From: Gallaecimonas sp. GXIMD4217
Lineage (GTDB): Bacteria; Pseudomonadota; Gammaproteobacteria; Enterobacterales; Gallaecimonadaceae
Assembly (NCBI RefSeq): GCF_038087665.1
Contig: NZ_CP149925.1
Span: 2,356,870-2,420,869, forward strand
Length of the DNA: 64,000 nucleotides
Direction of reading: 5' to 3'
Position numbers and translations under genes: made by a program. Of the stretch, positions 1 through 64,000 are shown piece by piece (within the stretch, counting starts at the first letter, position 1; each line of letters starts with the position of its first letter). Under the pieces are notes generated by a model that was given only the letters and a program-made list of their open reading frames with translations, had not been told where the DNA came from and made no database searches.

Positions 1-581
1 TAGATGGGGGTCAGATCGTCGGGGCACTGGAAAACGGTTGCGCTGCAGGCCGCTTCACCGGCACAACCCAGGCCGTCGAAGCTGTCCTTGGGGAAGGCCT
101 GCCACTGGCTGAAGTCGAAGCTCGCCGCGCCCCGGCTGACGCCGTCCAGGCGGCGCAGGGTCATGTCCTTGGTGGACTTGCCGGCCGCGGTCCAGGCGCT
201 GCCGGGATCCTGGCCGATGACGCCGATGACGTCGACCAGCTCACCGGCCTTATAGAGGCCAATGGCATCGTCGCCATTGTGGCTGATGTTGCTGTTGGTC
301 AGCATGCCGCCGGCCAGGAAGCTGGCGGCGGGGTTGGCGATAACGATTGCCTCACCGGCGGCCAGCTGGCCGGACAGGGTGATGGCGGCGCCATGGCTGC
401 TGCCGTTGGAGAAGCGCTTGAGCTGGTAGCTGGACAGCTCGACGGCGCCGTCGCCCAGGTTGGCGATTTCCACCGCCTTGTTGTTGCTGCTGCCTTCCAC
501 GTATTCGGTGAACAGCACATCGGCCAGGGCCGGCTGACAGCACAGGGCCACGGCCATGGCCAGTTGCGTTTTTCTTAGCAT
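1..581 (-). CDS. Secreted LTD-domain protein, probable ExeM-like extracellular nuclease (5' part only)
   Basis: Only the N-terminal 193 codons are in the window; the frame stays open to position 1. The protein starts MLRKTQLAMAVALCC and has a signal peptide ending near PALA. Next comes a lamin-tail-domain segment (VLFTEYVEGSSNNKAVEIAN, then GDDAIGLYK and DVIGVIGQDPGSAW). In Shewanella and Vibrio this N-terminus heads large secreted endonuclease/exonuclease/phosphatase nucleases of the ExeM/Xds type. The catalytic part would lie outside the window, so nuclease function is inferred from domain architecture only. The ATG at 579-581 directly precedes the signal peptide. The gene is divergent from the small gene starting at 626, with about 45 bases between them for both promoters. 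Confidence 0.75.
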   Translation of the reverse strand, partial: MLRKTQLAMAVALCCQPALADVLFTEYVEGSSNNKAVEIANLGDGAVELSSYQLKRFSNGSSHGAAITLSGQLAAGEAIVIANPAASFLAGGMLTNSNISHNGDDAIGLYKAGELVDVIGVIGQDPGSAWTAAGKSTKDMTLRRLDGVSRGAASFDFSQWQAFPKDSFDGLGCAGEAACSATVFQCPDDLTPI

Positions 582-625
582 TGTTCAAACATCCTGTATG
601 CCCCTGATTTCGAGGCTTTTTGTTA

Positions 626-919
626 ATGGTTATCTATGAAGTTTCCCTAAAGGTGGAAGCCGCCGTTGCCGACGACTTCCGCACCTGGCTGGCGGAGCAC
701 GTCCAGGACATGCTCAGGCAGCCCGGTTTTACCGGCGCCCAAGGCTTCGAGCGCCAGGACGGCGACGGCCTGGAGCTGGTGGTGCATTACCAGGTCAAGG
801 ACAGGGCCGCCCTGGAACACTACTTCCAGCATGGCGCCGCCCAGATGCGGGGCGACGGCCTCAGGCGCTTCGGCGATCGCTTCCAGGCCAGCAGGCGCAT
901 CCTTGTCCCCCTGGAATGA
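626..919 (+). CDS. DUF4286 family protein
   Basis: A 97-residue soluble protein starting MVIYEVSLKV. The pattern of an N-terminal beta strand, a middle W-x-x-E-H-V-Q-D-M-L helix and a C-terminal RRFGDRFQASRRIL segment matches the DUF4286 family (ferredoxin-like fold, function unknown). I chose ATG 626 rather than the in-frame TTG at 620 because GAGG at 612-615 is correctly spaced for it and the family begins with M-x-I-Y-E-V. It stands alone, divergent from the nuclease-like gene and about 170 bases before the next gene. No function can be given. Confidence 0.7.
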   Translation: MVIYEVSLKVEAAVADDFRTWLAEHVQDMLRQPGFTGAQGFERQDGDGLELVVHYQVKDRAALEHYFQHGAAQMRGDGLRRFGDRFQASRRILVPLE

Positions 920-1091
920 TCCGTGCCTTTTTAACGACTTAGTGTGACAACAGGAAGACGCAGCACTGACAACCGCACAAAAAACACCCAGCCGGTACCA
1001 GGGACTGGTCGGACCGTGATCCCGATCACATTGGCGATGGCGGTGACGACTGTGTTAGGCTCGGGGCTCAACCCTTATGAAAGAGGTCCAC

Positions 1092-1574
1092 ATGACCATC
1101 AGCAAAGACAAGGTAGTGAGCATCCACTACACCCTGAAAGATGACGCCGGCCAGGTGCTCGACAGCTCCGACGGCCGCGATCCGCTCGTCTACCTGCACG
1201 GCCACGCCAACCTGATCCCGGGCCTGGAAAAGGAGCTGGAAGGTCAGGCAACGGGTGCCAAGCTGGAGGTCACGGTGGCGCCGGAAGAAGGCTACGGTCC
1301 CTACCATCAGGAAATGGTCCAGTCCGTACCGCGCAGCGCCTTCCAGGGTGTTGACGAGATCCAGCCCGGCATGCGCTTCACCGCCCAGACCGACGCCGGC
1401 CCCCGCTCCGTGGTGGTCACCGAGGTTTCCGAGGAAACCGTCACCGTCGACGGTAACCACCCCCTGGCCGGCCAGCACCTGCACTTCGCCGTGGAAATCG
1501 TCGAGATCCGCGACGCCGAGGAAGAAGAGATCGCCCATGGTCACGTCCACGGTCCTGGTGGTCATCACCACTAA
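1092..1574 (+). CDS. slyD: SlyD-type FKBP peptidyl-prolyl cis-trans isomerase
   Basis: A 160-residue cytoplasmic prolyl isomerase and chaperone. The FKBP domain is split by an IF (insert-in-flap) domain, as in SlyD: YLHGHANLIPGLEKELEG, then an insert carrying VPRSAFQGVDEIQPGM, then the return strand VDGNHPLAGQHLHFAVEI. The C-terminus is short and His-rich (HGHVHGPGGHHH), as in SlyD proteins that bind nickel and other metals, though shorter than the E. coli tail. An upstream ATG at 1077 is in frame, but AGAGG at 1082-1086 lies just before ATG 1092, and the protein then aligns with family N-termini. It is monocistronic and followed at once by a strong terminator. A second slyD-like paralogue elsewhere in the genome cannot be excluded. 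Confidence 0.88.
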   Translation: MTISKDKVVSIHYTLKDDAGQVLDSSDGRDPLVYLHGHANLIPGLEKELEGQATGAKLEVTVAPEEGYGPYHQEMVQSVPRSAFQGVDEIQPGMRFTAQTDAGPRSVVVTEVSEETVTVDGNHPLAGQHLHFAVEIVEIRDAEEEEIAHGHVHGPGGHHH

Positions 1575-1582
1575 GTTCGTCG

Positions 1583-1608
1583 AAAAGGCCCTCTCGAGGG
1601 CCTTTTTT
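1583..1608 (+). terminator. Rho-independent terminator after slyD
   Basis: AAAAGGCCCT and AGGGCCTTTT arms around a CTCG loop, followed by a T run, eight bases after the slyD stop codon. Confidence 0.9.
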
Positions 1609-1725
1609 GATGCAGATCAGCAAATACCCCTGAGCTGAATAGGGTTTTTGATTCAGATCAGGCCCGCCATCACGACCAGCCCCTAACCTGACCACAGAGA
1701 CAAAACCGGCATCCCGGAGGAAAAA

Positions 1726-1866
1726 ATGGACCTGTGGCTGGATCTCCTGTTTGGTAACCCCGTCGGCCTGATGAGCATCATCGGCATCCTGATCACCCTG
1801 ATCATCATCTGCTATTGCGCCGGCTTCCTGGTCTACAAGGCCACCCACAGCGAAGAAGGCAAGTAG
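1726..1866 (+). CDS. Small single-pass membrane protein, DUF3149 type
   Basis: A 46-residue protein starting MDLWLDLLFGNPVGLMS, with one hydrophobic segment (IIGILITLIIICYCAGFLVY, residues 18-37) and a short charged tail ending HSEEGK. The N-terminal W-x-D-L-L-F-G-x-x-x-G-L-x-S pattern followed by one membrane helix is characteristic of the DUF3149 family of tiny inner-membrane proteins of unknown function. CCGGAGG at 1714-1720 is a strong ribosome binding site for the ATG. No partner is evident: slyD is terminated upstream, and the TraB/GumN gene begins 36 bases downstream on the same strand, so the two could be co-transcribed. Confidence 0.75.
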   Translation: MDLWLDLLFGNPVGLMSIIGILITLIIICYCAGFLVYKATHSEEGK

Positions 1867-1902
1867 CTCGATTCTTGTACCGCATTGGGCTAATATCAGC
1901 CC

Positions 1903-2760
1903 ATGCAAAAGTACATTATCTCACTGATTCTTCTCATAGTTCTGGCGCCGCTGCCGTCCAATGCGGCGCCGGCCCTGTGGCAGGTCGGCTCCCCCCAGGG
2001 GCAGTTCCTGCTGTTGGGTTCCATCCACGTCGGCAAGCAGAGCACGGCCGCCGAGCTCGAGGCGATACTGGCCAGGCACCAGGTAGACAAGGTGGTGATG
2101 GAGGTCAGCCCCGCCACCATGGACATGGCCAGCATGCAGCAGGCCATGGCCCGCTACGGCCTGCTGCCGCCGGGCCAGTCCCTGGACGGCCAGCTCAGCC
2201 CCACCACCTGGACCCTGTTCAAGAACCATAGCCAGGCCGTTGGCCTGCCCTGGCAGGCCATGCAGCAGCAACGGCCCTGGCTGGCGGCCCTCGGCCTGAT
2301 GCAGCAGGCCCTGCAGCAGCAGGGCTTCCGCCCCGAGCTGGGCACCGAAATGCAGTTGCTGACGCTGCTGGGCGACAGGGACATTGCCGGCCTGGAAAGC
2401 CTGGAGCGCCAGTATCGGGCCCTGGCCAGCATCGACCGCTATGCCGACACCATGCTCGAGGAGACCCTAAAGGAGATCGGCCAGCTGGATCAGCAGCTTT
2501 CGCCCCTGCTCCAGGCCTGGCACCAGGGCGACATCCAGGCCCTGAAGGGACTCTGCCCCCTGGCCAAGGGCGCGGAGCCGGCGGTCAGGCACCTCCATGA
2601 GGAAACCCTGGCCAAGCGCAACCGCGAGTGGCTGCCCAGGCTCAAGGCCCTGGATGGCAAAAATACCCTGGTGGTGGTGGGCATGGCCCATATCATCTGT
2701 GAAGACGGCCTGCTGGAGATGTTGCGCGGCCAGCAACTGGAGGTCGAAAGGCTGCAATGA
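1903..2760 (+). CDS. TraB/GumN family protein
   Basis: A 285-residue exported protein. An N-terminal signal peptide (hydrophobic IISLILLIVLAPLPSNA, cleavage near residue 22) precedes a TraB/GumN domain. It has the two diagnostic motifs: LLGSIHVG near residues 37-44 and VVVGMAHIICEDGLLEML near the C-terminus, both carrying a conserved His. The middle is helical and Gln-rich. The family is related to TIKI-type metalloproteases, and the conserved His/Glu residues fit metal binding, but bacterial function is not settled. Its stop codon overlaps the start of the next gene by four bases (ATGA), so the two are very probably translated together. Confidence 0.85.
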   Translation: MQKYIISLILLIVLAPLPSNAAPALWQVGSPQGQFLLLGSIHVGKQSTAAELEAILARHQVDKVVMEVSPATMDMASMQQAMARYGLLPPGQSLDGQLSPTTWTLFKNHSQAVGLPWQAMQQQRPWLAALGLMQQALQQQGFRPELGTEMQLLTLLGDRDIAGLESLERQYRALASIDRYADTMLEETLKEIGQLDQQLSPLLQAWHQGDIQALKGLCPLAKGAEPAVRHLHEETLAKRNREWLPRLKALDGKNTLVVVGMAHIICEDGLLEMLRGQQLEVERLQ

Positions 2761-3569
2761 GCGAGCTGCTGCGCCTGGTCAATGAATACCGCCTGCTCTG
2801 GTCGGCACCGGCCCAGGCCTGGCAACAGGATTATCCCGGCCTTTACCAGCTGAGCCAGGCCCTGGCCCAGGCGCCGCCGCTCAATGCCCACGGCGAGTTG
2901 GACGCCGCCCCCTTCCAAGACGAACTGCCCTGGCTGCCCCGGCTGCAGCGCCTGGCCGCCCTGCCCAGCCCCAGGGCCCAGTCACTGGAACAGAGCCTGC
3001 CGCTGTTGCTGGACCAGGGTGCCCGCCCCCTGGTGGAATGGGGCGACAGCGGCGCCGGCCGCTGGTTGGGCCAAGAGCGGCCGTTGATCACCGTCTCGCC
3101 CACCTCGCCTGCTCAGCTTGCCGAGCACCAGCTCTGGCACGAAGCGGATCTGGCCGGGCCCGAGGCCCTGCAACCCCTGACCGGCAACAGGGAGCTGCTG
3201 GCCCTGGATCTGGGCCTGGGCCAGGCCCAGCACCTGCTCTTCGAAGGCTGCCGGCGCCAGCTGCCGGCCATGGTGCTGGTGCCGACCCGCTTCCACCTCA
3301 TCGACACCAGCTTCTACGAGCCCCTGGCGGGCGAGCTGCCGGCCCTGGGTGCGGCCAGCCTCAAGCTGCTGTCGCTGCCGCCCGGCCAGGCCGGGCTCAA
3401 CTGGCACAAGCTGCTGGTGCCCTGGCTGTTCCGCCCGGCCCTGCGCAAGCTGATCCTGGACGATCTGCTCAGCTATGCCCGCCGCCGCGGTTACCAGGCC
3501 CAGCTCCAGGCCCTGCCGCCCCTGGCCGGCAGGAGCGCCTACGCCCTGCTGCTGAAGCTGGCCGCCTAG
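2757..3569 (+). CDS. Conserved-type protein of unknown function, translationally coupled to TraB/GumN gene
   Basis: A 270-residue soluble protein, rich in Leu, Ala and Gln, with no signal peptide or membrane segment. I do not recognise the family with confidence. Residues about 92-106 (LVEWGDSGAGRWLG) resemble the Gly-rich first loop of a Rossmann-fold methyltransferase. A later acidic strand (LLALDLGLGQAQHLLFEG) and the FHLIDTSFYEPL segment would also suit a degenerate SAM-dependent methyltransferase, but this is only inference. The ATG lies within the stop codon of the TraB/GumN gene, so its translation probably depends on that gene. It converges on the lysophospholipase gene and overlaps its 3' end by four bases. 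Confidence 0.6.
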   Translation: MSELLRLVNEYRLLWSAPAQAWQQDYPGLYQLSQALAQAPPLNAHGELDAAPFQDELPWLPRLQRLAALPSPRAQSLEQSLPLLLDQGARPLVEWGDSGAGRWLGQERPLITVSPTSPAQLAEHQLWHEADLAGPEALQPLTGNRELLALDLGLGQAQHLLFEGCRRQLPAMVLVPTRFHLIDTSFYEPLAGELPALGAASLKLLSLPPGQAGLNWHKLLVPWLFRPALRKLILDDLLSYARRRGYQAQLQALPPLAGRSAYALLLKLAA

Positions 3570-4525
3570 GCCTCGTTCAGGAAGGACCAGGCCAGCGACA
3601 GCGCCTGATCGCGATAGGCGTCCGCCTCCACCAGCAGCTCATGCCAGGCCCCTTCGATGATCCGGCCCTGCCCGTCTTGCAGTCCCGCCAGGAAGGCATC
3701 CTGACCATCCCTGGCCACTATCCTGTCCTCGCCGGCGATCAACACCAGCACCGGGATCCCTATCTTTGGCGCCAGGGCAATGGCCTCGGCCATGGCGCCA
3801 AAGGCGGCGTCCAGCCAGTGGGCCGTGGGAGCGCCCAGCTGGGCCTCGGTATATTCCTCGTACCAGTCCTGGTAATGCTCGAAGCGCACCCTGGAATGGG
3901 TCAGGCGGTTGTCCTCGAAGGGCAACCGCGCATAGGCCTTGCCGGTGATCACATAGCCAGGCCGGCCCAGGCGCTGGTGGTGGCGGCTCTGCAGCCGGGT
4001 CATGGCCTTGGCCAGCCAGCGGGGAAAGGGATGGGTGTGGATGGCGAACATGGGCGCCGACATCACGCAGCGCTCGAAGGGGTGGCTGTGCCTGGCCAGG
4101 TAGAGGGCGGCGATACAGCCGCCCATGGAGTGAGCCAGCAGCCAGTGGCGGCGATAGCCCAGGGGCTTCACCACCTGCTCCATGAACAGCCGGAAGTCGG
4201 TGACATAGTGGTCGAAGCTGCGCACATGGCCATGGTTGCCGTCGTGGGACTCCCGTCCCGACAGGCCCTGGCCGCGGTGATCCAGCACCGCCACCGCCAG
4301 GCCCCTGCGGCCCAGCTCGAAGATCAGCTCCTGGTACTTGATCACGCTCTCGGTACGGCCGGCACTGATCACCACCAGGGTCTCGGCGCCGGCCGGCTCG
4401 AACAGGCGGTAATGAAGGCCAAGGCCGTCGTCGGCCACCAGGGTGCCTTCCCGGCCCTGGCGCCAAAAGGGGTCTATCTCTTTGCGGTAGGCCGAGGCCA
4501 GCTCGGCTTCTTTCATCCAGTTCAT
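3566..4525 (-). CDS. pldB: Lysophospholipase, PldB-type alpha/beta hydrolase
   Basis: A 319-residue alpha/beta hydrolase. The oxyanion-region strand VVISAGRTESVIKYQEL and VLDHRGQGLSGR precede the nucleophile elbow LLAHSMGGCIAALYL (Ser in the G/A-H-S-M-G context). The acid (GEDRIV) and the catalytic His (EGAWHELLVE) follow near the C-terminus. RTESVIKYQEL and the SFDHYVTDFRLF segment are typical of PldB (lysophospholipase L2), which hydrolyses 2-acyl lysophospholipids at the inner membrane. The open frame extends upstream to 4696, but that part is the translated tRNA-Pro, so the start is taken at ATG 4525 (MNWMKEAELASAY). The gene stands alone downstream of the tRNA terminator. Confidence 0.83.
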   Translation of the reverse strand: MNWMKEAELASAYRKEIDPFWRQGREGTLVADDGLGLHYRLFEPAGAETLVVISAGRTESVIKYQELIFELGRRGLAVAVLDHRGQGLSGRESHDGNHGHVRSFDHYVTDFRLFMEQVVKPLGYRRHWLLAHSMGGCIAALYLARHSHPFERCVMSAPMFAIHTHPFPRWLAKAMTRLQSRHHQRLGRPGYVITGKAYARLPFEDNRLTHSRVRFEHYQDWYEEYTEAQLGAPTAHWLDAAFGAMAEAIALAPKIGIPVLVLIAGEDRIVARDGQDAFLAGLQDGQGRIIEGAWHELLVEADAYRDQALSLAWSFLNEA

Positions 4526-4571
4526 GGCAATTCCACTGCCCGTGCTTATGCGTCCAGTATGCCAAAACGCA

Positions 4572-4600
4572 AAAAGGGCAGCCATCAGGCTGCCCTTTTC
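4572..4600 (-). terminator. Terminator of the tRNA-Pro pair
   Basis: Twelve-base arms AAAAGGGCAGCC and GGCTGCCCTTTT around a four-base loop, with a T run on the minus strand, ending five bases downstream of the second tRNA's CCA. It separates the tRNA transcript from pldB. The hairpin is symmetrical enough to work in both directions. Confidence 0.88.
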
Positions 4601-4604
4601 AATC

Positions 4605-4681
4605 TGGTCGGAGAGACAGGATTTGAACCTGCGACCCCTACGTCCCGAACGTAGTGCTCTACCAAGCTGAGCTACTCTCCG
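4605..4681 (-). tRNA. tRNA-Pro (CGG anticodon), copy 2
   Basis: 77-nucleotide cloverleaf on the minus strand. The acceptor stem CGGAGAG pairs with CTCTCCG; the D-arm AGCTCAGCTTGGTAGAGC has the usual GG; the anticodon stem CTACG/CGTAG encloses loop TTCGGGA (anticodon CGG, reading CCG); the T-arm contains GGTTCAAATCC; and CCA is encoded. It is identical to the copy at 4721-4797 and separated from it by 39 bases. Confidence 0.95.
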
Positions 4682-4720
4682 AATGTGTTCCGGCACGGCA
4701 TGGCCATGCCAGCTGAAGTC

Positions 4721-4797
4721 TGGTCGGAGAGACAGGATTTGAACCTGCGACCCCTACGTCCCGAACGTAGTGCTCTACCAAGCTGAGCTACTCTCCG
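4721..4797 (-). tRNA. tRNA-Pro (CGG anticodon), copy 1
   Basis: Promoter-proximal of two identical 77-nucleotide tRNA-Pro(CGG) genes, with the same cloverleaf, anticodon loop TTCGGGA and encoded CCA. CCG is a favoured proline codon in G+C-rich genomes, so a duplicated gene makes sense as a dosage adjustment; that reasoning is inference. Confidence 0.95.
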
Positions 4798-4812
4798 ACG
4801 TCAGCGCCGTGC

Positions 4813-4840
4813 ATTATAGCCTTTCGGCGTTCCCGTTCAA
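4813..4840 (-). promoter_or_regulatory. Sigma70-type promoter of the tRNA-Pro operon
   Basis: On the minus strand, TTGAAC (4840-4835), a 16-base spacer, then a perfect TATAAT (4818-4813), ending 15 bases before the 5' end of the first tRNA. It is close to consensus, as expected for a stable-RNA promoter. Confidence 0.8.
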
Positions 4841-4902
4841 GCACTGATTGACCAAAACGAAGCCTTTTGCGCAACTTTCGACCTAAGCCTTGAAAATTCC
4901 AA

Positions 4903-4929
4903 TAAAAGGCCCCGCACAAGGCGGGGCAA
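4903..4929 (-). terminator. Terminator after the secreted subtilase gene
   Basis: On the minus strand, GCCCCGC, loop CTTGT, GCGGGGC, then CTTTTATT, about 45 bases after the subtilase stop codon. Confidence 0.85.
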
Positions 4930-4973
4930 AGTCATGACGTCAGTTTTTTGAACGTGATGTCCGGCAACGGTGG

Positions 4974-6638
4974 TTAGAGCTTCGCTTTGCCCTTGCCACC
5001 CTTGCCAGGCTTACCACCACCGGTGCTGCCACCGGTGCTACCAGTGCAGCCTTGCGCACTGAGATAGTCGTGGGCGGCGACGGCGTTGACCAGGCCGTAG
5101 CCGGTGCGGTCGTCACGGCCAGCCACATCCAGATCCACGGCGGTGCTGCTCAGGGCAGAGCGGATCTCGGCGGCGCTACAAGTGGGGTGTTGGCTCCAGA
5201 CCAGGGCCGCAACGCCGGTGACGTGCGGGGTGGCCATGGAGGTACCGTTGTAGTAGGCGTGCTCGCCGCCCGTGGTGACGGACAGGGAAGCGTTCTCACC
5301 CAGGTGACCCAGCAGCTCCAGGCCATCGGCGCGGCTGATGGAGACGGAGGGGATGCTCAGCTCGTTGTCCCAGTCCACCAGGAAGGGGTTCTGCAGACCC
5401 GGCTTGGCGGCACGGGAGTAAACCACGGAAGCCACGGCGCCGGCGGTTTGACAGGCCTTGACGGCGTCGATTTCCGGGTAGCTGGAGCCACCCTGGTCGG
5501 CCAGGCGCTCGGTGACACAGATCTTGCCGGTCATGTCGCCACAGTTGTAGCTGCCAGCGGAGGTATCACACTGGGCCAGGGCACCTGAGGCCTGGCCGGG
5601 CATGGGTACGGGCATGTAGCCGCTGCCCTGGTCTTCGAAGCGGTTGTGGGGGACCACGCCGCGGTCGAACCAGGATTGGCCGCCAACGACCAGATCACCC
5701 AGGTGACCGGCACCCATGGGCACGGAAGACAGTATGGCTTCGCCCGGACCGGACACTTCCACCTGGCTGGTGTACTGGCTGAAGTTGGCCCATTCGTGGT
5801 TGTTGTCGACGGCGGCCACTGAAACCACGGCGTCGTAGGAGGCCGGGTAGGAGTGGCTGCTGTTGCCGTCGTTACCGGCGGCGGCGATGGCCAGCACGCC
5901 CTGGCTGTAGTAGCTGTCGAAGGCGTTACGCTCGGTGCGGCTGGAGCGGCCGCCACCCAGGCTCATGTTGATGACCTTGGCGCCGTTGGCGACACAGGTG
6001 TCGACGGCGTTGACCAGGCTGGAGGTGTAGCCCCAACCGTCGGCGTTGAACACCTTGATGATATGCAGGTTGACCTGGCCGTTGGGCAGTACGCCCACCA
6101 CGCCTTCACCGTTGGCCACGGCGGCGATGGTGCCGGCCACGTGGGTACCGTGGTGGTTCTGATCTTCGTACCAGTTGCCGGTACCGCTGTTGTTGGTGCC
6201 AGCCACCTGGTTGGCGGCCAGATCGGTGTGGTCGGCCTGGTAGCCGGAGTCGATGATGCAAACGGTGGTGTTGCCGGCCTGGGCATCGGTCAGCTCAGGG
6301 GTGTTGGCGGCAACAGAGGTCAGGCCCCAGGGGCTGGTTTCGGCCATCAGGTGACGCTTGGCGTCTTCCTCGATGTATTCGATGTTGGGGTTGTTCTGGA
6401 AACCCTTCAGGGCCTGGGCCGGCAGGGTCACGGCCATGGCGTCGTGCTTTTTCAGATCCAGGGCCACGCTGCCACCGGCGCGCTTCACCAGGCCCTTGGC
6501 CTCGGTGGATTTGCCGGGCTTGAACTTGACGATGTAACGATCCTGGCTGGGGGCTGCATTGACGGCCATGGAAACGGCCAGGGCCAGTGCAGAAGAAGTG
6601 AACAGGGCTGCTTTGGCCCCTTTTGACCAACGGCTCAT
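4974..6638 (-). CDS. Secreted S8 (subtilisin-family) serine protease with PA-type insertion
   Basis: A 554-residue exported protease. The signal peptide (residues 1-29) precedes an inhibitor-I9 propeptide (DRYIVKFKPG from residue 33; EYIEED near 87-92). The catalytic triad is Asp130 (VCIIDSG), His163 (HHGTHVAGTIAA) and Ser467 (NGTSMATPHVTG), with oxyanion Asn255 (AAAGNDG). A PA-domain-like insertion of about 150 residues sits between the Asn and the Ser, as in many marine and Vibrio-type subtilases. The tail is an unusual Gly/Lys/Ser stretch (GGGKPGKGGKGKAKL) rather than a P-domain or sorting signal. ATG 6638 is chosen over ATG 6659 because GGGAGGA sits just before it. It probably degrades extracellular protein. 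Monocistronic, with its own terminator. Confidence 0.92.
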   Translation of the reverse strand: MSRWSKGAKAALFTSSALALAVSMAVNAAPSQDRYIVKFKPGKSTEAKGLVKRAGGSVALDLKKHDAMAVTLPAQALKGFQNNPNIEYIEEDAKRHLMAETSPWGLTSVAANTPELTDAQAGNTTVCIIDSGYQADHTDLAANQVAGTNNSGTGNWYEDQNHHGTHVAGTIAAVANGEGVVGVLPNGQVNLHIIKVFNADGWGYTSSLVNAVDTCVANGAKVINMSLGGGRSSRTERNAFDSYYSQGVLAIAAAGNDGNSSHSYPASYDAVVSVAAVDNNHEWANFSQYTSQVEVSGPGEAILSSVPMGAGHLGDLVVGGQSWFDRGVVPHNRFEDQGSGYMPVPMPGQASGALAQCDTSAGSYNCGDMTGKICVTERLADQGGSSYPEIDAVKACQTAGAVASVVYSRAAKPGLQNPFLVDWDNELSIPSVSISRADGLELLGHLGENASLSVTTGGEHAYYNGTSMATPHVTGVAALVWSQHPTCSAAEIRSALSSTAVDLDVAGRDDRTGYGLVNAVAAHDYLSAQGCTGSTGGSTGGGKPGKGGKGKAKL

Positions 6639-6840
6639 AGTGTCCTCCCGAAATGTCATTGTCGTTATGAGTCGGTGTTGTTGTTAACCCGGCTTTTACA
6701 TCCGGTAGCCGCACTCTACCCGCAGCCAACATAAAAAGGCAAGCACCCGGAAACAAAATATTCACATTTAAGCAATAAGCAATGCCTGCAGGCCGCCTTG
6801 CTTAAACGGCTTTTCATATTTATCTCATATAGTTAGATAT

Positions 6841-7908
6841 TCATTCCCGATGTGGCCGGCTGAGCCGTCGCCACAGGCGTTCCATGGGTCCCTGCTCGGA
6901 CAAGCCGACCAGTAGCGGCGACAGCCTGGCCAGCAGCACCCCATAGCCCAGGGCCAGCAGCAGCAACTGCCAGCGCGCCAGCGGATGCAGCAGCCAGGCA
7001 CCGTAGGAGAGGCTCGTCATCACCAGGCTCTGCAGCAGGTAATGGCTGAAGGACCAGCGCCCGGCCGCGGCCAGGGCTGGAAGGCGCTGGCCATGGCGGT
7101 AGCAAAAACCCAGGTAGCCAAGGGCCTGTATGGGCCCGGCCAGCTCCAAGGTGGTGATCAGCCCATGCTGGTCGCTCGGCTCGGCGCCGCCGTACCAGAG
7201 CGCCAGGGCGCCGGGCAGGGTCAGTGCCAGCCCGGCCAGCAGAAACAGTGGCCAGCTCGCGGCCAGTTGCCGCTGCCAATGGGGTCGCTCGGCCAGGGCC
7301 GAGCCGAGCAGCATCAGGGCGCCGACCCACCACAGGGTGCTGAAGGGCCAGGCCATGACGGTGAAAAACAGGTATAGGAAGCGGTGCAACAGCTGTTCGC
7401 CATAGCCCTGGTCCCGGTACAGCAGCACCAGATCCACGGCCTCTTCCTCGCCACCTGGCAGGGCCATCAGCACGGCGCCCAGGGCCAACGCCAGCGCCAG
7501 AGCCCCCAGGCCGGCCCGCAGTCGCCAGAGCACGCTTCGATCCATCAGGTTCAGCACCACCATGGCGGTGAGGCCGTAACTGAGCAGGATGTCCCCTTCC
7601 CAGATGAACAGGCCGTGGATCACCCCGAACGCCACCAGCCATTTCAGGCGCCGGAACTGGTACAGGGGCCCACGCGACTTCAGCCACGCCAGGCCCATGC
7701 CGAACAACAGGGCAAAGAGGCTGATAAAGCGGTGATCCACCAGCAGCACCTGCAGCCACCAGGCCAGGCCATTGGCCAGTGACGGCGGTCCCTGGAAGAA
7801 GGGATCGAAGCGGCCCGCCTCCTGGACGGCGAAGGACTGGATATTGATCAGCAGTATGCCGAAAATGGCCAGACCCCTGGCGCTGTCCATGCGGATGTCG
7901 CGGCTCAT
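6841..7908 (-). CDS. DUF418 (YeiB-type) integral membrane protein
   Basis: A 355-residue inner-membrane protein with about nine to ten hydrophobic segments. The start MSRDIRMDSARGLAIFGILLINIQSF carries the R-x-x-x-x-D-x-x-R-G-x-A-I-x-G-I-x-x-x-N signature of DUF418/YeiB proteins, and FALLFGMG and WEGDILLSYGL follow at the expected places. The C-terminal DUF418 domain contains GRWSFSHYLLQSLVMTSLSYG. These proteins resemble acyltransferase-type membrane proteins, but no substrate is established. GGGAG precedes ATG 7908. It is divergent from smrA with only 33 bases between the start codons, so the promoters must overlap. Confidence 0.85.
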   Translation of the reverse strand: MSRDIRMDSARGLAIFGILLINIQSFAVQEAGRFDPFFQGPPSLANGLAWWLQVLLVDHRFISLFALLFGMGLAWLKSRGPLYQFRRLKWLVAFGVIHGLFIWEGDILLSYGLTAMVVLNLMDRSVLWRLRAGLGALALALALGAVLMALPGGEEEAVDLVLLYRDQGYGEQLLHRFLYLFFTVMAWPFSTLWWVGALMLLGSALAERPHWQRQLAASWPLFLLAGLALTLPGALALWYGGAEPSDQHGLITTLELAGPIQALGYLGFCYRHGQRLPALAAAGRWSFSHYLLQSLVMTSLSYGAWLLHPLARWQLLLLALGYGVLLARLSPLLVGLSEQGPMERLWRRLSRPHRE

Positions 7909-7941
7909 AGCAGCTCCCTAAGTCGTAACTGGAGGCAAATG

Positions 7942-8526
7942 ATGCAGGATGATGACAAGTTCCTGTTTGAAAAGGAAATGGCCGGCGTAAAACGGATCCG
8001 CCAGGAAGACAGGGCCGAACGCCGTCCCGAGCGCCAGGATCCCGCCGCCCTCAAGGCCCGCCGCGCCGCCGCCGAGGCCGAACTGGTGGAAGATGCCAAC
8101 TTCCTGTCCAGCGAGGCCATGGAACTGGTGGAGCCCCGGGACGTGCTCAGTTACAAGAAGGACGGTGTCCAGGACGGCGTCTTCAAGCAGCTGCGCCAGG
8201 GCCGCTACGAGGTGCAGTCGGTGCTGGATCTGCACCGGCTCAGGTTTGTTGAGGCCCGCCAGCAGGTGTTCCAGTTCATCCAGGACGCCCACAAGGCCGG
8301 CCTGCGTACCCTGCTGATCCTGCACGGCCGCGGCGAGAATAGCCGCCCCCCTGCCCTGCTCAAGAGCTGTTGCGCCAAGTGGCTCAAGGAGCTGCCGCCG
8401 GTGCTCGCCTACCACAGTGCCCAGCGCAACCATGGCGGCACCGGCGCCCTCTACGTGCTGCTGCGCAAGAATGCCCTGCAGAAGCAGGACAACTTCGAAC
8501 GCCACGCCAAGCGCACCGGCCGCTAG
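7942..8526 (+). CDS. smrA: Smr-domain endonuclease SmrA
   Basis: A 194-residue soluble protein. An N-terminal basic, helical part precedes a C-terminal Smr domain (QSVLDLHRLRFVEARQQV, LLILHGRGENS, NHGGTGALYVLLR). The LDLH and H-G-x-G motifs are the nuclease-associated signature of the MutS2 C-terminal domain family. The overall layout, including DDDKFLF at the N-terminus and the QDNFERHAKR tail, matches E. coli SmrA (YdaL) better than SmrB, so a role in DNA nicking is more likely than ribosome rescue. Two adjacent ATGs (7939, 7942) follow GGAGG at 7931-7935; spacing and the family N-terminus favour 7942. It is convergent with slt and overlaps its stop by four bases. Confidence 0.85.
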   Translation: MQDDDKFLFEKEMAGVKRIRQEDRAERRPERQDPAALKARRAAAEAELVEDANFLSSEAMELVEPRDVLSYKKDGVQDGVFKQLRQGRYEVQSVLDLHRLRFVEARQQVFQFIQDAHKAGLRTLLILHGRGENSRPPALLKSCCAKWLKELPPVLAYHSAQRNHGGTGALYVLLRKNALQKQDNFERHAKRTGR

Positions 8527-10400
8527 TAGCGACCGGCCAGCTCCTGTGGGGTCAGCAAGGGTCCCGGCTGCAGGCCGGTTCGGTGCTGGTAGATGAGGTT
8601 GTAGGCCAGCACGCTCTGCACGTACTGGCGGGTCTCCTTGAAGGGAATGGTCTCCACGAAGGCCTGGGCGTCCACCCCCTTGCCCAGCCAGCGATCCACC
8701 CGGTGCGGGCCGGCATTGTAGGCGGCCGCCGCCAGGAAGCGGTTGTTGTCGAAGCGCGCCAGCATCTCCTTGTAGTAACGGCTGCCCAGCTTGACGTTGA
8801 CCTCGGGCCGGTAGAGCTGGTCGATTTGCAGCTTCATTCCGGCCTTCTTGGCGGTGCGCCTGGCCGTGGCCGGCATCAGCTGCATCAGGCCCATGGCGCC
8901 CACATGGGAGCGGGCATGGGGATCCAGGGCGCTCTCCTGGCGGGCCAGGGCCAGCAGCAGGCTCAGCGGCAGCTCGTTGTGCTCGGCCTCGGCCTTGAAC
9001 TCGGCGGCAAAGGCCACCGGAAAGCGGACCTTGAGCAGATCCCAGCCGTCCCCCCGTATGGCCCCCCACACCGCCAGGTTGTGGTAACCCTCGGCCAGGG
9101 CCCAGCTGCCCAGGGCCTGGCGGGCCTGAGAGTCATGGCGACTCAGCAGGTGCTGCCACTCCAGGGAGGCCAGCCGGTGCATGTCCAGCTTCTTGAGCTC
9201 GCGGATCCGTGCCAGGGCCGGCTCGGCCAGCAGCTCGGCATCGGGCTGGGCCGGCTCCGCCTCGTTGAAGGCATAGGGCAGGCCCAGCTCCTGAGCAGCC
9301 AGGAAGCCGTAGTAGGAGCGGTTGCCGGCGATGGCCTCGAGCCGGCTTCTGGCCAGGGTGGCATCACCGTCGGTCCTGGCCAGCCAGTACTGCCAGCGCT
9401 CCTGGTCACGGCTCTCCCGGGACAGCTTGAGGAGCCATTGCCGCACCTGGGCGCTGTCGTTTTCGGCCAGGGCCTTGCGGATGCGCCGCTCCAGCAGATC
9501 GTCGAAGCGGTACAGGGTCAGGGCCTGATCCCGCCAGTCGGCGGCCTTGGCGTCGTCGCTGGACATCAGCCTGGGGATCAGCCCCCTGGCCATGGCCTTT
9601 TTCTGTGGCCAGCCGAACGCCACATGCTGGCGGGCCTGCATCCAGGTCTGCCAGGCCTTCTGTGGCCGGCGCCTGGCCAGTCGCTCCACCGCCAGCATCA
9701 CCAACCGGCGCCGGCGGGCCTCATCCCTTAGCCTGGGCCCGCCGTTGGCGGCCTTGTCCGGGCTGCGGAACAGGTTGAGCATGGCCTGGCCGGCGTTGCG
9801 ATCACGGCCGTGCAGGTAGCGCATCAGGTAGCTCATCAGGCTGCCCTGGCCTTCCTTGAAGGCCGCTTCCATGCGCCGCAGCACCAGCTCCGTGTCCAGG
9901 TGCCCGGCCTGGCGCCAGGCCTTGAACAGGGGATCGCAGGCCTTGGGCTGGGAGCGGCCCGACAGCCAGAGTTCCCTGGCGCCTTCCAGGGCCAGGGCCT
10001 TGTCCCCCTGGCGCCACTGGGCATGGTAGTAGTGGCACTTGAGTTCGCCGTCACTTGGCACCTGGTCACTCAACGCCAGCAGCTTCTGCCAGGCCCCCTT
10101 CTCGGCCTGGGCCTTCTGGTAACGCTCCACCAGGAAGGCGCCCAGGGGGCTGTCCGGGTTGTCGCGCAGGAACTGGCGGATGTCTTCGGGGCTTGCCGTG
10201 GCCACCTGGGCCTTGAGCTGGAAGTAGTCTAGGTAGCTGGCCAGGGGGTAGTCGGCCAGTTCGGCTCTGAGCCGCTGGTATCGGGGTTCGTCGCCCCGCT
10301 GCTGGGCCTGGCGGGCCTTGAGATAGTCTTCGGCGGGCCCGGCCTGGCTCTGGGAAACAAAAAGTAGACCAGACAGCAGCGCATAAATCCTCAGGCGCAT
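8523..10400 (-). CDS. slt: Soluble lytic murein transglycosylase
   Basis: A 625-residue periplasmic enzyme that cleaves peptidoglycan between MurNAc and GlcNAc with 1,6-anhydro product formation. The signal peptide ends near SQSQAG (about residue 20). A long alpha-helical superhelix (about residues 25-440) carries many paired helices, and the C-terminal SLT domain begins LLALARQESALDPHARS with the catalytic Glu in Q-E-S. GAMGLMQLMPATARRTAKK, NVKLGSRYYKEML and AAAYNAGPHRVDRWL then follow in the standard order. Length and layout match Slt70. AAGGAAA precedes ATG 10400. A separate short gap separates it from msrA upstream on the same strand, so co-transcription is possible. Confidence 0.93.
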   Translation of the reverse strand: MRLRIYALLSGLLFVSQSQAGPAEDYLKARQAQQRGDEPRYQRLRAELADYPLASYLDYFQLKAQVATASPEDIRQFLRDNPDSPLGAFLVERYQKAQAEKGAWQKLLALSDQVPSDGELKCHYYHAQWRQGDKALALEGARELWLSGRSQPKACDPLFKAWRQAGHLDTELVLRRMEAAFKEGQGSLMSYLMRYLHGRDRNAGQAMLNLFRSPDKAANGGPRLRDEARRRRLVMLAVERLARRRPQKAWQTWMQARQHVAFGWPQKKAMARGLIPRLMSSDDAKAADWRDQALTLYRFDDLLERRIRKALAENDSAQVRQWLLKLSRESRDQERWQYWLARTDGDATLARSRLEAIAGNRSYYGFLAAQELGLPYAFNEAEPAQPDAELLAEPALARIRELKKLDMHRLASLEWQHLLSRHDSQARQALGSWALAEGYHNLAVWGAIRGDGWDLLKVRFPVAFAAEFKAEAEHNELPLSLLLALARQESALDPHARSHVGAMGLMQLMPATARRTAKKAGMKLQIDQLYRPEVNVKLGSRYYKEMLARFDNNRFLAAAAYNAGPHRVDRWLGKGVDAQAFVETIPFKETRQYVQSVLAYNLIYQHRTGLQPGPLLTPQELAGRY

Positions 10401-10415
10401 GGTCGTTTCCTTGGT

Positions 10416-10934
10416 TCAGGAAGCCGCGGTGTCGGAATGCAGCAGCTTCTCCAGTTTCGGTCTGATGATGAGTTGGCAATAGGGTTGTTGCTGGTTGCGA
10501 TTGTAATAGTCCTGGTGGTGATTCTCGGCCTCGGTGAAGTCCTTGAAGGGCAACAGCTCGGTGACGATGGGGCCGGGATAATGGCCCTTGGCCCTCGCCA
10601 TGGCCCGCTCGGCGGCCGCCTTCTGATCCGGGGTCCGATAGAGGATGATGGATCTGTACTGGGGTCCCACATCGTTACCCTGGCGGTTGAGGGTGGTGGG
10701 ATCATGGGCGGCGAAAAACAGGTCCAGCAGGCTGTCCAGATCGGTCTGCCCGCGGTCGAACTGGATTTCCACCACCTCGGCATGACCGGTATCCCCGTGG
10801 CAGACCGATTCGTAGCTGGGGTTGGCGGTATGGCCGCCGGCGTAGCCGGAACGCACCGCCTGCACCCCCTTGACTCGCTGGAACACGGCCTCCAGGCACC
10901 AAAAGCAGCCGCCTCCCAAGGTGAGAGTCTCCAT
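10416..10934 (-). CDS. msrA: Peptide methionine sulfoxide reductase MsrA
   Basis: A 172-residue enzyme that reduces the S-epimer of methionine sulfoxide in proteins. The active-site motif GGGCFWCLE lies at residues 7-15 with the catalytic Cys10; YAGGHTANPSYESVCHGDTGHAEVV, DPTTLNRQGNDVGPQYRS and FTEAENHHQDYY, all family signatures, follow in order. ATG 10934 is preferred to the in-frame ATG at 10949 because AAAGGAGG lies between them and serves as its binding site. The C-terminus is simple, with no fused MsrB domain. It lies 16 bases upstream of slt. Confidence 0.94.
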   Translation of the reverse strand: METLTLGGGCFWCLEAVFQRVKGVQAVRSGYAGGHTANPSYESVCHGDTGHAEVVEIQFDRGQTDLDSLLDLFFAAHDPTTLNRQGNDVGPQYRSIILYRTPDQKAAAERAMARAKGHYPGPIVTELLPFKDFTEAENHHQDYYNRNQQQPYCQLIIRPKLEKLLHSDTAAS

Positions 10935-11124
10935 GCATCCTCCTTTCATCCCTGTCCAAAACGTGACAAACAGTTCTCTTATGGCCCACTTGGGCCGGCT
11001 TTGCCAGCCAACTTGGCTGTCGCCACCTTAGCGCGCTTCCCCTTAACGGCCACTGTCGGTGATCCCGGCAAAGCGGCGACTGAACTGATACCCTTGCCAC
11101 TTCCGCCCCGATGGAGTGAACAAG

Positions 11125-11943
11125 GTGCTTATCGACAGCCACCTGCATCTGTGGCCGGCCCGCCTGGGTCGTTACCACTGGCGCCGGGCCGATGCCCGCC
11201 TGGATCTGCCCTGCCTGCCCCAGAGACTGCGCCTGGAGGCCCCCGGACTGGCCCTGAACGGTGCCATCCATGTCGAGGCCGGCTATGACAACGACAACCC
11301 CGGCGCCGAGCTGCATTGGCTCAAGGGACTGCGCACCAGCACTGGCCTGCCGACGGCGGTGGTGGCCGGCGCCGAACTGCGCGACCAGGGCACTCTGGAT
11401 GAGCTGGCCGAACTGGGGGCCAGGGGCGTGCGCCATATCGTCGAGGATGCAGCCTGGCTGCAAGACCCAAACTGGCGCCTGGGCTTTGCCCGCCTCGGCG
11501 AGCTGGGCCTGGGCTTCGACGCCCAGCTGCCCCCTGGGGACTGGCCGGCGCTCAAGGCCCTGGCCGAGCTGTGCGACGCCCATCCTAGTACCAGGGTGAT
11601 CCTCAACCATGGCGGCTTCGCGCCCCTGGCCGACCAGGGCCAATGGCACCACTGGCAGCAGGCCATGGCGGCCCTGGCGGCCCGGCCCCAGGTGGCGGTC
11701 AAGCTGAGCGGCCTGGCCATGATGAAGCCAGACTGGAGCCTGGACGACGGCAGGCGCCTGCTTGACGCCCTGCTGGCGCTGTTCGGCGACGCTCGAGTAA
11801 TGCTGGGCAGCAACTTCCCGGTGGAGCCGGGGCGCTATGGCGACATCTGGCAACGGCTGCTGGCGCTGGTGGCGACGCAGCCAGAGGTCAGCCGGCAACG
11901 GCTGCTGGCCGGCAACGCCCGCCACTGGTACCGCCTGCCCTGA
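11125..11943 (+). CDS. Amidohydrolase-family (TIM-barrel) metal-dependent hydrolase
   Basis: A 272-residue cytoplasmic protein of the amidohydrolase-2 group. It opens with the metal-binding I-D-S-H-L-H-L-W motif at residues 3-10, continues with HVEAGYDND and GVRHIVEDAAWLQDP, and ends with the barrel motifs VILNHGGFAPL and VMLGSNFPVE. This pattern is that of the sugar-lactonase branch (L-fuconolactonase/L-rhamnono-lactonase-like), but no sugar-catabolic neighbours exist, so the substrate is unknown. Both candidate starts are GTG. GTG 11125 has GGAG at a good distance, whereas GTG 11116 has none. Start assignment is therefore moderately secure. Confidence 0.78.
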   Translation: MLIDSHLHLWPARLGRYHWRRADARLDLPCLPQRLRLEAPGLALNGAIHVEAGYDNDNPGAELHWLKGLRTSTGLPTAVVAGAELRDQGTLDELAELGARGVRHIVEDAAWLQDPNWRLGFARLGELGLGFDAQLPPGDWPALKALAELCDAHPSTRVILNHGGFAPLADQGQWHHWQQAMAALAARPQVAVKLSGLAMMKPDWSLDDGRRLLDALLALFGDARVMLGSNFPVEPGRYGDIWQRLLALVATQPEVSRQRLLAGNARHWYRLP

Positions 11944-12061
11944 AGGATTTGAGGAAAAGGACACACTTGTGGAAGTTTTCGCCATCCAGGCTAGGCTCTT
12001 CCAAGGCCACCATGCAAGGCCACCATGGGACCTGGCCAGACTTCGACGACAAAGGATTGCC

Positions 12062-12742
12062 ATGAACAAGACCCTCTTTGCCTGCCTGCTGGCCGGCCTC
12101 AGCGCCCAGGCCGCCAGTGCCGAGCTTTCCTCCACCCTGACCCTGGCCTCAGACTACCTGTTCAACGGCATCAGCCAGACCGGCGAAGATCCGGCCCTGC
12201 AGGCCAGCCTGGACGCCACCTTCGACAACGGCCTCTACATCGGCACCTGGGCTTCCAACATCGATCTTGGCGACGACTTCGACCTGGAATGGGACTTCTA
12301 CGTCGGCTACCGCTGGGATCTGGGCGAGGACCAGGCCCTGGATCTGGGCATCCTTCAGTACAGCTACCCGGGCGAATCCCAGGCCAACTACCCCGAAGCC
12401 TATGTGGCCTGGCACCTGCCCACCGGCACCAGGCTGCAGCTGAACTACAGTCCCGATTATTTTGGCGACTTCGGCCACCACTACTTCGCCACTGTGGAAC
12501 AAAGCTGGCAGCTGGAGCGGGGCTTCGGCCTGGTGGCCAGCATCACCCACAGCCAGGCCCTGTCCGGCAAGGGCGATAATATCTGGTTCGGCAAGGACCA
12601 CTACCAGAACTGGCGCCTGGGCCTGACCCAGTCCTGGGCCGGCTTCGACATGGAGCTGTCCTGGCAGGACACCAGCATTGATGACGTGCCGGAAGCCGAA
12701 GGCCGCCTCTACTTCCAGGTGGCCCGCACCTTCAACTTCTGA
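12062..12742 (+). CDS. TorF-family putative outer-membrane porin
   Basis: A 226-residue exported protein. A clean signal peptide (MNKTLFACLLAGLSAQAASA, cleavage before ELSS) precedes repeated amphipathic beta strands ending in the outer-membrane-type C-terminal Phe (QVARTFNF). Strands such as TLASDYLFNGISQTGEDPALQ, IGTWASNIDLGDDFDLEWDFYVGYR and YSYPGE are the signature of the TorF family of small putative porins. AAAGGA precedes the ATG. It lies about 120 bases downstream of the amidohydrolase gene on the same strand and ends well before the terminator at 12899. The transported solute is not known. Confidence 0.8.
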   Translation: MNKTLFACLLAGLSAQAASAELSSTLTLASDYLFNGISQTGEDPALQASLDATFDNGLYIGTWASNIDLGDDFDLEWDFYVGYRWDLGEDQALDLGILQYSYPGESQANYPEAYVAWHLPTGTRLQLNYSPDYFGDFGHHYFATVEQSWQLERGFGLVASITHSQALSGKGDNIWFGKDHYQNWRLGLTQSWAGFDMELSWQDTSIDDVPEAEGRLYFQVARTFNF

Positions 12743-12898
12743 GCAATCGGGCGCCATGAGGCGTCCTTAATTTAGCCTTTATCGACGGATCCCGGTCGTT
12801 CACCGAAGAGTCACTTTTCCCTGACATTGGTAAGGAATAAAGTGGGTGAGTCCTCCCTTAGCCTGGCCTCTACACCAAGGGGTTAGTGTTAAGACCTC

Positions 12899-12930
12899 TT
12901 GGCTGCCCGGAATTGGCAGCCATTTTTTTT
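12899..12930 (+). terminator. Terminator upstream of the leucine operon
   Basis: GGCTGCC and GGCAGCC arms around a seven-base loop, followed by a run of eight T. It lies just before the TTGACA of the leu promoter and ends transcription coming from the porin gene. Confidence 0.85.
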
Positions 12931-12935
12931 GCCGG

Positions 12936-12964
12936 TTGACAGCCCCGGTCAAAGCGGTCATGTT
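12936..12964 (+). promoter_or_regulatory. Probable leu operon promoter
   Basis: A perfect TTGACA (12936-12941) directly follows the upstream terminator. Seventeen bases on, CATGTT (12959-12964) is a poor -10 match. If this is the promoter, transcription starts near 12971, almost at the leader-peptide ATG. Confidence 0.5.
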
Positions 12965-12971
12965 GAAAGCC

Positions 12972-13127
12972 ATGAACGACATCAGCGCCGCCATCTTCAA
13001 CCTCGCCCCCCTGGCCAGCCATGAGCCGGCCGGCGCGCTGCTGCCTGCTTCCCTGCTACTGCTTGCCCTTCTCCTTCTTCGCCAAAGGAGCGGGCCGTCG
13101 TGGGCGTACAGGGGACCAGCAGACTAA
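12972..13127 (+). CDS. leuL: Leucine-rich leader peptide of the leu attenuator
   Basis: A 51-residue open frame (ATG 12972, TAA 13125) whose only evident role is regulatory. Residues 23-37 (LLPASLLLLALLLLR) contain ten leucines. Eight of them fall at 13053-13079, encoded CTG CTA CTG CTT GCC CTT CTC CTT CTT, a mix much richer in rare CTT/CTA codons than the CTG-dominated neighbours. This arrangement is typical of leader peptides at which ribosomes stall when charged tRNA-Leu is scarce. An alternative start is ATG 12960 in the same frame. No strong ribosome binding site is visible, and the 5' end may be nearly leaderless. Confidence 0.78.
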   Translation: MNDISAAIFNLAPLASHEPAGALLPASLLLLALLLLRQRSGPSWAYRGPAD

Positions 13128-13179
13128 GAGTCCCAGGAACCAAGCCAACGAACCCGCTCCCTCTGGAGCGGGTTTTTTT
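13071..13179 (+). promoter_or_regulatory. leu transcription attenuator (protector, antiterminator, terminator)
   Basis: Three competing pairings are visible. The terminator pairs CCCGCTCC (13153-13160) with GGAGCGGG (13165-13172) and is followed by TTTTTTT. The antiterminator uses an identical GGAGCGGG at 13087-13094 to capture CCCGCTCC. The protector pairs CTCCTT (13071-13076, inside the Leu codons) with AAGGAG (13085-13090) and so hides the antiterminator arm. A ribosome stalled on the Leu codons would cover the protector, allow antitermination and let leuACDB be transcribed. The base pairings are read from sequence; the mechanism is the established leu/his attenuation model. Confidence 0.85.
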
Positions 13180-13204
13180 ATGTCTTTTGCCCAAGGAGAA
13201 CGCC

Positions 13205-14752
13205 ATGACCAAGCCGGAAGACCCCAACAGGGTCGTCATCTTCGACACCACCCTGCGCGACGGGGAGCAGTCCCCGGGCTGCTCCATGACCCTGGCCCAG
13301 AAGCTGAAGCTGGCCGGGGCCCTGGCCGAGCTTGGCGTGGACGTCATCGAAGCCGGCTTCGCCGCCGCCAGCCCGGACGACTTCGAAGCAGTCAAGGCCA
13401 TCGCCGACAGCATCCAGGGCCCCGCCATCTGCGCCCTGGCCCGCTGCCATGACGGCGATATCGACCAGGCCGGCCGCGCCCTGGCCGGTGCCGAAAGAAG
13501 GCGCATCCATGTGTTCATCGCCACCAGCCCCTGCCACCGCGAACACAAGTTGAAGCTGGACAAGGAGCAGATCATCGCCCGGGCGGTGGCCGGGATCCGC
13601 CGGGCCCGGACCTGGACCGACGACGTGGAGTTCTCCGCCGAGGACGCCCTGCGCACCGAGCCGGAGTTCCTGGCCCAGGTGGTGGAGGCGGCCATCGATG
13701 CCGGTGCCAGCACCGTCAACATCCCCGATACCGTCGGCTATACCAGTCCCACGGAAATGGCCGAGCGCATCCGCTACCTGAAACTCCATGTGGCCAACAT
13801 CGACAAGGCGGTGATCTCCGCCCACTGCCACAACGATCTGGGCATGGCCGTGGCCAACAGCCTGGCGGCGGTGGCGGCCGGGGCCCGCCAGGTGGAGTGC
13901 ACCCTGACCGGCATCGGCGAGCGGGCCGGCAATGCCGCCCTGGAGGAAGTGGTGATGGCCCTGAAGACCCGGGCCGACCATTACGGCTGCCACACCGGCA
14001 TCAACAGCCGCCGGCTGCTGCCCGCCTGCCGGCAGCTGGCCAGCGTCATCGGCCAGGCCATCCCCCGCAACAAGGCCATAGTGGGCGACAACGCCTTCGC
14101 CCACGAGTCCGGCATCCACCAGCACGGCATGCTCCAGAGCCGCGACACCTACGAGATCATGGATCCCGCCGACATCGGCCTGGTCCGCTCAGAGCTGGTA
14201 CTGGGCAAGCACTCCGGCCGCCATGCCCTGGCCGACCGCCTGCGCGCCCTGGGCCACAGCCCGGATGCCGCCCGGCTGGACGAGTTGTTCGCCCGCTTCA
14301 AGGCCCTGGCCGACAGAAAAAGGCAGATCTACGACGCCGACATCGAGGCGCTGCTGGCCGGCCAGGAACAGGACCAGGGCCCCTGGCAGCTGGCGCGGCT
14401 GCAGATCCAGTCCGGCATCAACCCGGCCATGGCCTCGGCAGCGGTGATCCTGGTCGGCCCCGACGGCCGTCACCACTGTGAGGCCGCCACCGGCGACGGC
14501 CCGGTGGACGCCGCCTTCAAGGCCATAGAACGGGCCACCGCCATCACCGTCGACCTGCAGCGCTTCAGCATCCGCGCCCTCACCGGCGGCGAGGACGCCC
14601 AGGGCGAGGCCCACATCCAGGCCGATATCGACGGCCGCAGCTACGGCGGCAGCGCCACCGACACCGACATCATCGCCGCCAGCGCCCAGGCCTTCATGAC
14701 CATCATCAACGCCATCGCCCGCCGCCAGCCCAGCCTGGCCAAGGCCGGATAA
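13205..14752 (+). CDS. leuA: 2-isopropylmalate synthase
   Basis: A 515-residue enzyme condensing acetyl-CoA with 2-ketoisovalerate, the first committed step of leucine synthesis. The HMGL-like TIM-barrel starts [19 protein letters not shown] (metal-binding Asp and catalytic Arg). [15 protein letters not shown] supplies the two metal-binding His residues, and [20 protein letters not shown] the acyl-CoA site. The C-terminal regulatory LeuA dimer domain (about residues 390-505), the site of leucine feedback in the family, is present. Length matches the enterobacterial enzyme. The frame runs upstream to 13100, but AAGGAG precedes ATG 13205 just after the attenuator terminator. First gene of leuACDB. 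Confidence 0.95.
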
Positions 14753-14761
14753 GGAGAGACC

Positions 14762-16168
14762 ATGCCCCAGTCCCTGTTCGACAAGATCTGGCAGCGCCAC
14801 CAGATCCAGGCCGAAAGCCCAGAGCAGCCGGCGCTGATCTACGTCGACCTGCACCTGATCCACGAGGTCACCAGCCCCCAGGCCTTCGCCGAGCTGCGCC
14901 GCCGCGGCCTCAAGGTGCGCCGGCCGGAGCGCACCCTGGCCACCCTGGATCACAGTACCCCCACCACGGCCCCGGACGCCCAGGGCCAGCGCTTCTTCGC
15001 CAGCGAGGCGGCCTGGCAGCAGGTGCAGACCCTGCAGGACAACTGCCGCCGCCACGGCATCACGGTGCACGGTTTCGACAGCCCCCACCGCGGCATAGTC
15101 CACGTCATGGGCCCGGAGCTGGGCGCCACCCAGCCCGGCATGACCATAGTGTGCGGCGACTCCCACACCGCCACCCACGGCGCCTTCGGAGCCCTGGCCT
15201 TCGGCATCGGCACCACAGAGGTAGGCCATGTGCTGGCCAGCCAGTGCCTGCTGCAGCGCAAGCCCAGGTCCATGCGCATCTGGGTGGACGGCAAGCTTAC
15301 CGAGGGCGTCAGCGCCAAGGATCTGATCCTGCACATCATCGGCCGCATCGGCATGGAAGGGGGCACCGGCCACGTCATCGAATACGCCGGCCCCGCCATC
15401 CAGGCCCTGGACATGGAGGAGCGCATGACGGTCTGCAACATGTCCATCGAGGCCGGCGCCCGGGCCGGCATGATAGCCCCGGACCAGACCACCATCGACT
15501 GGCTGCGGGGCCGGCCCATGGCCCCCAGGGGCCAGGCCTTCGAGGCCGCCGCCCGGGACTGGCTGAGCCTGGCCAGCGACGCCGGCGCCCGCTTCGACAG
15601 GGAAGTCCACATCGACGCCGGCGCCGTCCGCCCCACGGTCAGCTACGGCACCCACCCGGCCATGGTGATCCCGGTCACCGAGGCCGTGCCCGAGCCCAGG
15701 GACGCCCTGGAGCACAAGGCCCTGGACTACATGGGGCTGAAACCCGGCCAGTCCCTGGCCGCTGAGCGGGTCGACCTGATCTTCATCGGCTCCTGCACCA
15801 ACGGCCGCCTCGGCGATCTGCGCGCCGCCGCCGCCGTGCTCAGGGGCAGGAAAATAGCCAAGGGGGTGCAGATGCTGGTGGTGCCGGGCTCGGAGCTGGT
15901 GAAACGCCAGGCCGAGGCCGAGGGACTGGACGACATCTTCATCGCCGCCGGCGCCCAGTGGCGCGAGCCCGGCTGCAGCCTGTGCATCGCCATGAACGGC
16001 GATCTGGCCGGGCCCGGCCAGCTGGTGGTGTCCACCTCCAACCGCAACTTCGAGGGCCGCCAGGGCCTGGGCAGCCGGACCGTGCTGGCCAGCCCGGCCA
16101 TGGCCGCCGCCTGCGCCGTCACCGGCACCATCGCCCACACCGAGCAGCAGATGAGGGAGAGCGCCTGA
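14762..16168 (+). CDS. leuC: 3-isopropylmalate dehydratase large subunit
   Basis: A 468-residue aconitase-family subunit that, with LeuD, isomerises 2- to 3-isopropylmalate. Motifs for the [4Fe-4S] cluster are complete: [16 protein letters not shown] supplies the first Cys, and [11 protein letters not shown] the second and third. [21 protein letters not shown] and [11 protein letters not shown] are the usual substrate-site segments. AAGGAG is six bases before the ATG, nine bases after leuA, and the TGA overlaps the leuD ATG by one base (TGATG). The order leuA-leuC here differs from the E. coli leuABCD order. Confidence 0.95.
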
Positions 16169-16731
16169 TGCAACCCATTAAGCAGATCCACGACCAGATC
16201 CTGGTGTTGCCAGAACGCAACATCGACACCGATCAGATCATCCCGGCCCGTTTCCTGACCACCACCGCCCGCCAGGGCCTGGGCCGCCACGCCTTCGCCG
16301 ACTGGCGCTTCCAGGCCGACGGCCGCGAAAGGCCCCGCCATCCCTTCCAGCAGGGCGGGCGGATCCTGGTGGCCGGCGACAACTTCGGCTGCGGCTCCTC
16401 CCGGGAACACGCCCCCTGGGCCCTGCTCGATTTCGGCTTCAAGGCGGTGATCTCCAGCCGCATCGCCGACATCTTCAAGGCCAATGCCCTCAAGAACGGC
16501 CTGGTGGCCATAGAAGTGGACGAGATGAGCCACCGGCTGCTGCTGGGCGCCACCGGCCAGGCCCTGACCATCGACCTGGCCAGCCAGCAGCTGCGCCTGG
16601 GCGACCGGCTCATTGACTTCGCGCTGGACCCCTTCAGCCGGCTGTGCCTGATGCAGGGCCAGGACCAGCTGGGCTTTATCCTCGGCCAAGGTGACGCCAT
16701 CGCCGCCTTCGAGGCCGGGAGGCCGGCATGA
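16168..16731 (+). CDS. leuD: 3-isopropylmalate dehydratase small subunit
   Basis: A 187-residue swivel subunit of isopropylmalate isomerase. NIDTDQIIPARFL near the N-terminus and DNFGCGSSREHAPWAL are the family signatures; the latter binds substrate. The ATG overlaps the leuC stop by one base and the TGA overlaps the leuB start by four (ATGA), so stoichiometric, coupled translation with leuC is expected. No start ambiguity. Confidence 0.95.
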   Translation: MQPIKQIHDQILVLPERNIDTDQIIPARFLTTTARQGLGRHAFADWRFQADGRERPRHPFQQGGRILVAGDNFGCGSSREHAPWALLDFGFKAVISSRIADIFKANALKNGLVAIEVDEMSHRLLLGATGQALTIDLASQQLRLGDRLIDFALDPFSRLCLMQGQDQLGFILGQGDAIAAFEAGRPA

Positions 16732-17771
16732 AGGCCCGGATCCTGCTGCTGCCCGGCGACGGCATAGGCCCGGAGATCGTCGCCTCGGCACAAGCGGCGC
16801 TCAGCGCCATCGCCAAGCGCTTCGGCCATGACTTCGCCTTTGCCGAGGCACCCATAGGCGGCGCCGCCTTGGATCAGGGCCTGGCGCCCCTGCCCGACGA
16901 CACCCTGGCCCGCTGCCGGGCGGCGGACGCCATCCTGCTCGGCGCCGTGGGCGGCCCCAAATGGGACGACAAGGCCCCGGGACAGCGGCCGGAAAACGGC
17001 CTGCTGGCCCTGCGCCAGGGCCTGGGGCTGTTCGCCAACCTGAGGCCCATCCAGCCCCACCCGGCGCTTTCGGCGGCCAGCCCCATCAAGGCCGAGCTGC
17101 TGGAGGGGGTCGACATCCTGGTGGTGCGGGAGCTGACCGGCGGCATCTATTTCGGTGAGCGTGAAGAAGGAACAGAGCAGGCCAGTGATCTGTGCCGCTA
17201 CAGCAGCACCGAGGTGGCGCGGGTGGTGCGAAAGGCCGCCGAACTGGCCCGGGGCCGCCGCGGCCGCCTGACCCAGGTCGACAAGGCCAATGTGCTGGCC
17301 ACCTCCAGGCTGTGGCGCCGGGTCAGCGACCAGGTGCTGGCCGACTACCCGGAACTGGACACCGAACACCTGCTGGTGGATGCCGCCGCCATGCACCTCA
17401 TCTCGAGGCCAAGGGATTTTGATGTCCTGGTCACCGAAAACCTCTTTGGCGATATCCTCACCGACGAGGCGGCCATGCTGTGCGGCTCCCTGGGCATGCT
17501 GCCCTCGGCGTCCCTGGGGGAAGGCACCCTGGGCCTGTACGAGCCCGCCCACGGCTCGGCGCCGACACTGGCCGGCCAGGATCTCGCCAACCCCATGGCC
17601 ACCCTGCTGTCGGCAGCCCTGCTGCTGCGCCATTCCCTGGCTCTGGAGGCGGAGGCCTCGGCCCTGGAGCAGGCGGTCTGGGCCTGCGTCGAGGCCGGTC
17701 AGGTGACGGCGGATCTGGGCGGGCAGCTGGGCACTGGCGCGGTCACCGAAGCCATACTGGCGCGGCTCTGA
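16728..17771 (+). CDS. leuB: 3-isopropylmalate dehydrogenase
   Basis: A 347-residue NAD-dependent oxidative decarboxylase forming 2-ketoisocaproate, the last operon-encoded step of leucine synthesis. LLLPGDGIGPEIV opens the Rossmann-like fold. GGIYFGERE, VDKANVLATSRLWR and VTENLFGDILTDEAAMLCGSLGMLPSASLG (Mg and isopropylmalate contacts), and PAHGSAPTLAGQDLANP for NAD, appear in order. It is the last gene of the operon, overlapping leuD by four bases and followed directly by a terminator. Having leuB at the 3' end is the main departure from the E. coli order. Confidence 0.95.
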   Translation: MKARILLLPGDGIGPEIVASAQAALSAIAKRFGHDFAFAEAPIGGAALDQGLAPLPDDTLARCRAADAILLGAVGGPKWDDKAPGQRPENGLLALRQGLGLFANLRPIQPHPALSAASPIKAELLEGVDILVVRELTGGIYFGEREEGTEQASDLCRYSSTEVARVVRKAAELARGRRGRLTQVDKANVLATSRLWRRVSDQVLADYPELDTEHLLVDAAAMHLISRPRDFDVLVTENLFGDILTDEAAMLCGSLGMLPSASLGEGTLGLYEPAHGSAPTLAGQDLANPMATLLSAALLLRHSLALEAEASALEQAVWACVEAGQVTADLGGQLGTGAVTEAILARL

Positions 17772-17795
17772 AAAAGGCCCCGAACGGGGCCTTTA
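17772..17795 (+). terminator. Terminator of the leu operon
   Basis: GGCCCCG and CGGGGCC arms with a two-base AA centre, flanked by A and T runs, immediately after the leuB stop. The 230 bases from here to the subtilase gene at 18025 are A+T-rich and otherwise contain only the palindrome noted separately. Confidence 0.88.
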
Positions 17796-17817
17796 GTATT
17801 CCAAAGCAGAATACACA

Positions 17818-17835
17818 TATTCCAAATTGGAATTA
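17818..17835. promoter_or_regulatory. Perfect palindrome upstream of the lipoprotein subtilase, candidate operator
   Basis: TTCCAAATTGGAA (17820-17832) is a perfect 6-1-6 palindrome in an A+T-rich stretch. A half-site TATTCCAAA also occurs 20 bases upstream at 17797-17805. A repressor or activator site is inferred from symmetry and position only. Confidence 0.35.
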
Positions 17836-18024
17836 AAAATCAAAATTTTTAAATAAAAAGGCATTTTTTGGCCCCCTAAAGATGTTTACGCCTTGTTAAA
17901 AGTCGGCCAAAGGGGTAACAATGCAGGCCTCTCTCCCTCCAGTCCTTGCCCCGGTAAGGACACCGGACTCCCTGCCAGGATGGCATTGACACAATAACAA
18001 ACACCGGTTTTTTTTGGAGGACAC

Positions 18025-20205
18025 ATGTTCCAGAACACATTCCGCCTGTCCCTGGTGGCAGCGGCCTGCAGCGCCTTGCTGGCCTGTAACAGCGAAAACA
18101 ACAACGTCGAGGCCCCCGCTGCCGAGGTGCCGCCGCCGAGCCAGAGCATCCAGGCCACCGCCCTGGGCCAGCAGACCGCGCCCATCTACACCGGCCAGCT
18201 GATCGTCAAGTATCAGGGCCAAAAGGGTGAAGGCGCCCCGGGCGACAAGGCCCTGGCCGCCATGGAAGCCAGGCTGATGGACAAGGCCAGCGCCGCCGGC
18301 CTGAACCTGTCCAAGGTGCGCTCCCTGACCAAGCAGATCCAGCTCTACAAACTGGAGAACCGTGACGACGTTCACAAGGCCGTCAAGGCCCTGAGCGACG
18401 CCGAAGGCGTGGCCTACGTCGAAGCCGATCGCTGGATGCGGCCGATGATGCCCCCCAACGATCCCCAGTACAACAGCCAGTGGCATTACTTCGGCGCCAC
18501 CGGCATGAACGTCGACAACGCCTGGGACAGCGCCAACGGCGCCGGCGTGGTGGTGTCCGTCATCGACAGCGGTATCCGCCCCAACCACCCGGATCTGGCT
18601 AACCAGCTGCTGCCCGGCTACGACTTCATTTCCCACAGCTGGATCGCCAACGACGGTGACGGTCGCGACAACGACCCGACCGACGCCGGCGACTACCTGC
18701 GCGCCGGCGAGTGCGAGCAGTTCTACGGCCAGTACTACCCCCAGCGTGACACCCCGGCCTCCTGGCACGGCTCCCACGTGGCCGGCACCATCGCCGCCGA
18801 GACCAACAACAACGTCGGCGTAGCCGGTGTCGCCCATGGCGCCCGCGTCTTCGCGGCCCGGGCCCTGGGCCGTTGCGGCGGCTCCACCGCCGACATCGTC
18901 GACGCCATCCGCTGGTCCGCCGGCCTGGCCGTGGCCGGCACCCCGGCCAACGCCAACCCCGCCGACGTCATCAACATGAGCCTGGGTGGCGGCGGCGCCT
19001 GTGGCGCGGCCTACCAGGACGCCATCAACGACGCCGTCAACGCCGGTGCCGTGGTGGTGGTGGCTGCCGGCAACGACAACACCAATGTCTCCAACGCCAG
19101 CCCCGCCAACTGTAACAACGTCATCTCCGTGGCCTCCACCGGCCGCGACGGCAACCGCAGCTGGTTCTCCAACTACGGCAACCTGATCGACATCGCCGCC
19201 CCGGGCGGCAGCGGTGACGGCGTCGCCGCCAACGACATCTACTCCACCGTCAACAGCGGCCAGTACGCCGAAGGCAACGAAAGCTACGGCACCATGGCCG
19301 GCACCTCCATGGCTGCCCCCCATGTGGCCGGCGTGGCGGCCCTGATGAAGGGCGTCAACGATCAGCTGACCCCGGCCCAGATCGAGCAGATGATCAAGGA
19401 CAGCGCCCGTGCCTTCACCAGCACCGACTGCACCACCGCCAACTGCGGCGAAGGTCACCTGGATGCGGCCGCCGCCGTGGCCCTGGCCCAGGGTGGTAAC
19501 GGTACCGATCCCGGCACCGAGCCCGGCGGCGACGTGCTGAGCGACGGCAGCGTGGTCAGCGGCATCGCCCTGGCCAAGGGCGAGAAGCGCGTCTTCACCA
19601 TCGAGGTGCCCGCCAACGCCCAGAACCTGAGCCTGAACCTGGCCGGCCCCAACGGCGACGCCGATCTCTGGGTCAAGGCCGGTAGCGAGCCGAGCTCCTC
19701 TTCCGACGCCACCTGGAAGAGCCAGGGCTACAACTCCAACGAGTCCGTGGCCATCAGCACCCCGGCCGCCGGCACCTACTATGTGGTTGTCTACGCCTAC
19801 GGCGCCTTCGACTCCGCCAGCCTCACCGCCGGCCTGACCGTCTCCGAGCCCAGCAGCGGCGGCGAGTCCGTGTTTGAGAACACCAACGACGTCACCATCA
19901 CCGACAACGCCACCGCCAGCTCCACCATCAACGTGGACAGGGCCGGCGACTCCGGCACCGTGCTGGTGAGCGTGGACATCAAGCACAGCTACCGCGGCGA
20001 CCTGCGCATCAAGGTGTTCACCCCCACCGGTGCCAGCGCCACCCTGCAGGAGCCGTCCAACGACTCCGCCGACAACATCAACAAGACCTGGAGCCTGGAT
20101 GCCGGCACCATTCCCGCCGCCGGCGAATGGCGCCTGACCGTGGAAGACGTGTACTCCGGTGACACCGGCTACATCGATTCCTGGAAGCTGGAATTCCAGA
20201 ACTAA
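18025..20205 (+). CDS. S8 serine protease lipoprotein with PPC and P-domain-like C-terminus
   Basis: A 726-residue exported subtilase. The signal peptide ends in a lipobox (SALLAC, Cys21), so lipid anchoring is expected. An I9-like propeptide (about 55-140) precedes the protease domain with Asp181 (VSVIDSG), His248 (WHGSHVAGTIAA) and Ser428 (AGTSMAAPHVAG); oxyanion Asn350 (VAAGND). A bacterial pre-peptidase C-terminal domain (about 505-605; ANAQNLSLNLAGPNGDADLWV) and a proprotein-convertase P-domain-like region (about 615-726; RGDLRIKVFTPTGAS, WRLTVEDVYSGDTGYIDSWKLEF) follow. GGAGG precedes the ATG after a run of T. It differs from the subtilase at 4974 in anchoring and C-terminal domains, so the two are not recent duplicates. 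Confidence 0.92.
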   Translation: MFQNTFRLSLVAAACSALLACNSENNNVEAPAAEVPPPSQSIQATALGQQTAPIYTGQLIVKYQGQKGEGAPGDKALAAMEARLMDKASAAGLNLSKVRSLTKQIQLYKLENRDDVHKAVKALSDAEGVAYVEADRWMRPMMPPNDPQYNSQWHYFGATGMNVDNAWDSANGAGVVVSVIDSGIRPNHPDLANQLLPGYDFISHSWIANDGDGRDNDPTDAGDYLRAGECEQFYGQYYPQRDTPASWHGSHVAGTIAAETNNNVGVAGVAHGARVFAARALGRCGGSTADIVDAIRWSAGLAVAGTPANANPADVINMSLGGGGACGAAYQDAINDAVNAGAVVVVAAGNDNTNVSNASPANCNNVISVASTGRDGNRSWFSNYGNLIDIAAPGGSGDGVAANDIYSTVNSGQYAEGNESYGTMAGTSMAAPHVAGVAALMKGVNDQLTPAQIEQMIKDSARAFTSTDCTTANCGEGHLDAAAAVALAQGGNGTDPGTEPGGDVLSDGSVVSGIALAKGEKRVFTIEVPANAQNLSLNLAGPNGDADLWVKAGSEPSSSSDATWKSQGYNSNESVAISTPAAGTYYVVVYAYGAFDSASLTAGLTVSEPSSGGESVFENTNDVTITDNATASSTINVDRAGDSGTVLVSVDIKHSYRGDLRIKVFTPTGASATLQEPSNDSADNINKTWSLDAGTIPAAGEWRLTVEDVYSGDTGYIDSWKLEFQN

Positions 20206-20226
20206 GTCCAAACTCCCTATGGACGA

Positions 20227-20252
20227 GGCGCGCCGACAGGCGCGCCTTTTTT
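20227..20252 (+). terminator. Terminator after the lipoprotein subtilase
   Basis: Eight-base arms GGCGCGCC and GGCGCGCC (self-complementary) around GACA, followed by six T. Confidence 0.9.
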
Positions 20253-20293
20253 ATGGTCGATACTCTAGTCAGGTATCCCCGGGAGGAAGCGCC

Positions 20294-21283
20294 ATGGCGC
20301 TGCGGCTTATGACGGTGGTCCTGGCTCCGGAGCGGGCAGCAGAGCTGCAGCGCCTGCTGGTCGAGAAGGACATCCAGGGCTGCTGGATAGAAAAGGACGA
20401 CGAACAGCTGCTGGCCAACCTGCTGGTGGAGGCGGACAAGGCCGAGCCGTTGATGGACGACTTCGACCAGGCCCTGGGCCACAGCGAAGGTTTCAGGCTG
20501 ATGCTGCTGCCGGTGGAGGCTACCCTGCCCAGGCCCAAGGAAGAGGCCCCCCCAGGCGAGCAGAAAGAAGAGTCGAACAACCATGCCAGGGTCAGCCGGG
20601 AGGAGCTCTACGCCCAGGCCCAGGCCGGCCTCAGCACCGGCCGCACCTTCCTGCTGATGAGCTTCCTGTCGGCCCTGGTGGCCGCCGTGGGCCTGGTACG
20701 CGACGATCTGGCCATCATCATCGGCGCCATGGTCATAGCGCCACTGCTGGCCCCCAATATCGCCCTGGCCCTGGCCACCACCATGGGCGACCTGGAGCTG
20801 GGCCGAGAGGCGCTGATCACCAACGGCCTGGGGGTGGCCCTGACCCTGGCACTGGCCATTGGCGTCGCCCAGCTGCTGACGGTGGATCCCACAGTGCCGG
20901 CCATCGCCGCCCGCACCACGGTCGGCCTTGGCGACATCATCCTGGCCCTGGCCGCCGGCGCCGCCGGCACCCTGGCCTTCACCTCGGGCCAGAGCAGCGC
21001 CGTGATCGGGGTCATGGTGGCGGTGGCGCTGATGCCGCCCCTGGTCACCTGCGGCATGCTGCTGGGCAGCGGCCAGCTGACCCTGGCCCTGGGCGCGGCC
21101 TTGCTGGTGGCGATCAACGTCATCTGCGTCAACCTGGCCGGAGTACTGACCTTCCTGTTTCAGGGGGTCAGCCCCCGTTACTGGTGGCAGCAGGAAAAGG
21201 TCAGGAAGGCCACCTACAGGGCGGTGGCCACCTGGATAGGGCTGTTATTGTCCCTGCTGTTGCTCATGGCCCTGACCGGCTAG
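20294..21283 (+). CDS. DUF389 / TIGR00341-type membrane protein
   Basis: A 329-residue protein. A soluble N-terminal part of about 120 residues (start MALRLMTVVLAPERAAEL) precedes a membrane domain of six to seven segments. The DUF389 hallmark is clear: LLMSFLSALVAAVGLVRDDLAIIIGAMVIAPLLAPNIALALAT, then VALMPPLVTCGMLLGSG. The family is often called a putative hydrophobic domain protein and has no proven function. GGGAGGA lies nine bases before the ATG. The terminator upstream and an isolated position suggest it is monocistronic. Confidence 0.85.
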   Translation: MALRLMTVVLAPERAAELQRLLVEKDIQGCWIEKDDEQLLANLLVEADKAEPLMDDFDQALGHSEGFRLMLLPVEATLPRPKEEAPPGEQKEESNNHARVSREELYAQAQAGLSTGRTFLLMSFLSALVAAVGLVRDDLAIIIGAMVIAPLLAPNIALALATTMGDLELGREALITNGLGVALTLALAIGVAQLLTVDPTVPAIAARTTVGLGDIILALAAGAAGTLAFTSGQSSAVIGVMVAVALMPPLVTCGMLLGSGQLTLALGAALLVAINVICVNLAGVLTFLFQGVSPRYWWQQEKVRKATYRAVATWIGLLLSLLLLMALTG

Positions 21284-21349
21284 CTGTCGCCGCGTCATCG
21301 AATATTCACTTTCATTATCAGATAGTTGCTCCAGCAAAAGGAGCCTGTA

Positions 21350-21601
21350 ATGAAAGCATGGATACTGCCGCTTTTACTGCTGAGCGGCTGCGCCCAGCGC
21401 CCGACTGGGCACCTCAACACCCCCTGGCCCGCCGTCGACCTGCTCGTTGAAGCCGGCCTCGACAGCTACTACGGGCAAAAGGAACAGCAAGCGGAAGAAC
21501 GCTTCATGGAAAGCAACTGCGGCCCCCCTTCCGAGCAGGACAGTCCGCTGTCCCGCTGCAAACAGCTGCGACGCGTAAGCTACCCGGAATCCGGCTACTG
21601 A
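21350..21601 (+). CDS. Small lipoprotein of unknown function
   Basis: An 83-residue protein with a lipoprotein signal (MKAWILPLLLLSGC; L-S-G-C lipobox, Cys14). The mature part contains AVDLLVEAGLDSYYGQKEQQAEERF and two further Cys residues (SNCGPPS, SRCKQLR) that could form a disulfide in the periplasm. AAAGGAG at 21337-21343 is well placed for ATG 21350. I do not recognise the family. It is convergent with the SGNH hydrolase gene and overlaps its 3' end by seven bases. Confidence 0.65.
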   Translation: MKAWILPLLLLSGCAQRPTGHLNTPWPAVDLLVEAGLDSYYGQKEQQAEERFMESNCGPPSEQDSPLSRCKQLRRVSYPESGY

Positions 21602-22320
21602 TGGCACCTGAGCCTGGGCTGGGACTCCAGCTGGCGAATGCAGTTGGCCAGCCGCTTGGCCCAGAGGGCGTGGCCCAGGAGGCCGGGATGGAAGCCGTCC
21701 TCGGCCAGCAGCTCCCGGCCACCGACGGCGGAAAAGGCCAGATGATGGCAGTGGGGCTGGCGGACCGCCCAGTTGGCCAGGGCCCTGTCCCAGCGCCTGG
21801 CCTTTTGGGCCAGCACCCCTCGCAGGGGCTGGGGCAACGCCCACATCAGGCCCATGGGCGGCAGGCCGCAGAGCACCACCTGCCGTACCCCGAAGCGCTC
21901 CCGAAGCAGCGCCACCAGCTGCCGCTGCCGGCCCAGCCAGCGCCTACCGCTCAGGGACGAGGTGACGTCATTGACCCCCAGGGTGGATACCGCCAGATCG
22001 AAAGGCTCGGGGTGGCGCACCGCCAGTTCGGTCAGCGCCTGGGCGCTGGTCTTGCCGCTCTCGGCATGAAGCCGCCAGTAGAGGCGGTGATCGCCGCTCA
22101 GGTTGCCAAGCAGCAGCCCCACCATGGCCTGCTCCCGGCAGGTCACACCGACCCCGGCACAGGCCGAGTCCCCCACCAGCAGCAGCCTGAGCGGCCGGCC
22201 CCGGCCGCATTCACCGCCAGTGGCGCCCTCCGGCGGGTTCATCTGCAGGGCCCGGCGCCTGGCCCAGCTTCCCTGGGCCAGCAGCAGGGGTGCCAACAAG
22301 GTGGCGGCGAGCCTGTCCAT
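21595..22320 (-). CDS. SGNH/GDSL-family hydrolase
   Basis: A 241-residue SGNH hydrolase (esterase, lipase or carbohydrate deacetylase class). Block I is LRLLLVGDSACAGVGV (nucleophile Ser), a later block is STLGVNDVTSSLSGRRW (Asn), and the terminal Asp-x-x-His block is EDGFHPGLLGHALWAKRL. A short hydrophobic N-terminus (LAATLLAPLLLAQGSWA) could be a signal or membrane anchor. ATG 22320 was chosen; an in-frame ATG at 22350 would add ten residues. Neither has a strong ribosome binding site. It resembles the family often found in Shewanella and Vibrio; the substrate is unknown. Confidence 0.75.
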   Translation of the reverse strand: MDRLAATLLAPLLLAQGSWARRRALQMNPPEGATGGECGRGRPLRLLLVGDSACAGVGVTCREQAMVGLLLGNLSGDHRLYWRLHAESGKTSAQALTELAVRHPEPFDLAVSTLGVNDVTSSLSGRRWLGRQRQLVALLRERFGVRQVVLCGLPPMGLMWALPQPLRGVLAQKARRWDRALANWAVRQPHCHHLAFSAVGGRELLAEDGFHPGLLGHALWAKRLANCIRQLESQPRLRCHQ

Positions 22321-22462
22321 GTTCTGTCTCTGTGAGCCTGTCGTTTTCAAAGCATAGGCATAAAAAACGCACCAACCCGGCTAAATGCCTAGACAAAAAC
22401 GCCGAGAGAGGCGGCGCTGTTACGCTTTGTGACCCTGTTCACCAAGGCCGGAAAGCGGCCAC

Positions 22463-22492
22463 AAAAAAGCCCCGCTGCAAGCGAGGCTTTTT
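22463..22492 (-). terminator. Duplicate of the purL terminator
   Basis: Differs by a single base from the terminator at 22758-22787 and lies just downstream of the purL remnant, at the same relative place. Confidence 0.8.
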
Positions 22493-22510
22493 AATTGCCG
22501 TTTCTGCCAC

Positions 22511-22584
22511 TTAGTCAACAAACTTCCGGGCGTTACGGAACATCCGCATCCAGGGGCCGTCCTCGCCCCAGGTTTCCGGGTACC
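22511..22584 (-). pseudogene. purL 3' end remnant
   Basis: Read on the minus strand, it encodes [15 protein letters not shown], then RNARKFVD and a stop. It thus repeats the end of the intact PurL (which ends RKFVG) with one amino-acid change and only a few base changes. The match fades upstream of a shared GGTACC. The offset to the intact copy is 298 bases. Because the last codon differs (Asp instead of Gly), it looks like a diverged allele rather than a very recent tandem copy. Confidence 0.85.
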
Positions 22585-22638
22585 TGCAGGGTGATGGCTA
22601 GCCACGGTGCCCTGTTCGCTAGCGCCCCAAGAAAGAAA

Positions 22639-22757
22639 GCCCCGCATGCGCGGGGCGAAGCTCGAAGCCCAAGCGCCGCTTGGGCGCAGCTGAGCGCCGG
22701 TACACAGGAGGTACCGACCGGAAGGAACCACCATGGACGGTATCCCCTCCAAGCCAC
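22639..22757. repeat. Hairpin-rich non-coding element, diverged relative of the CRISPR-associated elements
   Basis: It contains successive inverted repeats: GCCCCGC/GCGGGGC, GCCCAAGC/GCTTGGGC and GGTAC/GTACC. It then has a segment CCGGAAGGAACCACCATGGA that resembles the CGGAAGGA-CCCACA-GGA segment of the two elements at 49051 and 49447. Similarity is by eye and limited to about 35 bases. Confidence 0.4.
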
Positions 22758-22787
22758 AAAAAAGCCTCGCTGCAAGCGAGGCTTTTT
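22758..22787 (-). terminator. purL terminator
   Basis: Minus-strand hairpin GCCTCGCT/AGCGAGGC with a TGCA loop and A/T runs on both sides, about 20 bases after the purL stop. Confidence 0.88.
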
Positions 22788-22808
22788 AATGGTTCATCTT
22801 TGCCGCCC

Positions 22809-25800
22809 TTAGCCCACAAACTTCCGGGCGTTACGGAACATGCGCATCCAGGGGCCGTCCTCGCCCCAGGTTTCCGGGTACCAGGAGTTGGCCACGGTGC
22901 GGAACACCCGCTCCGGGTGCGGCATCATGATGGTGTGACGACCGCATTCGGAGGTCACGGCGGTGATGCCCTTGGGCGAGCCGTTGGGGTTGAGCGGGTA
23001 ATGCTGGGTCACCTGGCCGTGGTTGTCCACGTAGCGGGCGGCAACCTGGCCGGAGCCGTCCAGGATGCGCAGGTGGTCGCCATCGACGAACTCGGCGCGG
23101 CCCTCGCCGTGGGAAACGGCGATGGGCAGGCGCGAGCCTGCCATGCCCTTGAAGAAGATGGAGGGGCTCTCTTCCAGCACCACGGTAGCGACCCGGCCCT
23201 CGAAGCGCTCGGACTCGTTGGTGACGAAGCGCGGCCAGTGGCCGGCACCGGGGATGATGTCCTTGAGGGTGGACATCATCTGGCAGCCGTTGCAGACGCC
23301 CAGGGAGAAGGTGTCTTCGCGGTTGAAGAAGGCCTCGAAGGCGGCGCGGGCGCGGTCGTTGAACAGGATGGACTTGGCCCAGCCCTCGCCGGCACCCAGC
23401 ACGTCACCATAGGAGAAGCCGCCGCAGGCCACCAGGCCCTTGAAGCGGGTCAAATCTTCACGGCCGGCCAGGATGTCGGACATGTGCACGTCGATGGCCT
23501 GGAAGCCGGCGCGGGTGAAGGCGGCGGCCATCTCCACATGGGAGTTGACGCCCTGTTCGCGCAGTATCGCCACCAGCGGACGGCCACCTGACACCACCAG
23601 CGGTGCGGCGATGTCCTCGGCCGGATCGAAGGTCAGCACCGGGCTGATGCCGGGATCGCTGTCGTCCTGCTTGAGCTGGAATTCCTGCTCGGCGCACTTG
23701 GGGTTGTCACGCAGGGCCTGCATCCTGTAGGTGGTTTCGGCCCAGAGGGTACGCAGCTGGTTGCGGGAGGCATCCAGCACCAGCTGGTCGCCGCGGCGGA
23801 TGCGAATACGGTCGTCGCCGTTGATGCTGCCCAGCTCGTGGCTCAGCTCGGCCAGGCCGTGCTCGGCCAGCACGGACCGCACCTCGGCCAGGTCGTCTTC
23901 GCGCACCTGGATCACCGCGCCCAGCTCTTCGTTGAACAGGGCGGCGAAGTCGTCACCGCCCAGGGCGTCGATGTCCGCATCCAGGCCCAGGTGGCCGGCG
24001 AAGGCCATCTCGGCCAGGGTCACGAACAGGCCGCCGTCGGATCTGTCGTGGTAGGCCAGCAGCTTGCCGTCCAGCACCAGGGCCTGGATGGCGTTGAAGA
24101 AGTGCTTGAGGCGCTTGGCATCATCGACGTCCGGGGTGTCGGTGCCCAGCTGGCGGGTGACCTGGGCCAGGCAGCTGCCGCCGAGGCGGTTCTTGCCGGC
24201 GCCGAGGTCAATCAGCAGCAGGCGGGAGGCCTGATCCTTGAGCTGGGGGGTGACGGTGCGACGCACGTCCGTGACCCGGCCGAAGGCGGTGATGATCAGG
24301 CTCAGCGGCGCCGTGACCGCCTTGTCGTCCCACTGGGTCTTCATGGACATGGAGTCCTTGCCCACCGGGATGGTGATGCCAAGCTCGGGGCAGAGCTCCT
24401 CACCCACGGCCTTGACCGCCTCATAGAGGCCGGCGTCCTCGCCGGGGTGGCCGGCGGCGGCCATCCAGTTGGCGGACAGCTTGATGCGCTTGAGGTCGCC
24501 GATGGCGGCGCTGGCGATGTTGGTCAGCGACTCGGCCACCGCCAGGCGGGCGGAGGCGCCGTGGTTGAGCAGCGCCACCGGGGTGCGCTCGCCCATGGCC
24601 ATGGCCTCGCCGGCGTAGCTGTCGAAGCTGGCGGCGGTGACGGCGCAGTTGGCCACCGGCACCTGCCAGGGGCCGACCATCTGGTCGCGGGCGGTCAGGC
24701 CGCCCACGGAGCGGTCGCCAATGGTGATCAGGAAGGTCTTCTCGGCGACGGTGGGCAGGCGCAGCAGGCGCTCGGCCGCTTCCTGCACGTCGATGTCGAA
24801 GCTCAGTTCGTTGCCCTCGGCGCTGCGGCTCTGGACGTCGCGGTGCATCTTGGGCGGCTTGCCCAGCAGCACGTCCAGGGGCAGATCGATGGGGGTGTTG
24901 CCGAAATGGGGGTCGTCCAGGCGCAGCTGGCGCTCCTCGGTGGCGGTACCGATCACCGCGAAGGGGGCGCGCTCGCGCCGGCAGATGGCCTCGAACACCG
25001 CCATCTTGTCGGCGGGGATGGCCATCACGTAGCGCTCCTGGGACTCGTTACACCAGATCTCCAGGGGGCTCATGCCCGGCTCGTCGTTGGGCACCTGGCG
25101 CAGGTCGAAGCGGCCGCCGCGGTCACCGTCGTTGACCAGCTCAGGGAAGGCGTTGGACAGGCCGCCGGCACCCACGTCGTGGATGAAGCAGATGGGGTTG
25201 GCGTCGCCCAGCTGCCAGCAACGGTCGATGACCTCCTGACAGCGGCGCTCGATCTCCGGGTTGTCCCGCTGCACCGAGGCGAAGTCCAGATCCTCGTCGG
25301 ACTGGCCAGAGGCCATGGAGGAGGCGGCGCCGCCGCCCAGGCCGATGTTCATGGCCGGGCCGCCCAGCACCACCAGCTTGGCACCGACCGGGATCTCGCC
25401 CTTCTGGACGTGCTCCTCGCGGATGTTGCCGAGGCCGCCGGCGATCATGATCGGCTTGTGGTAGCCGCGCACTTCCCGGCCGTTGAAGGAGTTCACTTCC
25501 TCTTCATAGGTACGGAAGTAACCCAGCAGGGCCGGACGGCCAAATTCGTTGTTGAAGGCGGCACCGCCCAGGGGGCCTTCGATCATGATGTCCAGGGCCG
25601 TGACGATGCGGCTGGGCTTGCCGAAATCCTGCTCCCAGGGCTGCTCGAAGCCGGGGATGCGCAGGTTGGACACCGAGAAGCCGGTCAGGCCGGCCTTGGG
25701 CTTGGCACCGACGCCGGTGGCACCCTCGTCGCGGATCTCGCCGCCGGAGCCGGTGGCGGCGCCCGGGAAGGGGGAGATGGCGGTGGGGTGGTTGTGGGTT

Positions 25801-26675
25801 TCCACCTTCATCAGGATGTGGATGGGCTCCACATGGTACTGGTACTCGCGGCTCTGGGGGTCGGGGAAGAAGCGGCCGGCTGTGCTGCCTTCCATGACGG
25901 CGGCGTTGTCCTTGTAGGCGGAGAGCACATAGTCCGGATGCTGTTCATAGGTGTTCTTGATCATCTTGAACAGGGACTTGGGCTGCACCACGCCGTCTAT
26001 GGTCCAGTCGGCGTTGAAGATCTTGTGGCGGCAGTGCTCGGAGTTGGCCTGGGCGAACATGTAGAGTTCGATGTCGTTGGGGTTGCGGCCCAGGGCCTTG
26101 AAGTTCTCCACCAGGTAGTCGATTTCGTCCTCGGCCAGGGCCAGGCCCATGCTCTGGTTGGCCGCCACCAGGGCCTCGCGGCCTTGCCCCAGGATGTCCA
26201 CGGACCGCAGCGGCGCCGGCTCGGCCTTCTGGAACAGGGCCTCGGCGTCGTTGAGGTCGGCCAGCACCACGTCCACCATGCGGTCGTGGATCAGGCCCTT
26301 GAAGAGCTGCTGCTGCTCGGCGCTCAGCTCGCCGTCAACATGGTAGGCGATACCCCGCTCCAGGCGCTTGACCTGGGCCAGGCCGCAGTTGTGGGCGATG
26401 TCGGTGGCCTTGGAAGACCAGGGGGAGATGGTGCCCAGGCGCGGCACCACCAGGTACAGCTGGCCGCGCTTTTCCTCCTGGACGCTGCGTGGACCATAGG
26501 TCAGCAGTTTTTCGAGCCTGCCCAGCTCTTCGGAAGACAGGGCTTCCTTGAGATCGGCAAAGTGCATAAATTCAGCAGAGATCCCGTTAACCGGCAGTTC
26601 GGCTTCCCGACAGGCTGACAGCAGTTTTTCGAGACGAAACGGGGACAGGGCTGGGGCACCACGCAGGATTTCCAT
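22809..26675 (-). CDS. purL: Phosphoribosylformylglycinamidine synthase
   Basis: A 1,288-residue single-chain FGAM synthase (fourth step of purine synthesis), about the length of the E. coli enzyme. The PurS-like N-terminal domain starts [19 protein letters not shown]. Two AIRS-type ATP-binding halves follow ([29 protein letters not shown]). A C-terminal class I glutaminase has nucleophile Cys in [12 protein letters not shown] and the His/Glu pair in [10 protein letters not shown]. The start is clear and divergent from mltF. No riboswitch or PurR-like box was recognised in the 119-base gap. Confidence 0.97.
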
Positions 26676-26794
26676 AGGCTTTTCTCACCGACAGATCTTT
26701 GGAGGGGTTTCGGGCGCGCATTATAGGGGAAAAACGTTTGCTTTCACATCCGGGCTGGGCCCTTTCCTATGCTTTTGGTATAAGTGGCGATCAT

Positions 26795-28261
26795 ATGAGC
26801 AGAATTTTCATGACAAAGGTCCTGGTGACCGCCGCATTGCTGCTGGGCCTGGGCGCCTGCCAGTGGCAACAGGAAAGCCAAACCGGCCCAGCGCCCCAGA
26901 GCCAGCTGGAGCAGATCCTGGCCCGGGGCGAGATCCGCATCGGCACCCGCTATTCCGACACCACCTACTTCGAAGCCGCCGACGGCCCCGCCGGCATGGA
27001 CTACGAGCTGGCGGCCATGTTCGCCGACTACCTGGGCGTCAAGCTGCAGATGGTGCCGTCGGCGTCCCTGTCGGAGCTGTTCCCGCAGCTGGAGCAGGGC
27101 CGGCTGGATCTGCTGGCCGCCGGCCTCAGCGTCACCGATACCCGCCGGGAGCACTTCCGCTTCGCCCCCGCCTACCAGGCGGTGAGCCAGAAGCTGGTCT
27201 ACAAGCGCGGCAACAAGAGGCCCAGGGATTTCGACGATCTGGACGGCAGCCTGATGGTGGTGGCCCATTCTGCCCATGCCGAAAGCCTGAGTCGCCATGC
27301 CGAGGCCTATCCGGACCTGAACTGGTCGGAAACCTCGGACATGGACTCGGACGAACTGCTGCAGCAGGTGCTGGCCGGCAAGCTCGACTACACGGTGGCC
27401 GACTCCAACAACCTGGCCCTGAACCGCCGCTTCTACCCGGATCTGATGGTGGGCTTCACGGTACAGGAGGAGCAGCCCATCGCCTGGGCCTTCCCCAAGG
27501 GCAATGACGACAGCCTCTATGCGGCCTTGATCGAGTTCTTCGGCGAGATGCACCAGGACGGGGTGGTGGCCAGGCTGGAAGAGAAGTATTTCGGCCATGT
27601 GCGCACCTTCGACTACGTGGACACCCGCTCCTTCATCCGCGCCGTGGATCGCAAGCTGCCCCGCTACCAGGGCCTGTTCGAGAAGTACGCCGGCGGCTTC
27701 GACTGGCGCCTGCTGGCGGCCATGAGCTACCAGGAATCCCACTGGAACCCCATGGCCCGCTCGGTCACCGGGGTGCGGGGCCTGATGATGCTGACCCTGG
27801 CCACCGCCGACTACCTGGACATCGACAACCGCCTGGATCCGGAGCAGTCCATCAGCGGCGGTGCCCGCTACCTGGAAGGCCTGATGGCCAGGCTGCCGGA
27901 CGCCATACCCCAGGAGGAGAAGATCTGGTTCGCCATGGCCGCCTACAATGTCGGCCTTGGCCACATCATGGACGCCAGGCGCATCACCAAGCAACGTGGC
28001 GGCAACCCCAACGCCTGGGCCGACGTCAAGGACAACCTGCCGCTGCTCAGGCGCAAGCAGTGGTACAGCCAGACCAAGCATGGCTATGCCAGAGGCGACG
28101 AACCTGTTAAATATGTAGACAACATCAGACGCTACTACGAAACCTTGGTGTGGCTGGACAACCAGCAACTGGCGGCCAGGGCCGCCGAGCAGCAGGCAGG
28201 GGGCGACGAGCAAGAGGCCGAAGCGAGCCAATCCCGGGCCCAGGCCGCGCCCCAGGACTAG
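26795..28261 (+). CDS. mltF: Membrane-bound lytic murein transglycosylase F
   Basis: A 488-residue lipoprotein-type transglycosylase: signal with lipobox LGLGAC, then a solute-binding-protein-like module (about 35-265; GEIRIGTRYSDTTYFEA, MDYELAAMFADYLGVKL, DYTVADSNNLALN), then an SLT catalytic domain (LLAAMSYQESHWNPMARS with catalytic Glu; GVRGLMMLTLATADYL; AAYNVGLGHIMDARR). This two-domain order is diagnostic of MltF. The C-terminal tail is Gln/Ala/Glu-rich and probably disordered. ATG 26795 is used; ATG 26810 is possible. The divergent position beside purL is conserved in related gammaproteobacteria. Confidence 0.93.
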   Translation: MSRIFMTKVLVTAALLLGLGACQWQQESQTGPAPQSQLEQILARGEIRIGTRYSDTTYFEAADGPAGMDYELAAMFADYLGVKLQMVPSASLSELFPQLEQGRLDLLAAGLSVTDTRREHFRFAPAYQAVSQKLVYKRGNKRPRDFDDLDGSLMVVAHSAHAESLSRHAEAYPDLNWSETSDMDSDELLQQVLAGKLDYTVADSNNLALNRRFYPDLMVGFTVQEEQPIAWAFPKGNDDSLYAALIEFFGEMHQDGVVARLEEKYFGHVRTFDYVDTRSFIRAVDRKLPRYQGLFEKYAGGFDWRLLAAMSYQESHWNPMARSVTGVRGLMMLTLATADYLDIDNRLDPEQSISGGARYLEGLMARLPDAIPQEEKIWFAMAAYNVGLGHIMDARRITKQRGGNPNAWADVKDNLPLLRRKQWYSQTKHGYARGDEPVKYVDNIRRYYETLVWLDNQQLAARAAEQQAGGDEQEAEASQSRAQAAPQD

Positions 28262-28326
28262 GGTGTCATCAGGTTGTCATGGAAAGTGCGTATCTAGGCT
28301 CGGGAAGGCCTGCAGGAGATCAACAG

Positions 28327-29000
<674 letters not shown>

Positions 29001-29108
29001 TTATACTGCCCCCCCGAAGCCGGACTCCAGCATTGACGCGGATCACGCCTTGACCCATGCTCTGCTTGTCCGACAACAGGCCCCCAACAAGAACAAAAGG
29101 GAGTTGTA

Positions 29109-29933
29109 ATGATCGATATCGACAAAGCCAACAACTACATGGACATGGTCAAGGAAATGGCCCTGGCCTATGCGCCCAAGCTGGCCCTGGCCATCATCGT
29201 CCTGCTGGCGGGCCTGTGGCTCATCGGCGGCCTGCTCAAGGTCATGGACAAGGCCATGGCCAAGCGCGAGGTGGAGCCGACCCTGTCCCACTTCCTGCGC
29301 AGCCTGACCGGCATCAGCCTCAAGGTGCTGCTGTTGATCTCGGTGGCTTCCCTGGTCGGCATCGCCACCACCTCCTTCGTGGCCGTGGTCGGTGCCGCGG
29401 GCCTGGCCATCGGCCTGGCCCTGCAGGGCAGCCTGGCCAACTTCGCCGGCGGCGTGCTGATCCTGTTCTTCCGTCCCTTCAAGGTCGGTGACTTCATCCA
29501 GGCCCAGGGCCATAGCGGCACGGTGCGCGAGATCCAGATCTTCAACACCATACTCACCACCCCGGACAACAAGCGCATCGTCATCCCCAACGCCAAGCTC
29601 TCCAACGACAGCCTGGTCAACTTCTCCGCCGAGCCCACCCGCCGGGTCGACTTCGTGTTCGGCGTGAGCTACGGATCTGACATCGATCTGGTCAAGGCCA
29701 CCCTGGAGGAACAGATCGCCGCCGACGAGCGCATCCTCAAGGATCCGGCCCACCTGGTGGTGCTGTCCGAGCTGGCCGACAGCTCGGTGAACTTCACGGT
29801 GCGGGTCTGGGCCAACGCCGCCGATTACTGGGGCGTCTTCTTCGACATGCAGGAACGGGTCAAGAAGGCCTTCGACGCCAAGGGCATCGAGATCCCCTTC
29901 CCGCAGCGGGACGTGCACATCCACCAGCAGTAA
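29109..29933 (+). CDS. mscS: Small-conductance mechanosensitive channel MscS
   Basis: A 274-residue channel subunit that opens under membrane tension to release solutes. Three N-terminal transmembrane segments end in the pore helix TM3 (VVGAAGLAIGLALQGSLANF with Gly/Ala packing ridges). The beta domain starts GGVLILFFRPFKVGDFI, and the C-terminal alpha/beta cage follows (DFVFGVSYGSDIDLVK; VWANAADYWGVFFDMQERVK). Length is close to the 286 residues of E. coli MscS. AAGGGAG precedes the ATG; a terminator follows at once, so it is monocistronic. Confidence 0.94.
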   Translation: MIDIDKANNYMDMVKEMALAYAPKLALAIIVLLAGLWLIGGLLKVMDKAMAKREVEPTLSHFLRSLTGISLKVLLLISVASLVGIATTSFVAVVGAAGLAIGLALQGSLANFAGGVLILFFRPFKVGDFIQAQGHSGTVREIQIFNTILTTPDNKRIVIPNAKLSNDSLVNFSAEPTRRVDFVFGVSYGSDIDLVKATLEEQIAADERILKDPAHLVVLSELADSSVNFTVRVWANAADYWGVFFDMQERVKKAFDAKGIEIPFPQRDVHIHQQ

Positions 29934-29940
29934 CCCCCCA

Positions 29941-29964
29941 GCCCGGCAGCCGCCGGGCTTTTTT
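29941..29964 (+). terminator. mscS terminator
   Basis: GCCCGGC and GCCGGGC arms around AGCC followed by six T. Confidence 0.9.
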
Positions 29965-30057
29965 GTGACGGATGCCAATTGTGCCTGGCCCGACCTTTGG
30001 GTAGTCTGGACTTCTCCCCTTGCCGCTGACCCTTGGCATTACAGCGGAAACAACAGC

Positions 30058-32931
30058 ATGAAAAATAAAATCACATTGGCCCTGGCCTCGGCAGCACTGT
30101 CGGGACAGGCCCTGGCGGTCTCCCCCGCCCCCGTCGACCATGTCCTGACCCAGCCCGACGGCACCCAGATCCGTGCCCGCCTCAAGGGTGGCCCCTTCCT
30201 GAACTGGTACGAAGACGACCAGGGCCACATGCTGGTCAGGGAAGGCGACAGCTGGTACTACGGCAATGCCGAGCAAAGCGGCGACCGCTGGCAGATCAGA
30301 AGTACCGGGATCCTGGCCGACAAGGACAAGCCCTATCCGGTGCTGGCCGCCAAGGCCTTCGCCCCGGGCGACGAGGTCAATCCCCACAGCCTCAAGCACT
30401 GGTCGGCGGCCTACCCCAGCCATCAGCCCAAGGCCCTGGCCGCCCAGGCCCAGGTGCAGCAGCCGCTGTTGACCCTGCTGGTCAGCTTCGACGACGTGCA
30501 GATCCAGCACGACTTCGCCGATCTGCTCTGGGGGCAAGGCAAGACGTTGCAGGATTACTACCTGCAGAATTCCAACAACGGCTACAAGGTGGTGCCGGTC
30601 GCCGAAAGCGAAGGTACCCAGAACGATGGCCAGGTGGCGGTGCGCCTCAGCCGCAACCACCCCAACTGCGGCGGTGACTGCCCCTGGGACATGGACGGCG
30701 TGCTGGCCGAGGCCCTGCAGGCCGCCGATGGCTATGTGGATTTCGCCGCCTATGACGGCAACGGTGACGGCTGGCTGGCGCCCGACGAGCTGTCGGTGCA
30801 GTACATCTTCGCCGGCAACGAGGCCGCCACCGGCGCCGAAGAGCAGGCGGTCTGGGGCCACCGCTGGGGCATGACCCCGGTCACCCTGGACGGCGTCAAG
30901 GTCGCCGATTACTGCGTGTTCGGCGAGCTGCAGTGGGAGCAGCGCGCCTCCCTGGGCATCATCGCCCACGAGCTGGGCCACCTGATGCTGGGCCTGCCGG
31001 ACCTCTATTCCTATGCCGACGTCGGCCAGGGCATCGGCGACTGGGGCCTGATGGGCGGCGGCTCCTGGGGCTACGTGGACGGCGTCGACGACCAGGCCGG
31101 CGACACCCCGGCCGGCATGACCGCCTGGTCCAGGGCCGCCACCGAGATGGTCACGCCCCTGGTGCAGAGCCAGGACGGCAGCTTCAGCCTCAGCGGCCTG
31201 ACGCCCCACCAGATCTACCTGGATCCCTACCTGCGCGGCCAGCAGCTGGGTGAATCCCTGCTGCTGAGCGTGCGCCACGATCTCAGCTACGATGCCAGCC
31301 TGCCCGGCAAGGGCCTGCTGATCACCCATATCGACCCCCAGGGCGACAACTCCGTCATCGAGCGCAAGCAGGTCGATATCGAGGCGGCCGACGGCCGCAC
31401 CGACCTGGACACCAGCGCCAACACGGGCGACGCCGGCGATATCTGGCCCGGCAGCACGGGGGCCACCCGCTTTGCCGACGACACCGGCCCCAATACCCGC
31501 ACCAACCTGGGCTTTGTCAGCGGCATCCAGCTGGCCAACATCAGCAGCGCCGCCAGCGAAATGAGCTACCGGCTGAGCGGTGTCGCCACCGGCAAGAGCG
31601 CCCTCTTGAAGCACGGCTACCACAGCGACCCCATCGCAGAAGGCGACAACAGCACCAGCCTGCTCTGGCAGGGCCTGGCGGTTGCCGCCGACACCCTGTT
31701 GGAAGGGGTCGACTTCCATGCCCCGGCCGAGGGCCAGCTGCAGCTGAACGTCTTTGCAGTCAATGAGGCCAATGTCCGCACCGGCCAGGTACTGACCGTG
31801 CCGGTATTGAGCCAGGCCCAGGGCTGGCAACGGCACCTGCTGGCCGAGCCCCTGGCCCTGCCGGCGCGTTTCGAGCTGGAAGTCAGCCACCAGGTGGCCG
31901 ATGGCAAAGCCGCCTTCCATGTGGAGCCGACCGGCAACACCAGCGATCAGTTCCTGGTCAGCGGCGGCGCCCCAAGCGCCAGCCGCCCGGTGCAGCTGAG
32001 CCTGCTGCTGGGCAAGCCGGGCCCCCAGACCCGGGACGATCAGTACAGTCTGGACGAAGACGGCAGCCTGACCCTGGCCCCCCTGGCCAACGACGACGCC
32101 GGTGCCGAACGCCTGACGATATTCGGCCAGCCCGGCCACGGCACCCTGGCCCAGGACGGCAACAGCCTGATCTATACCCCTGATGCCGATTTCGTCGGCC
32201 AGGACAGCTTCAGCTACAAGGCCTGGAGCAGCGATGGCGCCGAAAGCCGCGAGACCTTGGTACGGCTGACCGTGGCCGGCAAGCCCGATGCGCCCGTGGC
32301 CAGGGACACCCCGACCTTCTACGGCCAGGAGGCCACGCCCCTGAGCCTAGCCTGGGCCGAGCTCAAGGCCCAGGTCAGCGACGTGGACGGCGAGCAGTTC
32401 CAATGGCAGCAGTTCCATTTTGGCAGCCACGACGGCCTCAGCCTCTCTGCCGGCGCCGAAGGCCTGACCATCACCCCCAGCGGCAACCTGGCCGGTGACA
32501 TCAGCCTGGATTACTGGGTGGTGGACGGCGACGGCCTGCAGAGCAACGTGGCCAAGCTGAAGCTGCACCTGGAAAGCATCGACAACGACGCCCCCGAGGT
32601 GACCCTGGTGGGCCCGGCCAGCATCAGCGCCGGCCAGACCCTGAACCTGCAGGCCCAGGCCAGCGACCCCGACGGCGACAAGCTGAGCTACCAGTGGCGA
32701 CAGCTGGCCGGCCCCGGCCTGGTCCTCGGCAGCGGCGCCAGCCAGAGCCTGACCCTGCCCAGCAGCGGCCAGCGCCAGGAGTACCGCTTCGAGGTCACGG
32801 TCACCGATCCCGGTGGCCTGTCGGCCAAGGCCAGCCTCACCGTCATCCAGGAGCCCAAGGACGAGGGCGGCGGTGGCGGCAGCCTGGGCTGGCTATGGCC
32901 CCTGTTGCTGCTGTTGAGGCGGCGCCGCTGA
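30058..32931 (+). CDS. Secreted M6-family metalloprotease with GlyGly-CTERM signal (paralogue 1)
   Basis: A 957-residue exported protease. Signal peptide about residues 1-20; zinc motif HELGHLMLGLPDLY at 304-317 with the M6 (immune inhibitor A-like) spacing; an EF-hand-like loop DGNGDGWLAPDEL upstream of it. The C-terminal half holds cadherin/Ig-like repeats (LANDDAGAERLTIFGQPGHGTL; QASDPDGDKLSYQWRQL). The tail is a GlyGly-CTERM signal: Gly run, SLGWLWPLLLLL, then RRRR. In known systems this is cut by rhombosortase and the protein is passed to the type II system or cell surface. The start is ATG 30058; the frame extends upstream without a signal peptide. Followed by a terminator and by its paralogue. 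Confidence 0.9.
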   Translation: MKNKITLALASAALSGQALAVSPAPVDHVLTQPDGTQIRARLKGGPFLNWYEDDQGHMLVREGDSWYYGNAEQSGDRWQIRSTGILADKDKPYPVLAAKAFAPGDEVNPHSLKHWSAAYPSHQPKALAAQAQVQQPLLTLLVSFDDVQIQHDFADLLWGQGKTLQDYYLQNSNNGYKVVPVAESEGTQNDGQVAVRLSRNHPNCGGDCPWDMDGVLAEALQAADGYVDFAAYDGNGDGWLAPDELSVQYIFAGNEAATGAEEQAVWGHRWGMTPVTLDGVKVADYCVFGELQWEQRASLGIIAHELGHLMLGLPDLYSYADVGQGIGDWGLMGGGSWGYVDGVDDQAGDTPAGMTAWSRAATEMVTPLVQSQDGSFSLSGLTPHQIYLDPYLRGQQLGESLLLSVRHDLSYDASLPGKGLLITHIDPQGDNSVIERKQVDIEAADGRTDLDTSANTGDAGDIWPGSTGATRFADDTGPNTRTNLGFVSGIQLANISSAASEMSYRLSGVATGKSALLKHGYHSDPIAEGDNSTSLLWQGLAVAADTLLEGVDFHAPAEGQLQLNVFAVNEANVRTGQVLTVPVLSQAQGWQRHLLAEPLALPARFELEVSHQVADGKAAFHVEPTGNTSDQFLVSGGAPSASRPVQLSLLLGKPGPQTRDDQYSLDEDGSLTLAPLANDDAGAERLTIFGQPGHGTLAQDGNSLIYTPDADFVGQDSFSYKAWSSDGAESRETLVRLTVAGKPDAPVARDTPTFYGQEATPLSLAWAELKAQVSDVDGEQFQWQQFHFGSHDGLSLSAGAEGLTITPSGNLAGDISLDYWVVDGDGLQSNVAKLKLHLESIDNDAPEVTLVGPASISAGQTLNLQAQASDPDGDKLSYQWRQLAGPGLVLGSGASQSLTLPSSGQRQEYRFEVTVTDPGGLSAKASLTVIQEPKDEGGGGGSLGWLWPLLLLLRRRR

Positions 32932-32933
32932 GC

Positions 32934-32964
32934 AAAAAAAGGATGCCAACCGGCATCCTTTTTC
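32934..32964 (+). terminator. Terminator between the two M6 proteases
   Basis: GGATGCC and GGCATCC arms around AACC, flanked by A7 and T5. It makes separate transcription of the second paralogue likely. Confidence 0.88.
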
Positions 32965-33105
32965 TTTCCCCAACCACAAACGATTGCGCACCCTGGATGT
33001 TTGACCCCCCTCACGATACGGCACAGGGCGATTTGTTCACTTTTCAACCTCGGGGTATCTTGCCGCCGTCGATTCCGTAGTCAACCTCGTGCTCTGGGGA
33101 AAAGA

Positions 33106-35652
33106 ATGAACAACAAGCTCCTGCCTCTGGCGGTGGCTCTGCTTGCGCTGTGCTCCAGCCCGGGCCGGGCCACCGTACCTGCGCCGCTGCCACTGCATTA
33201 CAGCCAGCCCGACGGCACCAAGCTCACCCTGTTCAAGAAGGGTCGCTTCGGCCGGTACTGGTACCAGGATCAGGCCGGTCATGCCGTGGTGCTGGATGGC
33301 GACACCTGGACCTATGCCCGCCTGGAGCAGGGCCGGCTGATCGGCACCGGCATCCCCGCCCACAGACCTGCCCCCACCTGGGCCATTCGCCACTATCGCC
33401 CCCCTGTGACCAGCGGCCTTGAGTTGCCGCCTGGCGAGGAAAGCTCCCCCTTGCCTAGCCAGGGTCCCTTGCGGGCGGCCCGGGCCTTGTCCCCCCAACC
33501 CGATAACGTCCCCGTCCTGACCCTGTTGGTCGACTTTGCCGACGTACAGATCCAGTACGACTTTGCCGCCCTGCTCTGGGCCGATACCGCCAGCCTGCGC
33601 CACTACTACCGGGCGCAGAGCCTGGGCCAGGTGGAGCTGAGCCCGGCCGGTGAAAGCCAGGGCAACGCCAATGACGGCCTGGTCAGCGTGCACCTGGAGC
33701 TGCCCCACCCCGACTGCGGCGGCGACTGTAGCTACGGCATCGAGGGCGTGCTGGAGGCGGCCCTGGCCGCCGCCGATCCCCATGTGGATTTCGCCCGTTT
33801 CGACAAGGATGGCGATGGAGCCCTGGAGCCCGAGGAGCTGGCCCTGCTGTTCGTCTTTGCCGGCTTTGAGAACAGCTACGACGACGGTGCGCCGGGGATC
33901 TGGGCCCACCGCTGGGTGATGCCCGCCAGCCACCACGACGGCGTCAGCCTGCGCGACTACCTGGTAATAGGCGAGCGCCACGGCGATCACCAGGCCACCC
34001 TGGGGATCCTGGCCCACGAGCTGGGCCACCTGCTGCTGGCCCTGCCTGATCTCTATGCCGACGAGCCGTCGGCCGGCCTGGGCCGCTGGGCGCTGATGGC
34101 CAGCGGCTCCTGGAACCGCGCCACCGGCGACACCGAAATGGGCCAGACTCCCTCCGGTTTCAGCGCCTGGTCCCGATTGCAGGCCGGCTGGCAGCAGGCC
34201 CAGCTCATCGAGGCGGAAGGCAACCTCAGCCTGGCCCAGGGGCAGATCCAGCGCATCTACGTCGACCCCTACCTGCGTGAGCGCCGGCTCGGCAACAGCC
34301 TGCTGCTCACGCTCAGGGGCTTCGAGGGCTACGACCGCAGCCTGCCGGGGCGGGGCCTGTTGATCACCGAAAGCGACCCCAGGCAGATCGGCAATGCCGA
34401 TCCGGCCCGGCCCCTGGTCAAGGTCGTCGCCGCCGACGGCCGTGACGATCTGGCCGGCGGCAGCAACCTGGGAGACGGCGGCGATATCTGGCCGGGCAAC
34501 AGCGGCAACCGGACCCTGGCCGAGCCGCTCGCCGACAGCCCCGTCACCCTAGACGCCATTTCCGACGCCCAGCAGCCCATGCAATACGGCCTGGCCCTGA
34601 ACGACAACCACAGGACGGCGCTGCTGAACCACGGCTACGGCCACCAGCGCCAGTTGCTGGACGATGCCCTGTTGTGGGGCCTGGAGAACCTCGAGGCCGA
34701 CCGGTTGGAGGGATTGGATTTCTTCCTGCCCAGGGCCGGCCAGGTCCGATTCAGCCTGCACCAGTGGCTGCCCGACAACGGGCCGGGCGAGCCGCTCGCC
34801 GAGCTGGCCAGTTTCCAGGGCGAGGCCGGTTGGCACAGGCTGATGCTGGAGCAGCCCCTCATCATGCCGGCCCGCAGCCTGTTGCAGATGCGCAGCGACA
34901 GCGGCTTTGCCTATGAGCCAACCGGGCCCGGCACCAACCAGTGGACGGCCGGCGGCCAGCCCCTGGCCGGTGCGGCCCAGCTCAGCCTGCTGCTGGCAGG
35001 CAGTGCCAACTCCAGCCTGGTGGCCAGGGACGATAGCTTGACCATGGCCGAAGACGAGTTGCTGATCGTCAGCCCGGCACAGCTGCTCGGCAATGACAAC
35101 CCGGGCTACCAGGAACTGGTGCTGGGCCAGGCCAGCCACGGCCGGGTCGAACTGCGGCAGGAGCAGATCCACTTCATCCCCGAGGCCCATTACTTCGGCC
35201 AGGCCAGCTTCCAATACCGGCTCAGGGATGCTCAGGGTCTGCTGTCGGCGCCGGCCACCGTCTGGATCCAGGTACAACCGGTCAACGATGCCCCGACCCT
35301 GAACCTGACCGGCACCAGGACCCTAGCCGGCGCCGGCGAACTCCGGATCACCGCCGATGCCCGGGATGCCGATGGCGATGCCCTCGACTACCGCTGGCAG
35401 CAGTTGACGGGGCCCAGCCTGGCCGGCCTGAGCGAGGCCGGCCGTGAATTCAGCCTGGAGTTGCCCGCCCCGGACCAGACGACCAGCTACGGCTTCAGGG
35501 TAAGGGTGACCGATCCCCAGGGACTGAGCCAGAGCCGCGACTTCAGCTTCGAGCACCGGCCGGCGGCCATCGCCCAGGAGAGCGGCGGTGGCGGCAGCCT
35601 GGGTTGGCTGGGCCTGGGCCTGCTGGCCCTGGTACGCAGAAAGCGCTGTTAG
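33106..35652 (+). CDS. Secreted M6-family metalloprotease with GlyGly-CTERM signal (paralogue 2)
   Basis: An 848-residue exported protease colinear with its neighbour. Signal peptide about residues 1-24; zinc motif HELGHLLLALPDLY again starting at residue 304; a calcium-type loop FDKDGDGALEPEEL. It has fewer C-terminal repeats than paralogue 1 (LLGNDNPGYQELVLGQASHG; DARDADGDALDYRWQQL). The tail is Gly run, SLGWLGLGLLALV, then RRKRC, a GlyGly-CTERM signal. The frame opens upstream at a TTG (33001), but ATG 33106 follows GGGGAAAAG and gives a proper signal peptide. The pair is evidently an old tandem duplication with a shortened C-terminal region in this copy. Confidence 0.9.
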   Translation: MNNKLLPLAVALLALCSSPGRATVPAPLPLHYSQPDGTKLTLFKKGRFGRYWYQDQAGHAVVLDGDTWTYARLEQGRLIGTGIPAHRPAPTWAIRHYRPPVTSGLELPPGEESSPLPSQGPLRAARALSPQPDNVPVLTLLVDFADVQIQYDFAALLWADTASLRHYYRAQSLGQVELSPAGESQGNANDGLVSVHLELPHPDCGGDCSYGIEGVLEAALAAADPHVDFARFDKDGDGALEPEELALLFVFAGFENSYDDGAPGIWAHRWVMPASHHDGVSLRDYLVIGERHGDHQATLGILAHELGHLLLALPDLYADEPSAGLGRWALMASGSWNRATGDTEMGQTPSGFSAWSRLQAGWQQAQLIEAEGNLSLAQGQIQRIYVDPYLRERRLGNSLLLTLRGFEGYDRSLPGRGLLITESDPRQIGNADPARPLVKVVAADGRDDLAGGSNLGDGGDIWPGNSGNRTLAEPLADSPVTLDAISDAQQPMQYGLALNDNHRTALLNHGYGHQRQLLDDALLWGLENLEADRLEGLDFFLPRAGQVRFSLHQWLPDNGPGEPLAELASFQGEAGWHRLMLEQPLIMPARSLLQMRSDSGFAYEPTGPGTNQWTAGGQPLAGAAQLSLLLAGSANSSLVARDDSLTMAEDELLIVSPAQLLGNDNPGYQELVLGQASHGRVELRQEQIHFIPEAHYFGQASFQYRLRDAQGLLSAPATVWIQVQPVNDAPTLNLTGTRTLAGAGELRITADARDADGDALDYRWQQLTGPSLAGLSEAGREFSLELPAPDQTTSYGFRVRVTDPQGLSQSRDFSFEHRPAAIAQESGGGGSLGWLGLGLLALVRRKRC

Positions 35653-35653
35653 C

Positions 35654-35684
35654 AAAAAGGCCGTCCTGTGGGACGGCCTTTTTC
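35654..35684 (+). terminator. Terminator after the second M6 protease
   Basis: AAAAAGGCCGTCC and GGACGGCCTTTTT arms around TGTG. It can act in both directions and also serves the convergent VOC gene. Confidence 0.9.
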
Positions 35685-35700
35685 TGAAGAGGGGATATGT

Positions 35701-36066
35701 TCAGGGCTGGTGGCAGACCGCCTCGATATTGTGGCCGTCGGGATCGATGACGAAGGCGCCGTAATAGTTGGCATGGTAGCTGTCGCGCACCCCGGGCTTG
35801 CCGTTGCAGACGGCGCCGGCGTCCAGGGCGGCCTCGTAGAAGGCGTCCACGGCGGCGCGGTCACCGGCCTTGAAGGCGATGTGCATGGGCTCATGGGCCT
35901 CGCCTTCCATGGAGATCCAGAAGGTGGCCTTGCCCTGCTCCCCGAAGCCGACCCAGCCGTCCACCTCCTGGGCCAGGCTGACACCCAGGGGCTTAAGGGT
36001 CTTTTCATAGAACTCCTTGCTGGCTTCCAAGTCGCTGACATTGATGCCGATATGATCGAAGATCAT
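35701..36066 (-). CDS. VOC-superfamily (glyoxalase-like) protein
   Basis: A 121-residue protein with the paired beta-alpha-beta-beta-beta modules of the vicinal-oxygen-chelate fold. It begins MIFDHIGINVSDLEASKEFYEKTLKPLG (metal His in FDHIGI), has HIAFKAGDRAAVDAFYEAALDAGA in the middle and ends YGAFVIDPDGHNIEAVCH (metal Glu). The family includes glyoxalase I, bleomycin-resistance proteins and dioxygenases; the actual substrate cannot be told. AGGAGGAAGG precedes the ATG. Transcribed leftward after the dienelactone-hydrolase-like gene, with 54 bases between. Confidence 0.85.
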   Translation of the reverse strand: MIFDHIGINVSDLEASKEFYEKTLKPLGVSLAQEVDGWVGFGEQGKATFWISMEGEAHEPMHIAFKAGDRAAVDAFYEAALDAGAVCNGKPGVRDSYHANYYGAFVIDPDGHNIEAVCHQP

Positions 36067-36120
36067 CCTTCCTCCTGGTCGTTATTTCGCCACCTTAAGG
36101 GACCATAAACAGATGGCGAC

Positions 36121-36645
36121 TTAATGACAAGCTTCTTTTAGCCAGGTCAGCCACTGCAAAGCGGCTTGGTTATCAAAGCCTTGGGAGTGCGGATTCATAA
36201 AACCATGGCGATGGCCGGTACGCAGCTGCGTCAGGTATTCCTTGCCGGCCAGGCCGCAAATGAGCCCGTCCAGCTCGAAGTGATCCTCCGCGTGGGGCCA
36301 GATCAGGGTGGTGTCGCAGCGGGGTGTCAGTTCGGTGAAATGGCGACACTGGCCGCCATAGAAACCGATGGCCCTGGCCGCCCTGCCCTCGGCGGCCAGC
36401 ACCCAGGCGATGGCGGCGCCCACCGAGAAGCCCAGCAGCCCGAAGTCGTGCTCAGCCGCCAGCCTTTCCTTGACCAGGGCCAGGTAGCGCTCCCAGCCGC
36501 CCCAGGCCTGGAAGTGGCCATGGACGTCACCGTCGTCACCCTGCTGCCCCTCGTAGGGGGCGATCAGGGTCATGCCCAGCTCGCCGGCCGCCTGCCTGGC
36601 GGCGTCGGTGGCGCCATAGATATCGCAAAGCCAATACCAGTTCAT
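36121..36645 (-). CDS. Dienelactone-hydrolase-like alpha/beta hydrolase
   Basis: A 174-residue, compact alpha/beta hydrolase. The nucleophile elbow is FGLLGFSVGAAIAWVLA (Ser in G-F-S-V-G), a candidate acid lies in WPHAEDHFEL and the His is RTGHRHGFMNP, in the order typical of dienelactone hydrolases, though the N-terminal part is shorter than usual. The unusual start MNWYWLCDIYGATDAAR aligns with the D-I-[FY]-G strand of the family. No aromatic-degradation genes lie nearby, so the physiological ester is unknown. Confidence 0.75.
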   Translation of the reverse strand: MNWYWLCDIYGATDAARQAAGELGMTLIAPYEGQQGDDGDVHGHFQAWGGWERYLALVKERLAAEHDFGLLGFSVGAAIAWVLAAEGRAARAIGFYGGQCRHFTELTPRCDTTLIWPHAEDHFELDGLICGLAGKEYLTQLRTGHRHGFMNPHSQGFDNQAALQWLTWLKEACH

Positions 36646-36659
36646 GTTGTCTCCTTACG

Positions 36660-36684
36660 AAAAAGGCGCCCGCAGGCGCCTTTG
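36660..36684 (-). terminator. Terminator of the guaBA operon
   Basis: Minus-strand hairpin of GGCGCC arms extended by A/T pairs, with a CGCA/TGCG loop and a T run, 15 bases after the guaA stop. Confidence 0.88.
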
Positions 36685-36698
36685 TTCATGACCGAATC

Positions 36699-38276
36699 TT
36701 ATTCCCACTCGATGGTGGCCGGCGGCTTGCCGGAGATGTCGTAGACGACCCGGCTGATGCCGTCGATCTCGTTGATGATGCGGCTGGACACCTTGCCCAG
36801 CAGATCGTACGGCAGGTGGGCCCAGTGGGCGGTCATGAAGTCGATGGTTTCCACGGCGCGCAGGGATACCACCCAGTCGTACTTGCGGCCGTCGCCCATG
36901 ACGCCCACGGAGCGCACCGGCAGGAACACCGCGAATGCCTGGCTGACCTTGTGGTAGAGGTCGGCCTTGTGCAGCTCTTCGATGAAGATGGCGTCGGCGC
37001 GGCGCAGCAGATCGCAGTATTCCTTCTTCACCTCGCCCAGCACCCGCACGCCCAGGCCGGGACCCGGGAAGGGGTGGCGGTAGAGCATGTCGTAGGGCAG
37101 GCCCAGCTCCAGGCCGATCTTGCGGACCTCGTCCTTGAACAGCTCGCGCAGCGGCTCCACCAGGCCCATCTTCATGTCTTCCGGCAGGCCGCCGACATTG
37201 TGGTGGGACTTGATCACATGGGCCTTGCCGGTCTTGGAGGCGGCGGACTCGATGACGTCGGGGTAGATGGTGCCCTGGGCCAGCCACTTGGCGTTCTTGA
37301 GCTTCTTGGACTCCTCGTCGAAGACCTCCACGAAGACCCGGCCTATGGTCTTGCGCTTGGCTTCCGGCTCGTCGATGCCTTCCAGGGCACTCAGGAAGCG
37401 CTCCTCGGCGTCGACACGAACGATGTTGAGGCCGAAGTGGTCGCCGAACATGTCCATGACCTGATCGGCCTCGTTGAGGCGCAGCAGGCCGTTGTCCACG
37501 AACACGCAGGTCAGGCGGTCGCCAATGGCGCGGTGCACCAGCATGGCCACCACTGAGGAGTCCACGCCGCCACTGAGGCCCAGGATCACCTCGTCGTCGC
37601 CGACCTGCTCCTTGATGCGGGCCACGGCGTCTTCGATGATGGCACCCGAGGTCCACAGAGCCTCACAGCCGCAGATGTCCAGCACGAAGTGCTCCAGCAT
37701 GCGCTTGCCCTGGCGGGTGTGGGTGACCTCGGGGTGGAACTGCACGCCATAGAAGCGCTTTTCCTCGTTGGCCATGATGGCGAAGGGGCAGTTGTCGGTC
37801 TTGGCGACGGTGACGAAGCCCTCGGGGATGGCGCTGACCTTGTCGCCGTGGCTCATCCACACGTCCAACAGGGCGTTGCCGTTGGCGCCGATGTGGTCCT
37901 CGATGTTCTTGGTCAGGGCGCTTTCGACCAGCACTTCGATCTGGGCGTAGCCGAACTCGCGCTCGTTGGCGCCTTCCACCTTGCCGCCCAGCTGGGCCGC
38001 CATGGTCTGCATGCCGTAGCACACGCCCAGCACCGGCACGCCGGCTTCGAAGACGTAGTCGGGGGCGCGGGGGCTTTCCTCGGCGTGGACGGACTCGGGA
38101 CCGCCGGAGAGGATGATGCCGTCGGGGTTGAATTCGCGGATGTCTTCTTCGGAGACGTCCCAGGCCCAGAGTTCACAGTAAACGCCGATCTCACGGATGC
38201 GACGGGCCACCAGCTGGGTGTATTGGGAACCGAAGTCCAGGATCAGGATGCGGCTGGAATGAATGTTCTTGCTCAT
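36699..38276 (-). CDS. guaA: GMP synthase (glutamine-hydrolysing)
   Basis: A 525-residue enzyme converting XMP to GMP. The N-terminal class I glutaminase has Cys in [12 protein letters not shown] and His/Glu in [11 protein letters not shown]. The ATP pyrophosphatase domain carries the P-loop-like [15 protein letters not shown]. The C-terminal dimerisation domain ends PPATIEWE. Length and layout match E. coli GuaA exactly. It follows guaB after 53 bases that contain a terminator-like hairpin, which may adjust the guaB:guaA ratio. Confidence 0.97.
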
Positions 38277-38299
38277 GTTCCACTCGTTGAAAGAGGTTG

Positions 38300-38323
38300 A
38301 AAAAACGCCGGCTCGTGCCGGCG
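38300..38323 (-). terminator. Terminator-like hairpin between guaB and guaA
   Basis: Minus strand: CGCCGGC, ACGA, GCCGGCG, then six T. It is a fully formed intrinsic-terminator shape inside the operon, nine bases after the guaB stop. Confidence 0.7.
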
Positions 38324-38329
38324 CCAGAC

Positions 38330-39793
38330 TTAACCCATACGGTAGTTGGGGGCTTCCTTGGTGATGGTCACGTCGTGGACGTGGGACTCACCCATGCCGG
38401 CCGCGGTCACCTTGACGAACTGGGCCTTGGTGCGCATGTCCTCTATGGTGGGGTTGCCGGTCAGGCCCATGGAGGAGCGCAGGCCGCCCATCTGCTGGTG
38501 GATGATTTCCTTGACCTTGCCCTTGTAGGGCACGCGGCCTTCGATGCCCTCGGGCACCAGCTTGTCGGCGGCGTTGTCGGACTGGAAGTAGCGGTCGGAA
38601 GAGCCCTTGGACATGGCGCCCAAAGAGCCCATGCCGCGGTAGGACTTGAAGGCACGGCCCTGGTAGAGCTCGATCTCACCCGGGGACTCGTCGGTACCGG
38701 CCAGCATGGAGCCGACCATGACGCAGCTGGCGCCGGCGGCGATGGCCTTGCAGATGTCGCCACTGAAGCGGATGCCGCCGTCGGCGATGACCGGCACGTC
38801 CAGATCCTGCAGGGCTTCGACGGCGTCGGAGATGGCGGTGATCTGCGGCACGCCCACACCGGTGACGATACGGGTGGTGCAGATGGAGCCGGGGCCTATG
38901 CCGACCTTGACGGCGTCCACGCCCGCTTCCACCAGGGCCACGGCGCCGGGGCCGGTGGCCACGTTACCGCCGATGATCTGCAGTTCCGGGTAGGCGGCGC
39001 GGGTATCGCGGATACGCTGCAACACCCCTTCGGAATGGCCGTGGGAGGAGTCGATCAAGAGCACGTCGACGCCGGCGGCGACCAGGGCGGCGACCCGCTC
39101 TTCGTTGCCGACGCCGGCACCCACGGCGGCACCCACCCGCAGGCGGCCGTTCTCGTCCTTGCAGGCGTTGGGCTTGCGCTCGGCCTTCTTGAAGTCCTTG
39201 ACGGTGATCATGCCGGCCAGGTGGAACTCATCGTTGACCACCAGCACCTTCTCGATGCGGTGCTGGGACATCAGCTTCTGCACCTCTTCCCGGGGCGTAC
39301 CCACCTTGGCGGTGATCAGGCGCTCCTTGGGGGTCATCACTTCGCTGACCTTGCGGCTGAGATCGGTCACGAAGCGCACGTCACGGCCGGTGATGATGCC
39401 CACCAGCTCGCCGGCCTCGGTGACCACGGGGTAACCGGCGAAACCGTTTACCTCGGTCATCCTTACAACATCCTGGATGCTGTTGTCGGGGGAGACGGTG
39501 ACGGGCTCGGTGACCATGCCGGAGACGAAGCGCTTGACCTTGCGCACTTCCTCGGCCTGCTGCTCAACGCTCATGTTCTTGTGGATGAAACCGATGCCGC
39601 CTTCCTGGGCCAGGGCGATGGCCAGGTTGGCTTCGGTGACGGTATCCATGGCGGCGGACACCAGGGGAATGTTCAGGGAAATCTTGCGGGTCAGACGGGT
39701 ACGCAGATCCGCGGTGTTGGGCAGAACTTGGGAATGTGCGGGGACGAGCAGGACGTCGTCGAACGTCAGCGCTTCTTTGATGACTCTCAGCAT
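38330..39793 (-). CDS. guaB: Inosine-5'-monophosphate dehydrogenase
   Basis: A 487-residue NAD-dependent enzyme that makes XMP, the rate-limiting step to GMP. A TIM-barrel ([19 protein letters not shown] at the start) is interrupted by a pair of CBS domains (about 93-205). The catalytic loop is [15 protein letters not shown] with the active-site Cys, and the flap contains SSDRYFQ. It is the first gene of guaBA; the start ATG 39793 is preceded by the promoter at 39854-39882. Confidence 0.97.
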
Positions 39794-39853
39794 TGCAACA
39801 GCCTCACCGGATGGGGGTGGATGATGTCACCTTGGTATAGGTGTTGCCGCGGC

Positions 39854-39882
39854 ATTCTAACGCCGAGTCTGCAAGCCGGCAA
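39854..39882 (-). promoter_or_regulatory. Probable guaBA promoter
   Basis: Minus strand: TTGCCG (39882-39877), exactly 17 bases, TAGAAT (39859-39854), about 60 bases upstream of the guaB ATG. Matches are 4/6 and 5/6 to sigma70 consensus. Confidence 0.55.
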
Positions 39883-40051
39883 CCGCTTTTTGGATTTATC
39901 GGCAAAAACACCCTTATTGAACGGCATGACCTAAGCAGGGTAGGCCCGCGTTCAACGATGCCTGCAACAGGGAAATCGCCCAGCAGATGGCCGCTGCCCT
40001 GGACCAGGCAAACTGGTACCATGGGCGCAGTTCCAATCCAGGGATGTGCCC

Positions 40052-41383
40052 GTGCGCCAGATCTACAATGTGACCCAGCTTAACACCGCCATTCGCCGCC
40101 TGATCGAAACCGATATGGGCCAGGTATGGCTGTCGGGGGAGCTCAGCAACTTCAAGGCCTACCCGTCCGGGCACTGGTATTTCTCGCTACGGGACGACAA
40201 GTCCCAGGTCAACTGCGCCATGTTCCGCGGCAAGAACGCCGGCGTTACCTTCAGGCCCAGGGACGGCCAGCAGCTGCTGGTGCGGGCGCGGCCCACCGTC
40301 TACGAACCCAGGGGCAGCTACCAGCTGGTGGTGGAGTTCATGGAGCCGGCCGGCGACGGCCTGCTCAAGCAGCAGTTCGAAGCCCTGAAGATGAAGCTGG
40401 CCGCCGAGGGCCTGTTCAGCGACGCCAGCAAGCGCCCCCTGCCTCCCCACCCGAAACGGGTGGGGGTGATCACCTCCCCCAGGGGCGCCGCCTTCCACGA
40501 CATCCTCAACGTGCTCAAACGCCGGGCGCCCTTCTTGGAGGTGATCCTCTACCCGGCCCAGGTCCAGGGTGACGGCGCCGCCCCCCAGCTGGTGCAGCAA
40601 CTGCAAAGCGCGGCCGAGCGGGACGAAGTGGATGTGCTGATCCTGGGCCGGGGCGGCGGCTCCCTGGAGGATCTGTGGTGCTTCAACGACGAGGCCCTGG
40701 CCAGGGCCATTTATGACAGCCCCATCCCCGTGGTCAGCGCCGTGGGCCACGAGACGGACGTGACCATCAGCGACTTCGTGGCCGACCTGCGGGCCCCCAC
40801 CCCCTCAGCCGCCGCCGAGCTGGTATCGGCCCGGGCCGCGTCCGTGGGCGAACGCCTGGCAGAGCTGGGTGGCCGCCTGGGCCCGGCCTTCGAAAGGCTG
40901 AACAGGGCCAGGCTGCTAAGCCTTGGCGCCCTGGCCCACCGCCTGGGCCAACAGCACCCGGGCCGCCGCCTGGAGCGGGACGGCCAGCGCCTGGACGAGC
41001 TGCAGGGCCGACTGACTCGCCTGCTGCAACAGCGGCTGGACAGGGCCGGCAACCGCCGCCAGGAGCTGGCCCGCCGCCTGGACCGGCAGCACCCCAGGCA
41101 GCTGCTGGCCCAGGGCCACGAGCGGCTGGTATTGCTGGAGGAAAGGCTGGCGCACGGCCTGGCCCGGCGCCGGGAGCACTGGCAGCACCGGCTGGCGCTG
41201 GCCGCCGGCAAGCTCAACACCGTCAGCCCCCTGGCCACCCTGGCCCGGGGCTATGCCATAGCCCAGGACGAGAAGGGCCAGGTGGTGGATTCGGTCAACC
41301 GGGTTCAACCGGGCGAGCGGCTCCAGATCCGGGTCCAGGACGGCCAGATCCTGACCCGGGTGGAAGAGCCCACTACCGACTGA
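40052..41383 (+). CDS. xseA: Exodeoxyribonuclease VII large subunit
   Basis: A 443-residue subunit of the single-strand-specific exonuclease VII. The N-terminal OB-fold reads QVWLSGELSNFKAYPSGHWYFSLRDD. The central catalytic region includes RVGVITSPRGAAFHDILNVLKRR, VLILGRGGGSLEDLWCFNDE and VVSAVGHETDVTISDFVADLRAPTPSAAAE, all family signatures. A long Arg/Leu-rich coiled coil (about 270-390) precedes the C-terminal strand. GTG 40052 is favoured over GTG 40046 because AGGG at 40040-40043 fits it better. Divergent from guaBA, as in many relatives. Confidence 0.94.
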   Translation: MRQIYNVTQLNTAIRRLIETDMGQVWLSGELSNFKAYPSGHWYFSLRDDKSQVNCAMFRGKNAGVTFRPRDGQQLLVRARPTVYEPRGSYQLVVEFMEPAGDGLLKQQFEALKMKLAAEGLFSDASKRPLPPHPKRVGVITSPRGAAFHDILNVLKRRAPFLEVILYPAQVQGDGAAPQLVQQLQSAAERDEVDVLILGRGGGSLEDLWCFNDEALARAIYDSPIPVVSAVGHETDVTISDFVADLRAPTPSAAAELVSARAASVGERLAELGGRLGPAFERLNRARLLSLGALAHRLGQQHPGRRLERDGQRLDELQGRLTRLLQQRLDRAGNRRQELARRLDRQHPRQLLAQGHERLVLLEERLAHGLARRREHWQHRLALAAGKLNTVSPLATLARGYAIAQDEKGQVVDSVNRVQPGERLQIRVQDGQILTRVEEPTTD

Positions 41384-41384
41384 C

Positions 41385-42008
41385 TCAGTAATACCACTTC
41401 AGGGCCAGGTAGCCGTTGTCCACCGGCTCGTCCGGCAGCTCGAAGCGCTGCCAGCCGGCGCTCAGGTGCCAGTGGCTGCTGAGCCTCAGGGTCAGGCCCA
41501 GGCCGTAGTAGGGGTCGACATCCTCGTCGTCCCTTTTCAGGCCTGACACGCCGTCGCTGTCCCTGTCCGCCTGCCAGGCCCAGGCGCCACCCTGCACCCT
41601 CAACCACAGCCGGTCCGCCAGCGGCCATTGATAGGCCAGCCCCAGGTTGATGCCCTGGGCCGACATGGGGCCGATGGCGGCGATGGCCGCCTGGCTGGCC
41701 TGGGGAGCCTGGGCCCGGCCACGCACCTCGAGGTGGTAATCCCCCAGATCCTGGTAACCCAGCTCGGCCTGCCAGCCGTTGCCGAAGTGGTATTCCAGAT
41801 CCAGGCCCCAGCTCCAGTCATGGTTGTCCCAACCGAGGTTTTCCACTTCGATGCCGGCGGCCTCGGCCTGGCTGCGCCACTGGCCGGGCTGGCTTTCCAC
41901 CCGGCTGTAACCGCCCTGCAGGCCCAGCACCCAGTCGGCCCTGGCCCCCAGGCTGACCAGTGCCAGCAGCAGCAGGCCCTTGCGCCGCCACAGGGCCAGC
42001 AGCGCCAT
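41385..42008 (-). other. Possible nested gene: OmpA-like outer-membrane barrel protein
   Basis: The last 208 codons of the giant frame could stand alone. ATG 42008 opens MALLALWRRKGLLLLALVSL, a good signal peptide with cleavage after ARA, and the rest (VLGLQGGYSRVES, WSWGLDLEYHFGNGWQAELGY, GLGLTLRLSSHWHLSAGWQRF) is a complete small beta-barrel with an aromatic C-terminus. No ribosome binding site is visible before the ATG, so either it is fused or it is expressed by reinitiation. Confidence 0.4.
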
Positions 42009-45000
42009 GGGCAGCAGCGCCAGCCAGCCAAGGCTGCCGCCGCCCTTGTTGCTGACCTCCAGCTCCTGCCAGGCATCCACCTGAACCAGCAGGGTGCCCG
42101 TGGCCTCGGCGCCGAAGGCGTCACTCAGCCGGTAGCTGACCCTGTCCTGGCCCTCGAAACCGGCCCGGGGCACGTAGCGCAGCCTGTTGTCGGTGGTGAT
42201 GCTGGCCGTGCCATGCTGGGCCTGGGCCGATACCAGGCTCAGGGCATGGCCGTCCGGGTCGCTGTCATTGGCCAGCACGTCGACGACGATGGCGGTGCGA
42301 TCGTCTGTGCCGACGCTGTCGCTGCTGGCGACGGGGGCGTTGTTGAACAGGGCGCTGAGCAGCACCTTGGCAGTGGCGGTGCCGCCCTGGCCATCCGAAA
42401 TCACGTAGCTCACTTCGTCGTCTCCCAGGTAGCCCTCTGGAGGCCGGTAGGACAGCAGGCCGTCGGCGGTGATGGCCGCCTGGCCCAGCTGCGCCTGCAC
42501 CGACAGCAGCGTCAGGGCATCGCCGTCCGGATCGCTGTCGTTGGCCAGCACGTCCAGCACCAGCGCCTGATCCATGGCCAGCTCGGCCTGGTCGTCCACG
42601 GCCTGGGGGGCGCCGTTGCCGTTGCTGGCCACGGCCAGGCCACCGGGATCGCTGATGCTGTGGTTGGCCAGGCCGTCATCGTCATTGGGGCCGCCGTCGG
42701 TCAGGGTCAGCTGCAGGCACCAGGCGCCGGCCACCAGTCCCGGCTGCCAGAGGTCACTGCCCGGCGGCGGGCAGTAGCCGGGCTCGCCCATGGCGCTGTG
42801 CAGCTGGTTGTCGGCATCCTCGACAAAGTCGTACCAGCCGCTGGCGGCGCTGTACTTGCGGTAGCTGGCCCCGGCCGGCATGGCCTGGCGCAGCGGCAGT
42901 ACCAGGCGGTACTGCTGGCCCTTGCTGGGCAGGCCCTGGGCAATGAAGTCGAAGGTACCGGACGGGAAGGCCATGCCCTCGTCCGCCGGCAGGGGATCCT
43001 CTTCATCCACCCAGAGGCCGTTGTGAAGGCCGCCCAGGGCCAGCTCGCCGACCCGGATGCAGATCCCGGGCTCGCCCTCGCCGAGATAGAGGTCCTGTAC
43101 CTGGGCCAGCTCCGGCTGCAGGTTGCAGTCGTCGATGGCGTCCTCATAGTTGGCCAGGCCGTCGCCGTCGTCATCGCCATAGCCTTCCAGGTTGTCCGGC
43201 AGCAGATCGCCATCGCTGTCGTCCTGGCCCAGTGGCGCCAGGGTATCGACAATCCGGAAGCCCAGGCTCTGGCTGGTGCTTTCCGCCGGGGAGCCGTCAT
43301 CGCTGGCGGTGACCCTGATCTGGTAGCGCCCCGGCGCCAGCTGTACGGGATCGAAGGTGAAGGTGGCCGGCTCGCCGTCCAGGTCGATAAGCTCAGGGTA
43401 GCCGTGCAACCACTGGTATTGGTGGCTGTCGCCGGCATTGGCGTCGGAAACGGTGGCGGCCAACACCACCTGGCCGCCGTCCCTGGCCAGCACGGCACGG
43501 CTTTCCCCCTGCTGGCTGGCCCCAAGGGCCAGGCCGGGCGGCAGGTTGCGCTCCACTATGGTGATGGCATGGCTGGCCTTGCGGCCGCCGTTGACCGACT
43601 CGTCCAGGCTCAGCTCCAGGGTCTCGTCGCCCTCGTCGACGCCGTCCTGGAGCAGGACGACCTCCAGCCAGGCACTGCGGCCCTGGCTTATCACCAGTTC
43701 GCTGGGCAGGCTCTGGTAGTCGCTGCCCGCGCTGGCGCTGCCGGCCACCGAGAAAGGCACAGTGACCGGGTAGTCCGGGGCATCGCCGTTCAGGGACACC
43801 CCTACCCTCACCACATTGCCCTCGGCGGCGAACTGGTCCTTGTGGAAGTTCACCAGGGGGTGGACCTTGACGGCCTGGCTGGCGGTGGCCCTGTTGCCGG
43901 CGCCATCCTCGGTCTGCCAGTAGACCAGGTGGCTGCCGGGCCGGAACAGGGGGTGGCCACGCACCAGCCTGACCGGCAGCGGGTTGCCGTCCTTGTCGAA
44001 GGCCTTGGCCACACCCAGCTCGACCCGGGTAAAGAGGCCCGTGGCCATGGCCTCCACGTCGGCGGGCACCTCCAGGGTCGGCCTGGTGTCATCGTCGGAG
44101 GCGCCTATGGTCAGGGCCACCTTGCCCTCATCGGTTTCCCCCGCCGCGTCGGCGATCAGGTAGCCCAGCTCAAGCTGGCCGGTAAAGCCGGACTCCAGCT
44201 GCAGCCGGAGCTGCCCCTGCTCCACCGCCACCTGGCCCAGGCTGGCATTGGCCTGGAGTATGGACAGGGGCTCTTCGTCCACGTCGACATCGTTGGCCAG
44301 CACATCCAGCAGGTAGCTGCCGTCGGCGCTGTAGGCCGGCGCCAGCTCGTCATCATGGGCCACGGGGGCGTCGTTGACCGGGGTCACCATTACCGCCACC
44401 GTCAGCGGCTCGGACTGGCCCTGGCCGTCCTCGCCACGGACCACGAAGCTGTCGCTGCCGTGGAAGTTATCATCCGGCACATAGCGCCACTGGGCGCCCG
44501 AGCTGTCCAGGCTGCCATGATTGGGCGCGGTGACCACCACCAGGGTCACGGCATCACCGTCGTCGTCGTCGCTGTCTATCTGGAAGGCGACCTCGCTGTC
44601 CTCCTCCGTCTCCAGGCTGAGGTCGGCCAGCACAGGCACGTCGTTGCTGTTGACCACCTCGATGGCAAAGGCGGCCAGGCTGGCGCTGGCGCCGGCGCTG
44701 TCGGTAACCGTGATGACGATGTCCGGGTAGCTGCCCACGTCGTCGTTGACCGGGGTGCCGGACAGGGTGCCGGTCTGGTCATCGAAGCTGGCCCAGGCCG
44801 GCTTGTTGCTGATGGCGAAGCTGTGGCTGTCACCGTCGTCGGGGTCGGTGACGGTGGGGGTGAAGCCGTAGGGGCTGTCCTCGTCCACCGAGCTGGCCGG
44901 GCTGCCGGAAATGACCGGTGTGGTGTTGTACTGCTTGAGCACGGTGTCGGTGACGGTGGCGCCGGCATTATCCAGGGCGTCGCTCAGCACCAGGCTCAGG

Positions 45001-47372
45001 GTCAGAGTGCCCTCGGCCAGGGTGCTCACGTCGACCCCGGTGACGCTGTGGGGGCTACCTGTCAGGGTGCCGCTGCCACTCAGGCTGGCGCTGCCGTCGC
45101 TGATGGAATATTCGTAATCGTCGCCGCTGATGCCGCCGCTGATCACGAAGCTCAGCGCCGTTTCATTGTCGGCATCGATCAGGGCCTGGTCGATGGCCAC
45201 GCTGTAGCCGCTGGGCGGCGTGGCATCGAAGTAGACGCTGTTGTCGCTGCTGGTGCTGGCCTTGTTGCCCGCGCCACCGGCGTCCTGGGCGCCATCGGCA
45301 TTGACGGCGGCGGTCAGGGCCCCCTCCCCCGAGCTGACTGTGGCCGTTACCGTATAGCTGGTGCCGGAGCCGGACACATTGGTGACGGTGGCGGTCACGG
45401 CCCCGCCCAGGGCGATGTCGCTGCCGTCGAAGCCGGTGACGGATTCGCTGAACACCACCTCGAAGGTCACGACGGCGTTGTTGGTGGGGTCGGCCTGGCC
45501 ACCTGCCTGGTTGAGGGTAACGGTGGGCTGGGCGTTGACCGTCAGGGTCAGGCTGTAGTTGCTGGAATCGGCGGCACCGTCGTTGACCGAGAAGGTGAAA
45601 CCGCTGCTGGTACTGCCGCTGGGGCTGTATTTGAAGCGGCCGGCATCCAGGTGGCTCTTGGCAATGGTACCGCCGTTGCCGATCAGGGTGTCGCTGCCAT
45701 CCAGGTCGCCGCTGTCGTTCACGTCCAGCCACAGGGTACCGGCGGCCGGGATGGTCACCACTGTGACATGGCTCAGGGGATCCCCCTCCACATCGGCGTA
45801 GCCGAAATCGGCCGTGGCCAGGGTCAGCACCTGGCCCTCATTGGGATACAGGGTGTTGTTGGCGGCACTGGGCGCATCGTTGACGGCGCCCACGGTGACG
45901 GTGACGTCATTGTTGCTTGAGGTGCCGCCAGCGCCGTCACTGACCGTGATCCGCACATTGCGGGCCCCGCTGGTGGGGGACAGGGTATCGGTATTTTCGT
46001 AGGTCATGGCCTGCACCAGGGCCTGCACCCGGGCCGGGGTGGCATTGGCGTTCAGGATCAGTGTCAGATCGTTGCCTTCGGTAATATTGTTGCCCAGGGT
46101 AGCGACCAGGACACCATCCACAGCAACAAGAGTGCCGGCGTTGGTGCTGGGTACATCCACGCCCCCCGAGGTGTCCAGGCTGAGCAAGTCCTCGGCGGCG
46201 TCTTCGCCGGAGCTGATGGTGGCGATGAGGGCGCCGCCGCTGAAGGTGCCAGAATCCACGTCGGTAACGGTGGCCGCGGCGCCCTGATCGAGGCGGGTGG
46301 CGCCGTCCCCTTCCAGGTAGCTGACGCTGTCGCCATCCAGGTTACCTATGACCGGGGCGTCGTTGTCGCCTTGAACATAAATCGACACGGTGGCCGAGCT
46401 GGAAGTGCCACCGTCACCGTCGTTGACGGTAACGGTCAACGACCTGATCTCGGTGGAAGGGGCGTCGGTGTCGGTGTTTTCGTAGGTGATGGCACGAACC
46501 AGGGTCTGTACATTGGTGGGAGTGGCGTTGGCATTGAAGTTGACCACCAGATCGTTGCCGGTGGCGATGTTGTTGCCCAGGGTACCCACCACGGTGCCGT
46601 CCACGGACACATTGCTGCCGGCCGTATTGCCGGCCAGGGCCACAGCACCCGAGGTGTCCAGGCCAATGAGATCCTCGGTGGCGTCGCCGTTTGCCAAGAT
46701 GGTGGCGGTCAGGTTGCCGCCGTCGAAATCAGCGCTGTCGCCATCGCTGACGGTGGCGTTACCGCCCTGGTCAATCAGGGTGGCGGCGTCTCCTTCGGTG
46801 TAGGTGAAAGAATCGCCACCAAGGTTGCCGATGGTGGGGGCAGCGTTGGAAATGGCGGTATCGACATCGATATTGTCGAGGTTTACCAGGATAAAGCCGA
46901 AGTTACTTTCGTCATTGACTATTTGCACTTCATCAATGTTATCGAAACTGGAGCCACTAACGGTAAAGGTATAAAAAGCCCCGTGTTGGCCAGTTAGATC
47001 CCAAACTTGACTACCAACCAAGCTTCCATCCCGATAGCCTTTTATCCTATATAGGTCGTCCCCTCCCGCTGATTCCATCTGAAAGGAGAGTAACCTAAAT
47101 TCAGAGCCGTCCGTGGTTTTGAAAGTGATCGTATTGGCGTTATTCCCATTATCATCGTTACCAATTGCACCACCGATACCACTTCCGTCGTTAATGCCAA
47201 CAAAATTTCCTGACACATCCTGGTCGAACGTGAAATCACCATGGGACCATGGTTGGCCTAAATTCTGGCCTGTAAGTACTCCAGTAAAGTCAACATCAGC
47301 GGCAGCCCAGGCCGAGCCGGCAAATAAGGCGAAAAGCAGAGCACAGCTTTTGCCAATCCGTTTAACGTCCAT
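41385..47372 (-). CDS. Giant secreted repeat protein with in-frame GlyGly-CTERM-like segment and C-terminal OmpA-type barrel
   Basis: A 1,995-residue open frame. The signal peptide ends SAWAA (about residue 23). An N-terminal globular part (to about 175) is followed by two related repeats of about 130 residues (each has TYTEGD/SYLEGD, TLGNNI and TYENTDT), Ig/cadherin-type domains (VVTFEVVFSESVTGFDGSDIAL; ISGSPASSVDEDSPYGF), a Calx-beta-like domain, and Tandem-95 repeats (DVLANDSDPDGDAL). At 1777-1800 comes GGGSLGWLALLPMALLALWR-type GlyGly-CTERM sequence. The frame then continues with a second signal-like stretch (KGLLLLALVSLGARA) and about 190 residues of an OmpA-like barrel ending LALKWYY. 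The start ATG 47372 follows GAAGGAT; the frame is open to 47435. A fused or nested second gene starting at ATG 42008 is possible. Confidence 0.8.
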   Translation of the reverse strand: MDVKRIGKSCALLFALFAGSAWAAADVDFTGVLTGQNLGQPWSHGDFTFDQDVSGNFVGINDGSGIGGAIGNDDNGNNANTITFKTTDGSEFRLLSFQMESAGGDDLYRIKGYRDGSLVGSQVWDLTGQHGAFYTFTVSGSSFDNIDEVQIVNDESNFGFILVNLDNIDVDTAISNAAPTIGNLGGDSFTYTEGDAATLIDQGGNATVSDGDSADFDGGNLTATILANGDATEDLIGLDTSGAVALAGNTAGSNVSVDGTVVGTLGNNIATGNDLVVNFNANATPTNVQTLVRAITYENTDTDAPSTEIRSLTVTVNDGDGGTSSSATVSIYVQGDNDAPVIGNLDGDSVSYLEGDGATRLDQGAAATVTDVDSGTFSGGALIATISSGEDAAEDLLSLDTSGGVDVPSTNAGTLVAVDGVLVATLGNNITEGNDLTLILNANATPARVQALVQAMTYENTDTLSPTSGARNVRITVSDGAGGTSSNNDVTVTVGAVNDAPSAANNTLYPNEGQVLTLATADFGYADVEGDPLSHVTVVTIPAAGTLWLDVNDSGDLDGSDTLIGNGGTIAKSHLDAGRFKYSPSGSTSSGFTFSVNDGAADSSNYSLTLTVNAQPTVTLNQAGGQADPTNNAVVTFEVVFSESVTGFDGSDIALGGAVTATVTNVSGSGTSYTVTATVSSGEGALTAAVNADGAQDAGGAGNKASTSSDNSVYFDATPPSGYSVAIDQALIDADNETALSFVISGGISGDDYEYSISDGSASLSGSGTLTGSPHSVTGVDVSTLAEGTLTLSLVLSDALDNAGATVTDTVLKQYNTTPVISGSPASSVDEDSPYGFTPTVTDPDDGDSHSFAISNKPAWASFDDQTGTLSGTPVNDDVGSYPDIVITVTDSAGASASLAAFAIEVVNSNDVPVLADLSLETEEDSEVAFQIDSDDDDGDAVTLVVVTAPNHGSLDSSGAQWRYVPDDNFHGSDSFVVRGEDGQGQSEPLTVAVMVTPVNDAPVAHDDELAPAYSADGSYLLDVLANDVDVDEEPLSILQANASLGQVAVEQGQLRLQLESGFTGQLELGYLIADAAGETDEGKVALTIGASDDDTRPTLEVPADVEAMATGLFTRVELGVAKAFDKDGNPLPVRLVRGHPLFRPGSHLVYWQTEDGAGNRATASQAVKVHPLVNFHKDQFAAEGNVVRVGVSLNGDAPDYPVTVPFSVAGSASAGSDYQSLPSELVISQGRSAWLEVVLLQDGVDEGDETLELSLDESVNGGRKASHAITIVERNLPPGLALGASQQGESRAVLARDGGQVVLAATVSDANAGDSHQYQWLHGYPELIDLDGEPATFTFDPVQLAPGRYQIRVTASDDGSPAESTSQSLGFRIVDTLAPLGQDDSDGDLLPDNLEGYGDDDGDGLANYEDAIDDCNLQPELAQVQDLYLGEGEPGICIRVGELALGGLHNGLWVDEEDPLPADEGMAFPSGTFDFIAQGLPSKGQQYRLVLPLRQAMPAGASYRKYSAASGWYDFVEDADNQLHSAMGEPGYCPPPGSDLWQPGLVAGAWCLQLTLTDGGPNDDDGLANHSISDPGGLAVASNGNGAPQAVDDQAELAMDQALVLDVLANDSDPDGDALTLLSVQAQLGQAAITADGLLSYRPPEGYLGDDEVSYVISDGQGGTATAKVLLSALFNNAPVASSDSVGTDDRTAIVVDVLANDSDPDGHALSLVSAQAQHGTASITTDNRLRYVPRAGFEGQDRVSYRLSDAFGAEATGTLLVQVDAWQELEVSNKGGGSLGWLALLPMALLALWRRKGLLLLALVSLGARADWVLGLQGGYSRVESQPGQWRSQAEAAGIEVENLGWDNHDWSWGLDLEYHFGNGWQAELGYQDLGDYHLEVRGRAQAPQASQAAIAAIGPMSAQGINLGLAYQWPLADRLWLRVQGGAWAWQADRDSDGVSGLKRDDEDVDPYYGLGLTLRLSSHWHLSAGWQRFELPDEPVDNGYLALKWYY

Positions 47373-47393
47373 ATCCTTCACCTTATTTCCGGG

Positions 47394-47418
47394 AGCGGCC
47401 GCCACAGCTGCGGCCGCT
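47394..47418. repeat. Strong inverted repeat between the tail-collar gene and the giant gene
   Basis: AGCGGCCGC and GCGGCCGCT arms with a seven-base loop. No T run follows on the minus strand, so it is a stable hairpin rather than a full terminator; it could lower read-through from the tail-collar gene or stabilise an mRNA end. Confidence 0.6.
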
Positions 47419-47434
47419 TTGCCATTGCAAGACA

Positions 47435-48043
47435 TTAACTGCGAGACGGGAAAATCCCCTGCAGCGCGATAACAAAGTACATGGCCAGGCTCGGCTGGAT
47501 ATTGTTGACCGACTGGCTGGCACCCGCGGTGCCGGTTTGGCCGGACAGCGCCGCCGTGCCGTTGGTACTCGCCATGAAGCTCTGCATGGTGGTGTTGCCT
47601 GCATCGGCATACGCCGTTGCAGCGCGTCCCCCGGACAGAACCGTCGCGGGCACCTTTCCCTCAGGGCTGTCGGAATTGCCGTTTTCACTGGAGGCCGGCG
47701 GCGATATCGTTGTGGTAGCCGTGATGGTTGCGCTAGCCCCCTGCAGCCCATGGTTGTGGATGGGCAGCTGGTTGAGGCTCAGGGTATTGGTTTCGCTCCC
47801 TTCCCTTTCCCCCCAACGCCAACGGCGCCGGCCTGGTCCGTCACCCGGGTGAACCGGCACCCGGCCCCGCAGATCCGGCAGGGCAAAGGTGGTACGGCCA
47901 TCGCCGCCATAGGTGGTGCCCAGCAGGGAAAACAGCGCCGTATTGCTTGCGATGGGCAACAGCTGGCCGTCACAAAGGGCGTAACCGCGGGGGGCGAAGT
48001 TAAAGCCCACCATCTTGATCTCGCCGATATAGGGTTCTGCCAT
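47435..48043 (-). CDS. Tail-collar (microcystin-dependent protein, MdpB-like) protein
   Basis: A 202-residue protein starting MAEPYIGEIKMVGFNFAPRG, with YALCDGQLLPIASNTALFSL, LLGTTYGGDGRTTFALPDLRGRVPVH and the conserved N-Q-L-P-I-H-N-H-G strand. It ends NNIQPSLAMYFVIALQGIFPSR. This is the phage tail-collar fold of the MdpB family, found on chromosomes beside a GNAT and a DUF6916 gene, as here. The biological role is unsettled. GGAGA precedes ATG 48043. It is divergent from the GNAT gene and lies directly upstream of the giant secreted protein on the same strand. Confidence 0.88.
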   Translation of the reverse strand: MAEPYIGEIKMVGFNFAPRGYALCDGQLLPIASNTALFSLLGTTYGGDGRTTFALPDLRGRVPVHPGDGPGRRRWRWGEREGSETNTLSLNQLPIHNHGLQGASATITATTTISPPASSENGNSDSPEGKVPATVLSGGRAATAYADAGNTTMQSFMASTNGTAALSGQTGTAGASQSVNNIQPSLAMYFVIALQGIFPSRS

Positions 48044-48122
48044 GTTCGTCTCCAAAAGTTGTCGGTTTTCAGTCCCTTGCCTATGTTGAACTCCATATCG
48101 ACCACCATGGAATGCCGCCAAC

Positions 48123-48623
48123 ATGAGCGCTTTACAGCTCGCCTCGCTGACCCTGAGGCCACACCGCCAGGCGGATCTGCCCTTTTTGCGCCGGCTCTAC
48201 GCCAGCACCCGTGAAGCCGAACTGGCGCCGCTGGGCTGGCGCCATGAACAGCGCCAGGCCTTTTGCGCCGCCCAGTTCGAGGCCCAGTACCACCATTACC
48301 GCCAGTACTATTGCCCCGACCGCTTCGACCTCATCTGCCACCAGGGCCAGCCCATAGGCCGGCTGTTCGTGGACGTCTGGCCCGGCGAAATCCGCGTGGT
48401 CGACATCAGCCTGCTGCCGGACTTTCGCGGCCAGGGTATCGGTGCCCACCTGCTCGAGCGCCTCTACCGGGAGGCCTGCACATCCGGTCGCAGCCTCAGC
48501 ATTCATGTGGAGCGCAACAACCCGGCCCGCCGCCTCTACGAACGGCTCGGCTTTCAACTCAAGACCCAAACGGATGAGCTGTACCTGCTGATGGAACGGC
48601 CGCCCCTTGCCGAGCCTGGCTGA
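48123..48623 (+). CDS. GNAT-family N-acetyltransferase
   Basis: A 166-residue acetyltransferase. Motif A (VDISLLPDFRGQGIGAHLLERLYREA) contains the acetyl-CoA pyrophosphate loop R-G-Q-G-I-G-x-H. Motif B is SLSIHVERNNPARRLYERLGFQ, with Tyr as general acid. The N-terminal part (SLTLRPHRQADLPFLRRLYASTREAEL) is standard. The position between a tail-collar gene and a DUF6916 gene recurs in this family context, which suggests a shared but undefined job. Its 3' end overlaps the convergent DUF6916 gene by 65 bases. Confidence 0.88.
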   Translation: MSALQLASLTLRPHRQADLPFLRRLYASTREAELAPLGWRHEQRQAFCAAQFEAQYHHYRQYYCPDRFDLICHQGQPIGRLFVDVWPGEIRVVDISLLPDFRGQGIGAHLLERLYREACTSGRSLSIHVERNNPARRLYERLGFQLKTQTDELYLLMERPPLAEPG

Positions 48624-48903
48624 TGACGATCTCGTAGTCCGTGGGTGAATTGGGCACGCACAGCAGCGCCTGGCAACCGATGGCCGGATGGGAAAAGCGA
48701 TAGACCCCTTGGGGAACGGGCATGTCGGGATCGCCGCTAAGGCGGATGACAAAGGTAACAAAGGGGCTGCCTGGTTGGCTGCAGTCGACGACTTCGTCAA
48801 CCTGGAGGGTCAAGGTGGTGCCGGCGTCGTCGCTGACCGACACCTGGTCGCCTTCCATCTGCTTGAAGGCGCTGAATTCGAGCCGCACGAGCTGATCGTC
48901 CAT
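48559..48903 (-). CDS. DUF6916-like small protein
   Basis: A 114-residue soluble, beta-rich protein (MDDQLVRLEFSAFKQMEGDQ, then LQVDEVVDCSQPGSPFVTFV and VPQGVYRFSHPAIGCQALLC, ending with a Gln/Ser/Gly tail). The layout and the position next to tail-collar and GNAT genes match the DUF6916 family, whose function is unknown. AGGTGAT precedes the ATG. Convergent overlap with the GNAT gene is real coding on both strands, since both frames show family features. Confidence 0.7.
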   Translation of the reverse strand: MDDQLVRLEFSAFKQMEGDQVSVSDDAGTTLTLQVDEVVDCSQPGSPFVTFVIRLSGDPDMPVPQGVYRFSHPAIGCQALLCVPNSPTDYEIVISQARQGAAVPSAGTAHPFGS

Positions 48904-49050
48904 AAATCACCTGATGAAATCCCTTTCACTTGTGATTTCAAGGTAGTAGCAGAGCGCCAAGGATGCCAAAGCAAAGCTGAAAGTCGATGCCCTGAACAAC
49001 CGCAGGCACAAAAGAGTCCGAAGGACAAAGGTGACTCGTTTTTCGTCTGG

Positions 49051-49172
49051 TAAGCGGGGTCTTGGATAGCCGAGTCGGAAGGGATCCACAGGGAAGTATC
49101 ACTAGCCTCAAGCGGTTGGCGGCCACCCTCCCTGGCGGCCGTCGCTTCGCGACCGGCTAAAGCCGTCCAAAT
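49051..49172. repeat. Hairpin-rich element, copy abutting the leader-distal end of the CRISPR array
   Basis: Positions 49119-49172 match 49556-49609 (54 bases, one mismatch). Upstream, a GATAGCCGAGTCGGAAGG segment pairs with GATGACCGAGCCGGAAGG of the other copy. The matching 54 bases include hairpins GTCGC/GCGAC and CGGCT/AGCCG. Only six bases separate the end of the match from the first CRISPR repeat. No gene is credible between 48904 and 49178. Confidence 0.75.
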
Positions 49173-49178
49173 AGACGT

Positions 49179-52100
49179 CGGTTTAGCCCCGCGGACGCGG
49201 GGAACACTCGCGGAAATCCCGGAACGTTTTGCCGTTGATCGGTTTAGCCCCGCGGACGCGGGGAACACGTCACCGACACTACAACTGGGATGTGATCTGC
49301 CGGTTTAGCCCCGCGGACGCGGGGAACACAGCTGCTTCGTCGCTCGCTCAGTCTTCGCTCGCGGTTTAGCCCCGCGGACGCGGGGAACACATTGCCCTCA
49401 ATAGCCCGTTTTGACTAATGTCCGGTTTAGCCCCGCGGACGCGGGGTTGAGGGCAAAGAGAACATTGCGACCATAGGAGCAATGTTTGCCCGAAAGCGAG
49501 GCCCGGATGACCGAGCCGGAAGGAGCCCACAAGGATGTGTCACGACCAACGGTTTGCGGCCACCTTCCCTGGCGGCCGTCGCTTCGCGACCGGCTAAAGC
49601 CGTCCAAATTTGCTCCCGGCAAATTTGTAGCCCCGCGGACGCGGGGAACACCGTTGCCACGTTTCCCTGCCCATCCCATTTCACGGTTTAGCCCCGCGGA
49701 CGCGGGGAACACCCTGAGGACTGCCGCCAGGGCGTCCAGGGGGCCGGTTTAGCCCCGCGGACGCGGGGAACACGAGATATTGCAGGGCGACCTCCACATG
49801 GAGGACGGTTTAGCCCCGCGGACGCGGGGAACACTCAGGATGCCGAACCGGTGGCCGGCCCCCCCACGGTTTAGCCCCGCGGACGCGGGGAACACGACCA
49901 GGTCGCCTTTGCCGAGCGTGAAAGCGCCGGTTTAGCCCCGCGGACGCGGGGAACACGGATCCAACCACAGATTGCCCAGCTGGCGCGCCGGTTTAGCCCC
50001 GCGGACGCGGGGAACACCATTCGGATACCTCCGGGTAAAGTTGCCTCAGCGGTTTAGCCCCGCGGACGCGGGGAACACTGGGATGCGTCTGTGGTGGACC
50101 GGCCCGCAGTCGGTTTAGCCCCGCGGACGCGGGGAACACGGGCAAACCGGGCGACGTGTTGATCGCCGTACAGGTTTAGCCCCGCGGACGCGGGGAACAC
50201 AACTCATATATGATTTACTCTAAGCAAATCATCGGTTTAGCCCCGCGGACGCGGGGAACACTCGAAGTGGCCCTCGTAGGTCACCGGGTCCCACGGTTTA
50301 GCCCCGCGGACGCGGGGAACACTGCCGCTATTGACTAAAGCGTTCATTCGTGTGCGGTTTAGCCCCGCGGACGCGGGGAACACAAAATGGAAGCGACGAA
50401 GATTGGGAAGCGAAACGGTTTAGCCCCGCGGACGCGGGGAACACCCGCCAAGACGTGCCCGTTGGTCGCCACGGCGCGGTTTAGCCCCGCGGACGCGGGG
50501 AACACACACGTTAGTTCAATTGTTCAAGCTGGCATTGCGGTTTAGCCCCGCGGACGCGGGGAACACTCGGGCCGAAGCGTGATTGTAAACGCCGCAAACG
50601 GTTTAGCCCCGCGGACGCGGGGAACACTTTGCCGCTTGCGTCAGCAATGGCCAGAGATACGGTTTAGCCCCGCGGACGCGGGGAACACCGGCGCTTAACC
50701 CGGCTCTGAAACGTCATCCCCGGTTTAGCCCCGCGGACGCGGGGAACACTGGTATATCCCCCCTGGTGTTGATCCAGCTCCCGGTTTAGCCCCGCGGACG
50801 CGGGGAACACTCCCTAGAGCAGATCCACCGCCACGCAGCACGCGGTTTAGCCCCGCGGACGCGGGGAACACGGAATTTCTTCACCCCACAGGGAGACGGC
50901 GGACGGTTTAGCCCCGCGGACGCGGGGAACACGAAACGTGGTGATTTCCCGTTAACGGAAACACCGGTTTAGCCCCGCGGACGCGGGGAACACGCGAGGC
51001 GACCCGGCATCAGCAATTCAGCTTCCGGTTTAGCCCCGCGGACGCGGGGAACACTAGAGCGCATTCGTGGCGTCATGACCGACAGGCGGTTTAGCCCCGC
51101 GGACGCGGGGAACACGTGACCGGCGGTAGCAGGATGCCGCCGGCGCTCGGTTTAGCCCCGCGGACGCGGGGAACACGTGGAGTATCAAAAAATGCGTGCA
51201 ACAGTTGTACGGTTTAGCCCCGCGGACGCGGGGAACACAACCCCAAGGGCATCAGCCACCACAAGGTCACCGGTTTAGCCCCGCGGACGCGGGGAACACA
51301 TGCGCCGGCCCCGATCGGACTTCTGATATACCGGTTTAGCCCCGCGGACGCGGGGAACACATCAGAGGCGTAACTCCCCAGCAGGGTTGTACCGGTTTAG
51401 CCCCGCGGACGCGGGGAACACTCAACCCTAAAATCCGGATACCCTTTGTTTACCGGTTTAGCCCCGCGGACGCGGGGAACACGGCGGCGATCAGGTGAAG
51501 GCCGGGCGTCACACCGGTTTAGCCCCGCGGACGCGGGGAACACTTCCCATTACCATTATCTGATGTATGCCCAGACGGTTTAGCCCCGCGGACGCGGGGA
51601 ACACAATCTTAGTCAGTTCTGATTGATTGCGGCATACGGTTTAGCCCCGCGGACGCGGGGAACACCAGGTAACATTTGTCCATGCTGTGAGATCGCGCGG
51701 TTTAGCCCCGCGGACGCGGGGAACACGGCATCAGCCGCCGCATCACCGGCACGGCAATCGGTTTAGCCCCGCGGACGCGGGGAACACGTACCCAGGGCGC
51801 CGTAGTGGAGCTCCAGTTCCGGTTTAGCCCCGCGGACGCGGGGAACACGCCGGGATCACGCTACCCGCCCGTATGGTGTACGGTTTAGCCCCGCGGACGC
51901 GGGGAACACAGCAAAACCCACACCGCCGGCGGCCTGCACGTCGGTTTAGCCCCGCGGACGCGGGGAACACCGTTGCCCGTACCGCAGGCGGGGGCAACGA
52001 CACGGTTTAGCCCCGCGGACGCGGGGAACACGGAAACACACAGCGCCGGACCATGTGGACACCCGGTTTAGCCCCGCGGACGCGGGGAACACCAGATAAC

Positions 52101-54349
52101 CAACCAGGCTGGCCAGCTCACCCCCGGTTTAGCCCCGCGGACGCGGGGAACACCTGATCGCCCCCTGACCGATAAGGAGCGGCTGCGGTTTAGCCCCGCG
52201 GACGCGGGGAACACGCCATGATCCAGTTCGAGAACGGCATGCAGCCCGGTTTAGCCCCGCGGACGCGGGGAACACGACGAAGTCGCAAGACTCAAGGGCC
52301 AAGTGGTCGGTTTAGCCCCGCGGACGCGGGGAACACCAGACCAAGACGTCGTGGCTGACAACGTCGTGCGGTTTAGCCCCGCGGACGCGGGGAACACTCG
52401 GTGGCGTCCCGCTTGCGCAGGAGGTAGATCGGTTTAGCCCCGCGGACGCGGGGAACACTCTACGCCGAGACACGCGGCCAGGATCTTCATCGGTTTAGCC
52501 CCGCGGACGCGGGGAACACGCAGCGCTGTCAGTGAGGCGCTCCAAGGAAATCGGTTTAGCCCCGCGGACGCGGGGAACACGCCCAGCAACAGGGCGCCGC
52601 CCAACAGGGCCTCGGTTTAGCCCCGCGGACGCGGGGAACACGTTTTTTCTTAGTTTGTTTTGTGTATTAATGCCGGTTTAGCCCCGCGGACGCGGGGAAC
52701 ACCGCAGGTACACTCCACGCATTTTGGGATCTGCCGGTTTAGCCCCGCGGACGCGGGGAACACGCCCTCGAGGCCCTGGGCGCTTACCTGGAAGACGGTT
52801 TAGCCCCGCGGACGCGGGGAACACCCAGGTAACCACGCCGGCGTCATCGGGACGGCCGGTTTAGCCCCGCGGACGCGGGGAACACAGCATCGACCGCAGC
52901 GACTGCAGCGACTGGCGCGGTTTAGCCCCGCGGACGCGGGGAACACGGGAACCCATTCACAGAAACCGACAACCTCACCGGTTTAGCCCCGCGGACGCGG
53001 GGAACACGCTAGCGCGTTTTACCAATGTGTGCCAAACCGCGGTTTAGCCCCGCGGACGCGGGGAACACTTTTGCTATTCGCTGTGGCTTTCGGTTGTGGC
53101 CGGTTTAGCCCCGCGGACGCGGGGAACACCTAATAACAGCGATTTGGAAAGGCATTGCGAACGGTTTAGCCCCGCGGACGCGGGGAACACCAGCAGAATC
53201 CGGGCATCGAACAGGTCTACTACGGTTTAGCCCCGCGGACGCGGGGAACACTCGGACAGGTCGAAACCCAGTTCTTCGCGGAACGGTTTAGCCCCGCGGA
53301 CGCGGGGAACACCCTTTGAGCCGGACGCCAGCCTGCAGGGCCAACGGTTTAGCCCCGCGGACGCGGGGAACACGCCTCGGCCTGAATACGCCGACTCTGG
53401 TCATACGGTTTAGCCCCGCGGACGCGGGGAACACACCAAGGGCTTCTGGGTCAGCGCTGACATTCACGGTTTAGCCCCGCGGACGCGGGGAACACGTTTT
53501 CCACTGCTGCTCCCAGGCCTGCACATCCGGTTTAGCCCCGCGGACGCGGGGAACACCCCGCCGTGCACTGGAGGACTTCAAGTCCGTCCGGTTTAGCCCC
53601 GCGGACGCGGGGAACACCGGACGCTCAAGGCCGTATTGGGTCATATTGCCGGTTTAGCCCCGCGGACGCGGGGAACACGTTTTTCGCCTCGGTGACGGTC
53701 GCCGTTGTTCCGGTTTAGCCCCGCGGACGCGGGGAACACTATCTATAGCATTTTAGGGGTCGCTAGTGCCCCGGTTTAGCCCCGCGGACGCGGGGAACAC
53801 GCAGGGCCGTTCACGGTCAGAAGGAGTTGCCCCGGTTTAGCCCCGCGGACGCGGGGAACACTCAAAGACGACATCGCAGTTTCAGAAGACGGGCGGTTTA
53901 GCCCCGCGGACGCGGGGAACACTTCAAGGTATTCGCTTTGCGTACCGTTCGAATCGGTTTAGCCCCGCGGACGCGGGGAACACCACCGAGTTCCACACGG
54001 TAGGGATAAGGCCTGCGGTTTAGCCCCGCGGACGCGGGGAACACCCAGATGCAGTCGGGCCAGGATACCGGGTTTCTGGTTTAGCCCCGCGGACGCGGGG
54101 AACACCTGCTGCCCGAGGGTGACACCCTCATCGAGCCCGGTTTAGCCCCGCGGACGCGGGGAACACACCGATGCGCAGCTTGGGCGCTACAAGGTTGTCG
54201 GTTTAGCCCCGCGGACGCGGGGAACACGATCATGCTTTCGACTGCTCCTGGCCGCCCAACGGTTTAGCCCCGCGGACGCGGGGAACACATTTGCAAAGCC
54301 CCGGCAAGCCATTGGTAAGCCGGTTTAGCCCCGCGGACGCGGGGAACAC
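49179..54349 (-). CRISPR. Type I-E CRISPR array, 81 intact repeats plus two truncated ones, about 81 spacers
   Basis: 29-base repeat; on the plus strand it starts CGGTTTAGCCCC and ends GCGGGGAACAC, with an internal CCCCGCGGACGCGGGG palindrome, so on the minus strand it is the I-E form ending CTAAACCG, which would give the crRNA 5' handle. The period is 61 bases with 32-base spacers; the single exception seen is a 33-base spacer at 51177-51209. Intact repeats: four at 49179-49390 and 77 from 49684 to 54349. Two 24-base partial repeats (49423-49446, 49628-49651) flank an inserted element. The first base is changed in two repeats (A at 50172, T at 54077). Leader and cas genes lie to the right, so the newest spacers are at the 54-kb end. 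The repeat at the old end (49179) is undamaged. Confidence 0.98.
49447..49627. repeat. Hairpin-rich element interrupting the CRISPR array
   Basis: A 181-base non-CRISPR segment. To its left is the first 24 bases of a repeat (49423-49446); to its right the last 24 bases of a repeat (49628-49651). It contains inverted repeats AACATTGC/GCAATGTT (49461-49486), GTCGC/GCGAC, CGGCT/AGCCG and CAAATTTGC/GCAAATTTG (49605-49627), the last ending exactly at the right border. 54 bases are shared with the copy at 49119-49172. No open reading frame is convincing. Confidence 0.8.
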
Positions 54350-54442
54350 TCCAAATGCAGGCAGTTGTTTTTCAAACAAAAAATCTGCCTAACGAAATCT
54401 ACCGATTTTTTCCTGGTTGTTAAAGAGCCCAATTCACTGCAT
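54350..54442 (-). promoter_or_regulatory. CRISPR leader
   Basis: A+T-rich 93-base gap between cas2 and the first repeat, at the expected side for a leftward-read array. On the minus strand it runs GCTCTTTAACAA, then GGTAGATTTCGTTAGG, then T-rich sequence, ending TGCATTTGGA beside the repeat. It contains a long interrupted palindrome (54359-54390: AGGCAG...CTGCCT outside, TTGTTT...AAACAA inside). I see no clear IHF consensus. The CRISPR promoter should lie here, but I cannot fix its -10 box. Confidence 0.8.
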
Positions 54443-55658
<1,216 letters not shown>

Positions 55659-55694
55659 AGCGGCTCCCTTGCTATGTGGTGAAAAGGCGGCGGA

Positions 55695-56516
55695 TCAGAT
55701 CCGCCGTATCATCATCAGGCCGCAGCCAAAGGCCTTGGCCCGGCCTATGCCGTTGCATAGGTGTTCCAGCAGGGTGTCCGGCGCCTGTATATGGATCTCG
55801 CCGGCCAGCTCCACCGAGCTGAAGGCCGCCAGACGGTGCTTCTTCGGGATGCTGTGGCGCTGATAGCCAGCCACGCTCAGAGCACCGCCCGGAGCCTCCT
55901 CGGCTCCCAACCCTGGCAGGCGCTGTTGCCACCAGTCGGCCAGGGCCCGCTCGGCTTGGCTCTTAAGGGCCAGATCCAGGGTTTCACTGCGCCCCAGGGG
56001 GCGTTCCAGCGCCTGGCGGTGGCGCCCTTGATGGATGATCTCGCGCCAGCCGGCCAGCTCGACATCGGTGGCAAAGTCGAGCAGACGCATTCGCAGTTCG
56101 CCCTTCTGCCCGTCTTTGTCCAAGCCCTGGCCATCAAGCTGCTCGCGAAGCCAGCCCATTTGGGCATCCATCAGCACATCGTGGCGCTTGCCGTCCCGGC
56201 AGACCGTGGGGTTGACCCTGAGCCTGAATGCCAGGCGATCCCCAGGGTTCAGCCTGGGCGAGAAGGCCTTGATGTGGATCTCGAAGATCCCGGCGTGATC
56301 CCTTGGCGGCGTGCGCGACAGCACATAGAACAGGGGCTCGCCGCTGGGTGCCTGGTAGCCGTCCCCCTGCTCTTGGCGATACAGGAAATGACGCTCGTTG
56401 TCATCAAACAGGCGCCAAAGCAGCTGGTGGCTGCCGTAAGCCCCGTCCTTGAGAGCTTCCAGCAGGGCGCGCCGGGCCTGTGGGCTCTGGTTCAAGCGGA
56501 TCTTGGAAAGGTACAT
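55695..56516 (-). CDS. cas6e: CRISPR RNA endonuclease Cas6e (CasE/Cse3)
   Basis: A 273-residue repeat-processing ribonuclease and Cascade subunit. MYLSKIRLN is the family N-terminus, and the catalytic His30 lies in AYGSHQLLWRLF, aligning with His20 of E. coli CasE. The C-terminal Gly-rich loop is CNGIGRAKAFGCGLMMI. It is somewhat longer than the E. coli protein (199 residues), with extra sequence in the middle (about 90-220). ATG 56516 is one base after the cas5e stop and follows GGGAGG. Confidence 0.95.
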   Translation of the reverse strand: MYLSKIRLNQSPQARRALLEALKDGAYGSHQLLWRLFDDNERHFLYRQEQGDGYQAPSGEPLFYVLSRTPPRDHAGIFEIHIKAFSPRLNPGDRLAFRLRVNPTVCRDGKRHDVLMDAQMGWLREQLDGQGLDKDGQKGELRMRLLDFATDVELAGWREIIHQGRHRQALERPLGRSETLDLALKSQAERALADWWQQRLPGLGAEEAPGGALSVAGYQRHSIPKKHRLAAFSSVELAGEIHIQAPDTLLEHLCNGIGRAKAFGCGLMMIRRI

Positions 56517-56517
56517 A

Positions 56518-57255
56518 TCACGCCTCCCTGATCGTGAGTTCATGCTGCTGGCGCTGGCCGAATTGCCAGGGCCGGCGGCTCAGGGGCTCATCCCATACGC
56601 CAAGGGTCTGCACGGCGTCGCTTTCGCCCAGCGCCTGCGGGCTGCCCTGCCAGTAGTAAGTGACCAGCTCTCCCAGCCCCAGCCAGCGTTTGTCTTCCTC
56701 GGGGCTTCCCAGTAGTGGCGGAAACTCGCTATCCAGAGCCTGCCTGAGGGTGCCGTCCGCCACTATGCGCGGCGCCATGGGCAACGCCAGGGGGCAGGCC
56801 TTGCGGCCAAGATAGGGGACGAAGCCCGGACGCAGCAGGGCTTCACGCAGCCGCTCCAGGGTGGGCGCCGACTCGGACTGGCGCCACAGGGCGACCACCC
56901 AGAGGCCGCCGGTGCGGTAGTCCCGGCTGGACAGCACGGTGTTGAGCTTGTGCCTGGGCCTGGCCAGCTCGTCGGCGCGGGTGAACAGCCGGCGTTTCTT
57001 GTCCTCGGAGGGAACCTGAGCGGTGTGGTAGTCCCTGAGCAAATCACCCGGGTCATATTGCTTCACCGCCACCGCCAGGCCGTCGCGCAGGGCGGCCTGG
57101 CGTTCAGCGTCTTCCCTGGGAATGCCGAGAGCGCAGGCCACCAGGCCAAGCACGGCGGCGCGGCCGGGGTGCAGGGCGGTGGGCCTGTCGCCGCCCACCG
57201 CCGCCTCACCCCAGCTTGCCATGGGGCCATAGAGGCGAAAAATAAGATAATCCAT
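56518..57255 (-). CDS. cas5e: Cascade subunit Cas5e (CasD)
   Basis: A 245-residue Cascade subunit that holds the 5' handle of the crRNA. MDYLIFRLYGPMASWGEAAVGGDRPTALHPGRAAVLGLVACALG is the conserved RAMP-type N-terminus; the middle has NTVLSSRDYRTGGLWVVAL and RPGFVPYLGRKACPLALPMAPR, and the C-terminus EPLSRRPWQFGQRQQHELTI. Eight bases separate it from cas7e upstream; AGGGGG lies before the ATG. Confidence 0.95.
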   Translation of the reverse strand: MDYLIFRLYGPMASWGEAAVGGDRPTALHPGRAAVLGLVACALGIPREDAERQAALRDGLAVAVKQYDPGDLLRDYHTAQVPSEDKKRRLFTRADELARPRHKLNTVLSSRDYRTGGLWVVALWRQSESAPTLERLREALLRPGFVPYLGRKACPLALPMAPRIVADGTLRQALDSEFPPLLGSPEEDKRWLGLGELVTYYWQGSPQALGESDAVQTLGVWDEPLSRRPWQFGQRQQHELTIREA

Positions 57256-57263
57256 GGGGCCCC

Positions 57264-58298
57264 CTAGTCGGCGATGAAGGCCTTGAGTTGCTCGAAGCTG
57301 CCTTCACCGGTGATGGCGTTGATGGTTGCCCTGGCATCGGCGCAGGGGCCGTAGACCTTGTCGAAGTTTTCCACCTGGCGCTCCAGGCGCGTTATGGCCT
57401 CGCCGGCCTGATCCTCTCCCCATACCGGCTTGAGGAAGGCCACCGACAGGGAGCGGGGCTGCTGATCGCCCTTCTCCGCCAGCACATAGGAGGCATAGGC
57501 GCGGGAGGCAAAGCTGTTCTGCTTGCCCCTGGGAGACACCTTGACGGCCGCCTCCACCAGGGCGGCAATGGCCTTGTTGGCCAGAGCCAGATCACCGCCG
57601 AGGTTCTGCACCAATTGCTCCTTGTCGATGCAGACATAGCTGTAGAAGAGGGCAGCGGCGAAACCCGCTTCGCCGATATGGCCGGCCCCCAGATCCTCGT
57701 CGCCGCGGTTGAGGTCGTCGACGGCGGTGAAGTAGTCATCCTCCACCGCCACGCCGTGGACGCTGATGGCATGGGCCACCTGGCAGGCGGCCTCGACGTT
57801 GAAGTCGGGACTGGCCGCCAGCATGCGGCCAAACAGGGCGATGTCGACGGCTGCGGCCCTGCTGCGAAGGCGCAGCAGTTCTTCCTGCTCGGGGGCCCGC
57901 CCTTCACGGCTCAGGGTATCGAGCAGCTGCCAAACCGCCTGCCATTCCGAGGGGCTGATATGGGCGAGCTGTTCAATCTCCAGGGAGTCCTTCTTGTTCT
58001 TGCCAAAAACGCCGGCGATGGCCGTGGCCCATTCCTTGGCCTGCTTCTCGGGCACCCCTTCCTGGGTCAACTTGCCATAGACTTCCACGCCCAGCCGCTT
58101 GGTGCGGGTACCCAGGCTGCCTTCCAGGGCGTCCTGGAAGAGTTCAGACACCCGCCAGTTGCGCTTCAGGCTCTGGGAGCTGACCCTGAGCCGCTCCACC
58201 CCGCCCATGCGGGCGGTCTTGGGCCGGCCAAGGTCGTCCCGGTTGAGGTTGGAAGGGGGGTAGGAAGTCAGCAGGTGCAGTTGGATAAATTTGCTCAT
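57264..58298 (-). CDS. cas7e: Cascade backbone subunit Cas7e (CasC)
   Basis: A 344-residue backbone protein, present in six copies per Cascade in E. coli. MSKFIQLHLLTSYPPSNLNRDDLGRPKTA and RLRVSSQSLKRNWRVSELF are diagnostic, and the C-terminal half has GAGHIGEAGFAAALFYSYVC and SFASRAYASYVLAEKGDQQPRSL. AAGGAG precedes the ATG 11 bases after cse2. Its length is typical (363 in E. coli). Confidence 0.97.
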   Translation of the reverse strand: MSKFIQLHLLTSYPPSNLNRDDLGRPKTARMGGVERLRVSSQSLKRNWRVSELFQDALEGSLGTRTKRLGVEVYGKLTQEGVPEKQAKEWATAIAGVFGKNKKDSLEIEQLAHISPSEWQAVWQLLDTLSREGRAPEQEELLRLRSRAAAVDIALFGRMLAASPDFNVEAACQVAHAISVHGVAVEDDYFTAVDDLNRGDEDLGAGHIGEAGFAAALFYSYVCIDKEQLVQNLGGDLALANKAIAALVEAAVKVSPRGKQNSFASRAYASYVLAEKGDQQPRSLSVAFLKPVWGEDQAGEAITRLERQVENFDKVYGPCADARATINAITGEGSFEQLKAFIAD

Positions 58299-58309
58299 GT
58301 CCGTTCTCC

Positions 58310-58924
58310 TTAGTTGTCCTTGCTGGCGGCCTTGTCGGCGGCCTGGTAGTAATCCATGGCCCAGCGCAGGGCGATGCGCTTGTCGGCCCTACGGGGGGAT
58401 AGCTGGTGGTGCTCGGCAAACCAGCTCAGGGTGTCGGCGGCCAGGCTCTGGGGATTGCAGCTGCCGCCCAATAACTTCACCAGCCGACGCAGGCGGCGGA
58501 AAAAGTCCTCCGGGCTCCTGGCGTTTTGCAGCTGCTGGAAGCGAAGCTCGCTGACCCTGGGCTTGTCTGTCTTGGGATCGATCCTGCCCAGGCTGGTGGC
58601 GAAGCTCTGCTCCGGGCTCTCCGCGGGCAGCTGGCGCACATGGCTGAGGCTGGCGGCTATGGTGGCCCAGGCCAGGGGCGACCAGGACGCCCTGTTCCTG
58701 GCGCGCTCGGGTAGCTTCAACCAGAGCGCCCTGAAACCCTGGGTCAACAGGGCCCCTTCGGGTCCTTCGGCCCGCTTCAGCTCGGCCCGGTAGAGGGTCG
58801 GGGCCGGCTTCAGCTTCAATGCCTCAAGCTCTGCCGGCGGCAGCGTCATGGCCTGCCACCAGCGCAGCAGGCTGTCGCTGCCCTCAAATGAGTAGCGGCG
58901 TTCCTTGTGTTCCTTGTCTGCCAT
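58310..58924 (-). CDS. cse2: Cascade small subunit Cse2 (CasB, Cas11e)
   Basis: A 204-residue, mostly helical protein that forms the belly of Cascade. YSFEGSDSLLRWWQAMTLPPAE near the start and SELRFQQLQNARSPEDFFRRLRRLVKLLG in the middle are the conserved parts; AEHHQLSPRRADKRIALRWAMDYY closes it. The ATG overlaps the cse1 stop by one base (TGATG) with GGAGG upstream, consistent with coupled translation. Confidence 0.95.
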   Translation of the reverse strand: MADKEHKERRYSFEGSDSLLRWWQAMTLPPAELEALKLKPAPTLYRAELKRAEGPEGALLTQGFRALWLKLPERARNRASWSPLAWATIAASLSHVRQLPAESPEQSFATSLGRIDPKTDKPRVSELRFQQLQNARSPEDFFRRLRRLVKLLGGSCNPQSLAADTLSWFAEHHQLSPRRADKRIALRWAMDYYQAADKAASKDN

Positions 58925-60510
58925 CAGGCTTCCTCCGTGCTGGGTAAGGGGTGACTGTCTTTGAAGGCTTTGATCGCCTTGGCGCCGCGCAGCCAGCCGG
59001 TGAGCCGGCGTCTAGCGGAAATCTTCTGGTGCATGCTGCGGTCCGCCGGGCATTCGCCCAGGGCGAATTCGTCGAACAGATCCAGGGCGGTGGCGGTCAG
59101 GGCCTGCAGCCAGCGCCAGGCGCCCTCCGACGGTAGGCGCTCCGCGCCGCAGGTCAGCAGGCTTGCCACGGCCTGGAAGAAGGCTGCCTGGGTTCGCTGC
59201 CAAAAAGCGAGTTCGATATGGCTGAAGTCTCCCTTGGCCTCGGCGGGGCGCTCAAAAAGGGCGGCTTTGACCTGGCTGCGGCAGTGAAAGAGCACCTCCT
59301 GAGCCAGGGATTGCACCACCTTGATCTCCGTTAACAGGGCATCGGCGCTTTCCGGGGGCAGGCTTACCAGGGGCAGCTCTGTGCTGTACCAGCCCCTGGC
59401 CTTCATGTTGTCCATATCAAAGCCGAAGGCCCACAGCCTGGGATATTCCCCCCAATCGAAGTCGAAGAAGTCCCGTTTGCTGCTGTGGAAATCCATGACC
59501 ACCCTGGCGGGCAGGTTGCCCTCCCCTCTGTCCTCGAAGGCCAGGGCATGCCACTGCTTGTATTGGATGCCGCCGGGCTGGCCCTTGGTGGAGAGGTGAT
59601 CCTCCTCCGGCTTCTTGGGGTTGAAGCGGTAATGGGTCAGGGGGTGGTGCCAGGTGCCGGCATAGTTGTTGCCGTAGTTCTGGGTCAGGTAATGGAGGCA
59701 GAGGCGCTCGCTGTCATCCCCACCCAGGCTGCAACGACCCTGCTTTTCCTCGAACAGCAGGCGGATGCGCCTGGGCATGGCCCAGTACATATGCAGAGGA
59801 TGCACATCCTGCTGGTAGATCTCGCTGCCCTTTTTCTTACTGTCTTTAGTCGCCCCCAGCCAGGGGAAGACATCGGCGCTGTGCAGGTCCGGCTCCTCAT
59901 AGGGCCATTTATCCCTGCTTATCACATTGAGCCAAAGCCGCTGCCAGAGGCCGGCTTCGGGATCCCGGGGCAGCACCAGGGTGGTCAGGGGGCCACCGCC
60001 CCTAAGCCCGGTACGATGCCCCTGACCGCCGGAGGGAGCGTTGATCTGCAGGGTGAACAGCGCCAGGGCTGCCATGGCGGGGGACAGCTGGGTCACCTCG
60101 TCACGCTTGATGAAGTGATCGGTGTTGAGCTTGAGGGTGTTGCCGCCGGGAGCCTCGATCAAGAGTCCGGACACGGGCGCCGGCTTGGTGCCTGCCAGGC
60201 TGTCGTAGTCCTGCATAAAGCGCGGCCCTTCGCCTTCCAGCTCGAAGGCATGGGCGGCCTTGGCGAAGGCTTCTCCCAAATCGCCTTGCACCGGCGGCTT
60301 GCAATAGAGCGCTTCCCAGGCGTATTTATCCTCAGGCGCGAAGCAAGTCTGCAGCAGGCCGATGGCGAACTGGTAGGCGGCACCCTGAAAATCGGCCCTG
60401 GGCAGGGCGAAATCCACCACCTCGGGGGATGCCATGGCGGCGAGGGGCAAGGTGCGCTCGCTGCCGTCCCTAAGGCGAAAGAGAAGCCAGGAATCTGTGA
60501 TCAGGTTCAT
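58924..60510 (-). CDS. cse1: Cascade large subunit Cse1 (CasA, Cas8e)
   Basis: A 528-residue subunit that reads the PAM and recruits Cas3. MNLITDSWLLFRLRDGSE is the family start; FIKRDEVTQLSPAMAALALFTLQINAPSGGQGHRTGLRGGGPL holds the conserved L1/glycine-rich region that contacts DNA, and KDSKKKGSEIYQQDVHPLHMYWAMPRRIRL follows. The C-terminal four-helix bundle begins near 400. AAGGAGG precedes the ATG; its ATGA overlaps the cas3 stop by four bases. Confidence 0.96.
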   Translation of the reverse strand: MNLITDSWLLFRLRDGSERTLPLAAMASPEVVDFALPRADFQGAAYQFAIGLLQTCFAPEDKYAWEALYCKPPVQGDLGEAFAKAAHAFELEGEGPRFMQDYDSLAGTKPAPVSGLLIEAPGGNTLKLNTDHFIKRDEVTQLSPAMAALALFTLQINAPSGGQGHRTGLRGGGPLTTLVLPRDPEAGLWQRLWLNVISRDKWPYEEPDLHSADVFPWLGATKDSKKKGSEIYQQDVHPLHMYWAMPRRIRLLFEEKQGRCSLGGDDSERLCLHYLTQNYGNNYAGTWHHPLTHYRFNPKKPEEDHLSTKGQPGGIQYKQWHALAFEDRGEGNLPARVVMDFHSSKRDFFDFDWGEYPRLWAFGFDMDNMKARGWYSTELPLVSLPPESADALLTEIKVVQSLAQEVLFHCRSQVKAALFERPAEAKGDFSHIELAFWQRTQAAFFQAVASLLTCGAERLPSEGAWRWLQALTATALDLFDEFALGECPADRSMHQKISARRRLTGWLRGAKAIKAFKDSHPLPSTEEA

Positions 60511-63233
60511 TCAACCTCCTTGTGTCTCGTGAAGACCCCTAGGGTCGGGGAATAACCGAACTGCTCGTCCTCCTGTGCCAGCCAGGGCTGGAGATAGCGG
60601 GCTTGAGAGTAGCGGGCCTGGATGGCCTCGAAGGCTTGGATGTCTTCGCCTTTCAGGGGCGCCAGGCGCTCGGCGAACTTCTTGCGGCCCAGTTTGAGGA
60701 TGCTGTTTTGCACCGGCTGCGGCTCGCCTTCGGCCCAGAGGCAGAGGCCACCGGCCTGGCTCCGCCGCAGCAGCAGCACGGGCAGGATTTCTATGTCCGA
60801 GTGACGGGTGCTGATCTCGATGTCGTCGTCATGCCAGGCGGTATTGCTTTCCTGGCTGTAGCCCAGCGGCCACTGTATGTATTGGTTCCTGGCCTTGGCT
60901 GCCTTGCCCCTCTCCTCGGCGTAATGCGCATCCTCCTTGTCCCGCAGGGCTTGGGGCATGCGCTGGTAGGCATCCTCGCCGTAGACGGCTTCGATGAGCT
61001 CCCTGGCCTTACCCGGCATCCAGATCCCGCCCAGTTCACGCAGCGCCTGCATGCCGAGCCAGAGTCGGCCCGGGGAGCGATAGACGGCCTCGGTGTGGGG
61101 CATGGTGGCACCGAGCCAATCCGCCTGGGGCTCCTCCTGCCAGGGGGGCACCAGCACATACAGCAGGGGCCTGGCCCTGGCATCCCTTATGCCGGGGCGG
61201 TAATGGCCGTCGCCGTCCCTGGTGTGGCGGTGGAGGCGGCCGGCCCGCTGGATCAGATCGTCTATGGGGCAGAGATCGGAAATCATCAGATCCGCGTCGG
61301 CATCGATGCTCTCCTGAAACACCTGGGTGGCGATAAGCACCTGTCCCTTTCGCTGCTCCCCACCGGACCCCTTGCCGAAGCGCGACAGTACCTGCTCCTC
61401 GATGCCCTTGCGGTCCTTGAGAGCGAAACGGCTGTGAAAGAGGATGGGCTCAGGGCCGCCCTCCAGCCGCCCTACCAGGGCCTGGTAGGCCTTGAGGGCG
61501 TCGTCTACCGAGTTACGGATCCAGACCACGCATTGGCCCTTGGCCCTGGCCTCGGTTATGGCCTGGAGGCAACTTTCCTCGCTGGCGAGAAAGTCGACCG
61601 GCAGGTGGCGGCTGACTTCCTTGCGACTGGCCAGGGGCGTTTCCTGCACGCCGTCCGCCAGGCAGACCCGGGTGGCCAGGGGGAAATGCGTTGATTCCGG
61701 CAGCTGCGGCGTCACGCCACCAGCCTGTTGCCAGATCTGGCACAGCCGGGCGCGCTGGCGCTTCGACAGGGTGGCGGTCAGCAGAATGGCACTGCCGCCC
61801 TGGTGTAGATGCACCCGCAGCAGATCTTCCAATAGCTCGAACATGAAGGCATCGGCGGCGTGGATCTCGTCGAACAGCAGCACCTTGCGATTGAGCCCCA
61901 AGAGCCGCAAGGGCTGGTGCTTGCGCGGCAATACCGCCATCAGGGCCTGATCTATGGTGCCGACCCCCACAGGCGCCAGCAGCGCCTTCTTGCGGGAGTC
62001 CGCCAGCCAGGCATTGCAATAGGCGGAGGCGGTGCCGTCATCCCGGTCGTAGCCGGCCTCGTCGGCCCCGGGCACGGCCAGGGCCTCCTTGAAGGCCTCG
62101 TTCATCTCCCTGGCGCCATGGGCCAGCACTATGCTGGCCCGGCCACCGTCTAGGGCCAGCATCTGGCGGTAGTGGCCGGCCACCCGGGAGAACATGGCGT
62201 TGGAGGTAGCCATGGTGGGCAGACCGAAATAGAAACCGTCGGCCCGGCCCGCCGCCAGCAACCTGTGGGCCAGGGCCAGGGCCGCCTCCGTCTTGCCGGC
62301 GCCGGTGACATCCTCGAGGATGAAGAGCTGCGGCCCCTCCCCCAGGGGGACCGACTCGGCCCAGCCCTGAAGTGGGGTGGGCCGAAAGCCGTAATGCTCC
62401 TGGATGGATCCGAAGGGCTGGACGCTGACGGGCTTGGCAAGATCGGTGGCGGCCAGGGCCCGGGCGGCTATGTCCTTGGCCTGGGGCCAGTACTCGGCCA
62501 ACGAAAAGCCCCCGGCCCGGTAGTGGAAGAAGGCACTGTCGGAGCCCACCCAGTCGCTGAGGATGGCCAGGCCAGAGAGGTGCCAGCTCAGTTGCCGGAG
62601 CCTGGCCAACCAGTGGCGGTCCGTCATTTTTTCCGGCGGCCAGGACACGGCGAAGAGTCTTGCCAGATCGGCAATAAAGTGCGTGGCTGCATCCAGATCT
62701 TGTTCCCGGCAATAGCGGCCGAGCTCGGCCCGTTTGCCATGGGCTATGGGATAGCCGTGATGGCCGAACACCGTATCCAGCAGGCAGTTGAGGCTGTCGA
62801 GCAGCGGCGTCGGGCGGCTCAGGTCGGCATCACCCAGGCCAAGCTCAGCGCCGCGGAGCCGGCGGCCCCGGGTGGCCATAAGCCAGAAATACTGGCCCAG
62901 CATGTCGTGGCGGGCCCGTCTGGCGTCATAGGCCTGCTCCGGTCTGTGGCTGACCAGGGGGGTACCTGGGAAGGACTTCAGGGCCTGGAAGGCCGATGAG
63001 AACTTGCCGAGATCGTGGAGGGCCAGGGCAAAGGTGAAGATGGCGCGCAGCTCACCCGGGGATAGTTCGAGGAACTGGGCCAGGGAGCGGGTCAGGGGCC
63101 TGTCGTCCGCCAGCAGCTGCCAGCCCACCGCCGCCACGTCCAGGCAGTGGTAGGGCAGCAGGTGGTAGGCGTCGCCTTGGTGGCCTTCCTGCTGCTGGGC
63201 CTTGCCCCAGTAGTGGAAATAGCTGGCTGTCAT
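60507..63233 (-). CDS. cas3: CRISPR-associated nuclease-helicase Cas3 (type I-E)
   Basis: A 908-residue single-chain Cas3. The N-terminal HD nuclease carries ALALHDLGKFSSAFQ (His73/Asp74). The SF2 helicase has Walker A DVTGAGKTEAALALAHRLL near residue 311, a DEIH box (LLFDEIHAADAFMFELLEDLL) near 454, SAILLTATLS and, in the second RecA domain, IDDLIQRAGRLHRH. A C-terminal domain follows. The frame is open upstream to 63677 through sequence unlike any Cas3; ATG 63233 (MTASYFHYWGKA) follows AAGGAG and fits the family start. It is the first gene of the cas operon, so its promoter lies in 63234-63328. Confidence 0.97.
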   Translation of the reverse strand: MTASYFHYWGKAQQQEGHQGDAYHLLPYHCLDVAAVGWQLLADDRPLTRSLAQFLELSPGELRAIFTFALALHDLGKFSSAFQALKSFPGTPLVSHRPEQAYDARRARHDMLGQYFWLMATRGRRLRGAELGLGDADLSRPTPLLDSLNCLLDTVFGHHGYPIAHGKRAELGRYCREQDLDAATHFIADLARLFAVSWPPEKMTDRHWLARLRQLSWHLSGLAILSDWVGSDSAFFHYRAGGFSLAEYWPQAKDIAARALAATDLAKPVSVQPFGSIQEHYGFRPTPLQGWAESVPLGEGPQLFILEDVTGAGKTEAALALAHRLLAAGRADGFYFGLPTMATSNAMFSRVAGHYRQMLALDGGRASIVLAHGAREMNEAFKEALAVPGADEAGYDRDDGTASAYCNAWLADSRKKALLAPVGVGTIDQALMAVLPRKHQPLRLLGLNRKVLLFDEIHAADAFMFELLEDLLRVHLHQGGSAILLTATLSKRQRARLCQIWQQAGGVTPQLPESTHFPLATRVCLADGVQETPLASRKEVSRHLPVDFLASEESCLQAITEARAKGQCVVWIRNSVDDALKAYQALVGRLEGGPEPILFHSRFALKDRKGIEEQVLSRFGKGSGGEQRKGQVLIATQVFQESIDADADLMISDLCPIDDLIQRAGRLHRHTRDGDGHYRPGIRDARARPLLYVLVPPWQEEPQADWLGATMPHTEAVYRSPGRLWLGMQALRELGGIWMPGKARELIEAVYGEDAYQRMPQALRDKEDAHYAEERGKAAKARNQYIQWPLGYSQESNTAWHDDDIEISTRHSDIEILPVLLLRRSQAGGLCLWAEGEPQPVQNSILKLGRKKFAERLAPLKGEDIQAFEAIQARYSQARYLQPWLAQEDEQFGYSPTLGVFTRHKEVE

Positions 63234-63295
63234 ATCAGGCTCCTTGCCGCTGTGTTTTTGATCACTTTCCCTGCCCTTTGCCGCTTTCACAATGC

Positions 63296-63309
63296 TGTGC
63301 ATTTGCACA
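63296..63309. promoter_or_regulatory. Palindrome in the cas3 upstream region, candidate operator
   Basis: TGTGC-ATTT-GCACA is a perfect inverted repeat between cas3 and the WYL-type regulator gene. It is the best candidate binding site for that regulator or another cas repressor; no clear -10/-35 pair was recognised in the same 95-base gap. Confidence 0.4.
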
Positions 63310-63328
63310 TGTCGCCTTTGTTGACAGA

Positions 63329-64000
63329 TCAGGCACCGAACAGCCAGGGCTTGATCTGGTCGGCATTGGCAAGGATCAGCTGCTGGGCGGCGGGGTTGCC
63401 GTCGAGCATCTTGACGTTGACCTGCATCTCCAGGAGCAGGTACTGGGCCAGGGCGGCACGTGTTGCTAGGCGCAGCTCGCCATCGGCCATGCCGTAGTCG
63501 TGGGCCAGGGCCTCCTGCTGGGCGGGGCTGAGCCTGGGATCGGGCTTGAGAAGCAGCTCCACCTGGGTTTGCCAGGCCCTGTCGTCGCCGGCGCCGTGGG
63601 GCGAGGCCTCCAGCAGCTCGGGCGTGCCACGGAAGCGGCTCAGCACGAAGTCGCGGTAGTCCTGGTGTTTTTCGCACCAGGCCCGCAGGTGCCAGCGCAG
63701 GCCAGTGTTGACGAAGGTGTGGGGCACGATGATCCGCCCTTCCCTGCTGGGGTTGGTGACGGACACATAGTCCACCTCCAGGCGGCGCTGCTCGCGTATG
63801 GCCCTGAGCAAGGGGCGGACAAGGGTGGGGGATACGTTACGGGGCGGGTGTTGAAGGGCCTGGTGAGGCAACTGGTAACGGGGCTTTTCCGGCAGTGGAT
63901 GACCGCTTTGGCCGGTCATCCAGTTGAGGTATTCGGCCACGTCGCCGCTGATCTGGCGGCAGCGGAAGCCGCCGGTCACCAGGTGGGCCTTGGCGGAGTC
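63329..64000 (-). CDS. WYL-domain transcriptional regulator (3' part; N-terminus outside window)
   Basis: The last 223 codons of a leftward gene; the frame is still open at 64000, so the N-terminal winged-helix region is largely missing. The WYL core is readable: VRPLLRAIREQRRLEVDYVSVTNP, then GRIIVPHTFVNTGLRWHLRAWCEKHQDYRDFVLSRF. The usual W-Y-L residues are replaced by W-H-L. The C-terminal extension (ELRLATRAALAQYLLLEMQV) is of the WCX type. WYL regulators often sit beside CRISPR-Cas and other defence operons and sense ligands such as nucleotides. Regulation of the cas operon is inferred from adjacency. Confidence 0.85.
   Translation of the reverse strand, partial: DSAKAHLVTGGFRCRQISGDVAEYLNWMTGQSGHPLPEKPRYQLPHQALQHPPRNVSPTLVRPLLRAIREQRRLEVDYVSVTNPSREGRIIVPHTFVNTGLRWHLRAWCEKHQDYRDFVLSRFRGTPELLEASPHGAGDDRAWQTQVELLLKPDPRLSPAQQEALAHDYGMADGELRLATRAALAQYLLLEMQVNVKMLDGNPAAQQLILANADQIKPWLFGA

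Follow-up and report, generated by a model that had tools for sequence, protein, structure and literature searches.

How did 181 nt of unrelated sequence come to lie inside a repeat of a type I-E CRISPR array, and what does such an interruption mean for the processing of that array? The question is raised by a 64,000-nt stretch of the Gallaecimonas sp. GXIMD4217 genome, referred to here as the window.

The array and its interrupted repeat

The locus was assigned to type I-E, as cas1e, cas2e, cas3, cse1, cse2 and cas5-7 adjoin an array whose 29-nt repeat reads GTGTTCCCCGCGTCCGCGGGGCTAAACCG in the crRNA sense. Since the cas genes lie to the right of the array on the minus strand, transcription is taken to run from right to left, with the low-coordinate end as the trailer. 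The features of the locus are the following:

49179..54349, minus strand: type I-E CRISPR array, with 81 intact repeats and two half repeats; its trailer is at the low-coordinate end
54350..54442, minus strand: A+T-rich, leader-like stretch between the array and cas2, recognised by eye, its orientation inferred from the repeat and the cas genes
54443..63677, minus strand: cas2e, cas1e, cas6e, cas5e, cas7e, cse2, cse1 and cas3 (NCBIfam matches)
49628..49651, minus strand: leader-side partial repeat, GTGTTCCCCGCGTCCGCGGGGCTA, without AACCG
49447..49627, minus strand: inserted element, module R followed by module L in the crRNA sense; the sole full-length copy found in the genome
49423..49446, minus strand: trailer-side partial repeat, CCCCGCGTCCGCGGGGCTAAACCG, without GTGTT; the hairpin and the expected Cas6e site are kept

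The array comprises 83 units, namely 81 repeats with at most one mismatch (79 of them perfect) and the two halves, and the interrupted unit is the only one with a start-to-start interval outside 57-64 nt. The spacer at 51148-51210 has 33 nt rather than 32, and the repeats at 50172 and 54077 deviate at the last base of the crRNA-sense repeat. Among five genomes of the genus, this repeat was found, allowing up to three mismatches, only in the insert-bearing one; in G004, the sole other genome with Cas1e, the repeat is another one and the array is cut off by the contig end. Elsewhere in the window, positions 41385-47435 encode a protein of 2016 residues with matches to a tandem-95 repeat and a choice-of-anchor U domain.

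On the plus strand, 49423-49446 (CGGTTTAGCCCCGCGGACGCGGGG) are the first 24 of the 29 repeat bases and 49628-49651 (TAGCCCCGCGGACGCGGGGAACAC) the last 24. The initial annotation had described two 24-nt stretches of repeat, overlapping by 19 nt, with 181 nt of other sequence between them, and had placed one end of the insert at the palindrome CAAATTTGC...GCAAATTTG; both descriptions are confirmed. In the crRNA sense the order is GTGTTCCCCGCGTCCGCGGGGCTA, element, CCCCGCGTCCGCGGGGCTAAACCG, within the repeat between the fourth and fifth spacers counted from the trailer end. The insert starts with CAAATTTG, directly after the GCTA of the repeat, and ends in TCAA, directly before its CCCC. When 49423-49651 was folded as RNA, partial repeats included, a z score of -4.79 was obtained against 200 shuffles. 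A consensus scan of 48900-49800 revealed neither terminator nor promoter, and a phage or plasmid origin of the insert was discarded, as it gave no match at E<=0.01.

A dispersed family of hairpin modules

Two modules, each with many copies, make up the insert:

49550..49627, minus strand: module R, diverged, with three hairpins, the first being CAAATTTGC...GCAAATTTG; aligned over its length with 74 R copies
49447..49541, minus strand: module L in sense orientation, the L query as written being antisense to it; aligned with 38 L copies

Profile matches place both in their families, with E values of 8e-8 and 2.7e-4 for R (two different models) and of 2.4e-8 and 1.5e-6 for L. In the alignments of the 38 L and 74 R copies with the insert, compared without a shuffle control, many paired columns vary on both sides with the pairing retained. 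A single occurrence in the genome had been named beforehand as a reason to abandon the idea of a mobile element, and here the outcome is divided: in the single 3.35-Mb contig the full 181 nt occurs once, next to an 83% partial copy at the trailer of the array, seven more partial matches with E<0.02 and three that are weaker, while the modules are present many times. Across the five genus genomes, matches at E<=0.01 number 27, 21, 7, 5 and 8 for L (with 40 of 42 candidates scored for the L count of G001) and 15, 27, 17, 18 and 5 for R, and a profile search of 100 regions around family matches returned 104 L and 94 R matches. Outside the genus, R-like matches at E<=1e-6 were found in six of 143 genomes.

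The conservation of L runs to TC(A/G)CCC, with the three C bases present in 49, 50 and 47 of 52 copies, and then falls towards background, while R copies begin at GCGAC (n=81). In sequence terms, the borders of the family coincide with those of the insert, which is a family element from edge to edge. The family edges (GCGA at the R end and CCC at the L end) are similar to the GCTA and CCCC present in the repeat, so that the length of the duplication can be given only as a range, 11-19 nt, instead of the exact 19 nt.

Another copy is found within the window itself:

22661..22741, plus strand: further L copy, abutting a CCCCGCG hairpin, downstream of purL

Around it, some 65 bp of the 3′ end of purL (22821-22890; the gene spans 22809-26675) is copied at 22523-22590, 300 bp downstream of the original, and a terminator-like hairpin, the L element and a CCCCGCG...CGGGG hairpin lie between the two copies. 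Targeting of hairpins as a general rule for L junctions was rejected, as a stem of at least 5 was present in 12 of 54 junctions against 22% of shuffles and is, thus, not enriched. In the insert-bearing genome, four loci (L210, L212, L222 and L227) are L/R mosaics with near-identical blocks beside 5S and 23S rRNA genes, and these may perhaps have spread by conversion between rRNA operons.

For most of the family, long flanking duplicates are not observed: 123 of 136 clusters have no exact duplicate of at least 12 nt within 100 nt, a length that mismatched flank pairs reach in 1.2%. The other 13 are not a count of insertion scars, as they include duplications arising from tandem tRNA genes and neighbouring family copies (L215, L221, L211, L243 and L290). 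Near tRNA and tmRNA genes, eight of the 19 distinct L or R modules lying at most 700 nt downstream abut a copy of 9-27 nt of the 3′ end of the gene (Arg 21 nt; Ser 15 and 9; tmRNA 10 and 14; Ala 20, 27 and 10), while 9 nt is reached in 0.6% of 4200 trials with shuffled flanks; the remaining 11 have no duplicate of at least 9 nt. These 19 modules derive from 21 rows, two of which repeat one tRNA-Ala module of G001, and three loci (L309, L310 and L313) joined the set because of the RtT matches there. The copy of the gene is offset by exactly 7 nt past the edge of the L model in the five L cases and by 0-2 nt in the three R cases. All eight modules with a duplicate have the orientation seen in the array (L reversed or R forward), which says little by itself because 16 of all 19 share it regardless of the duplicate.

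Inspection by eye added a degenerate tRNA-Ala case in G000 (L221) and, in G004 (L298), an L copy followed by a tRNA-Ala fragment. The tRNA-Ala copies (four genomes, two of them by eye) and the tmRNA copies (two genomes) may each go back to one ancestral event; with such sharing between genomes, about four or five independent events would be represented. At L246, a stretch lying between tRNA-Asn genes has the 3′ end of tRNA-Asn copied at its own end, with no recognised L or R module.

This arrangement recalls the rtT/RttR repeats of the E. coli tyrT locus (RtT, RF00391; tyrV-rttR in K-12), where 178-nt units downstream of an RNA gene each end in a copy of the 3′ end of tRNA-Tyr; three copies of AATCCTTCCCCCACCACCA lie there 178 nt apart, at +156, +334 and +512. 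The number of rtT copies is variable, one report listing them as a 175-bp VNTR (PMC2658671). In the genus, RtT adjoins tRNA-Glu and ends in the 3′ end of this gene at five of six inspected loci, the sixth (14.7 bits) not being at a tRNA; the match in G002 (45.6 bits) exceeds the gathering threshold of 45 bits and the other genus matches fall below it. Three of these RtT copies are weakly matched by the R profile on the same strand (E of 0.0085, 0.011 and 0.054 in a six-sequence search). The RtT covariance model found no match at E<=10 in the insert-bearing genome, with 150 of 162 first-look candidates scored, nor at E<=5 at the insert locus, and the L and R profiles gave none at E<=10 against the E. 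coli rttR locus. The architecture typical of RtT, beside an RNA gene and ending in a duplicate, is nevertheless that of the eight modules described above. Kinship of R with RtT is, consequently, likely, and the architecture is the same. What sets the insert apart from RtT is that it is a composite and that its “gene” target is a CRISPR repeat.

Origin of the insert

The nearest relative of the insert, judged by alignment, is the element that forms the trailer of the same array:

49005..49172, minus strand: trailer copy of the R+L composite, truncated and diverged, without the first R hairpin

The suggestion that the segment could be an old, leader-like part of the array holds to the extent that a related copy does lie at an array edge, but this edge is the trailer; the cas-proximal end of the array is at 54350. 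The right halves of the insert and the trailer copy are identical at 58 of 60 positions (49113-49172), a stretch for which the rest of the genome contains only short, chance-level pieces (E<=10). The left halves are far more diverged, with an alignment score of 50 against a maximum of 37 in 500 shuffles. It is likely that one of the two derives from the lineage of the other, with later recombination or conversion. Beyond the trailer copy, no remnant of a CRISPR repeat rose above shuffles, and the likeness of the R half to the CRISPR repeat is weak and at shuffle level (score 19, with 95% of shuffles at 20).

A parallel was found when other type I-E arrays were surveyed. The survey covered the best 80 of 331 type I-E neighbourhoods, 78 of them with an array, and repeats lacking their head were sought in the window and 77 of these loci (3027 repeat tails, with one consensus per locus; L088 and L110, which have no array, and L051, whose consensus lacks the head, were left out). 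Such repeats stand beside other sequence in the window and in Pseudoalteromonas sp. OOF1S-7 (L057). As the scan flagged only two of the seven OOF1S-7 units, it misses variant repeats. Two further candidates, L056 and L070, were rejected, for they carry one-base insertions of C instead. Repeat tails are missing in the window, L044 (twice), L053, L085, L101 and L114, several of them at array ends; near position 17068 of L085 (reverse strand), a repeat-like hybrid begins as an antisense repeat and ends as a sense repeat.

In OOF1S-7, the trailer of the array consists of 7.1 copies of a tandem 133-bp unit, each with a 110-nt element abutting a copy of the CRISPR repeat without GTGTT. At all seven junctions the element ends in CGGTCTTGCTTCGC (...GCTTCGC) and the repeat copy starts with CCCCG, so that, by sequence comparison, these copies are truncated at exactly the same point as the trailer-side partial repeat of the window. 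The same contig has, some 17 kb away, another array that also ends in a copy of the element (L327); the hairpin that follows this copy is only repeat-like, and it matches the array no better than shuffled sequences do. Ten weaker copies are found elsewhere in this genome. At five of nine inspected loci (5S rRNA twice, tRNA-Met, tRNA-Phe and one unassigned), 18-42 nt of the junction sequence recur on the other side of the element, lengths that tandem units increase in some cases; among the four without a duplicate, the junction of L332 contains this 5S piece too, and that locus ends just past the element. At tRNA-Met and tRNA-Phe, the duplicated part is the 5′ part of the gene, read antisense, and any rule would therefore concern gene edges and a CC start, not the 3′ ends of RNAs. 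Since the L profile gave no match to the OOF1S-7 element at E<=10, this case is a parallel, not a proven relative. Within L057 (15918-16993), the repeat hairpins of the array and of the trailer units vary in their stems with pairing mostly kept (CCCCGTATGCACGGGG, CCCCGCAGGTGCGGGG, CCCCGCAGGCGCGGTG and others).

The explanation that we regard as probable is that an R+L composite was inserted into a type I-E repeat with a duplication of 11-19 nt, and that the array is still processed, with the element carried as an outsized spacer. One repeat would have been entered by a composite of palindromic modules that carries no gene and belongs to a dispersed family of rtT-like architecture, its movement presumably depending on an activity supplied in trans. 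At its 3′ edge (crRNA sense) the element would have been joined to the first bases of the repeat hairpin, CCCC, with a duplication of 11-19 nt of repeat sequence (no more than CCCCGCGTCCGCGGGGCTA), as in some family copies at tRNA and tmRNA genes. Cleavage of the pre-crRNA would continue at both flanks of the element, which would occupy the position of a spacer in the array, and both neighbouring crRNAs would keep their hairpin and handle. The length of the duplicate is variable (9-27 nt at tRNA and tmRNA copies and 18-42 nt in Pseudoalteromonas), unlike what a classical transposase produces.

The initial annotation had also considered that two neighbouring repeats each lost exactly five bases, along with the spacer between them, unrelated DNA taking their place. 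Although this would yield the same 229 nt, it needs two matched losses and element borders that fall there by chance, and it leaves unexplained the same truncation in all seven Pseudoalteromonas units; we consider it highly improbable. Insertion with duplication is favoured over such losses because the family borders are those of the insert, because duplicates flank eight of 19 modules near RNA genes and because the OOF1S-7 copies are truncated at the same point. To this extent, the earlier view of a dispersed-family element inside the repeat stands. Slightly less improbable, but still very unlikely, is an old array boundary, in which the insert would be the former trailer of a leader-side array and the last five repeats an older array fused to it. 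A sixth repeat ending in a trailer-type element does resemble the present trailer, and degenerate terminal repeats are common in CRISPR arrays; against this, the intact repeats on both sides of the insert are identical, the five missing bases are symmetrical and, after the L edge, the repeat fragment starts at CCCC, as at other junctions.

A more serious competitor, to which we nonetheless assign a rather low probability, is local copying, where the insert would be a duplicate from the lineage of the trailer element. Template switching or gene conversion at the repeat hairpin, and not an insertion activity, would have carried it over a few hundred bases. The close identity of the right halves agrees with this, as does module order: L+R- is seen in one of 62 adjacent module pairs, only at the array locus (the R half of the trailer was detected by BLAST and alignment, not by the profile used for this count). 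Additionally, the first 10 nt of the insert (49447-49456, TTGAGGGCAA) are the reverse complement of bases 49392-49401 of the adjacent spacer, which may be due to chance or be a trace such as template switching could leave. However, the left halves are too diverged for a simple copy of recent date, the first R hairpin is present in the insert and lacking in the trailer copy, and the insert ends at the general borders of the family.

Processing of the array and relation to known elements

Under insertion with duplication, cutting on both sides of the element is expected, since the duplicated stretch contains the complete hairpin as well as the expected Cas6e site. The interruption had been thought to disable processing of its unit, and this part of the earlier view is not supported: in the crRNA sense, both halves keep the complete CCCCGCG-TC-CGCGGGG hairpin with the expected site, and the exact position of the Cas6e cut in type I-E repeats, as we take it to be, is retained in both. 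Processing at the interrupted repeat is, thus, probably not disabled. The crRNA upstream of the insert retains its 3′ hairpin and the downstream crRNA its CTAAACCG handle, and the neighbouring crRNAs should be intact, the insert behaving like an oversized spacer that would itself carry the wrong handle (CTACAAAT). Cas6e cuts at specific repeat positions (PMC4499155). The array is, from its repeats, predicted to be still working, with the element as a giant spacer, and the mutual pairing of the half repeats, seen when the whole 229 nt is folded alone, could hinder cutting.

Several known systems share traits with the insert. With REP/BIME sequences it shares dispersed, many-copy hairpin modules arranged in mosaics; to our knowledge, target duplication is not a feature of REPs. 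The Y1 transposase domain (PF01797) is found in two of the five genus genomes, the insert-bearing one having two matches (51.6 and 25.8 bits, with a cut-off of 23), and gave no match in three of the five, all of them carrying the repeats and one of them, G001, having the most R matches. Regarding transposon-type elements (MITEs), the edges GCGAC and ...TCRCCC are, by eye, not inverted repeats of each other, and the duplications near tRNA and tmRNA genes and in OOF1S-7 do not have the fixed length expected of such insertions.

Within CRISPR loci, IS6110, which sits in a direct repeat of the DR locus of Mycobacterium tuberculosis, is likewise a mobile element inside a CRISPR repeat, and insertion into a repeat is therefore not new in itself. 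IS6110 is a complete insertion sequence that encodes its own transposase and duplicates only a few bases of its target, whereas the duplication in our case spans the hairpin. In Haloquadratum walsbyi HBSQ001, a MITE is placed in a CRISPR spacer (PMC3119063); this is also a small, non-autonomous element in an array but, as described there, it lies within a spacer, and the insert studied here lies within a repeat and duplicates its hairpin. CRISPR_2 of Sulfolobus islandicus LAL14/1 contains a pING1-like pseudo-spacer of about 2 kb (PMC3718332), similarly a foreign stretch in the position of a spacer, although that source places it between complete repeats and gives it five ORFs. Elements inside arrays and rtT repeats at tRNA genes are, thus, already known; neither an rtT-like element inside a CRISPR repeat nor an insertion there that duplicates the hairpin was found described in the literature searched, outside which most subscription literature lies.

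A broader proposal, which we advance tentatively and hold to be somewhat doubtful, is that rtT-like elements, whose other sites are tRNA, tmRNA and 5S genes, also insert regularly into CRISPR repeats. These elements would join at a run of C (the CCCC after GTGTT) and duplicate the hairpin, and the array would still be processed, with the element as a giant spacer or a tandem trailer. For repeats at tRNA edges, such as rtT, which are old observations, we know of no accepted way of spreading. As repeats and spacers have fixed lengths in CRISPR loci, an insertion into an array allows a close view of both junction and duplication. The insert illustrates that an array need not be obviously broken when one of its repeats is interrupted. 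Elements of this kind are carried by some CRISPR trailers, and the tandem in Pseudoalteromonas suggests that the CRISPR-repeat case is not a single accident. If the proposal is true, CRISPR arrays and tRNA genes would be two hosts of one insertion mechanism.
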